From NCBI GenBank assembly GCA_022482625.1, contig JAKVOU010000001.1:124001-188000 (forward strand): 64,000 bases of DNA. Reading direction: 5' to 3'. This DNA comes from Spirochaetia bacterium. Its GTDB lineage: Bacteria; Spirochaetota; Spirochaetia; Sphaerochaetales; Sphaerochaetaceae. This document shows, piece after piece, positions 1-64,000 of this stretch (position 1 is the stretch's first letter; every line of letters starts with the position of its first letter). The notes beneath the pieces were generated by a model. That model made no database searches and had not been told where the DNA came from. It worked only from the letters and a program-made list of their open reading frames with translations. A program made the translations under genes and the position numbers.

Positions 1-861
1 GATGGCATTGTTGTACAGATCTTCAGGCTCCGCAGAGGTGAAGTTCGTAATGAAGATGGCATCTGGGTTCCATGCGTAGACCTGCTCCATGGTAATTACC
101 GCATTGGAATTACCCAGCTGTACGCCTTCTGCGATATTCTTGGCGCCGACTGCATTTGCCCACCATTGTCCGAAGAAGTGCTTGCCGGAGGTAATCATCT
201 TCTTGTCGTTGTAGAGGAAGAGGAACAGTACTTGTTTCTTCTGGGTGTCGGTCAAGCCTGCTGTACGTTTCTCGATCATTGCCTTCGTATCCTTGCTGTA
301 TTTGTCTACCTTCTCTGCGACATTCCCATGGTCGGGGTACAGCTTTCCCAGTATGTCAGTCCACTGTCTATAGGTTTCCAGTACGTCATAATCCCATTTT
401 ATGGCAGAGACGCCCACAGCCTTGAAACCAGCCTGTCTGAGCTTTTCTCCCTGGGACTTTGACTCTGCATTGTACAGTACCACATCTGGATTGAGTTTCA
501 TCAGCTCTTCAACGTTGAGATCTGCACCCTGCATGAAGCCTGTGGAAATGTTCAGGAAATCAGGATAAAGCTGTCCCAAGAGACCATTCTTTGCAGCACT
601 CATGCTGGTCGGATGTATGCCGACGATCGTCTTGCTGCTGTTGAGGAATACGGTCATGACGGATGGAAGCGGATAGATATCAGTAATGGCTACCCGTTGA
701 GGATTGAGCTTGACTGTGGTGACATCACCGTTGTTGTCTGTAATATCTACCATTTGCTGTGTAGCAGCTGCAGGGGCCTCCTGCTGTGCTTGCCCGAAAA
801 GCGGTGTCATTAGGATTGCTGCTGTCAGCAGCAAGGTAATTGACTGTTTCTTCATGTTCAT
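1..861 (-). CDS. Iron-chelate/cobalamin-type ABC substrate-binding protein, 3'-truncated by window edge
   Basis: Translated by hand from the reverse strand. The protein opens with a signal peptide (MNMKKQSITLLLTAAILM, then a cleavage-like FGQAQQ) and continues as a periplasmic-binding-protein fold. Typical FecB/BtuF-class landmarks are visible: NPQRVAI near residue 55, NVEELMKLNPDVVLYN in the middle and WNPDAIFITNF near the edge. An AGGAG lies 9 nt before the ATG at 861; a second ATG at 855 is less well spaced. It is the last gene of the minus-strand operon with the FecCD permease and ABC ATPase, so it probably delivers a metal chelate or corrinoid-like ligand to that importer. The ligand cannot be read from the sequence. 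The C-terminus lies beyond the window. Confidence 0.88.
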   Translation of the reverse strand, partial: MNMKKQSITLLLTAAILMTPLFGQAQQEAPAAATQQMVDITDNNGDVTTVKLNPQRVAITDIYPLPSVMTVFLNSSKTIVGIHPTSMSAAKNGLLGQLYPDFLNISTGFMQGADLNVEELMKLNPDVVLYNAESKSQGEKLRQAGFKAVGVSAIKWDYDVLETYRQWTDILGKLYPDHGNVAEKVDKYSKDTKAMIEKRTAGLTDTQKKQVLFLFLYNDKKMITSGKHFFGQWWANAVGAKNIAEGVQLGNSNAVITMEQVYAWNPDAIFITNFTSAEPEDLYNNAI

Positions 862-873
862 CTTTTTTCTCTC

Positions 874-2046
874 CTATGTGTCCAACTGATTTGCCAATAG
901 CCATGCATTGCCTTTCCCATCGGACAAAGACGGTACCTCATCGGTATACATCCTGCCTGAAAAAGCAAAGTGCGGGACTCTGACAAATCGTGTATGTGCA
1001 TTTGTGATGTACTTGAATGTCGGATCTCCGATGACAAGTTCCATATGTTCAAGTTCCCTCTGAAGTTCCTCTTCTCCCTCACCCAAGTAATCCTGTTTTG
1101 ACAGTACGTTGCCTTCATCCTCCAGGAGAGTACCTACCTTTGCCGGATAAGGAAGCAATGCCGCAAGGGCAAGGCTTTGTACCGGTTCTCCCAAGACGAT
1201 GGCTGTTGCCGTGCCCGGTTTTCTTTTTTCTGTGAGACGTTCTTTCCATATGGCACGTAGTTGCCGGTCATCTTCCCCGGACATTGCACGTTTGAGCAAC
1301 GAGACGAGTGCGTCTGCACCTTTCTTGCCGAAGGGAAGGGCTATGATGTAGGGAGTACCAAAGCGTTCTTTGAAATATTTTGCCACCTTGAGCCCGACGG
1401 AAGATATGACAAGATTACAGGCTGCGCTTCCTGCCTGTGCCATTTCCTCAGGACGGCTGCCCATGGCCCAGACGGACAGTACTTTCATGCCTCTTGCCTC
1501 AAGGCTTCTTTGTATGTCCGATACGATATCCTGACGGGCAAAATCAAGCGGAGTGGCTCCAAGGATATTGATCGTGCCCGGAAGTTTGTCTGCTGTATCA
1601 ACGACAAAGCGTTTTGCCCATTCAAGCAAAGCAACCGATGCTCCCTGGATGTAGCTTTGCATGCCATCGGTTGCAATACCGAAGGTAGGGATGCCCGTTT
1701 TATGTTCTATTATACCTGCCAAGGCCTTGATATCCTGTCCCATCATCATGGGAATGGGAGAAGGCGCAAGGGCGATGAAACGGGGATGTTGTTCCTTTGC
1801 CGTAGTGACACAGTCATCGATGAGCTTGCTTTCATTGCCAAGTATGGCGTCATATTCCATCAGGCCTGAAAGGTAGATCCTTGATGGCATAGTGTACCAT
1901 CTGGGTTCATCATGGGTATTATAGGTACTGTTGCATCCTGAAGGATCATGTATGACGCTCATGCCGTCCAGCTCATAAAGGGCGGAACAGACTCCCGAGG
2001 TATCGCTTGTGTAGACCGGAAGTATCATCATTGCATCTTTGTTCAT
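874..2046 (-). CDS. Nitrogenase component 1-like protein (NifD/NifK-like, second subunit)
   Basis: The protein has 390 residues and belongs to the nitrogenase component-1/oxidoreductase family, at the short end for that family. A Cys near residue 38 in DPSGCNSTYNTHDEPRW matches the HGPxGC position that ligates the P-cluster. The usual later Cys in the STC..IGDD region is replaced by LAPSPIPMMMGQD, so only part of the cluster-ligand set is kept. The start at 2046 is chosen because its ATGA overlaps the stop of the upstream subunit; an in-frame start 5 codons earlier exists. It presumably pairs with the 437-residue subunit to form a heterotetramer reduced by the NifH-like protein. Not a bona fide NifD: the FeMo-co ligands are not recognisable and nifB/E/N are absent. 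Group IV (Nfl-like) membership is inference. Confidence 0.85.
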   Translation of the reverse strand: MNKDAMMILPVYTSDTSGVCSALYELDGMSVIHDPSGCNSTYNTHDEPRWYTMPSRIYLSGLMEYDAILGNESKLIDDCVTTAKEQHPRFIALAPSPIPMMMGQDIKALAGIIEHKTGIPTFGIATDGMQSYIQGASVALLEWAKRFVVDTADKLPGTINILGATPLDFARQDIVSDIQRSLEARGMKVLSVWAMGSRPEEMAQAGSAACNLVISSVGLKVAKYFKERFGTPYIIALPFGKKGADALVSLLKRAMSGEDDRQLRAIWKERLTEKRKPGTATAIVLGEPVQSLALAALLPYPAKVGTLLEDEGNVLSKQDYLGEGEEELQRELEHMELVIGDPTFKYITNAHTRFVRVPHFAFSGRMYTDEVPSLSDGKGNAWLLANQLDT

Positions 2047-3356
2047 TTGCTGCACCCCCATCCCTTGATCTGGATTATCTTGCTGGGATCCCGAGCTGTG
2101 GCGTATGCATCCTCTATGAGATCAAGCAATTTGCTTACACCGGAAAGCCCAAGCAGTCCGCTGTTTTCGATGAGGTTCACGAAGTGGTCCGTTCCCTCGT
2201 AATATGCCGCCTTTTGTCCGATTGCCAGGACATGCTCCTGTTTCTGGTGCAGAAACCTTGCTGCTGGATGGCTGGGACAAGCCAGTACAAGGGAAGGGTA
2301 GTGTTCCTTCAGATAATCAAAACTTTCCTTGTCTTCCCTTGCTACGGCTTCAACGTAGATTATCTTGACCTTGATGCCGTGTTGGAGTAGTAGCCTGGCA
2401 AGGGACAACGGTGCCGAAGTCGCCGTGTAATCGATGGCTACTTTCCAGTCTTGCAATGTCTTGGCAATTTTTGCCAACTGGTTTTCGATTTTGTCATGGA
2501 TTTCCTTTGTGTTGAAATTTGCCACACCGAGCAATGAAGCAGCTTCTGTGTCGGCTTTTTCCAGTTTGTCCAGGTCATAGGTGACAGGGTAGTATTTAAG
2601 TTCGCCTCCGATTCTTTCAACCAGAGCTTCTGCTCCCTTTGCAGCTGAGGGAATGGTATAGAAAAATGTCTTGCTTTTTCCTAATTCCTCATATTCCTTC
2701 CAGGTCTTTGTGAGGCAGATGTCGCGGTAGGGTCTTCCTGACTTGGCAATCATCTGTAACAGTTCATTGTCAGGATCGAGCGGGTAGTTGTTTCCTAAAA
2801 GTGTGATGCCGTTGTCCCGTCTGTCATTGATATCTATCAAGGAGTAGAGCTGACGTCGCATCGTCTCATCGGGGGTAATGCCACTTTTTTGGGTGATGGG
2901 GGTCATGTAGCAGTCTGTGAAGCGGATATTCGGATAACGCTTTCTTAATTGTCCATAGCAATATTCCAGGTCACAGCCGGTAAAGTAGTGGATGCAGGTA
3001 GAAAACATCTGGATGGCCTTCGGCTTTGGTTCCAGCCTATCGATGATGTCACTGGCTCCGTCTATTATCTGTTGTTCCATCGTACCGTCAATGACATTGT
3101 GTTCTTTGATGGTGATGCAGGAGAATTGCTTTTCCTTGCCAGCTTCATAGGCAGTCAGGACGACTCCGCGCATACAGCCTTCGCCTCCGACGAAGATTTC
3201 GTGGCTTTCCGGCATAAGAAATCCTTGATGGACAATGTTCCATGGACCTCTGGCTGGTGGTGCGAACTGTAGCCCTGCATAGAAAAGGTTGTTTTTGTTT
3301 GCCTGTGCTATGGGAAGGGAGAACGTCGAGTAATCTATCTTGTGTAGGTCGATCAT
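2043..3356 (-). CDS. Nitrogenase component 1-like protein (first subunit)
   Basis: The product has 437 residues and the nitrogenase component-1 fold. Candidate Fe-S ligands are the Cys in GGEGCMRGV (about residue 61) and two in [12 protein letters not shown] (about residues 120-128), spaced like the P-cluster or 4Fe-4S ligands of NifD/BchN-type proteins. A C-terminal GWGCSK adds another Cys. The ATG overlaps the end of the NifH-like gene, and its TGA overlaps the next subunit's ATG, so the three genes are translationally coupled. By family knowledge this would be the catalytic partner of the NifH-like reductase. The substrate is unknown; dark-operative protochlorophyllide reductase, CfbCD and methylthioalkane reductase are the characterised relatives of such non-nitrogen-fixing complexes. 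Confidence 0.87.
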
Positions 3357-4126
3357 GATGGCTCCTTGGTGTGCTTTGACAATTTCAGTATGTTTTCTGC
3401 CAAGGCAATATACTGCTGGGCCATGGAGCTTTCAGGATATAATTCAAGGACTGTCTTCGATTGTTCATCAGCTTCTTGGACTTCCTTGCTGAAATCCAGT
3501 TTTCCCGCAAGCGGGGCCTCAATATCATCGCAGAACTGCTTGATTTTTCCTTCTTCGTTATCGACATTCCTTTTGTTCAGGATGACGCCTGCAACCGTTG
3601 CATAGCCTCTGTCCTTGAAACTGTCCACAGCCAAGGCAATGTTCATGGCTGCGTGCAATGCCATTTTCTCTCCACTGGTAAGGATGTAGACGTTTTCAGC
3701 ATAGCCGTCCCGTATCGGCATGGAAAAGCCGCCGCATACCACGTCTCCCAGTACATCGTAGATGACGATGTCAATGCCGTAGGTCTGATATACGTGTTTC
3801 TTTTCCAGTTCTTGGAGGGCTGCGACGATGCCTCGTCCTGCACAGCCTTGTCCCGGTGGTGGACCACCTGCTTCACTGAGATAGACACCTTCGGTTCCCT
3901 TGATGACCATATCCTCCAAGGTTATGCCGGTTGGTCCCTTTTTCCTCAAGGATTCGAGGACTGTAGGGCAATCTTTTCCATTCCTGAGCAAGAGGGTCGA
4001 ATCTGCTTTTGGATCGCAGCCTACCTGAAGGACCTTGTAGCCTTTTTTAGCAAAAGCCAACGATAGGTTTGATGCCGTGGTGCTCTTGCCGATGCCACCT
4101 TTTCCGTATATTGCCAATCTGATCAT
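3353..4126 (-). CDS. NifH-like ATP-dependent iron-sulfur reductase
   Basis: A 257-residue NifH/BchL/CfbC-family protein. Residues 8-16 (GKGGIGKST) are the Walker A loop and CDPKADST is the conserved switch segment. The two inter-subunit 4Fe-4S ligands are visible as [12 protein letters not shown] (about residue 95) and [15 protein letters not shown] (about residue 131). In the family this homodimer hydrolyses ATP to pass single low-potential electrons to the component-1 partner, here the two subunits encoded immediately downstream. Its ATG overlaps the stop of the HydE-like gene (ATGA). All key residues look intact, so the complex is likely functional, but no nif biosynthesis genes are present and nitrogen fixation is unlikely. 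Confidence 0.93.
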
Positions 4127-5187
4127 ATCTGAGCTTCCTCCTTGTAATCTCCGCGTTCAGTTACACCATAGTAGGCGATGTCACGGAGCATGTCGTTTAT
4201 TTCGTTGATACCGATGCTGTGTGTTGTTCTCAGTTCGGCCATGTCATTGTACAGTTTATAATTTGCCCTTTGCCGTGCCGGAGTAATATTCGGCATGATG
4301 ACGTTGCAGCCTGCCAGTACTGCTTCTTTCCTGCCATATTTCCTGACGGTATCCATTGCCGTAGTAGCCGGAAGCAGCACGGTGGGACGCATCAGCCTGA
4401 GGATGGAAAGCAAGACCAAAGTAAGATCGAAACTCCCTTGTGGTTCGTTCCTGAACGGTGTCTGGCTGTGAGGAATGAACGGACCGATGCCGATCATATG
4501 CGGACGGAACTTTTCAAGATACCTCAGGTCTGTTACCAAGTTGTCAACGGTCTGATAAGGGGCTCCTACCATCATGCCGGCCCCGACTTGGTAGCCGATC
4601 TGCTTGAGATCTTCCAAGCAAGCAAGACGATGCTGCAGTGTCTGCACCTTGGGATGCATCTTTGCATAATGGATCGGATCTGCTGATTCATGACGGAGCA
4701 AGAATCTGTCTGCACCTGCATCGAACCATTTCTGGTAGAGGTCATGTTCCCTTTCTCCTACGCTGAGCGTGATTGCGCAGTCTGGAAATTCTTTCCGTAT
4801 TGCCCGTATGATTTCTTCGAACAGTGAGGCATCATAGGTCAGGTCTTCCCCTCCTTGGAGTACGAAAGTCCGCATGCCTATGGTATAGCCTACTTTGCAG
4901 CAGGAAAGTATCTCTTCTTTGTTCATCCTGTATCGTACGACCTCTTTGTTGCTTCGTCGCAATCCACAGTACAGGCAGTCATTGCGGCACCAGTTCGTGA
5001 ACTCGATGATTCCCCGAAGATATATTTTCTTGCCATAGACCCTGTCACAGACGGTCCTTGCTCTCTGTGCCAGGAGAAGCCTGTCTTCTGTGGTGAAGGT
5101 AGACAGCAACTGCCTGAAACCTTCATCAGAAAGTATTTTCTTAGATTCCAGTTCTGCAATGAGATCCTTGTTGGTTTGCTTTTCCAT
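4123..5187 (-). CDS. HydE-like radical SAM enzyme
   Basis: 354 residues of a radical SAM TIM-barrel protein of the HydE/PylB/BioB group. The 4Fe-4S motif is CRNDCLYCG (CX3CX2C, about residues 67-74), within the [11 protein letters not shown] context typical of Hyd[18 protein letters not shown] and [12 protein letters not shown] are further HydE-like blocks. Known HydE acts on an organometallic iron intermediate during assembly of the [FeFe]-hydrogenase diiron site; no hydF, hydG or hydrogenase is seen here. The gene follows the ABC ATPase after 3 nt and overlaps the NifH-like gene, so it belongs to the same operon. It could be a HydE paralogue building or modifying an iron cofactor for the nitrogenase-like complex, or processing the imported ligand. 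The family call is firm; the role is inferred. Confidence 0.88.
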
Positions 5188-5190
5188 ATC

Positions 5191-6297
5191 TTATTCCTTG
5201 ACCTTTGAGTAGGTCGTCTTGATACTCAGCTGTTTCAGCTTGCCAAGTTCTTGGCTCAAAGCCATGATCTTGGCTTTCGGTGCTTCAACTGTCAGATTGA
5301 TCAACTGCAGGTTGTTCCGGCTTCGCATGCCCATCCTGCCTGTGATTATGGAAGCATGCCTGTGCAGGATGGTGTTGATCTCAGGGGTTATGGTCGGATC
5401 TTCGATGATAAGTGAAAGGATGGCAAGTGTGCTGGCAAGCTCACAGGTGTCGTTTTCCTTTTCATGTTCCTTCCAGCTGATTTTCTTTTCGAACAATTCC
5501 CTTTTTTCCTGGTTGAGCACTTCCAGGGGCAATACGTCGGGATAGCATTTGTCGTCTGTTTCAATTTCCCCGATGATGGCCTTGACGCCGAAGGCTCTGG
5601 CAATTGAAGCTTCGGTGATCACCTCATATGTAGGACCGAAGGTTGCCTTGCCTCCTTTTTCAAGCAGAAGGGATTTGTTTGCCCGTTGCAGGGCGTGGTC
5701 GGGATAGTGGGTGTTGAAGATGACCCCCATACCGGAGGCTGCAAGGCGGGAAAGGGTATCGAGTACGATGATCTGATTTCTGAAATCGAGATTTGATTCG
5801 GGCTCATCCAAGATTAGTACCTTCGGATTTGATACCAGGGCCCGTGCAATGAGTACCATCTGTACTTCGCCGCCAGACAGCTGGTTGACTTTCCTGTCTC
5901 TGAGTTCAAGGATGCCAAGTTGTTCCATGGCTTCTTGTGCCGCGATGAGATCTTCCTTTTTGGGGAGGGCAAGGAAAGAGAGACTGCTTGCCCTTCCGAG
6001 GAGGACCTGTTCCAGGCAGGTAAGGGATGAAAGTCTGTTCTTTGCCTGTGGCACATACGAGATGATGCTCCATAGTTCCTGGCTGCCATAATGTCTGAGA
6101 TCCTTGCCGAAAAGGGAACTTGAACCTTTCTTCCATGGTAGAAATCCCATCATGCAGCGCAGGAGTGTCGTTTTTCCTGCGCCATTCGGACCTAGGATAG
6201 CCAGCAGGTCGCCTTCATCGGTAGAGAAAGAGATGTCATGCAAGACAGACCGTGCTTCATTGTATCCGAAGAAACCTTCCTTGACATCGAAGATCAT
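5191..6297 (-). CDS. FecE-type ABC transporter ATPase fused to a C-terminal TM1266-like domain
   Basis: 369 residues from the ATG at 6297, chosen because AGGAGG lies 9 nt upstream and its ATGA overlaps the permease stop. Residues 1-250 form a complete FecE/BtuD-like ATPase: Walker A GPNGAGKTT, signature LSGGEVQ, Walker B VLILDEPESNLD and an H-loop in FNTHYPDHA. After a charged linker, about residues 288-369 form a small ACT-like domain (LSLIIEDPTITPEINTIL, ITGRMGM, SQELGKLKQLSIKT). This domain resembles the TM1266 iron-only hydrogenase system regulator family, normally a free-standing protein of 80-90 residues. The fusion suggests ligand or metal sensing coupled directly to transport. It energises the FecCD permease encoded just upstream. 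Confidence 0.9.
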   Translation of the reverse strand: MIFDVKEGFFGYNEARSVLHDISFSTDEGDLLAILGPNGAGKTTLLRCMMGFLPWKKGSSSLFGKDLRHYGSQELWSIISYVPQAKNRLSSLTCLEQVLLGRASSLSFLALPKKEDLIAAQEAMEQLGILELRDRKVNQLSGGEVQMVLIARALVSNPKVLILDEPESNLDFRNQIIVLDTLSRLAASGMGVIFNTHYPDHALQRANKSLLLEKGGKATFGPTYEVITEASIARAFGVKAIIGEIETDDKCYPDVLPLEVLNQEKRELFEKKISWKEHEKENDTCELASTLAILSLIIEDPTITPEINTILHRHASIITGRMGMRSRNNLQLINLTVEAPKAKIMALSQELGKLKQLSIKTTYSKVKE

Positions 6298-7292
6298 AGG
6301 CTCCATCCTCCTTTTCTTCTGAGCAGCAGGATGAAGAAAGGTGCTCCTACGATGGCTGTAAGGACTGAAATCGGTATTTCGCTTGCAGTAGCACTTCTTG
6401 CCAATGTATCGATGATAAGCATGAAGGTTGCTCCGATTGATATGGAAGCGGGTACCAGCTTGCTGTTGTCACTGCCGAAGAGCATGCGGCAGGCGTGCGG
6501 GACCAGCAAGCCTACCCAGCCGACCTGTCCGCACATGCTTACGGCCGAGGCCGTGATCATCGTAGCACTGATAACGGTGGTAGCTCTCAGCAGTCCTACG
6601 TTTGTACCGGTGCTTTTTGCTTCGTCGACAGAAAGTGTAAGTATGTTAAGTCTCCATCTGAGCAGATAGAGCAGGACTAATCCGACTACTATGAAGGGAG
6701 CTCCCAATAACAGACTGTGATAGTTTGCACTGGAAAGTGAACCCATGAGCCAATAAGAAATGCTTGGCAGCTGTGTTTCTGCATCGGCCGTATACTTTAC
6801 CAATGTGATGAAGGCGTTGAAGAGAGCTCCGATGATGATACCTGCAAGTATGACTGTGGCCGGTTCCATCTGGTGATTGCTGTTGCCGGTGAGAAAGGTC
6901 AGCATGACGGCTACAAGGCCAAATACAAGAGCCAGTATCTGTACACCTATGAGGGAAAAGCCAAGGGAAAGTGCCAGTACGGCACCGAAGGAAGCACCGG
7001 ATGCTACACCGACGGTATCAGGGGTGGCAAGCGGGTTGGTGAACAGGCTTTGGAATGCCGCTCCTGAAACTGAAAGGCCGGCTCCTACGAGCATTGCAAG
7101 CAGAATTCTGGGAATACGTATATTCCTGATGACTATTTCCATCTGCTGGTTTGCTGCATGTCCTCCTGTAAGTACAGAAATGATATCGGAGAACGGAATG
7201 GGAAAACGTCCTATGGAAATGGACAACAGAGCTGTTGCAAGGGGAACCACAACCAATAACACTATGGCGGGTAGTTTCAGCCTGTCGTGCAC
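6294..7292 (-). CDS. FecCD/BtuC-family ABC transporter permease
   Basis: About 332 residues with many hydrophobic helices. Family blocks visible include RIPRILLAMLVGAGLSVSGA, FQSLFTNPLATPDTVGVASG, GWVGLLVPHACRMLFG and the C-terminal GAPFFILLLRRKGG. The start is placed at a GTG (7292) preceded by AAGGAGG with a 5-nt gap. A longer frame reaches an ATG at 7364, but its extra 24 residues are hydrophilic and lie inside the leader. It forms the membrane channel for a ferric chelate, haem or corrinoid. It is the first gene of the seven-gene operon, and its stop overlaps the start of the ATPase. Confidence 0.92.
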   Translation of the reverse strand: MHDRLKLPAIVLLVVVPLATALLSISIGRFPIPFSDIISVLTGGHAANQQMEIVIRNIRIPRILLAMLVGAGLSVSGAAFQSLFTNPLATPDTVGVASGASFGAVLALSLGFSLIGVQILALVFGLVAVMLTFLTGNSNHQMEPATVILAGIIIGALFNAFITLVKYTADAETQLPSISYWLMGSLSSANYHSLLLGAPFIVVGLVLLYLLRWRLNILTLSVDEAKSTGTNVGLLRATTVISATMITASAVSMCGQVGWVGLLVPHACRMLFGSDNSKLVPASISIGATFMLIIDTLARSATASEIPISVLTAIVGAPFFILLLRRKGGWSL

Positions 7293-7441
7293 GATGACCT
7301 CCTTTATGCCCCGGATACGGATAGGGCACTCCCACCTTATATGTGGGATGGAGGCTCGATCCAATCTTTTCTGTCAGGTGCGTGACCTTGGGGGCAGATT
7401 GTTCTTTTATTGACTTCCATACGAGCGTTGTAGTGAAAATC
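7293..7441 (-). promoter_or_regulatory. Structured 5' leader of the nitrogenase-like operon (candidate cis-regulatory RNA)
   Basis: About 150 nt lie between the predicted transcription start and the GTG of the permease. Nested complementary segments are visible on the minus strand: GCTCG (7426-7422) with CGAGC (7358-7354), CAATCT (7401-7396) with AGATTG (7367-7362), and AGGT with ACCT inside these. Then come a TCCCAC/GTGGGA hairpin and a TGCCC/GGGCA hairpin ending a few bases before the AAGGAGG. This looks like an aptamer-style stack followed by a helix that could gate ribosome binding. I do not recognise a known riboswitch class. Confidence 0.45.
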
Positions 7442-7448
7442 TAACTGA

Positions 7449-7477
7449 AATATAACGTTTACCAACCGAATATGCAA
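7449..7477 (-). promoter_or_regulatory. Predicted sigma-70-type promoter of the nitrogenase-like operon
   Basis: On the minus strand, TTGCAT (7477-7472) and TATATT (7454-7449) are separated by 17 nt. They lie just downstream of the stop of the HAD gene and would start transcription near 7441. Confidence 0.5.
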
Positions 7478-7481
7478 CTGT

Positions 7482-8171
7482 TTATGCAAGTATTGCACAT
7501 AATTGGTCCAACTTATCAATCGTATAAGTCGGTGTGGCAATTTCAGAGAGGGGAAGGTGTGTCGGATTATACCAGGCAGTATCTATTCCTGATAGGTTTC
7601 CTCCCTTTATATCGGAACTGAGACTGTCTCCTATGATGAGGCACTGCTTCTTTGAGACGGCAAGTTCTGAGAGTACATGGGAGAAAAAAGCAGGAGAGGG
7701 CTTCTGTATGCCCATTTCTTCGCTGATGAAAATCTTTCTGAAGAAAGGTCCGAGTCCTGAAGCTTCCAGTCTTCCATGCTGTGTGGTAGCTATGCCGTTG
7801 GTAACAAGGGCAAGTACATAGCCTTCACTCTGAAGCTTTTGCAAAAGTGTATCGACGCCTGTGTAGATTTGGCCTTGTTTTGAGAGTTGCTGTGCATAGA
7901 TGGTACATAACTGTTCTGGGCTCAGTTCTGTATGGCAGTTCGTTTTTGTAAGAAATTGCCTGAAGCGTTCTGTTTTCAGTTCTTCTTGGGTAAGCTCATT
8001 TCGTTCATAGGCATTCCAGCAGGTTTGGTTGATTGCAGCATAGGTTTCATAGATATAGTCGGTATACTCAAGGCCGCAGGCCTGTGCGACAAATGCAAGG
8101 GCTGTTCGTTCTGCTGTAGGGAAATCAAACAAGGTCCTGTCTGCGTCAAAGAGAAGTGTCGTGTAATCCAT
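7482..8171 (-). CDS. HAD-superfamily hydrolase, YjjG-like nucleotidase
   Basis: About 229 residues from the ATG at 8171; an upstream TTG start would add 13 unlikely residues. Motif I is FDADRTLFDF with the nucleophile and acid/base Asp pair. Motif II is VTNG, followed by KPSPAFF with the motif III Lys, and motif IV is IIGDSLSSDIKGG. The cap after motif I and the DADxTL variant are typical of the YjjG/YfnB family, which dephosphorylates pyrimidine nucleoside monophosphates such as dUMP. It probably acts in cytosolic nucleotide housecleaning. It lies upstream of the nitrogenase-like operon on the same strand but is separated from it by its own promoter. The exact substrate is uncertain. Confidence 0.85.
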   Translation of the reverse strand: MDYTTLLFDADRTLFDFPTAERTALAFVAQACGLEYTDYIYETYAAINQTCWNAYERNELTQEELKTERFRQFLTKTNCHTELSPEQLCTIYAQQLSKQGQIYTGVDTLLQKLQSEGYVLALVTNGIATTQHGRLEASGLGPFFRKIFISEEMGIQKPSPAFFSHVLSELAVSKKQCLIIGDSLSSDIKGGNLSGIDTAWYNPTHLPLSEIATPTYTIDKLDQLCAILA

Positions 8172-8281
8172 GGCAGAAGGATACGTGGAATGGTAGGGCA
8201 AGGTCAACAACGTACTTGGAAGATTCGTGGAAATAAAAAGACATACAGTCTTGGAGGCTATATGTCTGGGAAATTATAGTA

Positions 8282-8355
<74 letters not shown>

Positions 8356-8619
8356 AAAAATAAAGATGTTTTCCTTGCTTTCAAACCTGTTGTGGTTATT
8401 TTCGCAACGAACGTATTTCTATCTCATTTTACTAAAAGTGTCAACATGCAGACAAAACCAGGAAGTGTGGATATTTGCAATCAAAGACTCTTGGCTTGTG
8501 TATTATTGAAAACAGTCAAGGAACCTCTGCACTTCCTTCTGGGGGACTAACCCATGAAGCAACTGATATTTATTAAAACGGCTGCAACTTTTTCCGATTA
8601 TGACTGGTGCTTGTTCTTA

Positions 8620-8928
8620 TCAATTGGTTGCAAGAATCTTTTCGACATATGTAGGATTTGCAGAAACAATCTTCAGCAAAGCAAGGGCTGGGCCCTCAGG
8701 TTTCCTTCTGCCTTGTTCCCAATTGCGCAAAGTCCCGACACTGACGCCTATCATCCTTGCAAAATCCTCTTGGGTTTTATCAGTTGTGTTTCTTATTGCA
8801 ACGATATCAGGAGGCGTAAGGGTAAATCTACGGGAAGCTATCATTTTGTTCTTGCTGATGGCAACTGCTTGTTCTGTGCTTTTCAGCAATTCATCAAACA
8901 TGCTGTCACTCATAAATTTGTTAGCCAT
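8620..8928 (-). CDS. XRE-family antitoxin (HigA/NadS-like)
   Basis: 102 residues from the ATG at 8928; a TTG two codons earlier overlaps the toxin stop. The C-terminal half is a helix-turn-helix of the HigA/NadS type: TPPDIVAIRNTTDKTQEDFA, then RMIGVSVGTLRNWEQGRRKP. In toxin-first operons of this kind it neutralises the RelE-like toxin encoded upstream and represses their shared promoter through the C-terminal HTH. The frame is intact while the toxin gene is broken, so it may persist as a simple repressor or be on its way to loss. Confidence 0.85.
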   Translation of the reverse strand: MANKFMSDSMFDELLKSTEQAVAISKNKMIASRRFTLTPPDIVAIRNTTDKTQEDFARMIGVSVGTLRNWEQGRRKPEGPALALLKIVSANPTYVEKILATN

Positions 8929-8930
8929 AA

Positions 8931-9234
8931 TCAAAGTTCCTTTACTAGTTTTGCTAACCGATTGACTTGGTTGTCTGTCAAGTTATCAGCAGCATTCTTT
9001 GGATTGCAAACAGAAAGTATATTTGCTGATTTGCATTTTTGTAAAAGTAACTTATCCGTATGTCTCCACTTTTTCCTTTATTTTGCAAAGCCCATCGGAT
9101 TTTACGGATACCGCCACCACCTTTGATGATCTTCCATGTTTCATTAAAAGTTCATTCTGTAGTTTTCGATAAGAACTGTCATTCAGCAACCGTACTATCT
9201 GCTTGGTAAAAATCGGTGTTTCAATAAATTCCAT
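8931..9234 (-). pseudogene. RelE/HigB-like toxin gene with two frameshifts
   Basis: From the ATG at 9234 (GGAG 9 nt upstream) the frame encodes MEFIETPIFTKQIVRLL and then stops early. Reading the same strand in a second frame gives IIKGGGGIRKIRWALQN and KSGDIRISYFYKN, the core of a RelE/ParE-type toxin. A third frame gives NPKNAADNLTDNQVNRLAK and a stop at 8931, overlapping the antitoxin start. Two single-base losses, near 9141 and near 9005, would explain the breaks. Together the pieces make a toxin of about 100 residues. Either the gene has decayed or the sequence has two errors. Confidence 0.75.
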
Positions 9235-9255
9235 ATCGCAATACTCCATCAGTGT

Positions 9256-9278
9256 ACGTCAATGACGTAGTAGCGTCA
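9256..9278. promoter_or_regulatory. Operator-like palindrome upstream of the toxin-antitoxin pair
   Basis: ACGTCAATGACGT (9256-9268) is a perfect 6-1-6 palindrome, followed by a further half site GCGTCA (9273-9278). It sits about 22 bp before the toxin start, where an XRE antitoxin would autoregulate. Confidence 0.5.
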
Positions 9279-9299
9279 ATAAATCAAACGAACATCTAA

Positions 9300-9430
9300 A
9301 AATTATATGTTACTAACTATAATAACAGTTAAATCGAATTTAATTGTAAACTAATAATATATGATTCCTATAGTATTAGTATAAAATTTACTTTTAATTG
9401 TTACTAATATATATGTTAGTTTAGAAAAAT
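9300..9430. promoter_or_regulatory. AT-rich control region with repeated TACTAA/TTAGTA words before the TcmP module
   Basis: About 130 bp almost devoid of G and C, carrying at least five ACTAA or TTAGT words. One pair forms a dyad (ACTAA, 8-nt gap, TTAGT) near 9405-9422. Promoter-like TATAAT variants are too abundant to choose one. Confidence 0.35.
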
Positions 9431-9494
9431 ATTGTACGGAATAAAAAACAAGTATATCCTAACAAAAATAACATATCTTATCAAGGAGATTATA

Positions 9495-10766
9495 ATGGGA
9501 AGTTCAACTACTGAGAATTTTTTTACTAATGCAAAACCAAGATGGTCATATATTAAGGATGATTTGCTAAGATGCTATTTACGTGGATACACGAATAAGA
9601 TTTTAAAAACAAGAAAACCAATTATATACATTGATGGTTTTGCTGGCAGTGGTTTGTTTGAGGGAAAGTCTGTTGCTCCTCAAATTGCCATCACAGATGG
9701 GAAAATTCCCTCTTGCTGGGGTTCTCCACTGATTGCACTCAAAACACTTGAACTTGCGGCTAAGGAATCAAAAACAGAAAATCCTCGATTTTATCCTATA
9801 TTCATTGAAAAAAAATATTATGATCAGTTAAAGAATAACGTAAATAATTCTCAATTTTCTGATATGGATTTGTCGATTGTCCATGGAGATTTTAAAGACG
9901 TTATCTCTGATATTATCGAAAAATTAGCAGAGAGTAGTAAGAGGTATAATTTATTTTGCTATATTGATCCATTTGGTATTCGTGATTTAAAAATGACACT
10001 TTTGAAGAAACTGAAAAAAGCAAATTTTTTTACTATGGAGTTGTTGATTAATTTTAATTCTTTTGGTTTCTTTAGATCTGCTTGTGCTTTGTATAAAGTT
10101 AATGTACGTGAGCTAGAAATTGTGCGTGAAAATGAGGGCCTTGATAATAGTAGTATAGAATATCATTCGGCATCTAAACAATTTTTTGATGAAATAATGC
10201 AATGTAATGATTGGTATAATATTATCTTGGATTATAAAAACAATATTATTGATGGTTATCAAGCTGAACAAAAAATTGCTGAATTGTATAAAATGCAACT
10301 TATGACTGAAATGCCAATGAATTATGTTTTAGATATTCCCATTAGATTTGATGAATCAAAGCATCCAAAATATCGCATGATTTATGCAACTATGAGTGAA
10401 GATGGTGTTCTCCTGATGGCGGATGTAATGAGAAAAAGGGAAGAAATTCTTTTCAAATGCAATGCAAATGGTGATATACAACTAACGCTTTTTGAACAAA
10501 AAGATGTGTACGATCCAAAGCCTGCTTTTGATGCGTTCATGGCAATTCTTGGCAACAGAAAAGAAAAAGAGTTGAAAGATCTGTTTGTTGATTTTTATAC
10601 TCAATTTGGTTTGATTCCTTGGACACGGTGTGAATTTGTGAAAATGTTAGAAAAAGCCGATAAAATTGTCATACGCCGAATTCCTCCTGTTAAAAAGAAT
10701 GGAATGCCAACGGCGTTTTATACAGAAGGTCCTTCGAGGGAAATTTATATAAAGAAAAAAGGCTAG
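9495..10766 (+). CDS. tcmP: Three-Cys-motif partner protein TcmP-like
   Basis: 423 residues from the ATG at 9495 (AAGGAG, 6-nt gap); a longer frame from 9432 lacks a ribosome site. The N-terminal half has TNAKPRWSYIKDDLL and IYIDGFAGSGLFEG, a methyltransferase-like motif I (FAGSG), then CYIDPFGIRDL, which occupies the place of a DPPY-like catalytic loop. This matches the TcmP family, named for its constant neighbour carrying a three-Cys radical-SAM-like motif; that neighbour is encoded 63 bp downstream. The gene is much more AT-rich than the flanking chromosome and lies between a broken toxin-antitoxin pair and an insertion sequence, which suggests horizontal transfer. The biochemical role of TcmP is not established to my knowledge; nucleic-acid modification or defence is inference. 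Confidence 0.82.
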   Translation: MGSSTTENFFTNAKPRWSYIKDDLLRCYLRGYTNKILKTRKPIIYIDGFAGSGLFEGKSVAPQIAITDGKIPSCWGSPLIALKTLELAAKESKTENPRFYPIFIEKKYYDQLKNNVNNSQFSDMDLSIVHGDFKDVISDIIEKLAESSKRYNLFCYIDPFGIRDLKMTLLKKLKKANFFTMELLINFNSFGFFRSACALYKVNVRELEIVRENEGLDNSSIEYHSASKQFFDEIMQCNDWYNIILDYKNNIIDGYQAEQKIAELYKMQLMTEMPMNYVLDIPIRFDESKHPKYRMIYATMSEDGVLLMADVMRKREEILFKCNANGDIQLTLFEQKDVYDPKPAFDAFMAILGNRKEKELKDLFVDFYTQFGLIPWTRCEFVKMLEKADKIVIRRIPPVKKNGMPTAFYTEGPSREIYIKKKG

Positions 10767-10829
10767 GGGCATAGTGATTGTTTTTCCTTATTCATGTGTG
10801 TTATTTTAGCAAAAGGGAAGGAGACTATT

Positions 10830-11603
10830 ATGGATGCAGATAAGCTGTTATTTGGAACCAAAGAATGGGCTCCTAATAATTTTAATTTTATGAATGGTTG
10901 CTCTAATGATTGTACGTATTGTTATGCAAAGAGTATGGCTATCAGATTTAAACGGAAAACTGCCGATACATGGAAAGAGGAAGAGCCTGTTAACATGAAG
11001 GGTAAATCATATAGCCACAAAAATGGGTCGATTATGGTACCTTCTTCGCATGATATTACGCCGGGAAATATTGATATTGCATTGTCTGTTCTGAAAAAAC
11101 TTATTGAAAATGACAATGAATTGCTTTTAGTAACAAAACCCCATTTTGAATGTGTGCAGAAAATTGTAGATACCTTTCAAAAAAGAAAAAAACAGATTTA
11201 TTTCAGGTTTACTATTGGATCAGCAGATTCATCAGTCCTTAAATTGTGGGAACCTTCTGCTCCTGATTTTGATGAAAGGCTACAATCGCTCATCTACGCT
11301 TTTGAAAATGGGTATTCTACGAGTGTTTCCTGTGAACCTTTGCTAGATGATCATTTTGATATACTGTTCAATGCTGTAGTTCAATATACTACAGATGCGA
11401 TTTGGGTTGGAAAAATGAATATGGCAAAAAATCGAGTAAGAATGAATACCAATGGAACTTTTCCTGTTAATAAAATCGATGAGCTTATTAAAAGCCAATC
11501 AGATGAGAAGATACTTGCCCTCTTCAATTCATATAAAAATGAACCAAAGATAAAATGGAAGGAAAGCATAAAAAAAGTTGCTATTTTGTATGGCTTGTTA
11601 TAA
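10830..11603 (+). CDS. Three-Cys-motif (radical SAM-like) protein, TcmP partner
   Basis: 257 residues from the ATG at 10830 (AAGGAG, 6-nt gap). Near the N-terminus, NGCSNDCTYCYA is a CX3CX2C motif like that of radical SAM enzymes, similar to the DUF5131/phage Gp37-Gp68 family. Later blocks are SSHDITPGNI, LLLVTKPHFECVQ and VSCEPLLDD. The protein is shorter than most radical SAM enzymes, but the order of segments fits a minimal barrel like that of spore photoproduct lyase-type or archaeosine-related proteins. It forms a two-gene unit with tcmP and shares its AT-rich composition. Which substrate the pair acts on is unknown. Confidence 0.8.
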   Translation: MDADKLLFGTKEWAPNNFNFMNGCSNDCTYCYAKSMAIRFKRKTADTWKEEEPVNMKGKSYSHKNGSIMVPSSHDITPGNIDIALSVLKKLIENDNELLLVTKPHFECVQKIVDTFQKRKKQIYFRFTIGSADSSVLKLWEPSAPDFDERLQSLIYAFENGYSTSVSCEPLLDDHFDILFNAVVQYTTDAIWVGKMNMAKNRVRMNTNGTFPVNKIDELIKSQSDEKILALFNSYKNEPKIKWKESIKKVAILYGLL

Positions 11604-12010
11604 CAACATAATATGAATTTGTATTTTATGTTATGAAAGATTGACTATATGATTATTCTTAAAGTCAATAAATCCAACTTGGAAGTTTTTTCTTTTGTTT
11701 TTATGCATAAGAGAATTTTCCTGTACTGGTTATAGTTGCCAGCAAAGACTAGATAATCACAATACTGCTATATTAAAAAATATGTAAAAACATTTTGAGA
11801 GAGTTAAAAAAAATTGTTTGTAAAATATAGTTTTAAACTATCAATGTTTTCTGAATTATTGAAATTCTAGAATAAAGAAGCCCTTGCTTGCTGCTAGGGG
11901 GAACTAACAGAGCAAGGGCAGAAACATAACATAAAAGGCAGTTTTCCCAAGAAATAATCGTATGACTATGACTGTAGGAACAATGGTTTCATGTTATATG
12001 TTTGAACTTA
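11604..12010. other. Intergenic AT-rich stretch of about 400 bp
   Basis: No open frame with a ribosome site is seen. The only clear structure is the hairpin at 11880-11919 that probably ends the minus-strand gene at 12011. The segment next to the radical-SAM-like gene shares that gene's AT-richness, so the right border of the transferred module probably lies here. Confidence 0.6.
11880..11919 (-). terminator. Hairpin terminator of the exported-protein gene
   Basis: GCCCTTGCT (11880-11888) pairs exactly with AGCAAGGGC (11911-11919). On the minus strand the stem is followed by TTCTTTATT, a weak U-rich tail. Confidence 0.6.
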
Positions 12011-12937
12011 TTACATGTTTCCATAAGGATACTGAGGCCCATAATAAGCCGGATAGGGGTGGGGACCTGGCATCGGACCCTGCTGGAAATTGCCTTGGGG
12101 GGCAGCTGGAGGATTACCTTGACAGTTAGGACAAGGACCAACTGGCCGTCCCATCATATTGCCTGTTCGATATTGCATGGGATTTCCTTGCTCTGATCCG
12201 TATCTTTCTTGTGGACTGAAACGCATTACTTCTCCCATCCTGGGTGGTGCTTGGAATGTTCTTGGTCCAGCTTGCTGTCCCATACTCATACAAGTCATCT
12301 CTTGTCTGAATTGGAAATTACTCTGTTGCATGTTTGGCATTGTCCTGCCTTGCTGCGGCAGTGCAACTCCTGCACTTCGCTGCTGGATGCGGACCGTAAT
12401 GTTACCACGCATACCTGCAGTTCTGTTTACTTGGTTTGCACTTGGTCCTTGTGCAGTAGCGCCTGTGCTTTGCTGTTGATCTTGAGCTTTATTGGTGTCA
12501 GGGGCATTGAAGGGCCCTGTTGTACCATTGGCTTGCATAGATTTGCTGTTTCCCTGTTGCTGGAATTGCATATTGTTTGGCGCACCAAAACTATTGTTGC
12601 CATGGTTTTCAATCCCAGGTCCAGGTTGAGGTCCTCTGGGCATAGCTTGCTGACCCATAGCAGGCATCTGTTGTCCATGCATATTCGGTACCTTCTTGGG
12701 AATTTGTACGATCAGCAACTCTTTTCCAAGAGTACCGCTGGTCCGTATATACAATATAGACAGTATGTAATTGCTGTTAGGTACTGTATTCCCTTTGGGA
12801 GCAGTGAGTTGGTTGGAAGCAGTTGCGTTTTCTGGATTTGCTGTTTCCTGTTCTGGAGCTTGAGCAAATGCCATGCTGCAGCTAAGCAACACTAGCAACG
12901 ACAGTACTGAAAACTTGTGTTTTCTAAAGTTTATCAT
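12011..12937 (-). CDS. Exported low-complexity protein rich in Gln, Pro, Gly, Met and Asn
   Basis: 308 residues. The N-terminus is a clear signal peptide (FSVLSLLVLLSCSMAFAQ); a short ordered segment follows (YILSILYIRTSGTLGKELLI, about residues 58-78). The rest is low complexity, full of Gln, Pro, Met, Gly and Asn (MPAMGQQAMPRGPQPGPG, PHPYPAYYGPQYPYGNM). A CPNCQ pair near residue 273 could bind metal or form a disulfide, and Met-rich spans recall periplasmic copper-binding proteins, but this is inference only. No homologue is recognised. AGGAAAAAG precedes the ATG. It is flanked by the TcmP module and an insertion sequence, with no operon partner. Confidence 0.7.
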   Translation of the reverse strand: MINFRKHKFSVLSLLVLLSCSMAFAQAPEQETANPENATASNQLTAPKGNTVPNSNYILSILYIRTSGTLGKELLIVQIPKKVPNMHGQQMPAMGQQAMPRGPQPGPGIENHGNNSFGAPNNMQFQQQGNSKSMQANGTTGPFNAPDTNKAQDQQQSTGATAQGPSANQVNRTAGMRGNITVRIQQRSAGVALPQQGRTMPNMQQSNFQFRQEMTCMSMGQQAGPRTFQAPPRMGEVMRFSPQERYGSEQGNPMQYRTGNMMGRPVGPCPNCQGNPPAAPQGNFQQGPMPGPHPYPAYYGPQYPYGNM

Positions 12938-13307
12938 TTCTTTTTCCTTTCTCTTGGGTTCCTTAGCTCCATTTCATGTAGCCTTGTCGGAGTTGCATGA
13001 AATGATCTGTCTTGCCGGTTCATTTTGTTTGGTGTGGAACTAACTTGATGTACAGATTTTCATTAGTAGTTTCTATCACCTCACATCTAGTTTAGTTTTA
13101 TGACAATATTGTAGACAAATTATGTGTAGATTAAGTACAACTTTCCCAATCAATAGGACTATACAATAACACTTGAAATCATCCATTTTTCATACAGAAC
13201 CCCTCTTTCCTGTAATTTATGGAGAGGGTTACAGTCGATTTGTCGTGTCTCTCGCGGCTTTGCTTGCGGAATGTTGGAAATTTCTCATGTCAGCATACGG
13301 TTTCTTC

Positions 13308-13336
13308 TTGCATATATAGTCTAATTATTGTATAAT
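13308..13336 (+). promoter_or_regulatory. Transposase promoter overlapped by a dyad
   Basis: TTGCAT (13308-13313) and a perfect TATAAT (13331-13336) are 17 nt apart. A near-palindrome of TATAGTCT and AGACTATA half-sites brackets the -10 box (about 13315-13345), a position that could damp expression. Confidence 0.6.
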
Positions 13337-13363
13337 TAAGACTATACACAAGGAGGGACTGCC

Positions 13364-14860
13364 ATGCCGATCCCAAAGGAAGTACTAGCGGTCGAGCGAC
13401 CCAAGAATTCAATCGTCATCGTGTACGGCAAGGACCGCGACCGTTACGCGGTAAGGGCCAGGGTCGGATGCAGAAGTGTCGGAAGCCGAAGACTTCCGGT
13501 CAACGGTCCGACCATCGGCCATATAGTGGACGGCAAGTACATACCCCTCGGGGAGGATGCCCCGCCGCCCGTGTCCGGGGCGGCAGTGGACCTCAAGGAC
13601 TGGGCAAACATCATCCTTGCGCAGAAGCTCTTTGCTGACATGCTCATTGAGCTAGGAGAATCCTATGGCAGGGAGGATGCGCTCAGGATCTGGTCCATCG
13701 CTGTACTCAGGGTCTGCTTCAGCGGCATCAAGGATCATGAGCTGAAAGATGCGTATGAGGAGAGTTTCCTGTCCGAGCTGTATCCTGATGTAGCCCTCTC
13801 GAAGAACACGGTCTCCACCTTCCTGAACAATCTTGGACGTACCTGTTCAAAGATCACCCTGTTCATGAGGGCCAGGGCTTCGAAAGTCGAGATGGATCAC
13901 CATGTACTGATTGACGGGACATTGAAATCGGATGAATCGAAGGTAAATTCTCTCTCGGATTTTTCCAGGAAAGCCAGGACGAAAGGAACCAGGGACATCT
14001 CTGTCCTGTTCGCTTTCGATCTTGAAGCGATGGAACCGGTATGCTCCAAGTGTTTTCCGGGCAACATGCTTGATGTCACCGCCTACGATGAATTCATCTC
14101 CGAGCACCAACTGACAAAGGGAATCGTAGTTGCAGACAAAGGATTCCCCCAGTCCGTAGCAAGGCAGCATTTCAAGCAGCATCCCGACCTCCATTACCTG
14201 AATCCTCTGAAGAGGAATGCGAAGATTGCATCGCAACTCCATATGCTTGAGTTTACAGAGCTTCTTCAAGGGTATGAAGGCATAACCTGCAGGAAGGAGA
14301 AAGGTGGGGACCGATGGCTCTATTCCTTCCGGGATGCCTACAGGGCTTCAAAGGAAGAACGTGACTGGCTGAGCCGAAGCCGGAAAAAGAAGAATTACCG
14401 CCTCACTGATCTTGAGAAGGCAAGAGCGACATTCGGGACGGTGGTCCTTGAGTGCGATCTGGACACAGATCCCCAGACGATCTACAAAGCCTATTCCAAG
14501 AGATGGGAGATCGAGATTGTCATGAGATTCTACAAGTCAGCACTCGAATTCGATGAGACCCGTGTGCATGACGACTACAGCGTGATAGGAAGCGAGTTCT
14601 GCGACTTCCTCGCTTCCGTGCTCACCTTCAGGATGATAGCTGCCTTTGACGAGGCCAAGTTACTCGAAGATTTGCCGTATAAGAAGATCATGAGGATCCT
14701 GGCAAGGGCGAAGATGTTCAATGATCCTGGTATCGGGTGGCGTCTGATCAAGATCAATCCGTCACAGGAGGAAGTCCTGAAGAGACTCGACATTCATCCC
14801 ACAGAGAAGCTTCAACCGAAGAAGAAACGCGGTCGTCCTCCTAAAGTGAAGCCCGTATAG
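13364..14860 (+). CDS. DDE transposase, IS1634/IS4 family
   Basis: 498 residues, full length for the family, with AAGGAGG before the ATG. Catalytic acids are visible as HVLIDGTLK (first Asp), GIVVADKGFP (second Asp) and the C-terminal YSKRWEIEIVMRFYK, which fits the Y-(2)-R-(3)-E-(6)-K signature of IS4-type transposases. A basic tail (KKKRGRPPK) ends the protein. It excises and inserts the surrounding element by acting on the 15-bp inverted repeats. No frameshift or stop is seen. Confidence 0.94.
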   Translation: MPIPKEVLAVERPKNSIVIVYGKDRDRYAVRARVGCRSVGSRRLPVNGPTIGHIVDGKYIPLGEDAPPPVSGAAVDLKDWANIILAQKLFADMLIELGESYGREDALRIWSIAVLRVCFSGIKDHELKDAYEESFLSELYPDVALSKNTVSTFLNNLGRTCSKITLFMRARASKVEMDHHVLIDGTLKSDESKVNSLSDFSRKARTKGTRDISVLFAFDLEAMEPVCSKCFPGNMLDVTAYDEFISEHQLTKGIVVADKGFPQSVARQHFKQHPDLHYLNPLKRNAKIASQLHMLEFTELLQGYEGITCRKEKGGDRWLYSFRDAYRASKEERDWLSRSRKKKNYRLTDLEKARATFGTVVLECDLDTDPQTIYKAYSKRWEIEIVMRFYKSALEFDETRVHDDYSVIGSEFCDFLASVLTFRMIAAFDEAKLLEDLPYKKIMRILARAKMFNDPGIGWRLIKINPSQEEVLKRLDIHPTEKLQPKKKRGRPPKVKPV

Positions 14861-15146
14861 TCTCACTCATTGGGAAAGTTGTAATTAAGGAAAAAGTTGT
14901 AAAATGGAAGTAAGGTTGAAATAAGAGACAATCAGATACGTAGCAACAGTGAATTTTTGAAAAGTTACGAGTAAGTTGCGGCATGGGGAGCCAGATAGGA
15001 GAAAAGAACAGCTGGTGCTAGTAAAAATGATTTTGGCAATCTGGATTATTTTTTATTTTGACAGCAGCACTTTTTGTATTTCAGCTATGGAACTGCTATA
15101 AAGCCAATCAGGCAGTACGAAGGTGATGCAGATAGCAAAAACAGTC

Positions 15147-15527
15147 CTACTTACAGATTTCAAATCGATTTTTATAAAAAATCTTCAACTTCTGAAATGA
15201 ATTATTGCTTATAACGTGTGCAATTTGATACGCATCTTTTTGTGCAATATCAGAATCAACGCCAATTTGGACGAGCATAGCTGATAGTATAAGATGCTTT
15301 TCATGGGTCTGCCTCGCGATTCGTTCTCCTGCAGGAGTCAAATGGAGAAATTTATTCTGGTCCATGGTAAGAAAGCCTCCTTTCCGAAGAGAGGAAATTG
15401 CAAGACTGACACTGGCCTTGGAGCGCTCCATACACTGTGCAAGGTCAATGGAACGTACTTTGTGCTTTTGTTTCAGAAGTAAGAATATCGCCTCAAGATA
15501 ATCATCATTTGTTGCTTGTGTCTTCAT
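15147..15527 (-). CDS. DtxR/MntR-like metal-dependent repressor
   Basis: 126 residues from the ATG at 15527 (GAGG, 6-nt gap); a start four codons earlier falls on the ribosome site. TNDDYLEAIFLLL, VRSIDLAQCMERSKASVSLA and LRKGGFLTMDQNKFLHLT form the winged helix of DtxR/MntR regulators. GERIARQTHEKHLIL and an Asp/His-bearing segment fit the dimerisation and metal-binding part. It is slightly shorter than MntR (about 140 residues), and the usual C-terminal metal ligands are reduced. It follows the ABC transporter by 14 nt and is the last gene of the uptake operon, so it probably represses that operon when iron or manganese is plentiful. Confidence 0.8.
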   Translation of the reverse strand: MKTQATNDDYLEAIFLLLKQKHKVRSIDLAQCMERSKASVSLAISSLRKGGFLTMDQNKFLHLTPAGERIARQTHEKHLILSAMLVQIGVDSDIAQKDAYQIAHVISNNSFQKLKIFYKNRFEICK

Positions 15528-15541
15528 TAAATACCTCATTG

Positions 15542-17254
15542 TTAAAAATCAGAAAGGTGTTGTTCTGCATGCCACATGGCTGTATATTTTCCGTTCTTTG
15601 CAAGCAGCTCCTCATGAGTTCCTGCTTCTGTAACCTTGCCGTTGCATATTACTAAGATTTGATCTGCATGTTTCACTATGGATAAGGTATGAGCAATCAT
15701 TACGACTGTTTTCTTTCTTTTCATTAAGTTGGCAATAGCTTGCTTTACTGCCAGCTCATTTTCAATGTCCAGGGAAGCCGTAGCCTCATCCAAAAGTAAA
15801 ATAGGACTATCTTTCAAGATAGCACGGGCAATAGACAAACGTTGTCGCTCGCCGCCTGAGAGGAAGTTGCCATTTTCTCCAGTCAAGGTTTCATACCCCT
15901 GTGTCATTTTTTGGATGAAGTCATTGCAATTGGAATCTTTACATGAGGCTTCAATTTCTTCGTCTGTTGCATCAGGACGAGCATGTTTGATGTTATTTCG
16001 GATTGTATCATTGAATAGAAACACATCTTGGTCAACCATGGAAATTTGTTCCAGTACCTGTTCTGCGGCTATATCGTCAATAGGTTTTCCTCCGATTGAA
16101 ATTGTTCCTGAGTCAGCTTCATAATATTTGGCAATGAGGTTAAGAATTGTCGATTTGCCAGAACCTGAATCTCCTACGATAGCGGTTAACTTACCGTCAG
16201 GCAGTACGAAAGACAGGTCCTGCAACACGGGTTCTCCTTCTAGATAGGAGAAATCAACATTTTGAAAAACAATCTCATGGGTATCGGTTCTAAAAGGTTC
16301 CATGCTGCCTTTTTCTTCTGCTTCATCGAAGATATTCGTAATTTTTTTCTTAGAAATTGCCAGGTTTTTGTAGCTTGTCAAATCGACAAAGATTGTAATG
16401 TTCAATTTGGCGAGGAATAAAGGCAACATAGTGAGCAGCAGGTATGAAACCATATCCAATGAACCACTTATTACCGGGTTGGCTGCGATCACCATGATAA
16501 CAGGGATACTGCACCAAGCGAGGATGCTGTTGACCGCACCGATAGGGATAACTTTGGCTTCGTACCGGTAACTTATATCACTGAAGTCTTTCATTGTCTT
16601 TGTTACTGTTTTGTTCTTTGTTCCTCCGATGCCATATGCCCGGAATGTCTGCATGCCTGTTACATATTCTACGATATTACTGACGTTCTTTGCACAGATC
16701 TGGTTCTTTGCATTTCCATATTTTTTGACAGCACGGAAAGAAAACCAGAATACCGGGACAAGAATTAAATCTGTAATCAGAAAAATAATCCCTGCCGGTA
16801 ACCAGATTACTGATGAAAAGATGATGAGCATGATTGAAAGAGAGATATTCTTGACCAGGTCCGCTGTCTTATGGGTAAGTATTTTTTCATAGTTGCTCAC
16901 ATCGCTGGTGATGGTATTGATGTATTGTCCTGTCTGGTTTTGAGTAAATCGGGCAAGAGGAATCTTCTTGATTTTATTTCCCAGATACATCCGGATCTGT
17001 TTACTTACTGCCGCCCCACCGATTTGCACTTGGGTATACCCAAAACTATAGATGCACAAGCGAAATAGAAACACACCTACTAAGATTCCTGCAAAGGTAA
17101 AAAGTAAATGAATGTGCATAGTACCTAGGAACAACATTTTCATGACTGCATATAAAATCAAGAAATTACACCCTGATAGCAATCCTTCCAAAATTGTAAG
17201 TGCCACGCCAATATAAAAATGTTTGTTTTTGTGCAAAACTTTATACTTCTTCAT
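15542..17254 (-). CDS. ABC half transporter (membrane domain plus ATPase), second of a pair
   Basis: 570 residues with a type-1 exporter-fold membrane domain (about residues 1-300) followed by an ATPase: Walker [14 protein letters not shown], signature LSGGERQRLSI, Walker B ILLLDEATASLD and an H-loop in VMIAHTLS. Its ATG overlaps the end of the other half transporter gene. Such IrtA/IrtB- or YbtP/YbtQ-like pairs import ferric siderophores despite their exporter fold. The setting with an ECF module resembles the transport genes of the equibactin locus of Streptococcus equi. No siderophore synthetase is in the window, so xenosiderophore uptake is the likeliest inference. Confidence 0.88.
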   Translation of the reverse strand: MKKYKVLHKNKHFYIGVALTILEGLLSGCNFLILYAVMKMLFLGTMHIHLLFTFAGILVGVFLFRLCIYSFGYTQVQIGGAAVSKQIRMYLGNKIKKIPLARFTQNQTGQYINTITSDVSNYEKILTHKTADLVKNISLSIMLIIFSSVIWLPAGIIFLITDLILVPVFWFSFRAVKKYGNAKNQICAKNVSNIVEYVTGMQTFRAYGIGGTKNKTVTKTMKDFSDISYRYEAKVIPIGAVNSILAWCSIPVIMVIAANPVISGSLDMVSYLLLTMLPLFLAKLNITIFVDLTSYKNLAISKKKITNIFDEAEEKGSMEPFRTDTHEIVFQNVDFSYLEGEPVLQDLSFVLPDGKLTAIVGDSGSGKSTILNLIAKYYEADSGTISIGGKPIDDIAAEQVLEQISMVDQDVFLFNDTIRNNIKHARPDATDEEIEASCKDSNCNDFIQKMTQGYETLTGENGNFLSGGERQRLSIARAILKDSPILLLDEATASLDIENELAVKQAIANLMKRKKTVVMIAHTLSIVKHADQILVICNGKVTEAGTHEELLAKNGKYTAMWHAEQHLSDF

Positions 17255-19012
17255 TGAAGCTTTCTCCCTTCAGTTGATAAGACATTGAGCGTGCCTTTTC
17301 GTAATCCATCCATGCCCGTTGATAGTATGCGTTTCTTTTCAAGACTTCCTTATGTGTGCCGACTTGGGTAATCGTATGGTTTTCCACGACGGCAACTTTG
17401 TCACACATTTTGATCGTTCCTAGTCTGTGGGCAACAATAATGACTGTCTTTCCCTTGCAGAGGTTTTCGATGGCTTTGTCGATTTCCATTTGATTTTCCG
17501 GGTCAGCCGCGGAAGTTGCCTCATCAAGAATCAGTATCGGTGCATCCTTGAGGATTGCGCGTGCGAGGGCAATTCTTTGTTTTCTCTCCACCGGAAAAGC
17601 GAGAACCAAAACTCCCGACCTTTGTGTCATAGCCATCCGGCAAAGGACATGATAAACTTGTCAATCTGTGCTTTCTGAGCAGCACATCTCACTTCTTCCA
17701 AACTGCTGTTGCTTCCCATTCGGATGTTTTCCAATACACTGTCACTTGTCAGAAAAGTTTTTTGGAATACTATGGCAATATGCTTAAGCAATGAGTCATA
17801 GGCAATACTTTTGACGTTTTTTCCCCCGATAAGGATTGTTCCTTCCCTGACATCATAAAATCGGGCAATCAACTCAATGATGGTACTTTTCCCAGCCCCT
17901 GAACGGCCTACCAAAGCTATTTTTTCACCTAAGGCAATCTGCAGGTTGCAGTGTTGTACTACGTCTGTTTTCCCATCATAGGAAAAGCTGATGTCGTTCA
18001 ATTCGATGCTGGAATCGGTTGGAAAGTTCCCCTTGCTATCATAAGTGGGAATATCGAGGATTTCTTGGGCCTTTGTCACTCCTGTGAGAACTTTGGCAAA
18101 ATTACTTCCGAGTTGTTGAAGCGGACGGATTTCCGTCAGGTATAATGAACCGACGTAAGCGAATAGCAGGAAAATACTGGCACTGATGGAACCTTTTAGG
18201 AAGAACATCCCGCCTATCGGGACCATAAGCAAGATACCGCATTCAATGATGACGATAAATATTGCATACGGGGGGCCCATTTTCCTTGATGTTTCGTTCC
18301 ATACCGTATTCTCTTCGTTGATAGCCATTGAAAAATTCCGAAAAGACTGGCTTCCCATATTATAAGCCTTTATCAGCTTCATGCCGCTGATGTATTCAAT
18401 CATGATGGAGTTGAGTGACATGATGGAGTGATTTATCCTCTCCATCATGTCGCTGGCATTATGAAATAGAATTCCCATTGTTGCGATTGCAGCAAGCATA
18501 GGTACCAAAGATATCAGAGCCAACGGCACATTGACTGTCAGAAGATAGACAAATACTGCAACTGGACCGATCATGTAGTAGATCAGCTCGGGTAAATTGT
18601 GAGCTAGAAAGAGTTCCAATTTTTCAATGTCTTCATTCAGGACTGTTTTGATATTGCCGGTACTCCGTTCATCCAAAGCTCCCAAGGGAACTTTTGCCAT
18701 ATGGTCGATTACCATACAGCGCACTTTGAACAATGCTCTGTAAGCTCCCTTGTGGGAGGCTATGCCTGCACATCCGAACAGGATGAAACGTACAAGTATC
18801 GCAACCGTAATCATACTGGCATTCTTGAGGATGATCTGCTCTGTCATCTGCTTTGCAAAGCCTGCTTTCATCAAGCAATAGATGCCATAGTACGGAACCA
18901 TCATGCATAAACCGCTGATAGCAGCCAACAAGACAGACAGAAACAAATACCATTTATCTTTTCCTGCCCACTGTAGCAGCAGGGTAACTGAATTTGTTTT
19001 TTTTGGCTTCAT
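17241..19012 (-). pseudogene. ABC half transporter, first of the pair, with two frameshifts in the ATPase domain
   Basis: Starts at the ATG at 19012, which overlaps the EcfA stop (ATGA). The membrane domain and Walker A (LVGRSGAGKSTII) are intact. The frame then breaks near 17636-17645, after KFIMSF. A second frame supplies DGYDTKVGSFGSRFSGGEK, and a third frame from about 17590 supplies KQRIALARAILK, PILILDEATSA and the C-terminus. One extra base in a G pair and one extra A in an AAAA run would account for both shifts. As written the gene gives an inactive 461-residue product lacking the signature and Walker B. Because the downstream partner is intact, a sequencing error is a real alternative to decay. 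Confidence 0.8.
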
Positions 19013-20484
19013 TTTTCTTGTCCTTCTTTCGTAATGGAAAACAAGGCTTTTATCTTGTTTGTATTTTCTGGGCAGACCAACAGGTTGCTGGCAAGCTTTC
19101 CTTTGTCCATGTAAAGGAGCCGATTGCAGGTCTGGCACACGAATTCATAGTCGTGTGTAGTCACGAATATAATTTTTCCTTTTCGAGCCAATGACTCGAT
19201 GAGCCTTGCTACTCTTGTCATGCTGTCATAGTCAAGGCCGCTGGTAGGCTCATCAAAAACCAAGATTTCTTTCTTGCAGATTACACTGACAGCTACGGCA
19301 AGACGCTGCTTTTGTCCTCCTGACAAAGTGTTTGGATGCCAGTGTCGGAACGGTGTCAGCTCCAGTTCCTGTAACGTAGCATTTGCCAAAGCCTTGTCAG
19401 GATCCTTGATCCCGAACGTACATTCTTTTTCTACACTTTCTGCAAAAAGCTCATAATTGACGTCCTGCATGACCAGATAGGATTGTTTCATGAGCATTTT
19501 GCGGTTTTGCAAAGAGCCATTTAATATGATTTTTCCGTCTGTTTCCTTGTGCAAGCCGCAGATTGCACGGGAAAGGGTTGTCTTTCCTGCTCCGTTATGT
19601 CCTGAAATTCCAATGATTTCTCCAGCTTTTACAGAGAGACAGATGTCTTTCAAGGTTTTTTGTTTTTTGTGGAATAGATTGATATCCTTTAATTCCAATG
19701 TGGTCCTTGTAGGCCTGGCTTGGGCAGAGCATGGTAATACAGTATGAAGGTCTGTTGCACGTAAGCCCATTTTTCCCCGTAGGAGGGGAGAGAGCAATTG
19801 AAGCTCAAGGGGTGAGTACCTACCTTGCAATCTGCCGTTTTCAAAGTAAAATGCACAGTCTATTACATCCATCAGATAGTATAGACGATGCTCTGCAATC
19901 AAGATGGTTTTCCGTTGCTTCTTTAAAAGAATTAAGGTTTCTTTCAAGTCTTCAATAGCGCTTATGTCCAGGTTTGAGGAAGGCTCGTCCAAGAGGTAGA
20001 TGTCAGGGTTCATTGCATATACCGAGGCAAGGGCAATCTTTTGCTTTTCTCCACCTGACAGTTCAAAGATGCTCCTGTCTGATAGATTTTCAATGTGCAG
20101 GTCCTTTTTGGCTTGCGTGACTCTCTGATGAAGTTCTTTTGTCGGCAAAGCAATGTTTTCGGTACCGAATGCAATCTCGCTATCTGTGTCTACATTGAAG
20201 AACTGCGTTCTGGGATTTTGAAATACCGAGCCTACTTGTGTAGCAATTTTGTGCATTGGCGTTTCAGAAATTTCCATATTGTTGACAGTGATATGGCCTG
20301 TCAGCTTTCCTGGGAAAAAGTATGGGATCAGACCATTTATAAGCCGCATGAAGGTCGTTTTCCCACAACCGGAGCGTCCACAGAGTAGGATGCATTTGCC
20401 CGTAGGAATGGTAAGATCAATATTTTCCAAACTTTTCACAGCCCTGCCGGCATATGAGAATGATACATTTTCCAATTGAATCAA
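19009..20484 (-). CDS. ECF transporter ATPase with two ATPase domains
   Basis: 491 residues holding two complete ABC ATPases. The first has LLCGRSGCGKTTFM, LSGGEKQKIAL and IYLLDEPSSNLD; the second has GISGHNGAGKTTL, LSGGQKQRLAV and ILVFDEPTSGLD. Such fused EcfA-EcfA' proteins drive energy-coupling-factor importers together with the EcfT and S subunits, here encoded directly upstream. Its stop overlaps the ATG of the first ABC half transporter, so the ECF module and the half-transporter pair are co-translated and probably act on the same substrate. Confidence 0.9.
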   Translation of the reverse strand: MIQLENVSFSYAGRAVKSLENIDLTIPTGKCILLCGRSGCGKTTFMRLINGLIPYFFPGKLTGHITVNNMEISETPMHKIATQVGSVFQNPRTQFFNVDTDSEIAFGTENIALPTKELHQRVTQAKKDLHIENLSDRSIFELSGGEKQKIALASVYAMNPDIYLLDEPSSNLDISAIEDLKETLILLKKQRKTILIAEHRLYYLMDVIDCAFYFENGRLQGRYSPLELQLLSPLLRGKMGLRATDLHTVLPCSAQARPTRTTLELKDINLFHKKQKTLKDICLSVKAGEIIGISGHNGAGKTTLSRAICGLHKETDGKIILNGSLQNRKMLMKQSYLVMQDVNYELFAESVEKECTFGIKDPDKALANATLQELELTPFRHWHPNTLSGGQKQRLAVAVSVICKKEILVFDEPTSGLDYDSMTRVARLIESLARKGKIIFVTTHDYEFVCQTCNRLLYMDKGKLASNLLVCPENTNKIKALFSITKEGQEK

Positions 20485-20498
20485 ATTTGTTTACTCCT

Positions 20499-21206
20499 TT
20501 ATAGAAAATGCCTTGCAATAAAATAAACGACGAAGCTAGAAAGGATAATGTAGTCAGTAGCACGAAGGTGTATGCGTACAAAGCAGGTACGGGGCTTTGG
20601 GTTCTCTATACCTCGCGTTACAGCTGCGATTGATAGCTCATCCGTTGCTTTTGAGGCTGCCATCAGCAATGGTGTGTAGACACATTCAAGAGTTGTCGAC
20701 GGGTGTTTCAAAAATCCGATTACCGTAGGTGATACATCCCTCAGCCGCATGGCATCTTTGATGAACTGCCAATCTTCCCGTATTGTCGGTATGTATCGGA
20801 GCATGATTGCCAAAGGGATTGTAAGTGCTTTTGGTACATGAAGTTTGTGCATGGCAGAAAGAAATTCATTGACTTTTGTCGTTTTTATTATGATGTTCCC
20901 CATGAAGCCGCATGGGTACACCTTATGTACCAATCCCAAGAAAGCAACAAGCACAGCTTGTGTGGATTCCTTGGGAAAAGAATATATTGCTTCTGTCAGG
21001 AAATAGAAAATTACATAACCGACGATTCCCAAGATTGCCATGCGCAACCTTCCACACAGAAGTGCGAAGAGTGCAATGAGGAGTACAAGACCCAGTTCAT
21101 ATGGTAAGTCAGGAGCCATTGAAGCTGCTAATACACTGATTACCAGAATAGACATTTTGGTTCGGGGATCGAACCATATGCCCTTTCTGTTTGTTTTGCT
21201 GTTCAT
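20499..21206 (-). CDS. ECF transporter transmembrane protein EcfT
   Basis: 235 residues with about five hydrophobic helices. Family features are DPRTKMSILVISVLAAS at the N-terminus and the two coupling-helix Ala-Arg-Gly-like motifs, seen here as DAMRLRDVS and AAVTRGIENP. EcfT links the paired ATPases to the S subunit. Its start overlaps the stop of the S-subunit gene and it is followed 14 nt later by the double EcfA. Confidence 0.88.
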   Translation of the reverse strand: MNSKTNRKGIWFDPRTKMSILVISVLAASMAPDLPYELGLVLLIALFALLCGRLRMAILGIVGYVIFYFLTEAIYSFPKESTQAVLVAFLGLVHKVYPCGFMGNIIIKTTKVNEFLSAMHKLHVPKALTIPLAIMLRYIPTIREDWQFIKDAMRLRDVSPTVIGFLKHPSTTLECVYTPLLMAASKATDELSIAAVTRGIENPKPRTCFVRIHLRATDYIILSSFVVYFIARHFL

Positions 21207-21814
21207 GCAGTAATGCCAGCTTTTTTAAATTGTTTTTTCAGCAGTTTCTTGCCAACCAAGCCACTCAGACTTGCTATGGCTATCGTGCCTACAAACATGA
21301 TGATCAACACGATTGGACTTGCCATTGCATTCATTGTTTCAATATAGGATTGAGTCGTACCGCCTTCCATCATCGTCGTAGCCCAACTTGAAGGATTGAT
21401 GAAATAGACTAGATAGGTACCTGTACCACCAAGACATAGGATTGCATAGGCAACAATATTCATTCTTGTACTTTTATATTTTTTGCTTCCGGCAATTATA
21501 TCGGCTATGATACCACATATGATATAGCCAAGGTCCATTCCCCAGTGCATTCCCAAGAGGAAATAGATGATACCGAGCAGAATTCCTGCAATAGTTATCG
21601 GGCCGCGTTTCGGAACTTTTGCTATTAAAAGTAAGAATATAGGTCCTGACAGCAAGGCAGAACCTATCGGCATGTAAAAGGTTGTCATCGGGTTGATTCC
21701 AAATGGTATGCTGGCAATAAACATTGCCATCCACAGTAGTGCTGAAAAGATGCCGGTAGTAACCAAGTCTTTTATTGTAAGTCCTCTTTGGTTTGCATAA
21801 GATTTTCCAGACAT
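21203..21814 (-). CDS. ECF transporter S component, MptD/Trep_Strep family
   Basis: 203 residues from the ATG at 21814 (GAGGAG, 8-nt gap); a longer frame begins 9 codons earlier without a site. Six hydrophobic helices and blocks such as IKDLVTTGIFSALLWM, GPIFLLLIAKVPKRG and IAGSKKYKSTRMNIVAYA match the Trep_Strep family of substrate-binding subunits (TIGR02185 type). The S subunit captures the ligand at the membrane. Family members often sit beside IrtAB-like ABC pairs and AraC regulators, as here, which points to iron or siderophore rather than a vitamin. It is the first gene of a six-gene operon. Confidence 0.88.
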   Translation of the reverse strand: MSGKSYANQRGLTIKDLVTTGIFSALLWMAMFIASIPFGINPMTTFYMPIGSALLSGPIFLLLIAKVPKRGPITIAGILLGIIYFLLGMHWGMDLGYIICGIIADIIAGSKKYKSTRMNIVAYAILCLGGTGTYLVYFINPSSWATTMMEGGTTQSYIETMNAMASPIVLIIMFVGTIAIASLSGLVGKKLLKKQFKKAGITA

Positions 21815-21852
21815 TTTCTCTACTCCTCTTCGATGTCCCAAGCTTCTGTCTG

Positions 21853-21901
21853 TTGACGTCTTCTTGGGTCGATTGTATAATTTTTGTTAGATAGAACTAA
21901 C
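21853..21901 (+). promoter_or_regulatory. Promoter of the AraC gene with a TTAG/CTAA dyad at the start site
   Basis: TTGACG (21853-21858), a 17-nt spacer and TATAAT (21876-21881) form a near-consensus promoter reading rightward. GTTAG-ATAGAA-CTAAC (21886-21901), a dyad with DtxR-type half-sites, covers its predicted start. On the other strand the same dyad lies between weak -35 and -10 boxes for the S-component gene, so one protein could control both directions. Confidence 0.55.
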
Positions 21902-22007
21902 TATATGGACCAAAATAGCATCGAACTTGATGAAGAACAATAATTCGAGCGAAATTTTGCCTCATCGTTTCAAAAGAAAGCCTTATCGTTTCAAGAGGGG
22001 GTACGTT

Positions 22008-22979
22008 ATGCAGGAAACAATGGAGGGTTGGAATACTACAATTGTTGAATCTATGGGTTTTTCTTTATGTTTAGGGGAAAATCGCTATGGAACAATGGGG
22101 CAATGCTGGAAATTAGCACCTGAGGTAGGGGAGGGATTTTTTTGGGCATATGGAGAAAAAGATCTGTTTGATATCAAAATCCATGATTTTTATTTCAATG
22201 AAGATATGCTGATTGAAAATAGGATAGCAGGGTATCTGAGTATATTTTATTATGATTCCATTTCAGGAGAACAACTTACGCCTTATAGGCAAATGAGTCC
22301 TGGATGTATTCAAAGCCTTGTCGGCAACGACAAACCATACAGAATTCGGATACATAAGAAAATCCCTGTCCGCTGTATCGGGATAGGAATTTCGCCGGTC
22401 TATTATGGGAACTACATGAAAGATCGTTATTCAAAAGAGTATTTTGATCCACATACTGCCTTTGCCAAGCTTAATCAAGATGAGGATTTTCCTGAACTGG
22501 TATTTTTGCTGAAGCAGGTTGAAAACTATAGGGGAGAGGGAATTGCTGCCAAGATGTTCTATGAGGGTAAGGTTTCAGAAGTCGTTTCCTTGTTAATCGG
22601 ACGAATGGAACGCAACTCTCGACAAATGAGCAATAGAAAAATCGATGAACATGATAGTAAGCAGATAAAGGTAGCAGTCGATTATATTGATGCTCACTAT
22701 GCCTATGATATTCCTTTGAAACAGCTGGCTGGATTTGCCTGCATGGGTACTACAAAGTTCAAAGTAGTATTCAAAAATCTATATGGATGCACGGTGACAA
22801 ACTATATTCAGCGACAGCGGTTACATCATGCAGAATGTCTTTTGACACAAAACAATCTGACCGTAGGTCAAATTGCGGAAAGTGTCGGTTATTCAACTTC
22901 CAGCCGATTGGCAAAACTGTTTCGGCAACATACAGGTCTCTTGCCGACAGAGTTCCGAAAAATGGTCAAAAGAAACTAG
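22008..22979 (+). CDS. AraC-family transcriptional regulator
   Basis: 323 residues from the ATG at 22008 (GAGGGGG, 6-nt gap). An earlier ATG at 21927 would add a basic 27-residue tail but has no clear site. The last 100 residues are the paired helix-turn-helix of AraC regulators: IPLKQLAGFACMGTTKFK, then LTVGQIAESVGYSTSSRLA and FRQHTGLLPTEFRK. The N-terminal part resembles PchR/YbtA-like sensors of ferric siderophores, which activate the matching uptake genes. Transcribed divergently from the ECF/ABC operon, it is probably its activator. Confidence 0.9.
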   Translation: MQETMEGWNTTIVESMGFSLCLGENRYGTMGQCWKLAPEVGEGFFWAYGEKDLFDIKIHDFYFNEDMLIENRIAGYLSIFYYDSISGEQLTPYRQMSPGCIQSLVGNDKPYRIRIHKKIPVRCIGIGISPVYYGNYMKDRYSKEYFDPHTAFAKLNQDEDFPELVFLLKQVENYRGEGIAAKMFYEGKVSEVVSLLIGRMERNSRQMSNRKIDEHDSKQIKVAVDYIDAHYAYDIPLKQLAGFACMGTTKFKVVFKNLYGCTVTNYIQRQRLHHAECLLTQNNLTVGQIAESVGYSTSSRLAKLFRQHTGLLPTEFRKMVKRN

Positions 22980-23017
22980 CAAGAGAATCAATGGCAAATG
23001 TAGCTCATATACTTATA

Positions 23018-23782
23018 TCAATGTAGTTGAACCAGCTTTTTCCCTGTATATTTTCCCATATTCTTCTTGAGTTTGCTGACGGGAAACGGCTTGCCATGTG
23101 CTGGGTAGATTGTTTTCGCTCCATCTGCAATGATTTTTTGCCAGCTTTTGTAATATTCATCTATGTTACAGATGAAAATCACACAGTTCTTTGTACCTGC
23201 AAAGGAAAGCATATGTGCAGCGGTATCTCCTGCCAAACAACTGCCGTCATCGAACAGGACTGAAATTGAATCTACGGTATGACCTGGCGTAGCAATGATC
23301 TTTCCTTGTAAAGGAATCCCTATTTCCTGTAACTGCATATCGCCATCGACAAGGATATCACAGTCCCTGGTAATGTATGGCGTAAATTTCAGATTCTTTG
23401 CCTTGTCGACTTTTTTTCTCAAGATGACTGAAAGATAGAACTGTTTGCGTCTGAGAAGCCATGCAACCCGCTTGTTGAGCAAGCCGCCTCCATGGGATTG
23501 GTCATTTTCTCCTTTTGCAATGAGATCCTTGCATGGTTTTGACATGACGATACGGATGGAACTGTTTTCCTGAAGAATGTAATGCAACAGCCCGCAATGG
23601 TCGTCATGATGATGCGTCAGGATCATATAGGAAACTTGAGAAAGGGATATTCCTACTTCTTTCAACCGTTCCTTGAAGAGGTCCCGATCTTCTTCATAAC
23701 CGCTGTCCACAAGTACGTATTGGTTACCTGCTTTTACCAGAAAACAATTTGTAACACTTAGTCTGATCGGAATTATTTCCAT
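23018..23782 (-). CDS. Metallo-beta-lactamase-fold hydrolase
   Basis: 254 residues. The metal-binding motif THHHDDHCG (HxHxDH, about residues 56-63), GHTVDS with a third His, AGDTAAH with a bridging Asp and PAHGKP with a late His are all present in order. It is therefore a complete binuclear-metal MBL enzyme of the glyoxalase-II-like or general hydrolase group. No neighbour indicates a pathway; it converges on the AraC gene and may be a small thioester or lactone hydrolase. Confidence 0.88.
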   Translation of the reverse strand: MEIIPIRLSVTNCFLVKAGNQYVLVDSGYEEDRDLFKERLKEVGISLSQVSYMILTHHHDDHCGLLHYILQENSSIRIVMSKPCKDLIAKGENDQSHGGGLLNKRVAWLLRRKQFYLSVILRKKVDKAKNLKFTPYITRDCDILVDGDMQLQEIGIPLQGKIIATPGHTVDSISVLFDDGSCLAGDTAAHMLSFAGTKNCVIFICNIDEYYKSWQKIIADGAKTIYPAHGKPFPVSKLKKNMGKYTGKKLVQLH

Positions 23783-23990
23783 TTCCTACCACCTGTTTCA
23801 GTGGTATCCCAAGGATAATCAGAAAGTCAAGGGATTTACAAAAGGTCTTTATCCTTTCTATGTTTTTCCATATACATATTGTTCTTTTTTGGAAATACCA
23901 ATCAGGAATATTGAGAAAAGAATAGATGGTTCAAAATGAAAAGCTACACCGGTAGGTCGATGTAGCTCTAGAAATAACATATCCTTTTTA

Positions 23991-24410
23991 TCAGATGCTG
24001 TAGACAAAACCAAGGGTAGGTGTGACGGAAATAACTGATTCATCCTTTGCATTTTCATCAGCAAGAAAATCGCCGGTTACGAAAGGATCCCAGGTTACCA
24101 TACAGGAACAGGACAGCGCCATGGAAGAGTTGAATGTATATTTCAGCTTAGCTGCGATACCAGCACCCCAAGCAGAATGACTTTTAAAATAAGAATCATC
24201 GTGGGAGCTGAACACATGGATGAAATTCGGTCCTGCCGCAAGGCCGAGTACCATGGACGGGGAAAGTGCAATCGGATATTGAGCACCTGCAAACAGAAGA
24301 ATCCAGTTGGCATTGTAATCGTGAGAATCAAAAAATACATACGTGGTACCTCCATCAAAAGGTTCGTATGCAATTGTTGTCAATGACCTGCAGAAATCAA
24401 CATTTAGCAA
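23991..24410 (-). pseudogene. C-terminal part of an outer-membrane beta-barrel-like protein, probably 5'-truncated
   Basis: About 139 residues with alternating hydrophobic strands (WILLFAGAQYPIALSPSM, VLGLAAGPNFIHVF, AAKLKYTFNSSMALSCSC) and a C-terminal aromatic-rich strand (TPTLGFVYSI), as in small outer-membrane barrels. The frame stays open about 30 codons upstream to a stop, without an ATG, a ribosome site or a signal peptide; a TTG at 24410 is the only candidate start. The N-terminus therefore seems to be missing. It could instead be a real small gene with an unusual start. Confidence 0.45.
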
Positions 24411-24569
24411 GGCTATTGCTGGGACACCGAACTTTGCCGTGACCGTTTCACCAAGGATTGTTCCTTGTTGTGCTACATGTGTTTTTATTGTAGGGAATAG
24501 GTAAATATATTACCAAATTAATCAGTAAAGTAAATACATTATATGCTACATATTTCCTATATGGGTCGC

Positions 24570-25055
24570 TTAGGGCTTCGGTGGCGGGACCTCTTCTGGC
24601 TCTCCATGAGGAGGTAGTCCTGGCGCAGGGGCAGGTGGGAAATGTATTTCCATCGTTGGTTTCGGAATGATTTCGAAAACTTTGCCGCAGATTGCTGTCT
24701 TTGTCCCAGTCTTGTCAGTCATGTAGCACTGGGCAGTATACAGGCCGGTTGATATCTCATTTATGCTGAAATCCTGAGGAAAGCGAAAGACAGTATGTAT
24801 ATGTCCGTTCTTCCAATCTACCGAATGGGTTTTTGCAATATAGATAGTTCCATTGGGCGCAGTGATATCGCATCCCAAGACTGCGGTTCCTGTCGCAGTA
24901 CTGTCCCTGACATCGTAACGGATGCTCGCAGTTCCTGAACGGTCGATGAATACGCTCATTGAATAAGGATTTACATCGGGATCCCATCCAAAAGTGGCAC
25001 ATCCGCATAAAAGAAGAAGAAACGGCAATAACAGGACAAATCTTTTTACGTACAT
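24570..25055 (-). CDS. Small lipoprotein of unknown function
   Basis: 161 residues from the ATG at 25055 (GGAGGG just upstream). The N-terminus MYVKRFVLLLPFLLLLCGC is a lipoprotein signal with a lipobox ending at Cys. The mature part looks like one immunoglobulin-like or CBM-like beta domain (MSVFIDRSGTASIRYDVR, LGCDITAPNGTIYIAK, GLYTAQCYMTDKTGTK) with a Pro-rich tail ending in EVPPPKP. It probably sits on the periplasmic face of a membrane. No family is recognised. Confidence 0.7.
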   Translation of the reverse strand: MYVKRFVLLLPFLLLLCGCATFGWDPDVNPYSMSVFIDRSGTASIRYDVRDSTATGTAVLGCDITAPNGTIYIAKTHSVDWKNGHIHTVFRFPQDFSINEISTGLYTAQCYMTDKTGTKTAICGKVFEIIPKPTMEIHFPPAPAPGLPPHGEPEEVPPPKP

Positions 25056-25511
25056 GTGACCCTCCACAAAACATGTTTCTGGCTTTTGGAAACAATACCT
25101 GAGATCAGGTTGTTTTCCTCTTGATAGCTTCTGAGAAAGAACAGCTATAGTCTATCATACAATCAGGGATGTAGCAATGTTGCTGTTTTATTTGCTTTTT
25201 GAACATATAGTTAAGTGATTGATATGTTGAACTGTACAACCAATGGAACCAAGCAACGGACTACAATACATTAGTATTGTTTATAAAATACAGTGTATCA
25301 ACTTTGTATTGATTCTGTAACATTGGATTGAGTTGGATGTTATTTGTTTTGTACATAATGACTTATTTCCTTATTATGGACAGATGAGAAATGTTAGGTT
25401 ATAGTTATTGTATAGGACCACTTACTTAGTATCCTATTTCACATTAACAGAGAGGAGTTTATTGCGCGAAGTATAGCCGTAGTTGGTCGCTGAAGACAAA
25501 TGGAGGAGAAT
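25056..25511. other. Intergenic region of about 450 bp with a dyad
   Basis: No gene is seen. ACAATAC (25263-25269) and GTATTGT (25274-25280) form a 7-bp dyad with a 4-nt loop in an AT-rich stretch, possibly an operator for the HD-GYP gene. The SD for that gene (GGAGGA) ends the region. Confidence 0.5.
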
Positions 25512-26579
25512 ATGAATGACGTCGTCGTTGGTATATGTCCCGAAGAACAAAAAGTCCTGTTGCCGGTACTTGCTCCGTATACTGTTCTGGCAGCTTCTTC
25601 AGTCTCACAGCTGTTGTCTTTGCTAGATATACATAGGGATGTTCTTTTTGTGGTTGCAATGCCGGATTATCTTGGTGTCGGAAGCAAAGAGCTTACCCGT
25701 GAAGTGAAAAGAAAATTACCTAATTTGCCTCTTTTGCTTATTGAAAATGATGAAACAACATCTTTTGGCAAGGATTACTTCAATTATGGAGTAGTTGATT
25801 TTTTGGAATATCCCGCTACTGCCGAGGCTTTTTCCCGAAAAATAGAGGTTTATGTCTTGTTCGATGCCATGCTTGAATCATTGGCGGGAGGTTGCCTGAT
25901 CTGTACCGAGAAAAACCATCTTGCAGTAGATGACCAGCTGGTCGAGAGGATAGTAAGAGTATTGCAGGTCAACAATGAAGAACTTGAGACACATATGAAA
26001 CGGACTTCACTGATGATGCAGGTGCTTGCAAACCAGGTTGCGTCACAGCATATTCCTGGATATGAGCTTACCTCAAGACAATTGGAAGCCATGGTCAAAA
26101 TGGCACCATTGCATGATATAGGCAAGTCCTGTATTCCCCCAGAGTTATTGAACAAACCGGGAAGACTGACCAATGATGAATTTGAAGAAGTAAAACTGCA
26201 TGTGATCTGTGGAGCGGCGATGATGCAGCGTCATAAGCCAAGGACTGCTGAATGCCAGATGATGCAGGAGACTGCCAATTCCATTATTCTCTGTCATCAT
26301 GAAAAGTACGATGGAACAGGTTATCCGTATCATCTCAGGAAGGAAGAAATTCCTTTGCCAGGTCGTCTGATGGCTGTGATAGATGTCTATGATGCATTGA
26401 CAAGCGAACGTCCCTACAAGCATGCTTATCCACACAAACAAGCAGTCCACATACTGTTGTCAGGCAAGGGCACTCACTTTGACCCGACGCTTATCAACGT
26501 ATTCCTGACAGTTCAGGAAAAGATACATGAGACTTCTGAAGACTACCATTCTTTGGAGAAATCAGATCAATATTACTAA
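25512..26579 (+). CDS. HD-GYP domain protein with a degenerate receiver domain
   Basis: 355 residues from the ATG at 25512 (GGAGG, 5-nt gap). Residues 1-120 resemble a response-regulator receiver (VVVGICPEEQKVLL, LLLIENDETTSFGKDYFNYG), but the segment that should hold the phosphorylated Asp reads VLFVVAMPDYLG, with no Asp in place. Residues 170-340 are an HD-GYP phosphodiesterase: LHDIGKSCIP, ILCHHEKYDGTGYP, then MAVIDVYDALTSERPYK and GTHFDP. Catalytic His/Asp and the GYP triad are intact, so it should hydrolyse cyclic di-GMP, but phosphorylation control is unlikely. It stands alone, just upstream of ferritin. Confidence 0.9.
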   Translation: MNDVVVGICPEEQKVLLPVLAPYTVLAASSVSQLLSLLDIHRDVLFVVAMPDYLGVGSKELTREVKRKLPNLPLLLIENDETTSFGKDYFNYGVVDFLEYPATAEAFSRKIEVYVLFDAMLESLAGGCLICTEKNHLAVDDQLVERIVRVLQVNNEELETHMKRTSLMMQVLANQVASQHIPGYELTSRQLEAMVKMAPLHDIGKSCIPPELLNKPGRLTNDEFEEVKLHVICGAAMMQRHKPRTAECQMMQETANSIILCHHEKYDGTGYPYHLRKEEIPLPGRLMAVIDVYDALTSERPYKHAYPHKQAVHILLSGKGTHFDPTLINVFLTVQEKIHETSEDYHSLEKSDQYY

Positions 26580-26698
26580 ATCGGCAAGTTGCCTTAAAAG
26601 TAGCTTCTTAATGCCTGCGATGTTGATTGCAGAAAGCAATGAGCTCAGTATTTGATTTCTTTGTTTCTCAGGATTGAAAAATAAACCTTTAAAATTAT

Positions 26699-26747
26699 CA
26701 ATAATTATTCTCAATAGCTTGACCTGCAACAGTATCCTTTGTAAATT
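26699..26747 (+). promoter_or_regulatory. Ferritin promoter with an upstream Fur-like site
   Basis: CAATAATTATTCTCA (26699-26713) matches 11 of 14 defined positions of the 7-1-7 Fur consensus TGATAATNATTATCA. A promoter follows: TTGACC (26719-26724), a 17-nt spacer and TAAATT (26742-26747). The site lies upstream of the -35 box, a place that allows activation as well as repression. Confidence 0.5.
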
Positions 26748-26767
26748 GGAGTCATGGAGGAATTTTT

Positions 26768-27283
26768 ATGCTGAGTAAGAAAGTAGTCGCAGCTTTGAAC
26801 GGACAGATAAACAAAGAATTCTATTCGGCTTATCTGTATGTGGATGTTTCAAACTATTATGCAGACCTTGCGCTGGATGGATTTGCAAACTGGTATGATG
26901 TCCAGGCAAAAGAAGAACTGGACCATGCTTCATTGATGCAGCAGTACCTGCATGACAATGGTGAAAAGGTTGTACTGGAACCCATCTCAAAGCCAGCACT
27001 TGAATTCAAGGACATGAGAACGGGTGTCGCAGGTGTACTGGAACACGAACAGTATATCACAGCGGCAATCAATGATGTCTATACCATTGCGATGGATGAA
27101 AAGGATTTCAGGACGATGAAGTTCCTTGATTGGTTCATTGATGAACAGCGGGAAGAAGAGAAAAATGCGGATGGAATTCTCCGTAAGTTTGACCTACTTG
27201 ATGGTAAAAACGGAAAGAACCTGTATCTTTTGGACAAAGACCTGGCTACCAGGACTTATGCAGCTCCGTCGTTGGTTCTGTAG
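26768..27283 (+). CDS. ftnA: Bacterial non-haem ferritin
   Basis: 171 residues, full length for FtnA. Ferroxidase ligands are visible in INKEFYSAYLY (Glu and Tyr), AKEELDHASLM (Glu and His) and EQREEEKNADG (Glu cluster). It forms a 24-mer cage in the cytosol that oxidises ferrous iron and stores it as mineral. GGAGG precedes the ATG. A strong terminator follows, so it is a single-gene unit. With the iron-type uptake operons nearby it supports active iron management. Confidence 0.95.
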   Translation: MLSKKVVAALNGQINKEFYSAYLYVDVSNYYADLALDGFANWYDVQAKEELDHASLMQQYLHDNGEKVVLEPISKPALEFKDMRTGVAGVLEHEQYITAAINDVYTIAMDEKDFRTMKFLDWFIDEQREEEKNADGILRKFDLLDGKNGKNLYLLDKDLATRTYAAPSLVL

Positions 27284-27309
27284 GTGTACATAACAAATTG
27301 ACAATAGAT

Positions 27310-27346
27310 AAGGCAGGATTTCCTTTGAGAAGTCCTGCCTTTTTTT
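27310..27346 (+). terminator. Rho-independent terminator of ferritin
   Basis: AAGGCAGGA (27310-27318) pairs with TCCTGCCTT (27333-27341) and is followed by a run of T to 27346. The group II intron begins right after the T run, the preferred insertion setting of class IIC introns. Confidence 0.9.
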
Positions 27347-28392
27347 GTTTGCCCGGCATGGGTGTTATCTAGACGGTGAAAGTCCGTTGCAGGTTGCGAT
27401 ACAGGAGGAAGAAAACAGACCTGAACTGCTAGCCAGAGGCAAGGGCGTACCAGCGATGGTGGGTCTGAAGGAAGCCCGAGGCAGGAGTGCAGATGAAGTG
27501 GCTGCATGGGATGAAAGACAACATCCTTGACCGGGGAGGTCTTCGGGGCGACCTAGGCTGCAATGATGCCGTTTGACGGTCGTAGACAAACGAACCCGAA
27601 GAAGTCAGCAGAGGCCATAGCAGTGCAGGGAGAGTGCATGAAGGGCCGAACAATCAGATCTTTCTGAAGGAGGAAAGGCCATCATGCAGAAGACAGACAC
27701 CCTGAGAGGGACTCAGCCACGGCATGGGGGGAGGGATACCATGAGGGAAGGAAATCCGACAGTACCAAACACGGAGCTTTGCGAGAGGATGCTCTGTCCC
27801 GACAACATTGGACTAGCCGTGCAGAACGTGAAACGGAACAATGGCAGTGCAGGGGTCGACGGCATGGAGGTCAGTGAAATCGACGGCCGCATGCGGGAGG
27901 ACTGGGCACGGATCCGGGGACGGATCCTGGCAAGGAAGTACAAGCCTCAGCCGGTCAGGAGGGTCCATCAAAGGATACCTTGAGGACAGAACAGTCCCGA
28001 TCCACAGGAGAATCCGCCAATGTCTATGGAAGCAATGGAAGAAGCCTGGGAGAAGGGAGGAGATGCTGAAGAAGCACTGTCCATCTCAGAACAGGTGGAG
28101 GCTGAACAACTTCCATGCCTATTCCAGCAACAGGCACTGGTATTTCAGCAAGGCAGTGCTCAATGCATTCATTCCGAAATCGACGATAATCCAAGGGTAC
28201 GGATTGCTTGACATCGAAGCCTATTACAGGCAGGCGCATGCCAGGAGAATGGAGACAGACAGACGTGTATGTGAAAGTCGCCAGCTAACGCTGGAATTCG
28301 GATTTGATTGAACCGCCATATACCAGACCGGTACGTACGGTGGTGTGAGAGGAAAGGTTCTCCGGTTATCCGGAGAACCCGACCTAATCGAT
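27347..28392 (+). mobile_element. Group IIC intron with a deleted reverse transcriptase
   Basis: The 5' end GTTTGCCCGGCATGGGTG resembles the class IIC consensus GTGTGCCCGGCATGGGTG, and GGTGAAAGTCC of domain I follows. At the 3' side, GAACCGCC...GTACGTACGGTGG (28309-28345) is a domain V-like hairpin. Next comes a domain VI-like hairpin (GGTTCTCC, TTAT-containing loop, GGAGAACC), ending near CTAATCGAT at 28392. The ribozyme ends look complete, but the reading frame in domain IV has lost its core, so mobility would need help in trans. Borders are estimated to within a few bases. Confidence 0.85.
27684..28311 (+). pseudogene. Group II intron reverse transcriptase/maturase remnant (internal deletion)
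   Basis: The first frame (to 27983) encodes the start of a IIC-type reverse transcriptase: NTELCERMLCPDNIGLAV, NGSAGVDGMEV, RKYKPQPVRRV. It then jumps, in a different frame, to the C-terminal thumb/maturase part: RRIRQCLWKQWKKPGRREEM, HWYFSKAVLNAF and YGLLDIEAYY. The usual central RT blocks, including the YADD catalytic motif, are absent. About 200 residues compared with about 420 in intact relatives points to a deletion of roughly 600-700 bp near 27965. Confidence 0.85.
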
Positions 28393-28501
28393 TGTAGGTT
28401 GCAGGAATAAAATTCAGTCTCTGCAACTGCTCATAATATGTTTTCTTATAAGCATCAAAGTAGGGACATACAATCAGCCAGGCTTGTCTATTACTAGGCA
28501 T
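28393..28501 (-). other. Possible protein-gene fragment next to the intron
   Basis: A minus-strand frame reads MPSNRQAWLIVCPYFDAYKK and about 16 more residues before running into the intron. It has no recognised family and no stop before the intron border. It may be the stump of a gene that lost its 3' part when the intron region rearranged, or chance coding. Confidence 0.25.
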
Positions 28502-28520
28502 GAGGTCACTTTTACATAAT

Positions 28521-28889
28521 TTAGCTCTCTATGGTATAACCATGTTTTTCAAGCAGGCTGATTGCTTGTCTGAAGTTTTCTTTCTTTGTCAGCACATAAT
28601 CAGTATCGAAGGTGGAGATTGCAAAGATGCTGATATCATGTGCAGCAAGAAGAGAAGAGATATCTGCAAGGATGCCGATGAGTGAGAAATCAAGAGGCCC
28701 GATGACCTTGAAGCATTTCCATCCGCTATCACAGGCAAGTGCATTGGCAGGGACAGAGGAAGAACGGCAGACAAAGGAGATTTCTTCATCTGTTTTTCCA
28801 AGAAAACAGAAGCTGTCATTCTCTTTTATCTGGGAACAATCAGGCAGTTTGCATACCGACAGATCTACGTCAAATGTTTTTATTTTCAT
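28521..28889 (-). CDS. ACT-domain protein
   Basis: 122 residues from the ATG at 28889 (AAGGAG, 5-nt gap). Two ACT-like halves are visible: CKLPDCSQIKENDSFCFLGK, then CFKVIGPLDFSLIGILADIS with LLAAHDISIFAISTFDTDYV, the typical ACT ligand-sensing strand and helix. It matches the small CASTOR/DUF-type ACT proteins that bind amino acids. It is a single gene; the ligand is unknown. Confidence 0.75.
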   Translation of the reverse strand: MKIKTFDVDLSVCKLPDCSQIKENDSFCFLGKTDEEISFVCRSSSVPANALACDSGWKCFKVIGPLDFSLIGILADISSLLAAHDISIFAISTFDTDYVLTKKENFRQAISLLEKHGYTIES

Positions 28890-29032
28890 TTTTTCTCCTT
28901 GGAGCTGGTTGCTGTCCATCAGACCTTATGTTTCACAAATATGTCAAGACCATGGAGAAAATACTGGTGTTTTTGCTTGCTGATGCAAAGGATAAGAGGT
29001 AAGCTTCTTTCGGCGAGGAGGCCGATATTGCT

Positions 29033-29434
29033 ATGGATGACAATAGAATTGCCCGACTCTGGCTGGAAGTTTCCAGGCCTGGTATGCCGATGTATGTGAA
29101 GCAGACCATAGAGGTTGATACCGAGGGGAGTGTACATCAGATTCTTGAGCCCATGGTTTATCTGGGACAAGCTCGTGAGTACTGGTATCGGTTGGAAAAA
29201 GAAGATGTTGCAGAATTCTTTGCCGAATTAAAAATCAAAGAGTGGAAGATCAGGCGTGAAGAACATTTTTTTTCCTCCGGAAGCTGGAAATTGACAGTCT
29301 GTTATACCGATAATACAAGAGTTTCTGACGGAGGAGCCTGCATCGAGCATCCTACAAAGGAGGTCGTTGCCTTCATGGAATCGCTGCTGGGACTTGTACC
29401 GTTCATCGAAGCTCCATGGAGACCCTATCTATGA
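29033..29434 (+). CDS. Conserved hypothetical protein
   Basis: 133 residues, no family recognised. The sequence is well balanced and globular (RLWLEVSRPGMPMYVKQTIE, MVYLGQAREYWYRLEKEDVA, WKLTVCYTDNTRVSDGG), with an acidic stretch and no membrane segment. GAGGAGG lies 11 nt before the ATG, rather far. It is convergent with the next gene, 8 bp away. Confidence 0.6.
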   Translation: MDDNRIARLWLEVSRPGMPMYVKQTIEVDTEGSVHQILEPMVYLGQAREYWYRLEKEDVAEFFAELKIKEWKIRREEHFFSSGSWKLTVCYTDNTRVSDGGACIEHPTKEVVAFMESLLGLVPFIEAPWRPYL

Positions 29435-29442
29435 CTGTCTTC

Positions 29443-29847
29443 TCATGCAACAGTCGAGCATGTCCTTCGTTTCAAAAAAGGGCGGTAAGCCTGTGCCTTG
29501 TGGTGAAAATAATCTTCTGCAGCTTCTCTTGGGGTAATCTGTACTCTATCCAGTGAAAGGAAATACCAATTGTCACAAATGCCGAAGAATATTTTGCTGA
29601 GAAGTGTCTTCGGGCAACTTTCACAATTTGACATGAACCTATGCATGGAAATGGAAAGCGGAAGATAAATATTTTCCATCCATGAGTAACCGGCATCGGT
29701 AAATGTTATCAACGGGCTGATGTCCTTTCTTAGAAAATAGAGGTGTCCGTTTACAGACATACAGATTGCTTCCTTGTCTTTTGCTGTAAAGATATCCGGT
29801 GTAGAGGCAATGATGCTGCTGATGATCAGTTTTTCTTCGGTATCCAT
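29443..29847 (-). CDS. Hypothetical protein
   Basis: 134 residues from the ATG at 29847 (AAGGAGG, 7-nt gap). Visible features are SVNGHLYFLRKDISPLITF, the Cys-rich MSNCESCPKTLL, and FFGICDNWYFLSLDRVQITP. Two or three Cys could bind a metal. No family is recognised and it has no operon partner. Confidence 0.6.
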   Translation of the reverse strand: MDTEEKLIISSIIASTPDIFTAKDKEAICMSVNGHLYFLRKDISPLITFTDAGYSWMENIYLPLSISMHRFMSNCESCPKTLLSKIFFGICDNWYFLSLDRVQITPREAAEDYFHHKAQAYRPFLKRRTCSTVA

Positions 29848-30310
29848 AGGATGACCTCCTTGAAAAGATTTTAGTGTTGTCAATAATGACATTTTTACTA
29901 TCTTATATACATAGGATTATTACAAGCTGATTAACATAATTTTATAAAAATTTACATACTATAAATATAATTATACAGACTAAATAAGTCTCTAAGTATA
30001 TCAAGTATTGTAGAATATCTATCTGTCTAGGGATGGGAAGAGAATCAGCTGTTGTAAATAACTGGTGAACCATTAGACAGAATTTTGCAAAATAGATGAA
30101 TAAGATACAATATCTGGTTTTGATTCTATCGACATTTTCATATTATTTTACTATTTATATGTTTACTCCAAATCGTATAATATGTCACATAATTGATTTG
30201 TATGTAGTTCTATTTTTGCATAAAGTTGCACAAAATTGATATTATTTGCATATTTTAGCACTTCGTATGCAATTTCCCTTGTGTTTGCCATTAATTTAAA
30301 TTATTCTAGA
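29848..30310. other. AT-rich intergenic region of about 460 bp
   Basis: No gene is seen. It separates a minus-strand hypothetical gene from the plus-strand opp operon and must hold the opp promoter. A candidate is TTGTGT, 17 nt, TATTCT ending near 30307, which is weak. Many A/T runs suggest bending or an UP element. Confidence 0.5.
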
Positions 30311-30368
30311 GCCTAACAGGACGCAAGGATGCGTGTAAGGTTTGCACTCGTCTTGTGGCCTTTTTTTT
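30311..30368 (+). promoter_or_regulatory. Attenuator-like hairpin in the oppA leader
   Basis: GCC (30311-30313) with GGC (30357-30359) and CAGGACG (30317-30323) with CGTCTTG (30349-30355) form a closing stem. An inner hairpin joins GTGTAA (30333-30338) to TTGCAC (30342-30347). An alternative ACGCA/TGCGT hairpin (30321-30334) competes with the closing stem. Eight T residues (30361-30368) follow and run straight into the GGAGG of oppA. This is the layout of a terminator/anti-terminator switch. Confidence 0.55.
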
Positions 30369-30380
30369 GGAGGTAAGAAT

Positions 30381-32033
30381 ATGAAAAAACTTCTTTTGGC
30401 AACCATGTTGCTGGCTTTGCTAGGAAGTACTTTGCTGTTTGCCAACGGTAGCAAGGAAACTGCTCCGGAGGCAACTGCAAAAAGTCCTGACAAAGTGCTG
30501 AACGTCATGATTGAAGTCGAAGTTGAGAGCCTTGATCCTCAGGTAGCAACCGATGGTACTTCCTTTGAAGTCATTGCCAACTACACGGACGGCCTCAAAC
30601 AGATGGCCGCTGATGGCTCTGTCATCAATGCACTGTGTGCAGATGAAAAGGTTTCCTCTGATGGCCTGACTTACACATTCAAGATCAGGGATGATGCCAA
30701 TTGGTCCAATGGAGAGCCTGTTACTGCACAGGACTTCGTTTTTGGATGGCAGCGTGCTGTGGATCCGGCTCTTGCCAGTGAATATTCCTACATGCTCAGT
30801 GACATCGGACAGATCAAGAATGCAGCAAAGATCATTGCAGGAGAACTGCCTGTTACCGCTTTGGGTGTAAAGGCGCTTGACAGCAAGACCCTGCAGGTTC
30901 AGCTTGAAGTACCTGTTTCTTACTTCGATGAGTTGCTTTACTTCCCGACATATTATCCTGTCAACAAGGCTTTCTTCGAGAAGTGCGGTGATTCCTTTGC
31001 TACCAGTGCCGATACGGTACTGAGCGACGGCGCTTTCAAGCTTACTGAATATGAACCGGCTGCAACCAGTTTCAAGCTTGTAAAGAACCCGGACTACTAC
31101 AATGCGGACAAGGTCAGGCTTGACGGCCTCAACTACCAGGTGCTCAAGGATAGCCAGCAGGCTTTGATGAGCTATCAGAACGGTGACCTTGATATCATCC
31201 AGCTTTCAGGTGATCAGGTTGACCAGGTAAAGGATGACCCGGAATTCAAGAGTGTCGGTGCTGGTTATCTGTGGTACATCAGCCCCAATATGGCAAAGGT
31301 ACCTGCCCTTAATAACCTCAACCTGCGCAAGGCCATGACCTTTGCCCTTGACCGTCAGTCAATCGTTGACAATGTCGTCAAGGACGGTTCCACTGCTGCT
31401 TTTGCTGCTGTTCCTTCTGAACTTGCTACCAATAAGGGAGAAGATTTCACACCGAACCAGACTGAGTTTGCCGATGTATGTGCCTATGACAAGGCAAAGG
31501 CTCTTGAGTATTATAACAAGGCCAAGGCAGAATTGGGCAAGGATTCCTTTGAGTTCGAAATGATCGTGGATGACACTGCCATCCAGCAGAATGTTGCAGC
31601 AGTCATCAAGGAAGAACTTGAAAAGGCACTTCCTGGCTTGAAGATTGACCTGCGGGTCGAACCCAAGAAGCAGAGGGTCCAGGATATGCAGGACGGTACA
31701 TTTGAGCTTGGCCTTACCAGGTGGGGGCCGGATTATGCAGATCCTATGACTTATCTCGGTATGTGGGTAACTGACAACAGCAACAACTATGGCCTGTGGA
31801 GCAATGCAAAGTATGATGCACTGATCGCAGAATGCACCACCGGTGATCTCTGTACCGATATCGATGGTCGTTGGAAGGCTATGAAGGCTGCTGAAAAGAT
31901 TGTCATGGATGAGGCTGTCATCTATCCACTGTATCAGCAGTGCAATGCTGACATGATCAAGTCAAACGTGAAAGGCATTGAATTCCATCCTGTCGCACTC
32001 AACAGGGTATTCAAGAATACCGTCAAGAACTGA
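30381..32033 (+). CDS. oppA: Oligopeptide ABC transporter substrate-binding protein OppA
   Basis: 550 residues from the ATG at 30381 (GGAGG, 7-nt gap). The signal peptide is MKKLLLATMLLALLGSTLLF. SBP family 5 blocks are visible: NWSNGEPVTAQDFVFGWQRA, DGAFKLTEYEPA, LRKAMTFALDRQSIV and the C-terminal TRWGPDYADPMTYL and AVIYPLYQQCNADM. It captures peptides in the periplasm for OppBCDF. First gene of the operon and separated from oppB by a strong hairpin, which would make it the most abundant subunit. Confidence 0.95.
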   Translation: MKKLLLATMLLALLGSTLLFANGSKETAPEATAKSPDKVLNVMIEVEVESLDPQVATDGTSFEVIANYTDGLKQMAADGSVINALCADEKVSSDGLTYTFKIRDDANWSNGEPVTAQDFVFGWQRAVDPALASEYSYMLSDIGQIKNAAKIIAGELPVTALGVKALDSKTLQVQLEVPVSYFDELLYFPTYYPVNKAFFEKCGDSFATSADTVLSDGAFKLTEYEPAATSFKLVKNPDYYNADKVRLDGLNYQVLKDSQQALMSYQNGDLDIIQLSGDQVDQVKDDPEFKSVGAGYLWYISPNMAKVPALNNLNLRKAMTFALDRQSIVDNVVKDGSTAAFAAVPSELATNKGEDFTPNQTEFADVCAYDKAKALEYYNKAKAELGKDSFEFEMIVDDTAIQQNVAAVIKEELEKALPGLKIDLRVEPKKQRVQDMQDGTFELGLTRWGPDYADPMTYLGMWVTDNSNNYGLWSNAKYDALIAECTTGDLCTDIDGRWKAMKAAEKIVMDEAVIYPLYQQCNADMIKSNVKGIEFHPVALNRVFKNTVKN

Positions 32034-32045
32034 TAGTCAGTAAAA

Positions 32046-32100
32046 AAGGAGCTTTTCTTCCTGTCCGTCAGGGCAGGGAGGCTCCTTGCATTATTTTTTT
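32046..32100 (+). terminator. Intercistronic terminator/attenuator between oppA and oppB
   Basis: AAGGAGC (32046-32052) pairs with GCTCCTT (32081-32087), with an inner CCTGTCC/GGGCAGG stem (32060-32077) and a T run to 32100. It sits inside the operon, so it probably allows partial read-through and sets the ratio of binding protein to permease. Confidence 0.75.
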
Positions 32101-32120
32101 TGACAAGGTGGAAAGAAAGA

Positions 32121-33062
32121 TTGAGAAAATATATATTGAAAAGGATCCTTATTTCGATCTTTACCCTATTGGCAATCACCTTGGTGCTATTCATGTTGCT
32201 TCAGTTGATGCCAGGTTCTCCATTCAATGATGAGAAATTGTCCGCATCCCAGCACGCAGCTCTCAATGAGAAATATGGGCTTGACCAACCTCTTTACGTG
32301 CAGTATGTCAGGTACGTAGCCAATATCTGCAAAGGCGACTTCGGCGTAAGCTACAACATAAGCAAGAATACACCGATAAGCCAATTGATACAGTCACGGC
32401 TCCCAATCAGCATCAAGATCGGCTTTCAGGCTGTGTTCGTAGGGGCTCTGATAGGCCTTATCCTCGGTATCCTTTCGGCAATATACCATGATACCATATG
32501 GGATACCCTGTGTACGTTTATATCGGTCCTGGGAGTTTCCATTCCCAGTTATGTGTTTGCACTTGCCCTCAGCTACCAGTTCGGATTCAAATTGCGATGG
32601 TTCCCGATGCTCTATGCAACATCTGCGCCATTTTCTTCTTCCGTATTGCCAAGCATCAGCCTCTGTATGTTTACCTTGGCTTCCATAGCAAGGTTTACCA
32701 GGACTGAGATGCTTGAATCATTGGGCAGTGATTACATCATGCTTGCGCAGAGCAAGGGCATCTATGGGCCGGCCCTTATATTCAGGCATGTGCTCCGCAA
32801 TGCGTTGATTCCTATTATTACCGTACTGGCTCCTCTTATCGTGGACCTGATGACCGGTTCTCTTGTCGTAGAGAAGATATTCTCGATTCCCGGTGTAGGT
32901 TCCTTGCTTGTAACGGCAATCCAATCAAATGACTATAATGTCGTCATAGCACTCAGTTTCATCTACAGTGCCATGTATATCGGCATCATGTTGGTCGTTG
33001 ACATACTTTATGGTGTCATCGATCCAAGAATACGACTTGCAAAAGGAGGTACCAACTCATGA
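32121..33062 (+). CDS. oppB: Oligopeptide ABC transporter permease OppB
   Basis: 313 residues from a TTG at 32121 (AAGGTGG, 9-nt gap), giving the family-typical MRKYILKRIL start; a TTG 7 codons earlier is inside the terminator tail. It has six membrane helices, the LLQLMPGSPF segment after helix 1, and the EAA loop MLESLGSDYIMLAQSKG with HVLRNALIPIITVL. It forms the channel with OppC. It overlaps oppC by ATGA. Confidence 0.93.
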   Translation: MRKYILKRILISIFTLLAITLVLFMLLQLMPGSPFNDEKLSASQHAALNEKYGLDQPLYVQYVRYVANICKGDFGVSYNISKNTPISQLIQSRLPISIKIGFQAVFVGALIGLILGILSAIYHDTIWDTLCTFISVLGVSIPSYVFALALSYQFGFKLRWFPMLYATSAPFSSSVLPSISLCMFTLASIARFTRTEMLESLGSDYIMLAQSKGIYGPALIFRHVLRNALIPIITVLAPLIVDLMTGSLVVEKIFSIPGVGSLLVTAIQSNDYNVVIALSFIYSAMYIGIMLVVDILYGVIDPRIRLAKGGTNS

Positions 33063-34147
33063 GTGAATGTGAAGTTGCTGCCATTGAAAAGGATACCTCC
33101 ATGGATTTTGGATCTGTTTCAGATGATGGGGTACGTGATGATGATTTCCGCCTGATCAACGATGAACAGGGTGTCCGCATTGATTCGAACTTCATGAGCC
33201 AGGGATACTGGACGGATGTGAGGATGCGGTTCATGGCGAACAAGGGTGCACTGGTGTCCCTTGTCATTATCCTGTTCCTGATTTTCTTTGCATTTGTCGG
33301 ACCTAGCCTGAATTCCTATTCATATTCTGACCAGAATCTGGTCCAGAAAAACTTTGCACCTAGGATTCCGTTCCTTGAGCACTTTGGAATCTTCAATGGT
33401 GATGAAGCGCTCAAGACGACGACGGGCACGAAGCTGCTTAACAAGTATGTCAGTACCAATGAAGAGGATGTATACTACTGGTTCGGTTCCGATACGCTCG
33501 GTCGTGATATCTGGACCCGGACATGGATGGGCACAAGGGTCTCCTTATACATCGCTTTTGCGGCAGTCATCATCGATATGATCATCGGTATGTCCTATGG
33601 CCTGATCTCCGGCTATTTCGGCGGTGCCGTAGACAACGTCATGCAGCGTTTCGCTGAAATCGTCAATGGTATCCCGCGTCTTGTCATCATCACTTTACTG
33701 ATGCTGATTCTGAAACCTGGTCTTACTACTATCATCTTTGCCTTGATGATTACTGAATGGATAGGGATGGCTAGGATTGCAAGGGCTGAGATGCTCAACC
33801 TGAAGGAACGCGAGTTCGTACTTGCTTCCAGGACTCTGGGGGCAGGGGACTTTACCATAATCTTCAGGGAAATCCTGCCTAATATCATCGGACAGCTCAT
33901 TACCCAGACCATGTTCAGCATTCCTACGGCAATCTTTACCGAAGCTTTCCTTTCGTTTGTCGGACTTGGTATACCCGTACCGCACTGTAGCCTCGGTTCC
34001 TTGATCAACGATGCGTTCAACAGCTTTACGACGCATCCGTATCAGATACTGCCTCCGATCATCGTACTGGCTCTCCTTATGCTTTGCTTCAACATCCTTG
34101 CAGATGGCCTGAGGGAAGCTCTCGACCCGAAGATGAGGGAGAAGTAA
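33059..34147 (+). CDS. oppC: Oligopeptide ABC transporter permease OppC
   Basis: 362 residues; GGAGG lies upstream and its ATGA overlaps the oppB stop. An acidic N-terminal arm of about 60 residues precedes the first helix, longer than usual. YYWFGSDTLGRDIWTRTWMG, ARAEMLNLKEREFVLASRTL (the EAA loop) and PTAIFTEAFLSFVGLGIPVP are OppC hallmarks. It is the partner of OppB in the membrane. Confidence 0.93.
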   Translation: MSECEVAAIEKDTSMDFGSVSDDGVRDDDFRLINDEQGVRIDSNFMSQGYWTDVRMRFMANKGALVSLVIILFLIFFAFVGPSLNSYSYSDQNLVQKNFAPRIPFLEHFGIFNGDEALKTTTGTKLLNKYVSTNEEDVYYWFGSDTLGRDIWTRTWMGTRVSLYIAFAAVIIDMIIGMSYGLISGYFGGAVDNVMQRFAEIVNGIPRLVIITLLMLILKPGLTTIIFALMITEWIGMARIARAEMLNLKEREFVLASRTLGAGDFTIIFREILPNIIGQLITQTMFSIPTAIFTEAFLSFVGLGIPVPHCSLGSLINDAFNSFTTHPYQILPPIIVLALLMLCFNILADGLREALDPKMREK

Positions 34148-34149
34148 GC

Positions 34150-35235
34150 ATGTCAGAAGAAAAAGAAACAATCCTTTCGATTGAGAATCTCAATATTTCC
34201 TTCAAGACCACTGCAGGATTGGTCAATGCCATCCGTGGCGTAGATCTACGGCTTCATAAAGGTGAGACGATAGCCATCGTTGGGGAATCCGGATCCGGTA
34301 AATCAGTTACCACCAAGGCTGTGATGGGTATCCTGGACCGCAATGCCATCGTCAACAGCGGTAGCATCAAGTTTACCTATGAACGTAACGATGGGGAGGA
34401 GGTCCATTGCGATATCCTCAAGATGCCGACACGTGATATCAGACGTCACATCAACGGCAAGAGGATTGCCATGATTTTCCAGGATCCTATGACAAGTCTT
34501 GATCCGACGATGACCATCGGCAAGCAGGTGATGGAAGGCATGATGTGGCACTATGGGACTTCCAAGGAAGAAGCTTACCGCAAATCCCTGAAGCTGCTTG
34601 ATGAAGTCGGTATCGTCGATGCCAAGAAGCGGATGAAGAATTACCCGCATCAACTGTCAGGAGGCATGCGCCAACGTATAGTGATTGCAATTGCCCTTGC
34701 CTGTAATCCCGAGCTGCTCATCTGTGATGAGCCGACGACGGCTCTGGATGTAACCATCCAGGCAAAAATCATCGAACTTATCAGGAAGGTACAGCTTGAG
34801 CGTGGCATTTCCGTCATCTACATTACCCATGACCTTGGTGTCGTGGCAAAGGTGGCTGATTTCGTTAATGTCATGTATGCCGGCAAGATCGTCGAGAAAG
34901 GTACTGCCAATGAAGTATACTTCGATCCGGCCCATCCCTACACATGGGGATTGCTTTCCGCCATGCCTGACTTGGATACCAAGGATGACCGGCTATATTC
35001 GATTCCGGGCTCCCCTCCGAATCTGCTCCATAAGGTGAAGGGTGATGTATTTGCTGCCCGTAACCGTTATGCCATGGAAATTGACCTGAAGAAAGAACCT
35101 CCTATGTTCAAGATTAGTGATACCCATTATGCGGCAACCTGGTTGCTTGACCCACGCGCTCCGAAAGTCGAAATGCCTGCGCAGCTCAAGGCTCGCATCG
35201 AGCATATGAAACAGGAGGTTGCAGAGAATGCCTGA
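34150..35235 (+). CDS. oppD: Oligopeptide ABC transporter ATPase OppD
   Basis: 361 residues from the ATG two bases after the oppC stop. Walker A is VGESGSGKS, signature [12 protein letters not shown], Walker [14 protein letters not shown]-loop ITHDLGVV. The C-terminal oligopeptide-transporter extension ([24 protein letters not shown]) is present, although the usual Cys ligands of its Fe-S cluster are not obvious. It works as a heterodimer with OppF on the inner membrane face. Confidence 0.94.
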
Positions 35236-36169
35236 TAGTACACCATTGCTTAAGGTCAAAGGACTCAAGCAATATTTCAAGATCAATGCAAAGTATACGG
35301 TCAAGGCAGTTGACGGAGTTTCTTTCGAGATTTTTCCTGGCGAAACCTATGGCCTTGTGGGTGAATCCGGTTCGGGTAAAAGCACCATCGGCCGGAGTGT
35401 CATCCGGTTGTATGAACCGACGGCAGGCAATATCAACTTCAATGGAGTCGATATTTCCGGAAAGCTCAGCAAGAGTCAGAATGAGAAGCTTCGCACTGAC
35501 ATGCAGATGATTTTCCAGGATCCTATGGCTTGTCTCAACCCTCGTAAGAAAGTAGGGGAGATCATTGCCGAGGGGCTTGATATCCATCACCTGTATGGCA
35601 GCCGAAAGGAACGTACTGAAATTATCAGGCAGATCCTTGATAAAGTAGGTCTTTCTCCTGAACATATTGACCGCTATCCTCATCAGTTTTCCGGTGGACA
35701 GCGTCAGAGGGTAGGTATCGCGCGGGCTTTGGTGATGCATCCCAAGCTTATCATAGCAGATGAATGCATCAGTGCCTTGGATGTGTCCATCCAAGCCCAG
35801 GTAGTTAACTTGATGAAGGATATTCAGCAGACGACGGGAACTGCATATCTTTTCATTGCCCATGATCTTTCCATGGTCAAGTATATCAGTTCCAGGATCG
35901 GTGTACTCCATTTGGGACATTTGCTGGAAACGGGTACGACGGATGAGATATTTTCCAACCCGATTCATCCGTATACACGGAGCCTGTTGTCTGCAATACC
36001 ACGGCCGAACCCTGTAATGGAAAAGAAGCGGGTCCCGCTGATGTACGACTATGCTGCCAGTGGCATCAATTATGATGCCTGTACCAGCTATCATGCCGGA
36101 GGTACGCACTATGTGCTTGCTGATGACCAATTGCTGGAAAAATGGAAGGCTGAACCTTTTGAACTGTAA
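35228..36169 (+). CDS. oppF: Oligopeptide ABC transporter ATPase OppF
   Basis: 313 residues from the ATG at 35228 (AGGAGG, 9-nt gap), overlapping oppD by 8 bp. Walker [11 protein letters not shown], signature [12 protein letters not shown], Walker [13 protein letters not shown] (Cys where many relatives have Pro), H-loop IAHDLSMV and C-terminal [16 protein letters not shown]. It hydrolyses ATP with OppD. Last gene of the opp operon; a terminator follows 140 bp later. Confidence 0.94.
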
Positions 36170-36309
36170 GAACAGATTGCATGGATGAAAGGAAGAGGGT
36201 GCATGCTGTTTTCCTTCTTATTCCATGTATTTCTGTTGTCTGTTGAAAGGTTTTACATTATGTCATTATCATAAATAACGTAATATCTGATAAGTATTAT
36301 TAAGTATCT

Positions 36310-36343
36310 GCCAAGTTGAAATGCAACTTGGCGGTCTTTTTTT
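36310..36343 (+). terminator. Terminator of the opp operon
   Basis: GCCAAGTT (36310-36317) pairs with AACTTGGC (36325-36332) across a 7-nt loop, then GGTC and a T run to 36343. Confidence 0.85.
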
Positions 36344-36437
36344 GCAAGTTATGCTTTTCCTGCAGCATGGGCTTGTTTCTATGATAGCTTCTTCTCGTCA
36401 TGTGAGAATTACAATATGACTAAAGGAGAAGAAAGAA

Positions 36438-37466
36438 ATGAAAAGACTTACTAGGGTGGCAGTGGCTTTGTCCTGCCTGTTGATGGCCCTTCCGCTTTTT
36501 GCCCAAGGGACAAGTGAGACGACTTCTTCAGCGGATGAAGTGTATGTATACTCCATCATGCCGGAGAAATATGCGTCAAAGGTCTTTGAAGAATTTACAA
36601 AGGATACAGGCGTCAAAGTCAATTTCGTAAGGATGTCTTCAGGAGAAGCCTTGTCCAGGATCATAGCTGAAAAGAACAATCCCCAGGTAGACTGCTTATG
36701 GGGTGGCCCGTCGGATACTTATGATGCCGGCGTAGAAAAGGGCGTATTTGCCCAGTATAAACCAGCAGAAGCTGACAAGATTCCTGCAAATTATCGTTCC
36801 GCGGACGGTTACTGGACGGGTATCGGTATCATTCCGTTGACTTTCCTTTCGAATACGGATTTTTTGAAGAGTCATAATATCGAGGCGCCGACAAGCTGGC
36901 AGGATCTGCTTGATCCAGTCTATAAGAACGGACTGCAGATGGCAGATGCCAGGACTTCAGGAACAGCCACCGAAAGAATCTATACATTGGTCAAGGTCTT
37001 TGGTGAAGACGGTGCCTTTGCGTATCAGAAGAAACTGAACAAGAACGTACAGCTCTATACCAAGAGCGGTGCAGGTGGAGCCCTTCCCGTTGCAAACGGA
37101 CAGGCTGCTGCCGGTATCTTCTATCTTGTAGACTCCCTTGATATCGTCCATCAGGGTTATCCATTGGTGGTGACTTACCCGAAGGAAGGTGTGACCTATG
37201 GAGTCGAAGGTGCCGGTATCCTGACAGGATGCAAGCATCCTGAGGCTGCAAAGAAACTGATGGATTGGGCTTCTTCCAAGCGTTTGGGCGAAGTCATGGT
37301 AGCAAATGATATCTGCTACATTCCTACCAGGACAGATGTTGCGGTCAGCGATCCTGCATTGGATATGTCAAAAGTCAAGCTCATTCAGGCTGACAGTGCT
37401 TGGAAGGGTAAAAACCGCACCAAGTTCGTACAACGTTTTGTGGATGAAATAATCCAACAACAGTAA
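36438..37466 (+). CDS. Ferric-iron-type ABC transporter substrate-binding protein (AfuA/FbpA-like)
   Basis: 342 residues with signal peptide MKRLTRVAVALSCLLMALPLFA. Extracellular solute-binding family 1/FbpA-like blocks are VYSIMPEKYASKVFEEF, FVRMSSGEALSRIIAEK, DCLWGGPSDTYDAG and IPLTFLSNTDFL. AfuA/BitB-like proteins of spirochaetes such as Brachyspira are the nearest known type. The ligand may be ferric iron, but phosphorylated sugars or phosphonates are bound by close relatives. AAGGAG lies upstream. First gene of an operon with the permease-ATPase frame and a LytTR pair. Confidence 0.85.
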   Translation: MKRLTRVAVALSCLLMALPLFAQGTSETTSSADEVYVYSIMPEKYASKVFEEFTKDTGVKVNFVRMSSGEALSRIIAEKNNPQVDCLWGGPSDTYDAGVEKGVFAQYKPAEADKIPANYRSADGYWTGIGIIPLTFLSNTDFLKSHNIEAPTSWQDLLDPVYKNGLQMADARTSGTATERIYTLVKVFGEDGAFAYQKKLNKNVQLYTKSGAGGALPVANGQAAAGIFYLVDSLDIVHQGYPLVVTYPKEGVTYGVEGAGILTGCKHPEAAKKLMDWASSKRLGEVMVANDICYIPTRTDVAVSDPALDMSKVKLIQADSAWKGKNRTKFVQRFVDEIIQQQ

Positions 37467-37477
37467 TATCGGCCTAT

Positions 37478-37496
37478 CCGGGGCCTTGGGCCCCGG
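37478..37496 (+). repeat. Perfect GC-rich hairpin between binding protein and permease genes
   Basis: CCGGGGCC (37478-37485) and GGCCCCGG (37489-37496) are separated by TTG. No T run follows, so it is more likely an mRNA-stabilising or processing hairpin than a terminator. Confidence 0.65.
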
Positions 37497-37523
37497 AAAT
37501 ATTACTTCAGTGGAGGTCTTCCT

Positions 37524-40319
37524 TTGGTAAAATCAGGAACAACTACTTCTTCTGGAAAGGTATCCATGCTGAAACGGGATCCTTCCCTTTTTGCCTTTCT
37601 TGTCATCATATGGATCTGCCTAGGCATATTCGTACTGTTTCCATTCATAAAACTTTTTGCATCAGCCTTTATCGTTGATGGTCATTTTTCTTTCCAGCAG
37701 ATAAGCAGTAACCTTGGTGACCGATATACGCTCAAGGCCTTGTTTGATTCTCTGATATTGGCAATAGCCGTTTCAGTGAGCGGTACTTTCATCGGGTACT
37801 TGTTTGCCCTTATCATTACCAGGACCACTGTCCCGAAGGCTATGAAGGTACTGATTTCAATGGTTACGTTGCTACCGTTGATCTCACCGCCTTTTACCAG
37901 CAGTATTTCCCTGACTCTTGCACTTGGACCCAACGGTACGCTTCTCAAGCTCCTGGGCATAAGGAACCTGAGCCTATACGGTTTCCTTGGGACATGGATT
38001 TCAGAAACATTGACCTATTTCCCAGTTGCTTTCATGATTATCTCAGCAGTGCTGAATACAATGAACGCTTCATTGGATGATGCTGCGATGTCCCTTGGTG
38101 CTACAAAATCAAGGATACTCAGGACGGTTACGCTTCCACTTTCAGTTCCTGCCATCGGTAATTCAGTATTGTTGCTTTTCGGTTCGTCACTTGCCGATTT
38201 TGCAACTCCCCTTATCCTTGGGGGACAAGGTTTTCCTGTATTGCCGACACAGGCATACCTGCAGATTACCGGTTTGTTCGATATCCATGGCGGCGCTTCA
38301 ATTTCATTCCTGCTGTTGGTACCGGCGTTGATTGTATTCTGGATGCAGAGGATGATGGTCGGAAACAAAAGTTTCGTGACTGTCACGGGTAAGAACGGAG
38401 CACAGTCTGATTTTGTCAGACTGCCGACGGCTGTAAGTATAGTCATGTGGACTTTTTGTTCAATTGTCATTGCCTTTATCCTTTACCTGTACTTCATTAT
38501 TTTCTGGGGATCGTTGGTAAAGACTTGGGGAGTGGACAATTCCATAACCTTTGAGAATTACAAGTATGTATTTACCTTTGGAGTCAAAGCCATTGCCGAT
38601 ACGCTCAAGATCGGTTTCGTGGCTACGGTACTGGGTAGCCTACTCAGTGTGGTGATCGGCTATATCATCCAACGAAAACAGTTTGCCGGCAGACGTCTGC
38701 TGGATGTCATCAGCCTTCTCAACTACGCGCTTCCTGGGACTGTGGTAGGTATTGCCTATATAATTGCTTTCAATGACAAGCCGATAGTCCTGACGGGTAC
38801 CATGACCATTTTGGTGACAGCCTATATGTTCCGGTACTATGCGACAGGGATCCGGTCCGTCATGACTTCTCTTCAGCAGATTGATCCAGCTTTGGAGGAG
38901 GCTTCGATGAGTTTGGGGGCATCCTCGGTACGGACATTCAGCCAGATAACGGTACCGCTTATCATTCCTGCTGTCCTGGCGGGCATGAGGTATCTGTTCA
39001 TCCATTGCATGACGGCAATCAGCGCTACGATATTCCTGGTATCTGTCCGGTGGACATTGCTGACCACAAGGATCTTGGAATCGATGACGGAACTTCAGTT
39101 TTCCCAAGCATGTGCTTTTTCTGTAGTCTTGATCATCATCGTGTTCCTTGCAGATGCCCTGATGAATCCTGATGCTCAACCTATATTCCAACCATTTCAG
39201 GGAAAATGCCAAGGAGGTAAGATGATGGATGATTATGCGCTCAAGATTGAAAATGTATCGAAGGTATTCAGCAAAGGTTCTGAAAACGTCCGTGCGGTAG
39301 ATAAGGCGAACATTTTCGTAAGACAAGGGGAAATGGTTACGTTCCTTGGTCCTTCGGGTTGTGGCAAGACGACGACGTTGCGTATGGTTGCCGGTTTCGA
39401 GCTGCCTACCGAAGGCAAGATTACCATAAAGGGAAAGGATGTGACCGCTATTGCCGTCAATAAGAGAGGTGTGGGGTTTGTATTCCAGAACTATGCACTT
39501 TTTCCTCATATGACAATCTACAACAATGTAGCTTATGGACTCAGGTCCCAGAAGATGGATGAGGGAAAGATCAGACAGAAAGTGGAAGAATCCTTGGAAC
39601 TTGTCGGACTGAAGGCTGCGGAAAGAAGATATCCGAATGAACTGTCAGGTGGAGAGCAGCAAAGGGTAGCCTTGGCGAGAGTCATCGTGATGGAGCCTTC
39701 CCTGTTGCTGATGGATGAACCTCTTTCCAATCTTGATGCCAAGCTTCGTATACGTATGAGGACTGAGATAAGGAAACTGCAGAAAAAGCTTGGCATTACC
39801 TGCCTATATGTAACACATGACCAGGCTGAGGCACTTACCGTAGCTGACAGGATTGTCGTCATGAGCCGTGGTAAGGTGGAACAGATAGGCACACCGCTTG
39901 AAATCTACAGCAAGCCGAAGACAACCTTTGTTGCTGATTTCATCGGACAGGCAAACATCCTCAAATGCGAAACTGAGGAAGACCATGGAAGCAGCGTTAC
40001 CGTATTGCTTCCAGGAGGCATTCCTTTTACCGCAAACAAAGTCGAAGTGTCTGAATCGAAATTCAGCAGAGGGACGACTGTCAGTCTTATTATACGACCG
40101 GAGAACATAAAAATCCTTGACAGGGAAGAAGGAAAGGTAAAAGCTACGGTAGTGACGGCAATCTTCGTAGGTTCGCATACTGAATACGAACTCCAGCTGG
40201 AACCTGGAAAGATTATCCAAGCATCAGTGGCGTTTCATCTCAGGGGAAAACTTTACAGTGAAGGAGATGCAGTCAGCCTTGAATTTGACGATGAGGCTGC
40301 CCTTGTCCTTGACGAGTGA
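37524..40319 (+). CDS. ABC permease (AfuB/FbpB-like) running in frame into its ATPase
   Basis: 931 residues from a TTG at 37524 (GGAGG, 7-nt gap); an ATG at 37566 is an alternative. Residues 1-555 are a double FbpB/AfuB permease with about 12 helices and two EAA loops (LDDAAMSLGATKSRIL and LEEASMSLGASSVRTF). The remainder is a full ATPase. The junction reads ADALMNPDAQPIFQP. Shifting one base there gives MLNLYSNHFRENAKEVR and a stop overlapping the ATPase ATG, the expected native permease end. So the fusion probably results from a one-base insertion near 39165-39172, real or a sequencing error. The operon context supports uptake of the ligand bound by the upstream protein. Confidence 0.75.
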   Translation: MVKSGTTTSSGKVSMLKRDPSLFAFLVIIWICLGIFVLFPFIKLFASAFIVDGHFSFQQISSNLGDRYTLKALFDSLILAIAVSVSGTFIGYLFALIITRTTVPKAMKVLISMVTLLPLISPPFTSSISLTLALGPNGTLLKLLGIRNLSLYGFLGTWISETLTYFPVAFMIISAVLNTMNASLDDAAMSLGATKSRILRTVTLPLSVPAIGNSVLLLFGSSLADFATPLILGGQGFPVLPTQAYLQITGLFDIHGGASISFLLLVPALIVFWMQRMMVGNKSFVTVTGKNGAQSDFVRLPTAVSIVMWTFCSIVIAFILYLYFIIFWGSLVKTWGVDNSITFENYKYVFTFGVKAIADTLKIGFVATVLGSLLSVVIGYIIQRKQFAGRRLLDVISLLNYALPGTVVGIAYIIAFNDKPIVLTGTMTILVTAYMFRYYATGIRSVMTSLQQIDPALEEASMSLGASSVRTFSQITVPLIIPAVLAGMRYLFIHCMTAISATIFLVSVRWTLLTTRILESMTELQFSQACAFSVVLIIIVFLADALMNPDAQPIFQPFQGKCQGGKMMDDYALKIENVSKVFSKGSENVRAVDKANIFVRQGEMVTFLGPSGCGKTTTLRMVAGFELPTEGKITIKGKDVTAIAVNKRGVGFVFQNYALFPHMTIYNNVAYGLRSQKMDEGKIRQKVEESLELVGLKAAERRYPNELSGGEQQRVALARVIVMEPSLLLMDEPLSNLDAKLRIRMRTEIRKLQKKLGITCLYVTHDQAEALTVADRIVVMSRGKVEQIGTPLEIYSKPKTTFVADFIGQANILKCETEEDHGSSVTVLLPGGIPFTANKVEVSESKFSRGTTVSLIIRPENIKILDREEGKVKATVVTAIFVGSHTEYELQLEPGKIIQASVAFHLRGKLYSEGDAVSLEFDDEAALVLDE
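39222..40319 (+). CDS. Ferric-iron/polyamine-type ABC ATPase (FbpC/PotA-like), internal start
   Basis: 365 residues from the ATG at 39222, preceded by AAGGAGG with a 4-nt gap inside the 931-codon frame; such a strong site implies an independent start. Walker A is GPSGCGKTTTLR, signature LSGGEQQRVALA, Walker B LLLMDEPLSNLD, H-loop VTHDQAEALT. A C-terminal TOBE-like domain (about residues 270-365) contains RPENIKIL and VVTAIFVGSHTEYEL. It powers the permease encoded just before it. Confidence 0.85.
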   Translation: MMDDYALKIENVSKVFSKGSENVRAVDKANIFVRQGEMVTFLGPSGCGKTTTLRMVAGFELPTEGKITIKGKDVTAIAVNKRGVGFVFQNYALFPHMTIYNNVAYGLRSQKMDEGKIRQKVEESLELVGLKAAERRYPNELSGGEQQRVALARVIVMEPSLLLMDEPLSNLDAKLRIRMRTEIRKLQKKLGITCLYVTHDQAEALTVADRIVVMSRGKVEQIGTPLEIYSKPKTTFVADFIGQANILKCETEEDHGSSVTVLLPGGIPFTANKVEVSESKFSRGTTVSLIIRPENIKILDREEGKVKATVVTAIFVGSHTEYELQLEPGKIIQASVAFHLRGKLYSEGDAVSLEFDDEAALVLDE

Positions 40320-40408
40320 TATATGAAAGTCCTGGAGGCTGCAATGATTGCGGCAGGAAATGCTGATCAGATAGAGATAGTCTTTGGAGGAAGAGGTTTG
40401 GCGGGTCG

Positions 40409-40861
40409 ATGGACGTACAGTTGATTTGTGGCGTTGAGAATAGAGCAAGGTTACAGAAAGAACTTGAAGAAAAAGGCTTTGTCATCAAAGATAAGGCAGC
40501 CTTCATATTCTATGAGGCAAACTTTTCTGCCAAGAAATTTATCTTTGCCCAGGATGCCCGGCAAGCAATCTCCATGCTGAAGTTTGAAGATATCCTCTAT
40601 TTTGAAAGTTTTGACGGTGAGACCTTTGCCGTAACCTTCGATGGTAAATATACGGTAAGGGAAAAATTGTATGAACTGGAAGAACAGTTGGTGCTGAGAG
40701 ATTTCTGCAGGATTAGCAAATCGGATATCGTGAACCTGGTCAGGATTGTAAAGATCATTCCCTGGATAGGTTGCAAGCTCTTGCTGGAATTGGAAAATGG
40801 TGACCGGGTAACGGTCACCAGGACCTATTATGATGATTTCAAGAAGAGGATCGGCCTGTGA
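40409..40861 (+). CDS. LytTR-domain transcriptional regulator
   Basis: 150 residues. The C-terminal 95 are a LytTR DNA-binding domain: LKFEDILYFESFDGETFAV, REKLYELEEQL, FCRISKSDIVNLVRI and the final beta-hairpin ELENGDRVTVTRTYYDDFKK. No receiver domain is present, as in LytTR regulators paired with a membrane partner, which is encoded next. It follows the iron-type ATPase by 90 bp and may share its transcript. Confidence 0.87.
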   Translation: MDVQLICGVENRARLQKELEEKGFVIKDKAAFIFYEANFSAKKFIFAQDARQAISMLKFEDILYFESFDGETFAVTFDGKYTVREKLYELEEQLVLRDFCRISKSDIVNLVRIVKIIPWIGCKLLLELENGDRVTVTRTYYDDFKKRIGL

Positions 40862-41298
40862 TGAAAGACATGCTGTATGAACCGCTCGTTTGCCTGGGGC
40901 TTGGTTTTGTTTTTTCCATTGCCATTGTCTTCTATTACTGCAATGGATTGGGAAATGCCATGTTGATCGTCGAGGGAACCATTTTGATAGCCCTTGTCAT
41001 CTGGGTAATGGAAAAACTCATGATGTTGCTGTTTCTTAAGACAAATTTGCCCGTGTTTCTCAGGGTGACAGTCAATTTCTCAGCAGATCTGCTTCTTTTC
41101 TTCTTTTGCTTTAAGATTACGTCGTTCCTTGCCTTTTCCCGTATGGTTGACTATAAGATATTCATTGTTCTGCTTGCTCCGTCCCTGCTGATAGGGGATG
41201 TCATGGTGGAACAACATTTCAACAGAAAGATGGCCCATTTCAATGATACGTTCAAAGCAAAGAGATTTTCTCACCAAAGCAAGGATGGAAATATCTGA
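40861..41298 (+). CDS. Four-helix membrane protein paired with the LytTR regulator (DUF3021-like)
   Basis: 145 residues starting at the ATG that overlaps the LytTR stop (TGATG). Four hydrophobic helices are visible (LVCLGLGFVFSIAIVFYY, MLIVEGTILIALVIWV, FSADLLLFFFCFKITSFL, IFIVLLAPSLLIGDVM), followed by a charged cytosolic tail. Size, topology and position match the membrane inhibitors of LytTR regulatory systems. It probably holds the regulator at the membrane until a signal arrives. A terminator follows. Confidence 0.72.
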   Translation: MKDMLYEPLVCLGLGFVFSIAIVFYYCNGLGNAMLIVEGTILIALVIWVMEKLMMLLFLKTNLPVFLRVTVNFSADLLLFFFCFKITSFLAFSRMVDYKIFIVLLAPSLLIGDVMVEQHFNRKMAHFNDTFKAKRFSHQSKDGNI

Positions 41299-41310
41299 GT
41301 AAACAAAATA

Positions 41311-41340
41311 AAAAGCATCCGTCTGTAGGATGCTTTTTTT
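41311..41340. terminator. Bidirectional terminator between the LytTR pair and tRNA-Pro
   Basis: AGCATCC (41314-41320) and GGATGCT (41328-41334) with flanking A and T runs can end transcription from both sides. Confidence 0.85.
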
Positions 41341-41388
41341 CAGTCTGATGATATCTCATCAGAAAATCAGGTGTAAATATACTGATAT

Positions 41389-41461
41389 TCGGGATGAAAG
41401 GACTCGAACCTTCGATATCTTGCTCCCAAAGCAAGCGCCATAGCCGCTAGGCGACATCCCG
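41389..41461 (-). tRNA. tRNA-Pro(TGG)
   Basis: The reverse strand gives acceptor CGGGATG pairing with CATCCCG, discriminator A and no encoded CCA. The anticodon stem-loop is CTTGC-TTTGGGA-GCAAG with anticodon TGG, and the T loop contains GGTTCGAGTCC. All stems close. Confidence 0.95.
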
Positions 41462-41518
41462 CAACGAGGGTGAGTATACTTGGTTGCTAAAGTTTTGGTC
41501 AATAGGTAAAGTGAAAAA

Positions 41519-42160
41519 ATGAAAAAGTCAGAATTTATTTATCAGGTATATGTACTGCTTGACGCCAATTCACCGAAGACGATTACGTTTCTTGACCGAA
41601 GGGAACCTTTCCAGTTTCTCATTTCAGTCATCTTGTCTGCGCAGACGACGGACCAGACTGTCAACCAGGTAGTACCGGCCTTGTTTGCCAGGTATCCTGA
41701 TGCCGTTTCATTGGCTTCGGCTGATTATGAAGAAGTCTGCAATCTGATCAGACGGACCGGTTTCTATCGGAACAAGGCCAAGAATATCATTGCTTGCAGC
41801 AAGGCACTTGCAGGAGGAAGAATACCAGATACCATCGAGGAACTGGTCAAGCTTCCTGGAGTGGGACGGAAGACTGCCAATTGTGTCGTCGGCGACATCT
41901 ATCAGGGAAGTGCCGTGATTGTCGATACACATGTAAAACGGGTACTGAAGCGTTTGGGCTTCACTTCTTCATCCGATCCTGACCGCATAGAAGCACAGGT
42001 GCGGGCTTCCCTTGCAGAAGAGTACCTATATCGATTTTCAATGATAGTCAATCTGCATGGCAGGCTTATCTGCCATGCCCGCAAGCCGGATTGTGCTCAT
42101 TGTCCTCTTGCAAGGCTTTGTCCTTCGAAAGATGTCGTTGGTCAAGAAGGTGCCAGATGA
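41519..42160 (+). CDS. nth: Endonuclease III (DNA glycosylase/AP lyase)
   Basis: 213 residues, normal length. The helix-hairpin-helix LPGVGRKTANCVVGD contains the catalytic Lys, VDTHVKRV holds the catalytic Asp, and CHARKPDCAHCPLARLC is the CX6CX2CX5C 4Fe-4S loop. It removes oxidised pyrimidines from DNA and nicks the abasic site. Its 3' end overlaps a possible convergent gene by about 95 bp. Confidence 0.96.
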   Translation: MKKSEFIYQVYVLLDANSPKTITFLDRREPFQFLISVILSAQTTDQTVNQVVPALFARYPDAVSLASADYEEVCNLIRRTGFYRNKAKNIIACSKALAGGRIPDTIEELVKLPGVGRKTANCVVGDIYQGSAVIVDTHVKRVLKRLGFTSSSDPDRIEAQVRASLAEEYLYRFSMIVNLHGRLICHARKPDCAHCPLARLCPSKDVVGQEGAR

Positions 42161-42605
42161 CGCCTCCTGCATCGAGGAATCTGACGGAGTAGCATTCCAG
42201 CCGGAAATCGGTAAGGACAGGGCGGAAGTCCGTTGCTGCTGCAGCAGGGAACAGAAACGGTACAGCTGATTCCAATTGAGGCAGCAATGCCTTGAGGCAG
42301 TCATTGTCATTTGGAGAGGATGCAACGTTCGGCTGTCTGTCCGGTTCATCAGCTTTCAACACTTGCAGCAAGGGCGTGAGCTTATGCAGGTCTGCAGCAC
42401 TTCCTGTCTCGAATTTCCCATTGATTGCAGGCAGTCCTTTTGGAATAGCTGAAAGGTGTGTCTGCATAAGGAAAAGGGCAGGCGGAAGCATCAAGGACAG
42501 TCCTTGTCCGCTGGTTCTGAAATATGTTCGTCTTTTGGCTGTCCATTGGCGTCTGTCTCCATCGTTCAGCCTAAAGCCCAGAAGGTTAAGTGTATATTGA
42601 GACAT
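42066..42605 (-). CDS. Hypothetical protein overlapping the end of nth
   Basis: 179 residues from the ATG at 42605; a further start lies 12 codons upstream. It has no recognised family and no membrane segment. Readable parts are SQYTLNLLGFRLNDGDRRQW, LPPALFLMQTHLSAIPKG and DFRPVLTDFRLECYSVRF. The last 30 codons are antisense to nth, so the C-terminus may be an artefact of an eroded stop. Kept because codon choice resembles the neighbours and nothing else fills this 640-bp gap. Confidence 0.45.
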   Translation of the reverse strand: MSQYTLNLLGFRLNDGDRRQWTAKRRTYFRTSGQGLSLMLPPALFLMQTHLSAIPKGLPAINGKFETGSAADLHKLTPLLQVLKADEPDRQPNVASSPNDNDCLKALLPQLESAVPFLFPAAAATDFRPVLTDFRLECYSVRFLDAGGVIWHLLDQRHLSKDKALQEDNEHNPACGHGR

Positions 42606-42827
42606 GGAGACAGCATACCTCTGTCGGCTATACAGTTGCAAGGGGAAATCTTTCGACTTGTTGTGCTGAGGTATTTACATAACCTCGATTATTTGGTATT
42701 TTGCTCTAAGTTGAGTCCTTGCTGTCCGACGTTCTTGCGTTATGCTCACAGAATAGGGTTTTCTGTGCAGGATGGACCGGATAGCTTCAACAGCAGCAAA
42801 TTAATGTGAGTGAAGGTGGATATAAGT

Positions 42828-43058
42828 ATGGCTCGTAGATGTGAAATTTGCGGTAAAGGCCCTGTAGTTGGGAACAATGTGCCAAGGAAAGGCCAGGCGA
42901 AGAAGAAAGGTGGTGTCGGCCAACATATCGGCGTAAAGACAAAGCGCGTATTCCGACCCAATTTGGTTTCTGTGAAAGCAATTGTCAATGGCAGTCCCCG
43001 TACGATCAAAGTATGTGCACGTTGCCTTCGCAGTGGTGCAGTCGAGAAACTTTCATAA
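42828..43058 (+). CDS. rpmB: 50S ribosomal protein L28
   Basis: 76 residues from the ATG at 42828 (AAGGTGG upstream). MARRCEICGKGP and VCARCLR supply two CXXC pairs, so this is the zinc-binding C+ form; TKRVFRPNL and the basic middle are typical of L28. It is part of the large ribosomal subunit. Monocistronic, with its own terminator. Confidence 0.95.
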   Translation: MARRCEICGKGPVVGNNVPRKGQAKKKGGVGQHIGVKTKRVFRPNLVSVKAIVNGSPRTIKVCARCLRSGAVEKLS

Positions 43059-43082
43059 GTTTCTGTTTGGCACAAGCAAGAG

Positions 43083-43109
43083 AAAAAGAGCCCGAGAAGG
43101 GCTCTTTTT
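43083..43109 (+). terminator. Terminator of rpmB
   Basis: AAAAAGAGCCC and GGGCTCTTTTT form a perfect 11-bp stem around GAGAA. Confidence 0.9.
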
Positions 43110-43170
43110 CACACTTGGAACTTTTGTTTGATGTTTTGTTCATTATGTTGAAACTGAGGGAGAGATGTTG

Positions 43171-45558
43171 ATGCGACAGATTCAGCTACATGCGATTGAA
43201 GGATCTATGATACTTAGCCAGTCAGGCAAGGAAAAACTTCAGAAACTGTATGGACTTGCTGATGGGGAGCGCTTGGTCTTGGTCATTTCTTCCCAACAGG
43301 AAAAATTGCTTTCAATACGTTCTTTGGTCGAAGGTGCCAAGGAACATGACGAAAGGCTATGGTCCAATATTGAAAAGGGTCAGCTTTTCTGGCTGGGACT
43401 CGTCGACCAACTGCTCCAGGGTGAAGGCCGGAAACAGACGGCAGATTTAGTCAAGAAAGGCTTTACCCATCTTGAGGAACTGCTTCGCAGTGCATGGCTT
43501 GTCGGTGACATATCATCGGGGACGTTCGGTTATCTTGACCATGTCGTCGGTTCGTGGATAGCTAAGATGGCTGGCTTCATGTTGGCAGAAGTCTGTGATG
43601 ATGTTGTCCTGTGCGAGATGGACAAGGCGCTGACCATGCCGGCTGAGGATGTGCCTTCCGTCTTGGTCGTTTCCAGTCCTTGCCATGAAGGATGGCAGGC
43701 CTTTGATGCGGAAGCTGTGGCTTCTTCGCTCTGCATCCAGTATGATGCCCATACCATGACCTGCTGGAATTCCATATCCCTTGTCAGGACTGCGGACCTG
43801 AATGAAGTGCCAAGTGCACAGGTCATCCCCCTGCTTTCCTACAGTGAGGCAACTGAACTCTCATATTTCGGTTCCAGTGTCATTCATCCGAAAGCATTGC
43901 TTCCGGCCATTTCCAAGGGATATGAAGTAAATCTCCGCTGCTGGAATGATTTTGAGGAACCTGGTACCGTTGTTACTCCTAATGAAGATCCCAAGGGAAG
44001 CGGTACGATCAAAGGGTTTTCCGTCATTCATAATACTTCGCTGGTAAATATCGAAGGTGCAGGATTGAGCGGGGTCATCGGATTTTCTGCCAGGCTTTTT
44101 GCCGCGATGACCCAGGCAGGTATTTCTGTTATCCTGTACTCTCAGGCGTCCAGTGAATACAGCATCTGTCTTGCTGTACCGTCACAACAAGCCGAAAAGG
44201 CTGTGGAAACAGCAAAGAGCTGTTTCCATGAAGAATTGGAAGACAACAGGGTCCATGCCATTGAAGCAAAGGATGGGCTTGCCATCATTGCCGCAGTAGG
44301 GAACCAGATGGCAGGGAAATCAGGTGTATCCGGCTTGTTCTTCTCGTCTTTGGGCAAGGCTGGCGTCAATGTCATGGCTATTGCACAGGGATCAAGCGAA
44401 CGCAATATCAGTGCCGTGATAAAAGGCAAGGACTGCACGAAAGCCCTGAGAGGTCTGCATGCTTCTTTTTTCCTTTCCCGTCAGGCACTGTCTGTCGGTC
44501 TGATAGGTCCCGGCAATATCGGAGGGACTTTGTTGGACCAGATTGCCAAGGAGAAAGTCCGGTTGAACGAACAGTTTGGCTTGGATATCAGGATCCGTGC
44601 CATTGCCAATAGCCGGAAGATGTTGCTTGATGACGAAGGGATTGACCTTGACAACTGGAGACAGGAATTTGAAGAGCGCAGTGTCGACTGCGACCTGACG
44701 GCCTTTGAAACCCATGTCAGTGTGACCTACTTTCCCCATAGTGCAATCATTGATTGCAGCTCAAGCAGTTTCCTTGCAGGCAGGTATGTTGCATGGCTGA
44801 AGATGGGCATGCATGTCATTACCCCGAACAAAAAGGCAGGAACGGCCGATTATGCCTATTACCGGCAACTTTTTGATACCTGCAGGGATACGGGCAGGCG
44901 CTTCCTTTATGAAACTACTGTGGGCGCAGGACTTCCTGTGCTAGGTACGCTGAAGGACTTGGTGCAGACCGGTGACAACATAAGGAAAATTGAGGGCATT
45001 GTTTCCGGTACGCTTGCCTGGCTTTTCAATAATTTTGATGGTAGCAAACCATTCAGTGCTTTGGTCAGGGAGGCCAAGCAACTGGGCTATACGGAGCCTG
45101 ATCCCCGTGATGATTTGTCCGGTATGGATGTGGCACGTAAAACGGTCATCCTAGCCAGGGAATTGGGATATGATGTGGAAGTGTCCCAGGTCCCGATCGA
45201 AAGCCTTGTGCCGAAGGAGCTTGCGGCTCTTCCTGCTGACTTGTTCCTTTCCAGGCTTGATGAACTTGATGGACCGATGCTGGAACGTTTCCGACAGGCT
45301 GGAAATGAAGGAAAGCGGCTATGCTATGTAGGACAGGTAGATGCCGGTGGCAGCTGCAGTGTTGCCCTGAAGGCGTATCCTGCCGACCACCCGTTCTCCC
45401 AGGCCAGCGGAACGGATAATGTCATCTGCTTTACTACTGATCGATATCTGGATCAACCGCTGGTAATCAAGGGACCTGGAGCGGGAAGGGAAGTGACTGC
45501 CGGAGGTGTTTTCTCTGACATCCTCAGGCTTTCTGCCTATCTTGGTGCCAGGATCTGA
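43171..45558 (+). CDS. thrA: Bifunctional ThrA-type homoserine dehydrogenase with a degenerate aspartate kinase domain
   Basis: 795 residues from the ATG at 43171, the better-spaced of two starts behind GAGGGAG. The ThrA layout is complete: kinase-like region (1-250), two ACT domains (VIGFSARLFAAMTQAGISV, FFSSLGKAGVNVMAIAQGSS), then homoserine dehydrogenase (about 440-795) with VGLIGPGNIGG, HVITPNKKAG, VSGTLAWLFN and TEPDPRDDLSG. The kinase part lacks the KFGGTS motif at the N-terminus, the GRNGSDYSA-type block and the TDVDGVYT block, keeping only SYSEATELSYFGSSVIHPKA. It probably makes homoserine with NAD(P)H and senses threonine, while another enzyme supplies aspartyl phosphate. An operon with thrC is likely. 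Confidence 0.88.
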   Translation: MRQIQLHAIEGSMILSQSGKEKLQKLYGLADGERLVLVISSQQEKLLSIRSLVEGAKEHDERLWSNIEKGQLFWLGLVDQLLQGEGRKQTADLVKKGFTHLEELLRSAWLVGDISSGTFGYLDHVVGSWIAKMAGFMLAEVCDDVVLCEMDKALTMPAEDVPSVLVVSSPCHEGWQAFDAEAVASSLCIQYDAHTMTCWNSISLVRTADLNEVPSAQVIPLLSYSEATELSYFGSSVIHPKALLPAISKGYEVNLRCWNDFEEPGTVVTPNEDPKGSGTIKGFSVIHNTSLVNIEGAGLSGVIGFSARLFAAMTQAGISVILYSQASSEYSICLAVPSQQAEKAVETAKSCFHEELEDNRVHAIEAKDGLAIIAAVGNQMAGKSGVSGLFFSSLGKAGVNVMAIAQGSSERNISAVIKGKDCTKALRGLHASFFLSRQALSVGLIGPGNIGGTLLDQIAKEKVRLNEQFGLDIRIRAIANSRKMLLDDEGIDLDNWRQEFEERSVDCDLTAFETHVSVTYFPHSAIIDCSSSSFLAGRYVAWLKMGMHVITPNKKAGTADYAYYRQLFDTCRDTGRRFLYETTVGAGLPVLGTLKDLVQTGDNIRKIEGIVSGTLAWLFNNFDGSKPFSALVREAKQLGYTEPDPRDDLSGMDVARKTVILARELGYDVEVSQVPIESLVPKELAALPADLFLSRLDELDGPMLERFRQAGNEGKRLCYVGQVDAGGSCSVALKAYPADHPFSQASGTDNVICFTTDRYLDQPLVIKGPGAGREVTAGGVFSDILRLSAYLGARI

Positions 45559-45651
45559 TAGATGGCCGTCTTGGCGACGGCTGCTGATTATACTTAACCG
45601 TAAGGAGGAAAGGCAACTGCCGGAAGGTAGACTTGGATTGCCTGATGTATC

Positions 45652-46923
45652 ATGAAATTTGTATCAACTAGAAGATTATCAAAGCCTCTGAGTGCAAGTG
45701 AGGCTATTCTCAAAGGCCTTGCTGATGATGGTGGTCTGTATGTGCCTGAGCAGTTTCCTTCCCTTGTGCACCTTAATACAGGGGCAATTTCTTCCTATCC
45801 GGAACTTGCCTTTGAAGTACTTGCACCGTTTTTTGAAGGAGATGTGCTCAAGAGCAATGATTTGGCTGAAATCTGTGTGGATGCCTTCAACTTTCCTGTA
45901 CCGTTGGTGCCGACCGGAGACAAGTCCTGCATCTTGGAACTGTTCCATGGACCAACGGCAGCCTTCAAGGATTTCGGTGCCCGGTTCCTGGCTTTTACGA
46001 TGGAAAAGCTTCTGGAGAAGCAACCGCGTAAGCTTACTATCCTGGTAGCTACCAGCGGCGATACCGGTGGAGCCGTGGCCGCGGCTTTTCATGGGAGGAA
46101 GGGCATTGACGTAAAGGTACTGTATCCGAAGGGAAGAGTCAGTGCCCGCCAGCAGAAACAGCTGACTGTCTGGGGAGACAACGTTCAGGCGTATGAAGTC
46201 GACGGTACCTTCGACGATTGCCAGAAAATGGTCAAGTCTGCTTTCATGGACAAGGAACTGAGTGCAAAGTATGGGCTTTCAAGTGCCAATTCCATTAATT
46301 TGGGTAGATTGTTGCCACAGACCATCTACTATATCTATGCCGCTTATCTTTTCAGATCCATGTTTTCTACCAATCCGACATTCATCATCCCTAGCGGAAA
46401 CGTCGGCAACAGTTGCGGAGCTTATTGGGCCTTTACCTGCGGAGTACCGATTGACAGGATCGTACTTGCCGTCAATGCAAACAAGACCATTCCGGATTAC
46501 CTTGCGACTGGCAAGTATGCACCAAGAAAAAGCATAGCAACGCTGGCCAATGCCATGGATGTGGGAGCTCCCAGCAACATGGAACGGTTGCAGGACCTTT
46601 ATCCTGACATAGAGACCTTCAGGAGCTTGGTAAGTGCCTGGTCGGTCGATGATGACCAGATAAGGAAAACGATCAAGGAAACCTATGATGAATCAGGTTA
46701 CATCCTTTGCCCGCACACTGCCTGTGCCGAACGGGTGAGGCGGGATCATTTGAAGGATGCTGCTGCCATTGTTGTTTCAACGGCACATCCTGCCAAGTTT
46801 GATACTATTGTCGAACCGTTGATCGGCAAGACAGTAGAGGTGCCTCAGAACCTGGCAAAACTGCTGGACAAGGAGAGCCATTTTATCTCTGTCGGGACTG
46901 ATTATCACCAATTGTTTGAGTAA
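45652..46923 (+). CDS. thrC: Threonine synthase
   Basis: 423 residues. The N-terminal MKFVSTR start, FHGPTAAFKDFGARFL with the PLP Lys, VATSGDTGGAVAAAF and PSGNVGNSCGAYWAF (phosphate loop) are class-defining. It converts O-phosphohomoserine to threonine. It lies 93 bp after thrA and is followed by a strong terminator; thrB is not in the window. Confidence 0.95.
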   Translation: MKFVSTRRLSKPLSASEAILKGLADDGGLYVPEQFPSLVHLNTGAISSYPELAFEVLAPFFEGDVLKSNDLAEICVDAFNFPVPLVPTGDKSCILELFHGPTAAFKDFGARFLAFTMEKLLEKQPRKLTILVATSGDTGGAVAAAFHGRKGIDVKVLYPKGRVSARQQKQLTVWGDNVQAYEVDGTFDDCQKMVKSAFMDKELSAKYGLSSANSINLGRLLPQTIYYIYAAYLFRSMFSTNPTFIIPSGNVGNSCGAYWAFTCGVPIDRIVLAVNANKTIPDYLATGKYAPRKSIATLANAMDVGAPSNMERLQDLYPDIETFRSLVSAWSVDDDQIRKTIKETYDESGYILCPHTACAERVRRDHLKDAAAIVVSTAHPAKFDTIVEPLIGKTVEVPQNLAKLLDKESHFISVGTDYHQLFE

Positions 46924-46935
46924 GACCAGCATGCT

Positions 46936-46969
46936 GCATCTCAAATAGTTTAAAAAACTTTTGAGATGC
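46936..46969 (+). terminator. Terminator of the thr genes
   Basis: GCATCTCAAA pairs with TTGAGATGC, extended inward by AGTT/AACT, followed by an AT-rich tail. Confidence 0.75.
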
Positions 46970-47023
46970 AAAATATTTTATTCTTCTATATTCTTCACTT
47001 ATTGTGTTTTTTATCTTATCAAA

Positions 47024-47079
47024 TGTCATTAATTTGTGACATTTGTTTTTTTAGCTAAAAACCTGTCATAAATATGTGA
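47024..47079. promoter_or_regulatory. Tandem operator-like repeats before the HTH gene
   Basis: TGTCATTAATTTGTGACA (47024-47041) and TGTCATAAATATGTGA (47064-47079) share TGTCAT(T/A)AAT(T/A)TGTGA and start exactly 40 bp apart, about four helical turns. The first is extended to a dyad with 9-bp arms. They lie 20-75 bp upstream of the gene at 47100. Confidence 0.5.
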
Positions 47080-47099
47080 ATTTGCGGTATTATATATAC

Positions 47100-47480
47100 A
47101 TGAAGAAAGAGATTGGAAAGTATTTCTGGCAGCGCGTAGATGAATTGATTGAGGGCAGATACAGCGTGCAGGATCTATGCAAGATCTGCAATCTCAATTA
47201 CAGAACGATACGCAACCAGCGGTCGACGGAGACTGTTCCCGACATCTGGCATGTTTACCTGATTGCACTCTTGCTCGATACTTCCATGGATTATCTTTAC
47301 TATGGGGATAGTACGCTTGCTGACCCTGAGGTCAAATATCTTGCAAAAAAACTCAGTGAGATGACTCCTTTGCAACTTGCTAAGGCAAGGAGAAGAATCG
47401 AAGTGCTGAGTCAACCTTCTGACAAGGTGGCAGAAACACCTCTTTCTCTGTCTAAGGAAGAAGAGCCTTGCGAAGAATGA
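47100..47480 (+). CDS. Small helix-turn-helix regulator
   Basis: 126 residues from the ATG at 47100; a frame 8 codons longer overlaps the operator. RVDELIEGRYSVQDLCKICN, NYRTIRNQRS and YLIALLLDTSMDYLYYGDST resemble the XRE-type HTH with its typical trailing helix. The C-terminus is Glu-rich. It probably binds the tandem repeats in its own promoter. It is convergent with galK, and a relation to galactose genes is not evident. Confidence 0.65.
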   Translation: MKKEIGKYFWQRVDELIEGRYSVQDLCKICNLNYRTIRNQRSTETVPDIWHVYLIALLLDTSMDYLYYGDSTLADPEVKYLAKKLSEMTPLQLAKARRRIEVLSQPSDKVAETPLSLSKEEEPCEE

Positions 47481-47533
47481 CAAGCGATTGTAACCCTGTT
47501 CCCTTAGTTTTTTAAAAACAGGCCAATCACAAC

Positions 47534-48802
47534 TTATTCTGCAAAGCAACAGCTTTCTTTTGGGCGTATTGCCAACTCTGTTACAGAGCCTTTGCCAAAG
47601 ACAGTATCCATTCTCTGCTGGTAGGCTTTGAGCATGTTGACAGGAACATATGCTTGGATTGTTCCTGCAAAACCTCCGCCGTGGACCCTGCAGGCACCTT
47701 TCCCCTGAAGCAGGTCTTCGCTCAGTGCCAATGCCAACGGTAGTCCCTGTTGCCTGTAATCTGCATAAAGGTTCTGCAGGAAGCAGAAAGAACTTCTGCC
47801 ACATTCGTTTACCAGTGAAAGATAGTAATTGAAATCATCATTTCCAAGTGCTTCGACCATCTTTGTAACCCGTTCGTTTTCACTGAAGAAGTGGAATGCC
47901 CGCAGCAATGCCCTGTCATTTTTCAGTTCAGTCCGTAATGTGGGTAACTGTTCCATAAAGCTTTTCTCAGTGATGTCTCTCAGATGTTTCCCTCCCAGCA
48001 TGCCTGCAACTTCTTTCATTTCATGAGGAATGGATGCATAGTTCGCTGTAAGATCTTCATGGCTGCCTTTTGTATCAACGATGACCAATGCATAGCCATG
48101 AGATGCGAAATCGTACTGGAGGGCGGTGACCTTGGGAGACTTGGTTTCCTTGAAGTCGATGGCGACGATGCCACCTTCGGCACAAGCTACCTGGTCCATC
48201 AATCCGCTTGGTTTTCCATAATATTCATTTTCTGCATATTGTCCGATGATTGCCAGCTCAAGGGGAGTCAACTTATCGTTGTTGAAAAGGTGATTGAAAA
48301 TTGTGGCACAGAGTACCTCAATGGCGGCAGACGATGACAGGCCAGAGCCCTTGAGGACACTGGTAGACGTATTTGCCATAAATCCTCCCACTTTAAGTCC
48401 TCTGTCATGAAATGCCTTTGCAATGCCTCTGACCAAGGCATCGGTGGTATTCTTTTCTTTTTCGTGCATGCTGAGGTCAGACAGGTCAACTTTAACGATT
48501 GGGAATCCCTCACTTTTCAAGATGACGGATGACTGGTCTGTTGCATGTACGGCAGCAATGGTATCCAGATTGATCGTCGCAGCAAGTACCTTGCCTTGAT
48601 TGTGGTCGGTATGGTTGCCTCCCAGTTCACTTCTCCCTGCAGTTGAGTAGAGTTGTACGGAATCCTGGCCGAATTCCTTTCCATGGGTCCGTACCAATTC
48701 AATGAATCTTGCATCCAAGGCTTCTTCATCATAGGAAGAACCGTATAGGTTTGGATATGCTCCATGTAGATTGCCGTTCTTGATATCAGTGATCGTTGCC
48801 AT
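47534..48802 (-). CDS. galK: Galactokinase
   Basis: 422 residues, somewhat longer than E. coli GalK. The GHMP-kinase signature is complete: sugar-binding GRSELGGNHTDHNQG, ATP-binding VLKGSGLSSSAAIEVL, catalytic Asp region in GLMDQVACAEGG, and C-terminal GACRVHGGGFAGTIQ. It phosphorylates galactose at C1. Its ATG overlaps the galT stop (TGATG), so the two are co-translated. Confidence 0.94.
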   Translation of the reverse strand: MATITDIKNGNLHGAYPNLYGSSYDEEALDARFIELVRTHGKEFGQDSVQLYSTAGRSELGGNHTDHNQGKVLAATINLDTIAAVHATDQSSVILKSEGFPIVKVDLSDLSMHEKEKNTTDALVRGIAKAFHDRGLKVGGFMANTSTSVLKGSGLSSSAAIEVLCATIFNHLFNNDKLTPLELAIIGQYAENEYYGKPSGLMDQVACAEGGIVAIDFKETKSPKVTALQYDFASHGYALVIVDTKGSHEDLTANYASIPHEMKEVAGMLGGKHLRDITEKSFMEQLPTLRTELKNDRALLRAFHFFSENERVTKMVEALGNDDFNYYLSLVNECGRSSFCFLQNLYADYRQQGLPLALALSEDLLQGKGACRVHGGGFAGTIQAYVPVNMLKAYQQRMDTVFGKGSVTELAIRPKESCCFAE

Positions 48803-49866
48803 CAGTGTTGCTCCTTGAGCATGTCAATATAATGTATATCGGGAAGACTGCGAAGTGTCCGTGCTGCCTGTTCCGGTGTAATGTCCCTTTGGGGCATGGC
48901 AAGCATTTCATAGCCTACCATGAATTTCTTGACTGTAGCGGAACGGAGCAGGGGTGGCAGGTAATGGAAGTGCATGAGTATGCCTTCCCGGCTTTTTCCG
49001 TCAGTCGGCATCTGATGGATGCCCATGGAATAGGGGAAACTTGTCTTGAACAGGTTGTCAAACCTGATGCCCAGCCGCTTGATGATATGGGCCAGATCTT
49101 TTTCTTCTTCTTCAGAAATTTGGTCAATGCTGCTGATTGCTCTCTTATATGGCAGTACCATCGCCTCATAGGGCCATGTAGCCCAGAACGGTACGACAGC
49201 CAGAAAATGTTTGCCCTGCACGATGATCCTTTCCTTGCATTCGGCTTCATACAGGGCATAGTCAAGCAGCATTACACTCTCATGCACCTTTGCATAGGCT
49301 TCCTGCATCTCAAGTTCCCTACGTGGTATATCGGGGATGATTTCCTCTGCCCAGATCTGTCCGTGTGGATGTGGGTTGGAACAGCCCATGATCGGGCCTC
49401 TGTTTTCGAATATCTGGACGTGGTTGATGAAATCCTTGGTTCCCAGTTCAAGATATTGGGCCTTCCAGACATCGATGACTTGACTGATAGCCTGTTCCGG
49501 CATCCGTGCGAGCGTCAGGTCATGGCGTGGTGAAAAACAGATGACCTTGCAGATACCACGTTCTCCCCGTGCTTTCAGCAGGCCATTCGGTCCTTTTGTT
49601 TCTTCTTCACTCGAGCCCTCGGAGAGAAGTGCTGAAAAGTCATTCGTGAATACGTAGGTACCTGTATAATTAGGGTTTATGTTGCCTGATGACCGTGTAT
49701 TGCCCGGACATAGGTAGCAATGGGGATCATACTGCGGCCGTTGGTCTACCTGAGGTGCTTCGACCTGTCCTTGCCAAGGTCGTTTTGCCCGATGGGGAGA
49801 AATTTTTACCCATTCGCCGGTCAAGGGATTATACCTGTTGTGTGTTGTGTCTTGTAGGTTTATCAT
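48802..49866 (-). CDS. galT: Galactose-1-phosphate uridylyltransferase
   Basis: 354 residues. It contains the HIT-like active site NPHPHGQIWA (about residue 161) with its nucleophilic His, CYLCPGNTRSSG with zinc-binding Cys near the N-terminus, and GIHQMPTDG late in the chain. It exchanges UMP between UDP-glucose and galactose 1-phosphate in the Leloir pathway. GGAG with a 5-nt gap precedes the ATG. First gene of galTK, divergent from the LacI-type regulator. Confidence 0.94.
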   Translation of the reverse strand: MINLQDTTHNRYNPLTGEWVKISPHRAKRPWQGQVEAPQVDQRPQYDPHCYLCPGNTRSSGNINPNYTGTYVFTNDFSALLSEGSSEEETKGPNGLLKARGERGICKVICFSPRHDLTLARMPEQAISQVIDVWKAQYLELGTKDFINHVQIFENRGPIMGCSNPHPHGQIWAEEIIPDIPRRELEMQEAYAKVHESVMLLDYALYEAECKERIIVQGKHFLAVVPFWATWPYEAMVLPYKRAISSIDQISEEEEKDLAHIIKRLGIRFDNLFKTSFPYSMGIHQMPTDGKSREGILMHFHYLPPLLRSATVKKFMVGYEMLAMPQRDITPEQAARTLRSLPDIHYIDMLKEQH

Positions 49867-49888
49867 GAGAACTCCGATTGTGCTGTGT

Positions 49889-49916
49889 TGCTTAATTTTG
49901 TGTACACGTGTACAAT
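49889..49916 (+). promoter_or_regulatory. Regulator promoter overlapped by a perfect LacI-type operator
   Basis: TGTACACGTGTACA (49901-49914) is a perfect 14-bp palindrome with a central CG, the form bound by LacI/GalR dimers. It overlaps a rightward promoter TTGCTT (49889-49894), 16 nt, TACAAT (49911-49916) and lies 35 bp before galT, so it can control both directions. Confidence 0.7.
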
Positions 49917-49950
49917 ACAGTGCCTTACTGAAACTGTCAAGGAGGAAAGT

Positions 49951-50937
49951 ATGTCGCAGGTTACCAGAGATTCCGTGGCAAAGAAAGCCGGAGTCAGCAG
50001 TGCGACGGTGAGCAGGGTGTTCAATGCACCGCTGTCTGTTTCACCTGTATTGAGAAACAAGGTCCTGGAAAGTGCCAAGGCACTTGGCTACATACCGAAC
50101 AAAGCTGCAGCTCAGCTGCGCCGGTCAGGGACCGGCGTCATTGCCGTCGTTGAACTTGCAAAGAAAGGACGTCCTTACTATTGGGGAAGCCTGGCGTCCT
50201 TTGACTGGTTTTATGGACAGGTAATGCGTGGACTGCAGACTGCAGTTGAAAAGAGCAGTTGGCAATTGACCTTTGCAAGCATCAGAAACGAAGAAGAGCT
50301 TTTGCAGCTTGCTGCGCGTTGTGATGGTATCATTGGCTATGATGTCGATGACAAGGAAGAAGAAAAACTTTTCATGGATGCCGGCATTCCATGTATCCTG
50401 TGCCATCATATCATGCCTGGGCCGGGATTATGTCGGTTTTCTACAGACAATGAACGTGGTGGAGTCCTGCAGGCGGACTATCTTGGTTCCCTTGGCAAGA
50501 GCCGGCCTCTTTATGTTACGGGATATCTTTCCCAGGTCCAGCCTCATGTCCAGAGAATGAAGGGATTCTGTTCCCACGCATGGGAACATTGTGCCGTCGA
50601 AGAAGTTGCATTCGGTTGCCGGGGTGAGGTAGAAAAACTTGCAAATAGGGTGCAGGGGATGTTTGAAGATGGACTCATTGACAGTATTGCCTGTGTCAAT
50701 GACTTGACGTTGGTACAGTTGCTGTTGCATCTGAAGGAGTATGACCTGGCTTGTGTCGGCTATGATGCGGCTCCTTTTTCAGATTTTCTTCCCGGGACCA
50801 TAGCCTCGGTAGATTTGCATATCGGAACTATTTACCAAAGTGCCCTTGCCAGTCTTATTGCCCACCTTGGAGGAGCTGACCTTGAAGGACGTACCTTTGA
50901 GCCTTCTTTGGTAATCAAAGGCGAGGGAAAGCCGTAA
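49951..50937 (+). CDS. LacI/GalR-family transcriptional regulator of the gal genes
   Basis: 328 residues from the ATG at 49951 (AAGGAGG, 6-nt gap). The N-terminal HTH is TRDSVAKKAGVSSATVSRVF with the hinge helix YIPNKAAAQLRRSGTG. The rest is a periplasmic-binding-protein-like sensor (VIAVVELAKKGRPYYWGSL and the C-terminal ACVGYDAAPFSDFLPGTIAS). It probably represses galTK and itself until galactose or a derivative binds. Confidence 0.9.
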   Translation: MSQVTRDSVAKKAGVSSATVSRVFNAPLSVSPVLRNKVLESAKALGYIPNKAAAQLRRSGTGVIAVVELAKKGRPYYWGSLASFDWFYGQVMRGLQTAVEKSSWQLTFASIRNEEELLQLAARCDGIIGYDVDDKEEEKLFMDAGIPCILCHHIMPGPGLCRFSTDNERGGVLQADYLGSLGKSRPLYVTGYLSQVQPHVQRMKGFCSHAWEHCAVEEVAFGCRGEVEKLANRVQGMFEDGLIDSIACVNDLTLVQLLLHLKEYDLACVGYDAAPFSDFLPGTIASVDLHIGTIYQSALASLIAHLGGADLEGRTFEPSLVIKGEGKP

Positions 50938-50944
50938 GATTTTC

Positions 50945-52414
50945 TCATGTCTTATGCTGTGTGCTATAGCTCTTGAACAATGATTCCAGATGGAGTCTTC
51001 GTTTGATTTTGTAGAAAAGATGCCCCTTTGTCTTTCCGAATATGCCAAGGCTTACCAGACATCTGATTGTTATCTGTACATCTTTTTCTTTCCAGCTTGA
51101 CAGGATGCCCCATCGGCTGTTGCCTCTTTTTGCTGGACTCATGCCACAAAGCAGTTTTGTTGCTTGAGTGACGGTATACCGTAAGGGAGCAAAGGCAATC
51201 AGGCTGACGATCTCCTTCTCACCATCCCAAGTATGTTCAACGGTATCATCACAGACGCTGCAGCCACTGCAGCCATCGACTTCTTCTCCGAGCAGGCGGC
51301 AGAGAGCTTTGCGATAACAGTTTTCAGAAAAGAAAACAGAGGCAAGTACGTCACCTGAGATGAATTTTTTTATTTCTTCCATGCCGAGCAGGACATAACT
51401 TTTGGCAGGTTTCTTATCACGTCCTGCCCGTCCGCTTTCCTGCAGGAAGGCGAGGGCATCATTGCAAAGTGAACGGTGGATCGTTGTCCTTACGTTTTTC
51501 TTGTCGACACCCATTCCATAGGCGGTTGTAGCAAAGAGGACGCCATCGTCACTTTGCAGGAACCAGTTTTCTTTTTCTTGCTTTTCCTTGTCGTCAAGTC
51601 CTGCATGATAGTAGGCGCAGGATCGGAAGCCATGGAAACGGAAGCTGTTGCAGGCAGTCACAGTTTCTTCTCTTGCACTGCAGAATACGATTGCGGGACG
51701 CTGTGACGGGTCCCTGAGCAACAGGGAAATCTGCCGGTCTTTTGCCAATGTCCGACAGGTGTAGTATGATATGTTCTTCCTGTCACAGCTGCCTCTTACC
51801 ATCCGTATGGTATCATGGAACAGGTAGGTACGCAGTGCCTTCAATGTAGTTGCATCGGCAGTAGCCGTGAAGGCAAGCAACTGCCTGTAATGGAGGGTGT
51901 TCAGAAGCCTGCCGAGGTTGCAGTATGCAGGTCGGAACGTAAGTCCCCATTTGCAGACGACATGGGCTTCATCGATGACGACAAGACTGATGAAGCAGCT
52001 TCTGAGAAAGCTAAGCATGGCAGGCGTGTCCAGTGTTTCTGGGTTTGTAAGTATGAGTTTTGCTTTGCCACTGACTACAGATTGTTCCATCTGTGCCCTT
52101 TCTTCTGAGTTTTGATTCCCATGGAAGGATGCAAAGGGAATCTTGGATTTTTCCAGTCGGGTTTCTTGGTCGCGTTGGAGTGAACGCAATGGATAGATAA
52201 GCAGGGTATTGTCCTGTACCAACAGTGCAGGCAATAGGAAGCATAGGCTTTTCCCGCTTCCCGTAGGAAGCAGTACCAACAGTTCTGCCTGTTGTTGTCT
52301 TTCTTCGGCCTCAAGGATTTCCGTAATGACAAGTTCTTGGTAGGGGAAAAGGTAATCAATGCCAAAGACCTGTTCTGCAAGGTCATGTATTTTTTCTCTC
52401 AGTGCTATGTCCAT
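50945..52414 (-). CDS. RecQ-like ATP-dependent DNA helicase without an HRDC domain
   Basis: About 489 residues from the ATG at 52414. The frame is open further upstream, but that part lies over the divergent arcA start and looks non-coding. Helicase motifs are LPTGSGKSLCF (I), LIYPLRSLQRDQ (Ia), VVIDEAHVVCKWG (II), AFTATAD (III), ATTAYGMGVDKKNV (V) and QESGRAGRD (VI). A RecQ zinc region follows (CYRKALCRLL, CSGCSVC) and a short winged-helix-like tail. The HRDC domain of long RecQ proteins is missing. It unwinds DNA 3'-5' in repair. The start is uncertain. Confidence 0.82.
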   Translation of the reverse strand: MDIALREKIHDLAEQVFGIDYLFPYQELVITEILEAEERQQQAELLVLLPTGSGKSLCFLLPALLVQDNTLLIYPLRSLQRDQETRLEKSKIPFASFHGNQNSEERAQMEQSVVSGKAKLILTNPETLDTPAMLSFLRSCFISLVVIDEAHVVCKWGLTFRPAYCNLGRLLNTLHYRQLLAFTATADATTLKALRTYLFHDTIRMVRGSCDRKNISYYTCRTLAKDRQISLLLRDPSQRPAIVFCSAREETVTACNSFRFHGFRSCAYYHAGLDDKEKQEKENWFLQSDDGVLFATTAYGMGVDKKNVRTTIHRSLCNDALAFLQESGRAGRDKKPAKSYVLLGMEEIKKFISGDVLASVFFSENCYRKALCRLLGEEVDGCSGCSVCDDTVEHTWDGEKEIVSLIAFAPLRYTVTQATKLLCGMSPAKRGNSRWGILSSWKEKDVQITIRCLVSLGIFGKTKGHLFYKIKRRLHLESLFKSYSTQHKT

Positions 52415-52540
52415 GTCCTTCTTAGCTTGGAAAGGCCTGTTTTGCTTCCATGTATCTACCTTGCACCTTGTTTGACGTAGACGTAAGATAGAAGGGAAGT
52501 ACCCGATGACTATCGGGCCCTGATCCATGGAGACGACAAG

Positions 52541-53758
52541 ATGGTAAAGTGCACAAGTGAAACGGGAATTCTTAAGAAGGTACTGCTTCATCGTCCTGGC
52601 CTTGAGCTGGAACGATTGACTCCTGATACCCTGGAACCTTTGCTTTTCGATGACATCCCTTTTCTCAAGCGTGCCCAGGAAGAACATGATGAGTTCGCAC
52701 GGGTCTTGGCGTCCAATGGGGTAGAAGTATTGCATCTTTCAACCCTTGTGGCACAGAGCCTTGATCAGGATGAGCATGTCCGCCATGCATTCATTGAAGA
52801 TTTCATCGATGCCAGTGGCAATGCCGTTACCTTTTCATACCGGAAGGAATTGCTGGATCTGTTTGAAGGTATAGAGGATAACAGGGAATTGGTCATCAAG
52901 GCAATGGGTGGCGTGACGATGGAAGAAGTCGAACGTGTGGATCGTCATCCGCTTGCATCGATGGTGGGCACCTGTCGCCGTTTTGTCCTTGATCCTGTAC
53001 CGAATCTATACTTTACCCGCGATCCTTTTGCTGTAATCGGAAATGGTGTGAGTATCAACCATATGTATTCAAAGACCAGGCGCAGAGAAACAATTTTCGG
53101 TAGATATATCTTTTCCTATCATCCTACATATGCAGATGTGCCCCGATATTATACGGATGATTTGCCTTTCCGAATTGAAGGGGGAGATATCTTCAATCTT
53201 TCACCTACTACGCTTCTTGTCGGGATTTCCGAGCGAACTACCCCGGAGGCAATCGAATTGCTTGCAACCAATTGCTTCAAGGATCCTCGTTGCAGTATCG
53301 ATACGATTGCGGCCTGCTACATACCTTCCCTGCGGGCCTACATGCATCTTGATACGGTATTTACCCAAGTGGATAAGGCAACATTTGTCATTCATCCGCT
53401 TATAAAAACCAGTTTGAGGGTGTTTGTACTTACCAACAAGAAAGGGAAAACAGGATTATCTGTCAAGGAATGGCATCACAGTTTTGAGGATCTGCTGTGC
53501 CGTCTGTTGGACGAACAGGAAGTTCAGCTTATCTTCTGTGGTGGCAATGATTCCATTGCTGCTGCCAGAGAGCAATGGAATGATGGTTCTAATACGCTCT
53601 GTATTGCTCCTGGTGTCGTAGTTGTCTATGACCGAAACCAGGTAACCAACAGTATACTCAGAGAAAACGGCATCAAGACCATTGAAATCCACAGCAGCGA
53701 ACTTTCAAGAGGCCGAGGCGGTCCACGATGCATGAGCATGCCGTTTGAAAGGCAATGA
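52541..53758 (+). CDS. arcA: Arginine deiminase
   Basis: 405 residues. KKVLLHRPGLELERLTP, FTRDPFAVIGNG (guanidinium binding), IEGGDIFNLSP, and a C-terminal RGRGGPRCMSMPF with the catalytic Cys make the family certain. It hydrolyses arginine to citrulline and ammonia, the first step of ATP-yielding arginine fermentation. GGAG lies upstream. arcB and arcC are not in the window, so the pathway is completed elsewhere or the enzyme serves acid resistance. Confidence 0.95.
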   Translation: MVKCTSETGILKKVLLHRPGLELERLTPDTLEPLLFDDIPFLKRAQEEHDEFARVLASNGVEVLHLSTLVAQSLDQDEHVRHAFIEDFIDASGNAVTFSYRKELLDLFEGIEDNRELVIKAMGGVTMEEVERVDRHPLASMVGTCRRFVLDPVPNLYFTRDPFAVIGNGVSINHMYSKTRRRETIFGRYIFSYHPTYADVPRYYTDDLPFRIEGGDIFNLSPTTLLVGISERTTPEAIELLATNCFKDPRCSIDTIAACYIPSLRAYMHLDTVFTQVDKATFVIHPLIKTSLRVFVLTNKKGKTGLSVKEWHHSFEDLLCRLLDEQEVQLIFCGGNDSIAAAREQWNDGSNTLCIAPGVVVVYDRNQVTNSILRENGIKTIEIHSSELSRGRGGPRCMSMPFERQ

Positions 53759-53760
53759 CC

Positions 53761-54711
53761 TTATTTGTTACCTGCGAACGGAGTAAGAAGTATCGTTGCG
53801 TTGCCGCCACAAATCATTCCTAGGTTTCCTGCTGAGGCTGATGACAGGTCTTGTCTGAGGGCCTGTGGAATACGTATTCCTTCTGCAAACATCTTGAGGC
53901 TTTCGTCAATTGCCTGTTTTTCACTGGCTCCGCCCCCGATGGTACCGAAGCTGCTTCCATCGGAAAAGATTGCCATGGATGAACCGACTTCCCGTGGTGC
54001 CGAACCGCTCTTTTTGATGATTCTTGCGATGATGAACGGGGCATTGCACGAAGCAAGATAGTCAATGAGACTGCAGTCGACCTCGCTTTGCTTCTCTTTT
54101 CCCTTTGTTTCCTGTATGACCTGTGCCGCTATGGAAACGGCAATTTCTGCTGGCGTCTGTGCGTTGATCGGAAGTCCTATCGGTGCGTGCAGAATTGAAA
54201 AATCCACAGAAGGGTCCTCATCCTGCAGTGCCTTTTTTGTCATTGTAACCTTTGTCTTTGATCCGATCATACCAAGATACCTGCAATGGCGTCTGATCAG
54301 ATGACGGAGACATTCCTTGTCATTCAGATGTCCTCTGGTAGCAATGCAGAAGGCGCTTCCTTCACTTTCAATCTTTGACAGCTCTTCCACGTAATCTCCG
54401 ACTGCCGTCGTTGCCCCCGGAAAACGTTCTTGGTTACAGAATGCACTGCGGTCATCTATGACAGTTACGTTCCATTCCAGCAGACGGGCAACCTGAAACA
54501 ATTTTTGTCCTACGTGTCCTGCTCCGATGATGACTAACCGGAGAGGTGGGACAAGATGTTCGACAAGAACCGGTTGGCCAATCTTTTCGCCTGCAAGGAA
54601 ATTCCCGTCTTTGTCACAAAGGCATTCCTTGCCTTCTGCATCCGTTTTTCTCACTACAGAGTTTATCAGATGTTCTTTCAGTATGCTGAAATAGGTGTTT
54701 CCTGTAATCAC
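53761..54711 (-). CDS. XdhC/CoxI-family molybdenum hydroxylase maturation protein, domains in reverse order
   Basis: 316 residues from a GTG whose bases overlap the upstream desulfurase stop. A Rossmann domain comes first (LRLVIIGAGHVGQKLFQVA, residues about 58-76, then VTVIDDRSAFCNQERF and GMIGSKTKVTMTKKAL). The XdhC_CoxI domain comes second (IIKKSGSAPREVGSSMAIF, GTIGGGASEKQAI, C-terminal GMICGGNATILLTPF). Usual XdhC proteins have the opposite order. XdhC inserts or carries modified molybdenum cofactor for xanthine dehydrogenase-like enzymes. Co-translated with the cysteine desulfurase and opposite the selenium genes, it fits the selenium-dependent molybdenum hydroxylase system. Confidence 0.85.
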   Translation of the reverse strand: MITGNTYFSILKEHLINSVVRKTDAEGKECLCDKDGNFLAGEKIGQPVLVEHLVPPLRLVIIGAGHVGQKLFQVARLLEWNVTVIDDRSAFCNQERFPGATTAVGDYVEELSKIESEGSAFCIATRGHLNDKECLRHLIRRHCRYLGMIGSKTKVTMTKKALQDEDPSVDFSILHAPIGLPINAQTPAEIAVSIAAQVIQETKGKEKQSEVDCSLIDYLASCNAPFIIARIIKKSGSAPREVGSSMAIFSDGSSFGTIGGGASEKQAIDESLKMFAEGIRIPQALRQDLSSASAGNLGMICGGNATILLTPFAGNK

Positions 54712-55862
54712 TGTGCAATTTCTCCGATGGCTTTCAGAGCCTGTTCGATTTCGTCAAGAGTCGTAAAAGGTCCCGGGCTGAGTCTGATTGTGCCTGAAGG
54801 GAATGTACCCATTGATTTATGTGCCAAAGGTGAACAATGCAGACCGACCCGTAGTTCGATTTTCCTGTCGTTGAGCAATAATGCTGTCTGAGCAGGATCC
54901 TGTCCATCTATGGTAAAGGAAACTGCAGGACTTCGTCCGTCGGTAGTCTGTTTTCCATAAAGTCTTACCTTGTTTATGTGTAGCAGACCTTCCAACAGCC
55001 TTCCTGTAACTTTTTTTGTCTGTTGTTTCCACAGGTCTTTCTGGTGGACACCGTTGACGATCTTGTCCTGTTCTTCTATGGCAGCAAGGAGTCCTGCGAT
55101 ACCGGGAAGGTTCATGGTTCCTGCTTCGAGTCGGTCCGGCAGAAATCCTGGCATGGTAAGCAGGTCGCTGGCACTCCCTGTACCTCCGCAAAGCAATGGT
55201 TCAAGCTGGGAAAGGAACGCTTCACTTGATACGATACCTCCGGTTCCCATTGGTCCCATGAGGCCTTTGTGACCTGCAAAAGCTATGGCGCTGATACCGT
55301 CAAGTGTCAGGTTTGCTGACGGATAGCCTTGGGCCGTGTCTACAACGAGGTCAAGATGATGTTCTTTGCAGAAATCCTTTGCCTTGTCGATGTCCGTGAT
55401 AGTTCCGAAGACATTCGATGCCTGTGTGAGTACCATGCCTTTTGTCTGGTCAGTCAACAAGTCGGTTGCTTTGTCGAAGAGTGTATTGCCGAATCTGTCA
55501 CAGGGAATACAGGAATAATCTATTCCTGAACCGACGATCGGCCGCATGACGCTGTTGTGTTCAAGGCTTGTGACCAGCAGATGGTCACCCTGTTTCCATT
55601 TTCCTTTGATCAACAGATTCAGTGCAGCTGTTACACCACTGGTAAAAACAACGGCCTTCAAGTCCGTACTGCCGAATAATGAGGCAATTTTTTGTCGGGC
55701 AGAAAGTAGCAGTTCTGATGAATCAAGGGCACTGGGATAACATCCTCTTGAGGGGTTGCTCCCTGCATGCACGATGAACTGGTAGACTGCCTCTGCAACT
55801 GAGGCAGGCTTCGGATAAGAGGTGCTTGCATTGTCAAGATAAATACCGTGTTTACTGTACAT
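54708..55862 (-). CDS. Class V aminotransferase-type cysteine desulfurase/selenocysteine lyase (EF2568-like)
   Basis: 384 residues. IYLDNASTSYPKP opens the PLP fold; VDTAQGYPSANL holds the PLP Asp; AFAGHKGLMGPMGTGG holds the PLP Lys; and the active-site Cys is in LRVGLHCSPLAHKSMGTFP. This matches the EF2568-type desulfurases repeatedly found beside selD, yedE, yedF and DUF3343 genes, where they are thought to mobilise sulfur or selenium for a labile selenium cofactor. It overlaps xdhC and is divergent from yedE across 90 bp. Confidence 0.88.
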   Translation of the reverse strand: MYSKHGIYLDNASTSYPKPASVAEAVYQFIVHAGSNPSRGCYPSALDSSELLLSARQKIASLFGSTDLKAVVFTSGVTAALNLLIKGKWKQGDHLLVTSLEHNSVMRPIVGSGIDYSCIPCDRFGNTLFDKATDLLTDQTKGMVLTQASNVFGTITDIDKAKDFCKEHHLDLVVDTAQGYPSANLTLDGISAIAFAGHKGLMGPMGTGGIVSSEAFLSQLEPLLCGGTGSASDLLTMPGFLPDRLEAGTMNLPGIAGLLAAIEEQDKIVNGVHQKDLWKQQTKKVTGRLLEGLLHINKVRLYGKQTTDGRSPAVSFTIDGQDPAQTALLLNDRKIELRVGLHCSPLAHKSMGTFPSGTIRLSPGPFTTLDEIEQALKAIGEIAQ

Positions 55863-55952
55863 GCTGTCAGTATAACATCAAATTGCAACAATATCCATTG
55901 CCTTTTGAAAAATATGATGGTACAATCAAATGAGTTTGATTTGGAGGGCGAA

Positions 55953-56990
55953 ATGGATAAAGAACGACGCTGGCTAGGCTATACAGGTCTGGCAATCGGG
56001 CTGGCTGCCTTGATACTGGTTGCCAACGGGAATCCCAAGAACATGGGGTTCTGCATAGCCTGTTTCATCAGGGACATTACAGGAAGTCTTGGACTTCATC
56101 AGGCTGCAAAGTTGCAGTATGCAAGGCCTGAAATCTTTGGTTTGATTCTTGGATCATTCTTACTTTCTTCTTTCAGAAGAGAATGGCGTCCCACCGGTGG
56201 TTCGTCAATGGTCGTCAGGTTTTTCCTTGGATTCTTTATGATGGCGGGTGCCTTGGTGTTCCTTGGCTGTCCTTTGAGAATGGTACTTCGCCTGGGCGGC
56301 GGTGACGGCAAGGCAATTTTTGCACTGATAGGTTTTTCAGCTGGCATCTGGCTTGGCACAAGGTTCCTGAACAGTGGCTTTACACTTGGCAGGGCCTATA
56401 AGCAGACCAAGGTCGAAGGATCCCTGTTCCCTATCGTAAGTGTCCTGATGCTGATCCTGTGTCTCTTCGGACTGATAGGTGATGCAAAGGCTGCAACCCA
56501 TGCACCGTTCTTCCTTAGCCTTATCCTGGCTCTTGTCTGTGGTGCTTTTGCCCAGCGGACAAGATTCTGTATGGTCGGTGGTATCAGGGATATGATCCTT
56601 TTCAAGGATTCCCATCTGTTTACAGGTTCCCTGGTCCTTTTCGTGACTGTTCTCATCGGAAACATCATCCTTGGTAACTTCAAGTTCTCCATTACTGCAG
56701 TTGATGCCATCTGGTATGCACTGTCGATGGGACTTGTCGGCCTGTGTGGTGCCCTTCTTGGTGGTTGCCCGTTACGTCAGCTGATTCTGACCGGCGAGGG
56801 CAATACTGACAGTGCGATTACTGTCTTGGGCATGGTAATGGGCGCTGCTATCAGCCATAACTTTACTTTGGCAAGCAGTGCAAAAGGTGTAACGGCCGGA
56901 GGAAAGGTTGAAGTAATCATCGGATTGGCCTTGGCTGTTATCCTGGGCCTTGTCGTGATAAGCAAGCAGAAGAAGGAGGCTTTGGCATAA
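55953..56990 (+). CDS. yedE: YedE-family putative selenium transporter
   Basis: 345 residues from the ATG at 55953 (GGAGGG upstream); the earlier in-frame starts overlap the divergent gene. A YeeE/YedE-type polytopic protein with about 9-10 helices and repeated Cys-bearing loops: GNPKNMGFCIACFIRD, FLGCPLRMVLRLGGGDG, QRTRFCMVGGIRD and GGCPLRQLILTGEGNTD. The paired conserved Cys motifs are those proposed to pass thiosulfate or selenium species through the membrane. First gene of yedE-yedF-DUF3343-selD. Confidence 0.9.
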   Translation: MDKERRWLGYTGLAIGLAALILVANGNPKNMGFCIACFIRDITGSLGLHQAAKLQYARPEIFGLILGSFLLSSFRREWRPTGGSSMVVRFFLGFFMMAGALVFLGCPLRMVLRLGGGDGKAIFALIGFSAGIWLGTRFLNSGFTLGRAYKQTKVEGSLFPIVSVLMLILCLFGLIGDAKAATHAPFFLSLILALVCGAFAQRTRFCMVGGIRDMILFKDSHLFTGSLVLFVTVLIGNIILGNFKFSITAVDAIWYALSMGLVGLCGALLGGCPLRQLILTGEGNTDSAITVLGMVMGAAISHNFTLASSAKGVTAGGKVEVIIGLALAVILGLVVISKQKKEALA

Positions 56991-57199
56991 TGAACGTAGT
57001 AGATGCAAGAGGACTGAGCTGTCCTGTACCGGTAGTAATGACAAAGAAAGCTCTCAAGGATAAGCCCGCTGAATTGAAGGTCTTGGTTGACAATAGGGCT
57101 GCTTTTGAGAATGTGACTCGCTTTGCAAAGGCAATGAAGTATGATGTAGTCCAGAAGGAGGAGGGTGACGACCTTGTCCTTGAGCTGAGGAAGCTGTAA
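56990..57199 (+). CDS. yedF: TusA-like selenium metabolism protein (YedF N-terminal domain only)
   Basis: 69 residues starting at the ATG that overlaps the yedE stop (TAATG). VDARGLSCPVPVVMTKKAL contains the CPxP active-site Cys of TusA sulfur carriers. Selenium-linked YedF proteins usually have about 200 residues with a second DsrE-like domain, absent here. It probably carries sulfur or selenium between YedE, the desulfurase and SelD. Confidence 0.88.
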   Translation: MNVVDARGLSCPVPVVMTKKALKDKPAELKVLVDNRAAFENVTRFAKAMKYDVVQKEEGDDLVLELRKL

Positions 57200-57432
57200 T
57201 GGATTACCTGCTGACATTCCATACGCAATTGGATGCAGTAATTGCACGGAATAAAGTCAGAAAAGAAGGGAAGGGGGATTGCAGGCTTCAGCCTGTGCCC
57301 CGGGTCCTTTCTTCTTCGTGTGGTACGTGTGCCACGGTAAAGGATGGGGATCTCTCATTTCTGAAGAAGCTCGAACATGCAGAGCTTTACAGGATTGAAA
57401 ATGGACAATATATAAGGGAGGATGAACAGTGA
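57199..57432 (+). CDS. DUF3343 protein
   Basis: 77 residues, start overlapping the yedF stop (TAATG). YLLTFHTQLDAVIARNKVR, LQPVPRVLSSSCGTC and YRIENGQY match the small DUF3343 family, found almost only next to selD/yedF. The conserved SSCG Cys may accept sulfur or selenium; its exact role is unknown. Confidence 0.87.
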   Translation: MDYLLTFHTQLDAVIARNKVRKEGKGDCRLQPVPRVLSSSCGTCATVKDGDLSFLKKLEHAELYRIENGQYIREDEQ

Positions 57433-58457
57433 GTAAGAAGGGTGTAAAGTTGACTTCAATGGTGAAGACAAGCGGGTGTGCGGCAAAACTTGCACCGGCT
57501 ATACTTGATTCGGTACTTTCTTCTCTTCCCAAGATGAGCTGTGATAAGCTGGTTGAGGGGTTCGGCGGTAACGAAGATGCCCTTGTCTATGACCTTGGTG
57601 AGGGTAATGCATTGGTTGAGACTGTGGATTTCTTTCCTCCTATGGTGGATGATCCCAGGACGTTCGGCAGAATTGCTGCGGCCAATGCCATTTCCGATGT
57701 CTATGCCATGGGTTGTACACCGGCTTTGGCACTCAATATTCTCTGTATTCCTTCCTGCCTTGATTCATCCGTGATGAGGGAGATTCTTCTTGGTGGACAA
57801 GAAAAAGTCGCCGAGGCTGGTGCAGTAGTGGCCGGTGGCCATACGATCAGCGATCCGACACCGAAGTATGGAGTGTGTGTAAGTGGTTTTGGTAGGATAG
57901 CATCAATCTGGAGAAACCAAGGGGCCATGATAGGGGATGTGCTTGTACTGACTAAAAAGATAGGTACAGGCATAATCATGACTGCCAGCAAGGGAGAAAT
58001 GGTAGAACAAGATAGCTTTGATGCTGCGGTTTCTTCTATGCAGATGCTTAATCGTAAGGCAAGTGAATCCGCAAGGGATCTTGCTGTCCATGCTGCAACT
58101 GATGTTACTGGTTTTTCTCTTTTGGGCCATAGTCTTGAAATGGCTGGCAAAGGTGATGTAACTCTTAGGATTGAGGGCAACAAAGTGCCTCTCATGCCTC
58201 ATGTACTTGAGCTTGCAAACTTCGGTTTGTTGCCAGAAGGAATGTATAACAACCGTGACTTTGTGCTTGGAAAAGTAGATTTCAATGGTATCTCTCAGCA
58301 GATGCAGGATGTATTGCTGGATCCACAGACAAGCGGGGGCTTACTTTTTTCCATGCCTGTTGGTGATGCGGAAAAACTACGTGACAGATTGGACGGCAAT
58401 GCCTGGATCATAGGTGAGGTACTTCCTAGGGGTGACAAGCTATTGGTAGTTGTATAG
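57429..58457 (+). CDS. selD: Selenide, water dikinase (selenophosphate synthetase), Cys form
   Basis: 342 residues from a GTG overlapping the DUF3343 stop, with GGGAGG upstream. The glycine/Cys loop TSGCAAKLAP holds the catalytic Cys-Lys pair, with Cys rather than selenocysteine. AVETVDFFPPMVDDPRTFGR and AANAISDVYAMGCTP bind metal and ATP, and AATDVTGFSLLGHSLEM is the C-terminal ATP-grasp. It makes selenophosphate from selenide and ATP. Here it probably feeds the labile selenium cofactor; no selA, selB or selC is seen in the window. Confidence 0.95.
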   Translation: MSKKGVKLTSMVKTSGCAAKLAPAILDSVLSSLPKMSCDKLVEGFGGNEDALVYDLGEGNALVETVDFFPPMVDDPRTFGRIAAANAISDVYAMGCTPALALNILCIPSCLDSSVMREILLGGQEKVAEAGAVVAGGHTISDPTPKYGVCVSGFGRIASIWRNQGAMIGDVLVLTKKIGTGIIMTASKGEMVEQDSFDAAVSSMQMLNRKASESARDLAVHAATDVTGFSLLGHSLEMAGKGDVTLRIEGNKVPLMPHVLELANFGLLPEGMYNNRDFVLGKVDFNGISQQMQDVLLDPQTSGGLLFSMPVGDAEKLRDRLDGNAWIIGEVLPRGDKLLVVV

Positions 58458-58491
58458 AGAAACTATCAGGATGGCTGATGTTATCCGCCTT

Positions 58492-58522
58492 GGGCTGTTG
58501 CATGAGACAACAGCCCATTTTT
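58492..58522 (+). terminator. Terminator of the selenium operon
   Basis: GGGCTGTTG (58492-58500) pairs with CAACAGCCC (58508-58516) around a 7-nt loop, then ATTTTTA. Confidence 0.88.
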
Positions 58523-58615
58523 AGTTTGGCAAGTTAATTGCTTGTATGGTATTGTAATGTTTTTCTAATCAAAATCCTATGAATTATGCTATAGAGATTT
58601 ATGAATAATAAATAG

Positions 58616-58644
58616 TTGCTCACTACAGAATACTATGCTATTAT
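58616..58644 (+). promoter_or_regulatory. Candidate promoter of the CRISPR-Cas operon
   Basis: TTGCTC (58616-58621), 17 nt, TATTAT (58639-58644) lies just before the AAGGTGG of cas6. Confidence 0.45.
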
Positions 58645-58665
58645 TTTTCAATAAGGTGGCTTATT

Positions 58666-59544
58666 GTGCTTAGTTATTTTTCCCTTGAATATTCTATCTC
58701 TTTCTCAGAAACTGTCGATTGGGGAAATGTACCACCGTCTATGGTTATCCGAAGTGTATTAGGTTATCAACTCCGACATCTGACATGCGTATTGAGGAAT
58801 GAGCCCTCTTGTACAGATTGCATGCTTAACCATACTTGTGTCTATGCACGGTTCTTTGAATCTCACTTAAACAAAAAAAATGAAGTACTTGCTGGAAGGG
58901 ATAGAGCTTCGCACCCTTTTTCGATGGATATTTTTCTTTCTGATGATAACAAAGCCGTGATTGCATTGACGGTGATTGGTCAGGCAAGGAATTATATTCC
59001 TTACCTGACCATAGCTTTGCAAAGGGCTGGGGAACAGGGAATTGGTAGAAAAAGGACTCCTTTTGCTATGGAAAAAATTACACACGAAGGAAAAACATTC
59101 GACTATAGCATAGAAAATGTAGAGAAAAAAAGTCTTTTTTGGCCAGATGCCATAGGCATGCAAAATCTAGGAACGATTATATTGGATTCTCCGTGTCGGA
59201 TAAAAAAAGCAGCTCACTATCTGCAGACTATCTATGTTGACGATTTGTTGCTTGCAGCACAGCGGCACATGTACATACTTGACAGATTGTACGGAGATGG
59301 AAGGTTTTCGATTCAAGAATTACCAAATCATTCAAGTATTCCTGTAGATCAACATTGGATAGATCAGAATTATTATTCAAGCAGACAACATACGCATATG
59401 AAAATCGGTGGTGTAGTTGGCAAAATTGAACTGAAAAACTCACTGGACCAATATAGCTATGAATTGTTGGAAGCCTGTCGGTTGTTCCATGTAGGAAAAA
59501 ATATCAGCATGGGGTTGGGAAGAATATTGTTAATGAGAAGGTGA
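58666..59544 (+). CDS. cas6: CRISPR RNA-processing endoribonuclease Cas6
   Basis: 292 residues from a GTG at 58666 (AAGGTGG, 6-nt gap). A Cys cluster, PSCTDCMLNHTCVY, near residue 50 and the glycine-rich C-terminus (GGVVGKIEL, HVGKNISMGLGRILL) mark the Cas6/RAMP variant often tied to type III operons. It cleaves the pre-crRNA at repeats to release guides for the Csm complex. It lies 6 nt before cas10 in one operon. The catalytic residue is not certain; several His are near the N-terminal third. Confidence 0.88.
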   Translation: MLSYFSLEYSISFSETVDWGNVPPSMVIRSVLGYQLRHLTCVLRNEPSCTDCMLNHTCVYARFFESHLNKKNEVLAGRDRASHPFSMDIFLSDDNKAVIALTVIGQARNYIPYLTIALQRAGEQGIGRKRTPFAMEKITHEGKTFDYSIENVEKKSLFWPDAIGMQNLGTIILDSPCRIKKAAHYLQTIYVDDLLLAAQRHMYILDRLYGDGRFSIQELPNHSSIPVDQHWIDQNYYSSRQHTHMKIGGVVGKIELKNSLDQYSYELLEACRLFHVGKNISMGLGRILLMRR

Positions 59545-59550
59545 ATATAG

Positions 59551-61977
59551 ATGCAAAATCAAAAGACTCAATATGAAATAGCTATAGCAGCATTATTACA
59601 TGATATAGGTAAGTTCAAGCAACGGGCTTACAAAGGAGTAGAAAAAGGGAATGTTTCTTCAAATGCGGTAAGCATGGAAGGACAGATTCTGCCACCTGCG
59701 AGGAATGAATATGGATATGCTTATCGGCATGCTCTCTGGACATATGATTTTTTCCAAGCAGATTTGCTGCCTATTGTCAGGAAGATTCAATTTGACATGA
59801 AACTTGATTGGGAAAAGATTGCCCGTGAAAGTGCAAGCCATCATAATCCTAGCACATCATCCTATGCTGCCTACATTGCCGAAGCAGACAGAGTATCTGC
59901 AGCGAATGATCGTGTTGGAAAGGAAGAGGAATACCGCAAGGGATCTTATTATAAAAAACCGTTACGTTCTTTGTTCCCTGATATACATCTGGATGGTGAG
60001 CATCAGGCAGAAAAGAGCTTATACTACTATGCTCTTGCTCCTATTTGTAAAACGCCTTATCCTTCCTACCCTTTTTCTGAAGGGACTGAATTGGACTATA
60101 AAAGACTGTGGGATGAGTTCCTGTATGCGTTGCATAACTTGCCGGAAAGTATGACCATACTGCAGCTGTTGGCAAAGTTGAAGGACTTGCTTCTTGAATA
60201 TACGTGGTGTATACCTTCTGCAACCAATGACAATTTCAATGATGTTTCATTATATGATCATTCTGTGACGACAATGGCTTTTGCCTTGGCACTTTCTAAC
60301 GGAGTGTCTGATACTGGAAAGGTGCGGGTATTTGCTGCTGATGTCTCAGGTATCCAGCAGTTCATTTTTCAGAGCAAGTACAGTTCATTCAAGTACGCTG
60401 CAAAGATTTTCAGAGGACGTTCGTTTATCGTCAGTGCTTTTAGCAAAGCCTTCAAATTAGCTCTGGCAAATGAGCTTGGGCTTATCCCTTTTACCGATAT
60501 CATAGATGCTGGTGGTAAGTTTACCATTTTGTTGCCGAATGATGACACATTGGTGGTAAAGCTTGATGATTTCATGAAAAAGCAAGAGGACTTCTTCCTG
60601 AAAAAATATATGGGGTCTTTGGCTGTCTTGGCTGACTATTCAAAAGTCATTGCTCTTGATGAATTTGGCAAAGACAGATTTAGGGATACCCAGAAGGAAC
60701 TTGCTCGTTTGCTCAATGCACAGAAAGGAAGGAAATATTCGGCTATACTTGCTGACATTGATCCTGTGCTGAGAAGTGAACCTATTGATGGAAACCGATG
60801 CCAGATTTGTGGAAAACATACAGTACATGCTGTAGGAAATGAGGTGATTTGTAGTGATTGCAAAGAGTTGATTAGACTCGGAGGGCACTTGCTGAAATTT
60901 CCATATATTGCATTGTCTGAGGCCAATGAAGATTCCCATGGTTATGAAATTGTATCAGGGCTATGCATAGATGTATGTGAACATCTTGCTACTGATGATA
61001 TGTCTGTTTTTTCACTTCAAGGCAATGATGCTTCTTATCCGATTTGGCGACTGAATACCTATAGTCCTGACACCACGTTTGAAGAAATTGGCAAGAGCAA
61101 TGTCGATGAAAATGGTATAGGTAAACATTTTCTGGCATATGTGAAGATTGATGTTGATAACTTGGGTGAAATCTTCATACACGGTTTCCCCAGTGATACC
61201 TATTCCATTTCTCGGTATGTAACATTGTCCAGATTGCTGAATACGTTCTTCAATGTACATGTATATTACTTATTGGAGGAAAATTATCCGATGGCTTATA
61301 CCGTCCTTTCGGGCGGAGATGATGTCTTCATCATCTTGCCATGGAAACAAGCCGCTTCCTTTGTGCTTGAATTGAGGAAAAGATTTGCTGATTTCTGTTG
61401 CCAGAATGAAGCTTTGCATTTCTCTGCCGGCATCGTTGTCGGAGGAAGTTCAGAACCTTTTTCCTTGCTTGACAAGCGGGCTAACGAAGCGTTGGATGGA
61501 AAGGCAAAGGAATTTGAAGAACCTGAAGCTATCTCTGGAAGTGTTCCAGTCAAGATGAACAAAACATTGGATGGAAAGGCTAAGAAATCTATAAAGAAAA
61601 ACTGTGTCTGCTATTTCAATGTGTGTTTTACATATCCTTTGCTGGAACAGTTGTTGGTGGATTCCGATACATTACAGAAATTCATACGCGATGAAGCATA
61701 TGGTTTATCATCAGGTTTTGTATACCGGATGTATCGCTATGTCAATGACAGCTTAAGCAAGGATTTACGAAAAGAATATTCGGTTTTTTCAAAGATACGG
61801 TATGATTTGGTACGAAATGTAGCTGCAAAGGATGAACTGAAACGTGATGAAGTTTTCTCTTTTTTCCTAACAAAATTTGACAATTTTAAAGACAGAAAGG
61901 AAAAGGAACGATTTAAAGTAATGCTGATGCATACGATGTATATGTTGCGGAAAGATACTGGTAAGGAGAATGAGTGA
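59551..61977 (+). CDS. cas10: Type III-A CRISPR large subunit Cas10/Csm1
   Basis: 808 residues. An N-terminal HD nuclease motif (ALLHDIGKFKQRA, H17-D18) is followed by a first palm region (VRVFAADVSGIQQFIF). A zinc finger has two CxxC pairs (CQICGK, CSDC; about residues 417-438). The second palm has SGGDDVFIILPW with G588-G589-D590-D591. An intact GGDD predicts cyclic oligoadenylate synthesis on target RNA binding, and the HD predicts single-strand DNA cleavage. It is the signature protein of the operon. No Csm6 effector is visible before the window ends. Confidence 0.95.
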   Translation: MQNQKTQYEIAIAALLHDIGKFKQRAYKGVEKGNVSSNAVSMEGQILPPARNEYGYAYRHALWTYDFFQADLLPIVRKIQFDMKLDWEKIARESASHHNPSTSSYAAYIAEADRVSAANDRVGKEEEYRKGSYYKKPLRSLFPDIHLDGEHQAEKSLYYYALAPICKTPYPSYPFSEGTELDYKRLWDEFLYALHNLPESMTILQLLAKLKDLLLEYTWCIPSATNDNFNDVSLYDHSVTTMAFALALSNGVSDTGKVRVFAADVSGIQQFIFQSKYSSFKYAAKIFRGRSFIVSAFSKAFKLALANELGLIPFTDIIDAGGKFTILLPNDDTLVVKLDDFMKKQEDFFLKKYMGSLAVLADYSKVIALDEFGKDRFRDTQKELARLLNAQKGRKYSAILADIDPVLRSEPIDGNRCQICGKHTVHAVGNEVICSDCKELIRLGGHLLKFPYIALSEANEDSHGYEIVSGLCIDVCEHLATDDMSVFSLQGNDASYPIWRLNTYSPDTTFEEIGKSNVDENGIGKHFLAYVKIDVDNLGEIFIHGFPSDTYSISRYVTLSRLLNTFFNVHVYYLLEENYPMAYTVLSGGDDVFIILPWKQAASFVLELRKRFADFCCQNEALHFSAGIVVGGSSEPFSLLDKRANEALDGKAKEFEEPEAISGSVPVKMNKTLDGKAKKSIKKNCVCYFNVCFTYPLLEQLLVDSDTLQKFIRDEAYGLSSGFVYRMYRYVNDSLSKDLRKEYSVFSKIRYDLVRNVAAKDELKRDEVFSFFLTKFDNFKDRKEKERFKVMLMHTMYMLRKDTGKENE

Positions 61978-61978
61978 T

Positions 61979-62377
61979 ATGTTGAAATTGACCAAAGAAC
62001 TATTGACAAGTATACCCGAAGGAATTGCAAGAGATGTAATGGAACATCCTAAAAACAAGAAAGCGTCATCGACACAAATCAGAAAGTACTATGATGATTT
62101 ATTGCTGTTGCATTCCAAGGCGCATGTAGAAGGTTGTACGAAAGAGAATTTCCATGATTCGATTTTGCCTCTTGTTGCTTTTTCCAAGGCAAAGCTTGCT
62201 TATGGAGTGGGAAGAAAAGTTGTTACCGATGAGTTCAGGGATAAGTTGGTATCCTATATTGATCAGATTGAAAGCCGGGATGATTTTGACCATTTCATTT
62301 TGTTTTACCAAGCTTTGATAGGTTATACAAAATACTACGAAAATATGGCAAATGGTAATAGGAATGGGAGGCGCTGA
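61979..62377 (+). CDS. csm2: CRISPR type III-A small subunit Csm2
   Basis: 132 residues from the ATG at 61979 (AAGGAG, 10-nt gap); an ATG three codons earlier is too close to that site. Helical, basic protein with STQIRKYYDDLLLLHSKA and LPLVAFSKAKLAYGVGRK near the middle, as in Csm2. It lines the crRNA filament as the Cas11 subunit. It begins just behind the cas10 stop. Confidence 0.9.
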   Translation: MLKLTKELLTSIPEGIARDVMEHPKNKKASSTQIRKYYDDLLLLHSKAHVEGCTKENFHDSILPLVAFSKAKLAYGVGRKVVTDEFRDKLVSYIDQIESRDDFDHFILFYQALIGYTKYYENMANGNRNGRR

Positions 62378-62379
62378 AA

Positions 62380-63030
62380 ATGAGCATGGAAATAGTTTCA
62401 ATTACAGGAAAACTTGAGATTGTAACAGGACTGCATATCGGAGCAGGGAACGCTGAAATACATATCGGTGGTATTGATTCTGCCGTCATAAAGAATCCAT
62501 TGGATGGTTATCCGTACATTCCTGGTTCTTCACTTAAGGGAAAAATCAGGTCATTGCTTGAACTGACTGAGGGAATCGTCACTGATGGGAACATTTCCAA
62601 TCGAAAAAATACAGAAAGCCTTATTCCTGTCGTATTCGGAGATACTAGCCAGCAGGGAATGTCCCAAGTAATTTTCCGTGATTGTTTCCTTTCTAAGGAA
62701 TCAAAACAGAAGTTACAGGAACGGAATATACTGGCAACTGAGGAAAAAAGCGAGAATCATATTGATAGAATTACTGGTGTTGCTTCTGATCCCCGCAATA
62801 TTGAAAGAGTTATTCCTGGTATGATATTTGATTTTGAGATGAACCTTAGGATTACTGACAGTGCGAAGAGAGAAAAGATTCTGCAACTGATTAAAAACGG
62901 ACTATACCTGCTTGAACATGATGCCTTGGGCGGATCAGGTAGCCGAGGTTATGGCAAGGTAAAGTTTTCTGGGCTGAAGTGTGATGGTACGGATTTTCCT
63001 GTGGAGTATGATGCACATGAAGTACTGTAA
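62380..63030 (+). CDS. csm3: CRISPR type III-A backbone subunit Csm3
   Basis: 216 residues, GGAGG with an 8-nt gap. ITGKLEIVTGLHIGAGN starts the RAMP fold; GGIDSAVIKNP places Asp33 at the position of the target-RNA cleaving residue; PYIPGSSLKGKIRSLLE and LGGSGSRGYGKVKF are further RAMP marks. It polymerises along the crRNA and cuts bound RNA every 6 nt. Confidence 0.94.
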   Translation: MSMEIVSITGKLEIVTGLHIGAGNAEIHIGGIDSAVIKNPLDGYPYIPGSSLKGKIRSLLELTEGIVTDGNISNRKNTESLIPVVFGDTSQQGMSQVIFRDCFLSKESKQKLQERNILATEEKSENHIDRITGVASDPRNIERVIPGMIFDFEMNLRITDSAKREKILQLIKNGLYLLEHDALGGSGSRGYGKVKFSGLKCDGTDFPVEYDAHEVL

Positions 63031-63949
63031 ACTTCGTTTTTGTGCAAAAAGTGCCTTCTCAAATCTCTTTACTGCCGATCAGGTTTGGGGGCAGATGGTA
63101 TGGGCAATTTCTGCCTTGGAAGGAGAAGCTGCTGCGACGAAGTTTGTCGAGGACTTTGATGAAGTACCACCTTTTGTGCTTTCTGCCATGATGCCGGAAG
63201 GTTTTTTGCCGAGGGTTGTGCTTCCTCCGATGCAATCGAAAGAAAAAATGAATGCTGTAGAGGAAAGAAAGGCTCGGGAAAGAGTAAAATCAAACAAGAA
63301 AAGGAAGTGGATTCCAATCAATACCTTGCTTGAAGTGCAGGATAATATTGCTTTGTTATCACAAAAAGAGATTCCTGGGAAGAAAGATCAAGAGGTGATA
63401 CAACCTGTCAATGAAGTACATGTTTCACTGGACCGTACTACCAATACGCCTTTTGAGGATGGGGGTTTGTATAACCAGCAATACTACATTTCAACAAAGC
63501 CATTGATTGTCTACGTTCGCCTTGATAGAGATGAAACGGAGTGGTCTGCATGGCTCAAGAAAATCTGTAAGTATCTTGAAGCCGTTGGCATCGGCGGAGA
63601 CCGTACTGTTGGTAAAGGAAGTTTTAGCATCAGCGTGGAAGAGCTTGATGAGAGTGAGCAGAAATTGTTTGACTACAAAGGTGGAAATGCATGGATATCG
63701 TTGAGCAGATGTGCGGGTAGGAATCTAAAGCCACTGTACTATACAATAAGTCTTTATGCTGGTATAACCGGTGGTTCTCTTACTGAGGCAAAGACCTATA
63801 ACAAGTATCCTGTACTCTACTATGAACCAGGTTCTTTGTTTGATGCCGGAGGAGGGACGGGAAGTCTGCTGCATCATGTTCAGGAAGACCCTAGAATCTG
63901 TTCATATGGTTATCTGTTTCCGCTTCCAGTGAGAAGCATTGGAGAGTGA
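63017..63949 (+). CDS. csm4: CRISPR type III-A subunit Csm4
   Basis: 310 residues from the ATG at 63017, one of three clustered ATGs (63008, 63011, 63017) behind GGAG. KLRFCAKSAFSNLFTADQVWG opens the Cas5-like RAMP, EVHVSLDRTTNTPFEDGGL is the central block and GIGGDRTVGKGSFSI the glycine-rich loop. It caps the 5' handle of the crRNA and contacts Cas10. It overlaps csm3 by 14 bp. Confidence 0.9.
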   Translation: MKYCKLRFCAKSAFSNLFTADQVWGQMVWAISALEGEAAATKFVEDFDEVPPFVLSAMMPEGFLPRVVLPPMQSKEKMNAVEERKARERVKSNKKRKWIPINTLLEVQDNIALLSQKEIPGKKDQEVIQPVNEVHVSLDRTTNTPFEDGGLYNQQYYISTKPLIVYVRLDRDETEWSAWLKKICKYLEAVGIGGDRTVGKGSFSISVEELDESEQKLFDYKGGNAWISLSRCAGRNLKPLYYTISLYAGITGGSLTEAKTYNKYPVLYYEPGSLFDAGGGTGSLLHHVQEDPRICSYGYLFPLPVRSIGE

Positions 63950-63951
63950 TG

Positions 63952-64000
63952 ATGGAAGAAAAATGGACAACGTATCCGGTTGTAGTAGAAATTATAACAC
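63952..64000 (+). CDS. csm5: Start of CRISPR type III-A subunit Csm5 (cut by window end)
   Basis: Only 16 codons are visible (MEEKWTTYPVVVEIIT). GGAG lies 7 nt upstream and the first of two adjacent ATGs overlaps the csm4 stop. Identity is inferred from gene order and from the beta-strand-like opening of a RAMP protein. Confidence 0.7.
   Translation, partial: MEEKWTTYPVVVEIIT

Follow-up and report, generated by a model that had tools for sequence, protein, structure and literature searches.

An importer and a nitrogenase-like trio in a hydE operon: a probable HydG-independent module of H-cluster maturation

The seven-gene operon at the left end of the analyzed window (64,000 nt of contig JAKVOU010000001.1) is probably an H-cluster maturation module independent of HydG, in which a nitrogenase-like trio (NH, NDa and NDb) helps to supply the Fe-CO/CN synthon of HydE. 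The CO and cyanide ligands of [FeFe]-hydrogenase are ascribed to one dedicated enzyme, HydG, which is normally required for making them. The cluster described here is found again in many gut bacteria that produce hydrogen but lack HydG, and thus probably represents an undescribed alternative cofactor route. The cofactor concerned is most likely the ordinary H-cluster, the unusual feature being the missing HydG.

Operon structure and gene products

All seven genes were confirmed on the minus strand (Table 1), in the order FecCD permease, ABC ATPase, HydE, NH, NDa, NDb, binding protein. As described in the earlier note, they overlap (by 4-19 bp) or nearly touch (gaps of 3-12 bp). The permease gene starts with GTG and has AGGAGG upstream, while the binding-protein gene continues for 285 bp outside the window on the left (full ORF L004:11716-12861, 381 aa). 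The families previously assigned to the binding protein and the ATPase were correct, but it had been missed that the former gene leaves the window and that the latter protein carries a TM1266-like domain.

Table 1. Genes of the operon, with positions in the window
Gene product	Position	Strand	Family match
FecCD-type importer permease, first operon gene	6294..7292	-	PF01032, 291 bits
ABC importer ATPase with C-terminal TM1266-like domain	5191..6306	-	PF00005 + PF21699
HydE, sole genome copy	4123..5187	-	TIGR03956, 484 bits
NH, NifH-like ATP-dependent reductase	3353..4126	-	PF00142, 288 bits
NDa, nitrogenase component-1-like subunit a	2043..3356	-	PF00148, 35 bits
NDb, nitrogenase component-1-like subunit b	874..2061	-	PF00148, 114 bits
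Peripla_BP_2 binding protein, window part	1..861	-	PF01497, 52.5 bits

The permease (PF01032), ATPase (PF00005) and binding protein (PF01497) form a complete ABC importer of the FecCD/BtuC type. In the ATPase, the PF00005 match (115 bits) covers residues 22-169, and the PF21699 match (55 bits) covers residues 294-364; the latter family, TM1266, takes its name from "Fe-only hydrogenase system". Residues W167, Y217, W234, M258, Y311, R312 and W326 of the binding protein are among those conserved in 18 of 18 importer-type relatives, and this conservation does not reveal the ligand. Neither the window nor any of 11 importer loci contains a riboswitch that could have pointed to the ligand, and none of the curated transporter families is matched at its cut-off.

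The HydE protein matches TIGR03956 at full length (model positions 1-340, curated cut-off 254.6) and is the only match to this family in the genome. It also matches the T. maritima HydE structures (276 bits, aligned over residues 5-318) and carries the radical SAM motif CX3CX2C, here CRNDCLYC. In the HydE tree the protein falls inside true HydE and forms no separate clade, and comparison with HydE from HydG-bearing genomes shows no active-site switch beyond one T/S position. A clade apart from HydE was rejected on the basis of the tree and the residue comparison, and the protein that the earlier note called "HydE-like" is a true HydE by the curated cut-off.

The trio belongs to the nitrogenase superfamily, both PF00142 and PF00148 being matched over their cut-offs. 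Still, none of its members reaches the curated equivalog cut-offs of BchL, BchB, BchN, CfbC or NifDKEN. In particular, NH is under the cut-offs of NifH (292.5 against 394), CfbC (293.9 against 402), BchL (195 against 345) and BchX, and the component-1 scores are 25 against 654 for nifD and 52 against 490 for BchB. Assignment of the trio to true nitrogenase (NifHDK), by the NCBIfam nifH, nifD and nifK equivalog cut-offs, or to DPOR, chlorophyllide reductase or CfbCD was rejected accordingly. The motifs GCAGRG and DVVCGGF of NH contain the two cluster cysteines of the NifH fold, and NH forms one supported clade with Clostridial set-1 NifH-like proteins (SH-aLRT 97). C61 and C121 of NDa are invariant in 47 relatives, and C25 and C43 of NDb in 49. 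The predicted structure of NDa (pLDDT 89.6) has its best Foldseek matches in NifEN, and the AlphaFold model of NDb (pLDDT 85) in NifEN and DPOR.

These data bear on the possibility that HydE, acting on another substrate together with the nitrogenase-like enzyme, builds or alters an iron cofactor unrelated to hydrogenase, or a tetrapyrrole. Nitrogenase relatives do include tetrapyrrole reductases, and NH scores highest against the CfbC and NifH models; however, HydE is a true HydE with an unchanged active site, no clade of its own and a single copy in a genome that also encodes HydF and HydA, the cluster is co-linked with hydF and TM1266 (see below), and no curated tetrapyrrole family is matched at its cut-off. 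We consider such a role very improbable. The processing of a tetrapyrrole or a sulfur compound, as suggested in the earlier note, likewise found no supporting evidence.

Maturation genes and the absence of HydG

Elsewhere in the window genome, a full HydF (C1:489479, 573 bits) adjoins AspA, a typical arrangement for hyd genes, since AspA is a possible source of the bridgehead nitrogen (PMC11736057). HydA is present with all three H-cluster motifs intact (TSCCPAW, MPCTAKKAE and EVMACRGGCIAGGG). Hence, among the genes that had been proposed for a genome-wide check, hydF and hydA were found, while hydG was not, the best HydG match (46 bits) being HydE itself. The genome (G000) also yields no match to HypD, HypB or the [NiFe] large subunit. 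A ThiH-like atypical HydG, suggested as a possible substitute (PMC9431212), was rejected as a stand-in, as the corresponding matches of about 200 bits occur neither in the window genome nor in C. ljungdahlii.

It is hardly credible that HydA of this genome is not matured and that the operon is a remnant of horizontal transfer. The trio is indeed found in no other of 27 sampled members of the family, and many relatives encode HydA but neither HydE nor HydF nor HydG; yet all seven reading frames of the operon are open, with tight spacing, and the HydA motifs are intact.

Among the 50 cluster genomes searched, HydA is present in 49 and HydG is absent from 43; the other seven carry HydG alongside the cluster, so the mutual exclusion is not strict. 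In a sample of 238 Spirochaetia genomes, the trio occurs in 8 of 15 genomes with HydE but no HydG versus 2 of 65 genomes with both (p=8e-6, kinship ignored). Several Spirochaetia genomes with HydE but no HydG show no trio (G049, G081, G132, G038, G047, G051 and G117), some of them incomplete. The Spirochaetia genus g20 has HydE and HydF without HydG, and a trio of another branch with no importer or HypD nearby. Both observations weigh against the proposed module.

The same absence is known from acetogens: C. ljungdahlii and C. carboxidivorans have HydE and HydF without HydG, and C. ljungdahlii and its kin have HypCDEF without HypAB (PMC9431212). This was left unexplained in 2022 and was not tied to nitrogenase-like genes (PMC9431212); our literature search found no publication connecting the lack of HydG with Hyp and nitrogenase-like genes. 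Our analysis recovered the loci of both species as Hyp-type clusters (L091 and L090; see below). The use of cellular CO and cyanide without HydG has been proposed (PMC9431212), and HydG could then be dispensable, with HydE and HydF using these ligands and the cluster serving something else. In vitro, HydE and HydF do give activation without HydG (PMC9431212), but it amounts to just about 1%, and the joining of the trio, HypFCDE and hydE/hydF/TM1266 across phyla would be left unaccounted for; this explanation is highly unlikely.

Two alternative modules around a common core

The comparison set comprised 80 related loci, mostly from gut Clostridia. The trio is linked to hydE within 10 kb in 33 loci, and it adjoins hydF in 22 and TM1266 in 31. 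In 47 loci hydE is not within 10 kb, which weighs against the proposed module. Since the linkage to hydE recurs in Bacillota and other phyla, the operon is not a chance arrangement. In this, the earlier note was right: the nitrogenase-like, low-potential reductase belongs with HydE and the importer to a single conserved functional unit, which probably acts on an iron cofactor. Of the two observations it had named as refuting its reading, a true HydE in single copy was found, whereas an unconserved gene order was not, given the wide recurrence of the trio-hydE association.

The core is accompanied by one of two modules. In 47 of the 80 loci it is a second nitrogenase-like trio with hypFCDE (Hyp type), in 23 it is the importer (importer type), and no locus has both, so the modules are mutually exclusive per locus. 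In the trio tree, importer types are placed near the root, and exchange of modules around the same core requires at least three changes. At the genome level, cluster-type HypD is present in 33 of 34 Hyp-type versus 0 of 16 importer-type genomes (p=3e-12), and 17 of the 33 genomes with this HypD have a match to neither HypB nor the [NiFe] large subunit. HypE retains its C-terminal PRIC in 39 of 39 cases and HypC its N-terminal MC, which implies that the cyanide chemistry is intact. The single operon of G062 unites most of these genes without HydG (TM1266-HydF-AspA-HydE-NH-NDa-NDb-NH2-ND2a-ND2b-HypF-HypD-HypE). In the plasmid collection, only nif, bch and one Treponema importer-trio relative were matched.

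The Treponema relatives have the importer and the trio without HydE, HydF or HydG, hence the importer-linked trio also occurs outside the maturation context. Together with the FecCD family of the permease and the position of importer types near the root, this favors an unlikely, though not negligible, alternative: the importer and the reductase acquire and reduce an iron chelate as the source of H-cluster iron, and an unlinked gene fills the role of HydG. However, in the Hyp-type loci the importer is swapped for genes that make Fe-CN/CO units and do not import iron, and HydG absence tracks the cluster.

Proposed route and comparison with known systems

Within the HydG-independent maturation module that we favor, we infer the following chemistry of the trio and the imported ligand. 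NH would pass electrons with ATP to NDa-NDb, possibly by way of a [4Fe-4S] cluster located where the P-cluster would lie, held by the invariant C61 and C121 of NDa and C43 of NDb. NDa-NDb would reduce or rearrange an iron-cyanide/carbonyl precursor to the Fe(CN)(CO)2 synthon that otherwise comes from HydG, and HydE and HydF would then build the [2Fe] subcluster as usual. In Hyp-type organisms cyanide (and Fe-CO) would derive from carbamoyl phosphate via HypFECD, while in the window type an imported precursor would substitute for what the second trio and HypFCDE produce.

A bolder reading, which we offer only tentatively and consider rather doubtful, is that the Fe(CO)2(CN) unit of the H-cluster is built by an enzyme of the nitrogenase family, replacing radical-SAM tyrosine cleavage by HydG, and that some gut bacteria have given up making the precursor and import an extracellular iron-cyanide/carbonyl (or equivalent) compound, possibly from HypFCDE-bearing neighbors. 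If true, this would be a trade in an organometallic cofactor precursor between cells, and the importer variant raises the question of such sharing.

If the favored HydG-independent module holds, many hydrogen-producing gut and acetogenic bacteria would use a second CO/cyanide route, in which nitrogenase-type reduction is joined to cyanide synthesis of the Hyp type and to assembly by HydE and HydF. Moreover, it would account for HydG absence in industrial acetogens, give a nitrogenase-like clade that has been known by sequence alone since 2012 its first function, and provide new genes for producing active hydrogenase.

The window genome shares HydE, HydF with adjacent AspA, and HydA with canonical HydEFG maturation, but lacks HydG, and hyd clusters contain the trio with the importer or HypFCDE instead. 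In the HypCDEF pathway of [NiFe]-hydrogenase, Fe(CN)2CO is made from carbamoyl phosphate. The relatives have complete HypF, HypC, HypD and HypE, the latter with its C-terminal Cys, but their HypD is of a separate type, joined to hydE/hydF and the trio, and the window genome differs by having no match to HypD or HypB and no [NiFe] large subunit. In canonical maturation, the HydG product and its handover to HydE have been described (PMC12752695).

As in the trio, a NifH-like reductase is combined with a two-subunit component 1 in DPOR (BchLNB), CfbCD, methylthio-alkane reductase and the isethionate NFL. The latter likewise comes with an importer and a radical SAM gene, but its radical SAM enzyme is closest to BciD (PMC11423573), while the operon here has HydE. 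The "red clade" of Group IV nitrogenase-like proteins, from Coprococcus catus and Dorea longicatena, was given no function, and neither hyp/hyd linkage nor missing HydG was mentioned (Dos Santos 2012, PMC3464626). It is a putative counterpart of the trio, sharing the cysteine pattern (positions alpha C88 and C154, beta C95), the kinds of host and the presence of two linked NifHEN-like copies. Finally, the HydG-less acetogenic Clostridium species (PMC9431212) have, like the window genome, HydE and HydF without HydG.

Operon and hydrogenase genes of the host

The seven genes of the operon follow one another in the order described in the earlier note (importer, hydE, NifH-like and component-1-like genes). 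Their intergenic spacing, -19 to +12 bp, is typical of a single transcription unit, which they probably form. The label "HydE-like" proved too cautious, as the protein scores 484 bits, far over the curated HydE cut-off of 254.6. At its C-terminus the ATPase is fused to a domain of the TM1266 kind (PF21699, named "iron-only hydrogenase system regulator"). This fusion makes the window the clearest sign that the importer is part of the hydrogenase system.

Genes of the operon (window coordinates) and importer-trio loci of Treponema
Feature	Position	Strand	Remark
FecCD permease	7292-6294	-	first in order
ABC ATPase	6306-5191	-	second in order
HydE	5187-4123	-	third in order
NifH-like reductase (NH)	4126-3353	-	fourth in order
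Component-1-like subunit NDa	3356-2043	-	fifth in order
Component-1-like subunit NDb	2061-874	-	sixth in order
Peripla_BP_2 binding protein	runs 285 bp past window edge	-	last in order
Treponema importer-trio loci	Treponema saccharophilum pTS1 12001-18297 (L191)		also L087, L088

Beside the operon, an AT-rich gene pair (window 9432-11603, G+C ~0.34) has one product of 444 aa that matches no Pfam family, the other being a radical SAM protein (PF04055). It adjoins a transposase (13364-14860), and together they look like a mobile island.

In the host genome (3.47 Mb, 98.6% complete), where the window spans C1:124001-188000, this HydE is the sole copy. The host is a spirochaete, since G216, a sampled genome of its class, shares 68 of 68 60-mers with plasmid pTS1 of Treponema saccharophilum. 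Elsewhere in it, where a check for hydF, hydG and hydA had been proposed, HydF (C1:489479, 573 bits) was found, as was a HydA of the bifurcating type in which the three H-cluster motifs are all present; HydG was not (best match HydE, 46 bits), and HypD, HypB and the [NiFe] large subunit gave no match. An aspartase gene adjoins hydF, a known trait of hyd loci that recurs because aspartase can supply the bridging-ligand nitrogen (PMC11736057); AspA also lies within the operon of a spirochaete, G062. The NH-NDa-NDb trio is absent from all others among 27 sampled genomes of the host's family, which suggests that the operon was acquired horizontally.

Related loci and the absence of HydG

Scanning 84,980 species genomes with the NDb alignment yielded 509 confirmed relatives, of which the 80 best were kept. 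Their hosts are chiefly gut Clostridia and acetogens (C. ljungdahlii, C. carboxidivorans, Coprococcus comes, Blautia, Ruminococcus, Intestinibacter), with some Coriobacteria and Lentisphaeria. In these loci the trio is constant in gene order and is often accompanied by hydE (33/80), hydF (22/80) or TM1266 (31/80), so that the gene association is indeed conserved in relatives. In 47 of the 80 loci (type A) the core is joined by a second nitrogenase-like trio, NH2-ND2a-ND2b, and HypF-HypC-HypD-HypE; in 23 (type B, window-like) it is joined by the importer genes for FecCD, ATPase and binding protein. The two modules are never found in the same locus, and 10 loci are too short for typing. L117 is a complete type A locus (TM1266-HydF-HydE-NH-NDa-NDb-NH2-ND2a-ND2b-HypF-HypC-HypD, then HypE). 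In Eubacterium/Anaerobutyricum relatives (L123, L125, L127, L134, L159), a ~600-aa protein lies 3' of the cluster HydE, and a 1,750-2,080-aa protein also follows HydE.

HydG, HydA and HypD were surveyed in genomes of 50 of the 80 kept loci, picked for length and quality. Many relatives are MAGs. HydG is absent in 43 and present alongside the cluster in 7, while HydA occurs in 49, the lone exception being a 1.2-Mb MAG. Cluster-type HypD (63-73% identity to the query) is found in 33/34 type A vs 0/16 type B genomes (Fisher p=3e-12); in three of the latter the only HypD is of the ordinary kind and is accompanied by HypB and a [NiFe] large subunit. Neither HypB nor a large-subunit match was found in 17 of the 33 genomes with cluster-type HypD, where HypFCDE would serve no detectable [NiFe]-hydrogenase, though large subunits of groups distant from the query (two E. 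coli large subunits) could escape. The HypE C-terminal PRIC cysteine is kept in 39/39, and HypC starts with MC, by which cyanide synthesis looks functional.

Among 238 Spirochaetia genomes sampled independently, HydE-bearing ones have the trio in 8/15 cases without HydG vs 2/65 with HydG (p=8e-6, optimistic since related species are counted singly). HydA occurs in 184 of the 238, with H-cluster motifs kept in those examined, and HydE or HydF in only about 74-80. About 100 of the HydA-bearing genomes, including the near-complete single-contig G147, G195 and G237, show none of HydE, HydF, HydG and the trio; example loci from this sample of the class are L182 (G069), L170 (G147) and L175 (G008).

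Treponema carries the importer with a NifH-NifD-NifK-like trio without HydE, HydF and HydG, probably a related system with a different role. The Spirochaetia genus g20 has HydE, HydF and HydA, lacks HydG and holds only another trio branch. This trio (L072, L078, L080, L081) is related to NH2-ND2a-ND2b and lies between EF-G-like and SecA genes in 3/4 loci, with neither HypD nor importer nearby. Most of the same genomes encode a further member of the HydE family, which is divergent and scores over the cut-off (~310 bits; L074, L077, L082).

A proposed HydG-independent maturation of the H-cluster

A distinct HydE-like clade would have supported the reading of the earlier note; in our tree the window HydE is placed among true HydE proteins, intermixed with those of HydG-bearing organisms, and no active-site position separating the two groups was found. 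This argues that HydE catalyses its normal reaction, with its normal substrate. The NH proteins of types A and B form one clade (SH-aLRT 97), as do NH, NDa and NDb together (concatenated support 100). The concatenated tree, rooted with Treponema importer-trio genes, shows type B as the older arrangement and at least three replacements between the modules. If the two modules, though unrelated, supply the same thing, they would be expected to swap repeatedly around a shared core in this way.

Reduction of CO2 to CO lies within the chemistry of nitrogenases, as does conversion of cyanide into methane and ammonia. The HydG product is Fe(cys)(CN)(CO)2, which HydE reduces and dimerises, the bridging ligand being finished by HydF (PMC12752695); HypCDEF yields Fe(CN)2CO (PMC9431212). 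In type A, HypFCDE would make an iron-cyanide unit for reduction or rearrangement by one or both of the nitrogenase-like enzymes, and an equivalent of the HydG product would pass to HydE. The weakest step concerns type B. Since the importer there stands in place of the module found in type A, uptake of a putative precursor is the simplest inference; the main rival is that the importer supplies iron.

Comparison with known nitrogenase-like proteins

HydG absence in C. ljungdahlii and relatives, with HypCDEF present without HypAB, was published as unexplained (PMC9431212), and the nitrogenase-like clade has been on record since 2012 with no function assigned (PMC3464626). In a search of open-access journal articles we found no paper joining the two.

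The models of NDa and NDb (pLDDT 89.6 and 85.0) have NifEN and DPOR as best structural matches. Three of the four invariant cysteines have counterparts in nitrogenase: C61 of NDa aligns with NifD C88, C121 of NDa with NifD C154, and C43 of NDb with NifK C95 (NDb C25 is also invariant). This pattern makes a [4Fe-4S] cluster likely at the P-cluster position, and a FeMo-type cofactor is not indicated. The same cysteine pattern was reported by Dos Santos et al. for their Coprococcus catus/Dorea longicatena clade (PMC3464626).

Follow-up and report, generated by a model that had tools for sequence, protein, structure and literature searches.

The protein encoded by the pseudo-ThrA gene of a Spirochaetia bacterium (Sphaerochaetaceae) carries a homoserine dehydrogenase (HSDH) preceded by two ACT domains and by an aspartate kinase (AK) domain that has lost its catalytic motifs. 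This pseudokinase has probably been kept as a scaffold and threonine-feedback module for the dehydrogenase after a single loss of kinase chemistry, a reading to which we give a probability of about 0.78. The gene lies in a stretch of 64,000 nucleotides (the window; GenBank assembly GCA_022482625.1, contig JAKVOU010000001.1, positions 124,001 to 188,000), and its features are listed in Table 1. The open reading frame is uninterrupted up to the stop at 45558, and the start is the ATG at 43171 or the in-frame one at 43165, 6 bases upstream.

Table 1. Features of the pseudo-ThrA gene and its downstream neighbour, in window coordinates.
Feature	Coordinates	Strand	Basis
Pseudo-ThrA gene (putatively dead AK + two ACT + HSDH, 795 aa)	43171..45558	+	ORF, Pfam, NCBIfam
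N-half (residues 1-175) of the putatively dead AK domain, without KFGG and RGE motifs	43171..43695	+	alignment, block pLDDT 83-97
HAIEG replacing LKFGG (catalytic Lys / glycine motif)	43189..43203	+	alignment to E. coli ThrA
C-half (residues 176-275) of the putatively dead AK domain, without GRNGSD and TDVDG motifs	43696..43995	+	alignment, model
Glu181, aligned with Asp208 of E. coli ThrA	43711..43713	+	aligned rows
LSYSEATELSYFG helix joining AK and ACT parts, common to dead and intact proteins	43834..43872	+	alignment
Two ACT domains (residues 276-435)	43996..44475	+	Pfam, structural alignment to 6mx1
ACT1 effector loop SQASSEYSI	44140..44166	+	alignment
ACT2 effector loop IAQGSSERNIS	44380..44412	+	alignment
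HSDH part; NAD-binding, TPNKKA, TVGAGLP and GYTEPDPRDDLSGMDVARK blocks intact	44476..45558	+	Pfam, alignment
thrC (threonine synthase), directly 3' of the pseudo-ThrA gene	45652..46923	+	adjacency kept in relatives

Pfam and structural alignment place the AK, ACT, ACT and HSDH parts in one chain, in the order found in ThrA. Pfam recognizes two ACT stretches, the NAD-binding HSDH domain and the full HSDH catalytic domain, and its AA_kinase match is limited to the last third of that profile (positions 148–227 of 234; protein residues 175–250). The NCBIfam ThrA equivalog PRK09436 scores 768.2 bits against a cut-off of 726, with a match beginning at model position 212 of 819; the aspartate kinase model TIGR00657 reaches 166.4 bits, below its cut-off of 208.7, with its best stretch at model positions 200–441. 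E. coli ThrA (aspartokinase I-homoserine dehydrogenase I) has the domain order, linker helix, ACT loops and HSDH blocks of pseudo-ThrA, but it also has the kinase motifs, all of which are lost in pseudo-ThrA. In the alignment of the two proteins, KFGGTS is replaced by AIEGSM, CRGEKMS by HVVGSWI, GRNGSDYSA by QAFDAEAVA and TDVDGVYTCDPR by NSISLVRTADLN; SYQEAMELSYFG is retained as SYSEATELSYFG, and the SYxEAxELSYFG helix is retained in both pseudo-ThrA and its relatives. The original prediction, made from the sequence of this gene, was that the KFGGTS, GRNGSDYSA and TDVDG-type blocks were missing and that the SYxEAxELxYFG segment and both ACT domains had been kept, and it is borne out on each point by the alignment and by Pfam.

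The aligned relatives comprise 40 rows with a dead kinase domain and 17 with an intact one. Among the dead rows, the residue of E. coli ThrA is kept at K5 in three, at R204 in three, at D228 in five and at G7, E127 and D208 in none, whereas each of these six residues is kept in 16 or 17 of the intact rows; E127 and D208 are both present in 17/17 intact rows and both lost in 40/40 dead rows. Excerpts of a study of E. coli LysC describe Glu119 and Arg198 as holding the amino and carboxylate groups of the substrate (PMC5481828), and E127 and R204 of E. coli ThrA are their equivalents, as matched by motif. A search of the genome for another lysC, which had been proposed as a check, found one, encoding a protein of 435 aa with intact motifs and with its C-terminal part kept. 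The suggestion of a dead kinase half is, thus, strongly supported by the loss of catalytic residues in all 40 relatives and the presence of this separate LysC. It is scarcely credible that the domain is still a kinase, acting on a different substrate or with relocated catalytic residues: the fold is retained and D236 (the Asp of the ADP motif) survives in 31 of the 40 dead rows, but the catalytic Lys, the glycine G7, the substrate Glu and the SD-motif Asp are gone, the remnant of the nucleotide-lobe stretch is modelled with low confidence, and the substitutes at E127, R204, D228 and D230 differ among relatives.

Misalignment or a frameshift was rejected as the origin of the missing motifs by the clean reading frame, a graded bridge through sister families and the fold match. 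In hhalign comparisons with intact N-halves, the N-halves of the sister families align with an E value of 7e-21 over 202 columns, and those of the dead family f1 with an E value of 1.5e-9 over 159 columns. Misalignment is unlikely because the sister families bridge the intact and dead N-halves and because the predicted structure can be aligned over its whole length with those of aspartokinases. By fold and ancestry, the N-terminal domain is an AK, and its catalytic motifs are gone.

The AlphaFold model has a mean pLDDT of 84.8 for residues 1–435 and of 81.6 for the full chain; blocks of the N-half reach 83–97, and a stretch at about residues 201–220 is of low confidence (55–59). The best structural match to residues 4–435 is the threonine-bound AK of Methanocaldococcus jannaschii (3c1n; Z 31.6, 426 residues, rmsd 4.1, 27% identity; also 3c1m and 2hmf), with which other aspartokinases, lying within 1 of its Z score, are tied. 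The M. jannaschii enzyme is a separate, ligand-binding and threonine-sensitive kinase, whereas pseudo-ThrA has an HSDH attached and is without the active-site motifs. UMP kinases and NAG kinases, which have the amino-acid-kinase fold, match the predicted structure with Z scores of 16–17, and the ACT part matches the ThrA regulatory domain 6mx1 with a Z score of 20.3 (153 residues, rmsd 2.1, 40% identity). The structural alignments used 15 of 16 loci, L072 being left out. In the predicted structure, the amino-acid-kinase fold is retained.

Decay in a single genome was rejected on the finding of the same state in 40/40 aligned relatives, which come from five families of its class and all lack both E127 and D208. 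Some match to the protein, mostly full length and with about 49–61% identity, is found in 118 of 119 genomes of the family, and there is a match in 138 of 139 genomes of the order (partly the same genomes as in the family count); some genera with smaller genomes have separate AK and HSDH matches only. A search of plasmids gave only matches below 60% identity. The phylogeny was built on ACT and HSDH columns alone, so the kinase trait cannot shape it. In a quick tree of 57 rows, every dead row falls on one branch (SH-aLRT 97), and in a careful tree of 54 rows the dead clade has a support of 100/97, with one change in 200/200 bootstrap trees. Three rows with long branches (L046–L048) were kept out of the careful tree; in the quick tree they lie within the dead clade. 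Three cut proteins (L111, L116 and L136; 684, 618 and 222 aa) and similar loci of the family (L017–L019, L021, L023, L024, L026–L035, L037 and L039) were excluded. The sister of the dead clade is L121, a protein from another family with intact motifs, and its genome (G142) has one aspartokinase match, without a second. Since the dead rows form one clade, the sequences make a single loss of the kinase most likely. Families f22 and f25 retain fragments of the motifs, such as KFDD and xxDG..ADP, f3 and f17 retain fewer and f1 almost none, a gradient that reads, at the sequence level, as stepwise erosion following one loss. On this comparison, the dead kinase dates far back and is shared by the whole clade, which the sequence of a single gene could not reveal to the original prediction.

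Constraint on the domain was estimated from 42 full-length loci of the family, 27 of 861 pairs being kept (overall pS 0.05–0.45). Median dN/dS was 0.099 for the N-half, 0.047 for the C-half, 0.032 for the ACT part and 0.039 for HSDH, and the median identity to 15 named relatives rises along the chain, from 32% in the N-half through 49% and 64% to 68% in HSDH. Evolution is faster in the dead N-half than in the remaining protein; by these measures, the dead domain is far from neutral, though less constrained than the catalytic part. New residues have also become fixed: the D208 column holds Glu in 36/40 dead rows, among the 34 dead rows of full length, 97% have the newly conserved Trp64 and Trp109, and the conserved helical residues of the dead N-half are E61, W64, F98, E102, L105 and W109. 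The domain might instead be a passive remnant, slowly eroding for want of a job and kept since a clean deletion before the ACT domains is rare or destabilizing. The faster evolution of the N-half, the graded loss of motifs from f22/f25 through f3/f17 to f1 and the shortened domains of genera g10, g14 and g15 (ORFs of 653–749 aa) would fit such a remnant, but it appears unlikely given a median dN/dS of no more than about 0.1 in every domain, the Glu and Trp residues newly conserved across five families, the well-modelled N-half blocks and the full length of the protein in 34 of the 40 dead rows. The shortening in g10, g14 and g15 implies that the domain is partly dispensable in some lineages, and this, together with the degradation of one ACT loop in g14 and g10, leaves the slow-remnant reading some room; these features and the faster N-half count against a retained scaffold.

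The remainder of the protein should, by its sequence, work. The ACT1 (SQASSEYSI) and ACT2 (AIAQGSSERNIS) loops agree with the E. coli ThrA blocks, and their Gln, Ser and Glu columns are kept in 34–38 of the 40 dead rows; we take the Gln residues to be equivalent to the threonine-binding Gln of other AK-HSDHs. The Lys and Asp columns of HSDH are kept in 40/40 dead rows. The original prediction went further, proposing that the N-terminal half has become a pure allosteric module for HSDH. The support for a retained regulatory module is indirect and comes from purifying selection, intact ACT effector loops and the conserved connecting helix. According to the scaffold and feedback reading, the kinase chemistry of ThrA would have been lost once, in the common ancestor of the Sphaerochaeta family and four sister families, and the kinase domain would then have survived as a pseudokinase with structural and regulatory roles. 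Threonine would bind the ACT pair, the scaffold formed by the pseudo-AK and ACT parts would change conformation, and this change would slow HSDH at the branch point. Aspartate phosphorylation would be unaffected by pseudo-ThrA, the separate LysC performing this step.

The genome has one PF00742 match; no HSDH besides pseudo-ThrA was found there, and the idea of another copy relieving the gene of its function was rejected. Of 32 genomes with a dead ThrA, 31 also encode a separate AK, as do 11 of 16 with an intact one (Fisher p 0.012, with relatedness ignored), these 48 genomes having been hand-picked from those found in searches. The counter-example is G057, a genome 95% complete with a dead ThrA, in which a separate AK was not found; G016, with the gene in two fragments at the ends of contigs, and G031, with the gene split between two frames, were counted as having one. 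The two frames of the G031 lysC (L139, on C52; ORFs of 324 and 114 aa) result either from an error in sequencing or from a genuine frameshift. In g14 and g15, the separate LysC (L140, L141, L142, L143 and L144) lacks ACT domains and has a tail of ~50–80 residues past the kinase domain; the genomes with this ACT-less LysC also have shortened pseudo-ThrA N-domains.

AK and ACT domains are dimerizing modules, and pseudo-AK could form hetero-oligomers with the separate LysC, relaying threonine feedback in trans; the pseudo-AK/ACT part would then be a threonine sensor shared by its own HSDH and LysC. The near-constant presence of a separate AK beside dead ThrA is consistent with such a partnership, as is the loss of ACT domains from LysC in g14 and g15, where feedback on LysC would need another source. 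We nevertheless consider it very improbable, as the contact between LysC and pseudo-ThrA is hypothetical, the LysC encoded in the window's genome has retained its C-terminal part, and the pseudo-AK domains of g14 and g15 are among the most shortened, a poor fit for a LysC partner. If it were true, the first step of the pathway in g14 and g15 would still be controlled in trans by a dead paralogue.

The pseudo-ThrA gene is preceded by an endonuclease III gene. The model for canonical ThrB (TIGR00191) reached its cut-off in none of seven genomes (G000:C1:1341828-1342031 and six others) although thrA and thrC are present in the window, so a homoserine kinase of another kind is likely. A scan of the window with Rfam at gathering thresholds gave three matches, of which only a tRNA at 41389–41461 lies near the gene; known families of leader RNAs and riboswitches are not represented there. 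A group-II-D1D4-1 intron match lies at 27570–27646 on the + strand (49 bits against a gathering threshold of 35; E 8.4e-06).

A comparable arrangement is known from N-acetylglutamate synthase (NAGS; ArgA and vertebrate-like NAGS), in which a kinase-fold regulatory domain also precedes a second enzyme and, according to excerpts of two studies, the acetyltransferase owes its architecture and its control by arginine to the amino-acid-kinase domain (PMC4490483, PMC5146650). The partner in NAGS is an acetyltransferase, whereas Pfam identifies that of pseudo-ThrA as HSDH, so the likeness lies in the working only. In NAGS, which is not known to have ACT domains, the effector arginine binds the kinase-fold domain itself. 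A study that both papers cite reportedly restored ancestral kinase activity in the amino-acid-kinase domain of P. aeruginosa ArgA. Monofunctional HSDHs, among which we place PDB entries 6dzs and 3mtj as having a C-terminal ACT domain, are also controlled at the branch point through ACT domain(s); unlike in pseudo-ThrA, the ACT domain follows HSDH and no kinase-fold domain is known. In the open-licence PMC literature, no earlier description of a ThrA with a dead kinase half was found by title or abstract, and the terms spirochaet-, degenerat-, inactive and lost are all absent from the accessible part of a study of AK-HSDH fusion evolution (PMC1885841).

PRK09436, named 'bifunctional aspartate kinase/homoserine dehydrogenase I', matches all 16 proteins of alignment A1 (P0001 and the 15 named relatives) with E values of 1e-30 or better. 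Because its score for pseudo-ThrA lies above the cut-off, annotation can be expected to credit the protein wrongly with kinase activity, and a false second aspartokinase would enter metabolic models of Sphaerochaeta and its relatives. For ThrA, a bifunctional allosteric enzyme familiar from textbooks, it is natural to ask to what extent threonine control of the dehydrogenase depends on the kinase domain. Beside NAGS, pseudo-ThrA is a further case in which an amino-acid-kinase domain has probably become a regulator, and the families form an uncoupling series in which an intact, half-eroded, dead or shortened kinase domain stands before the same dehydrogenase.
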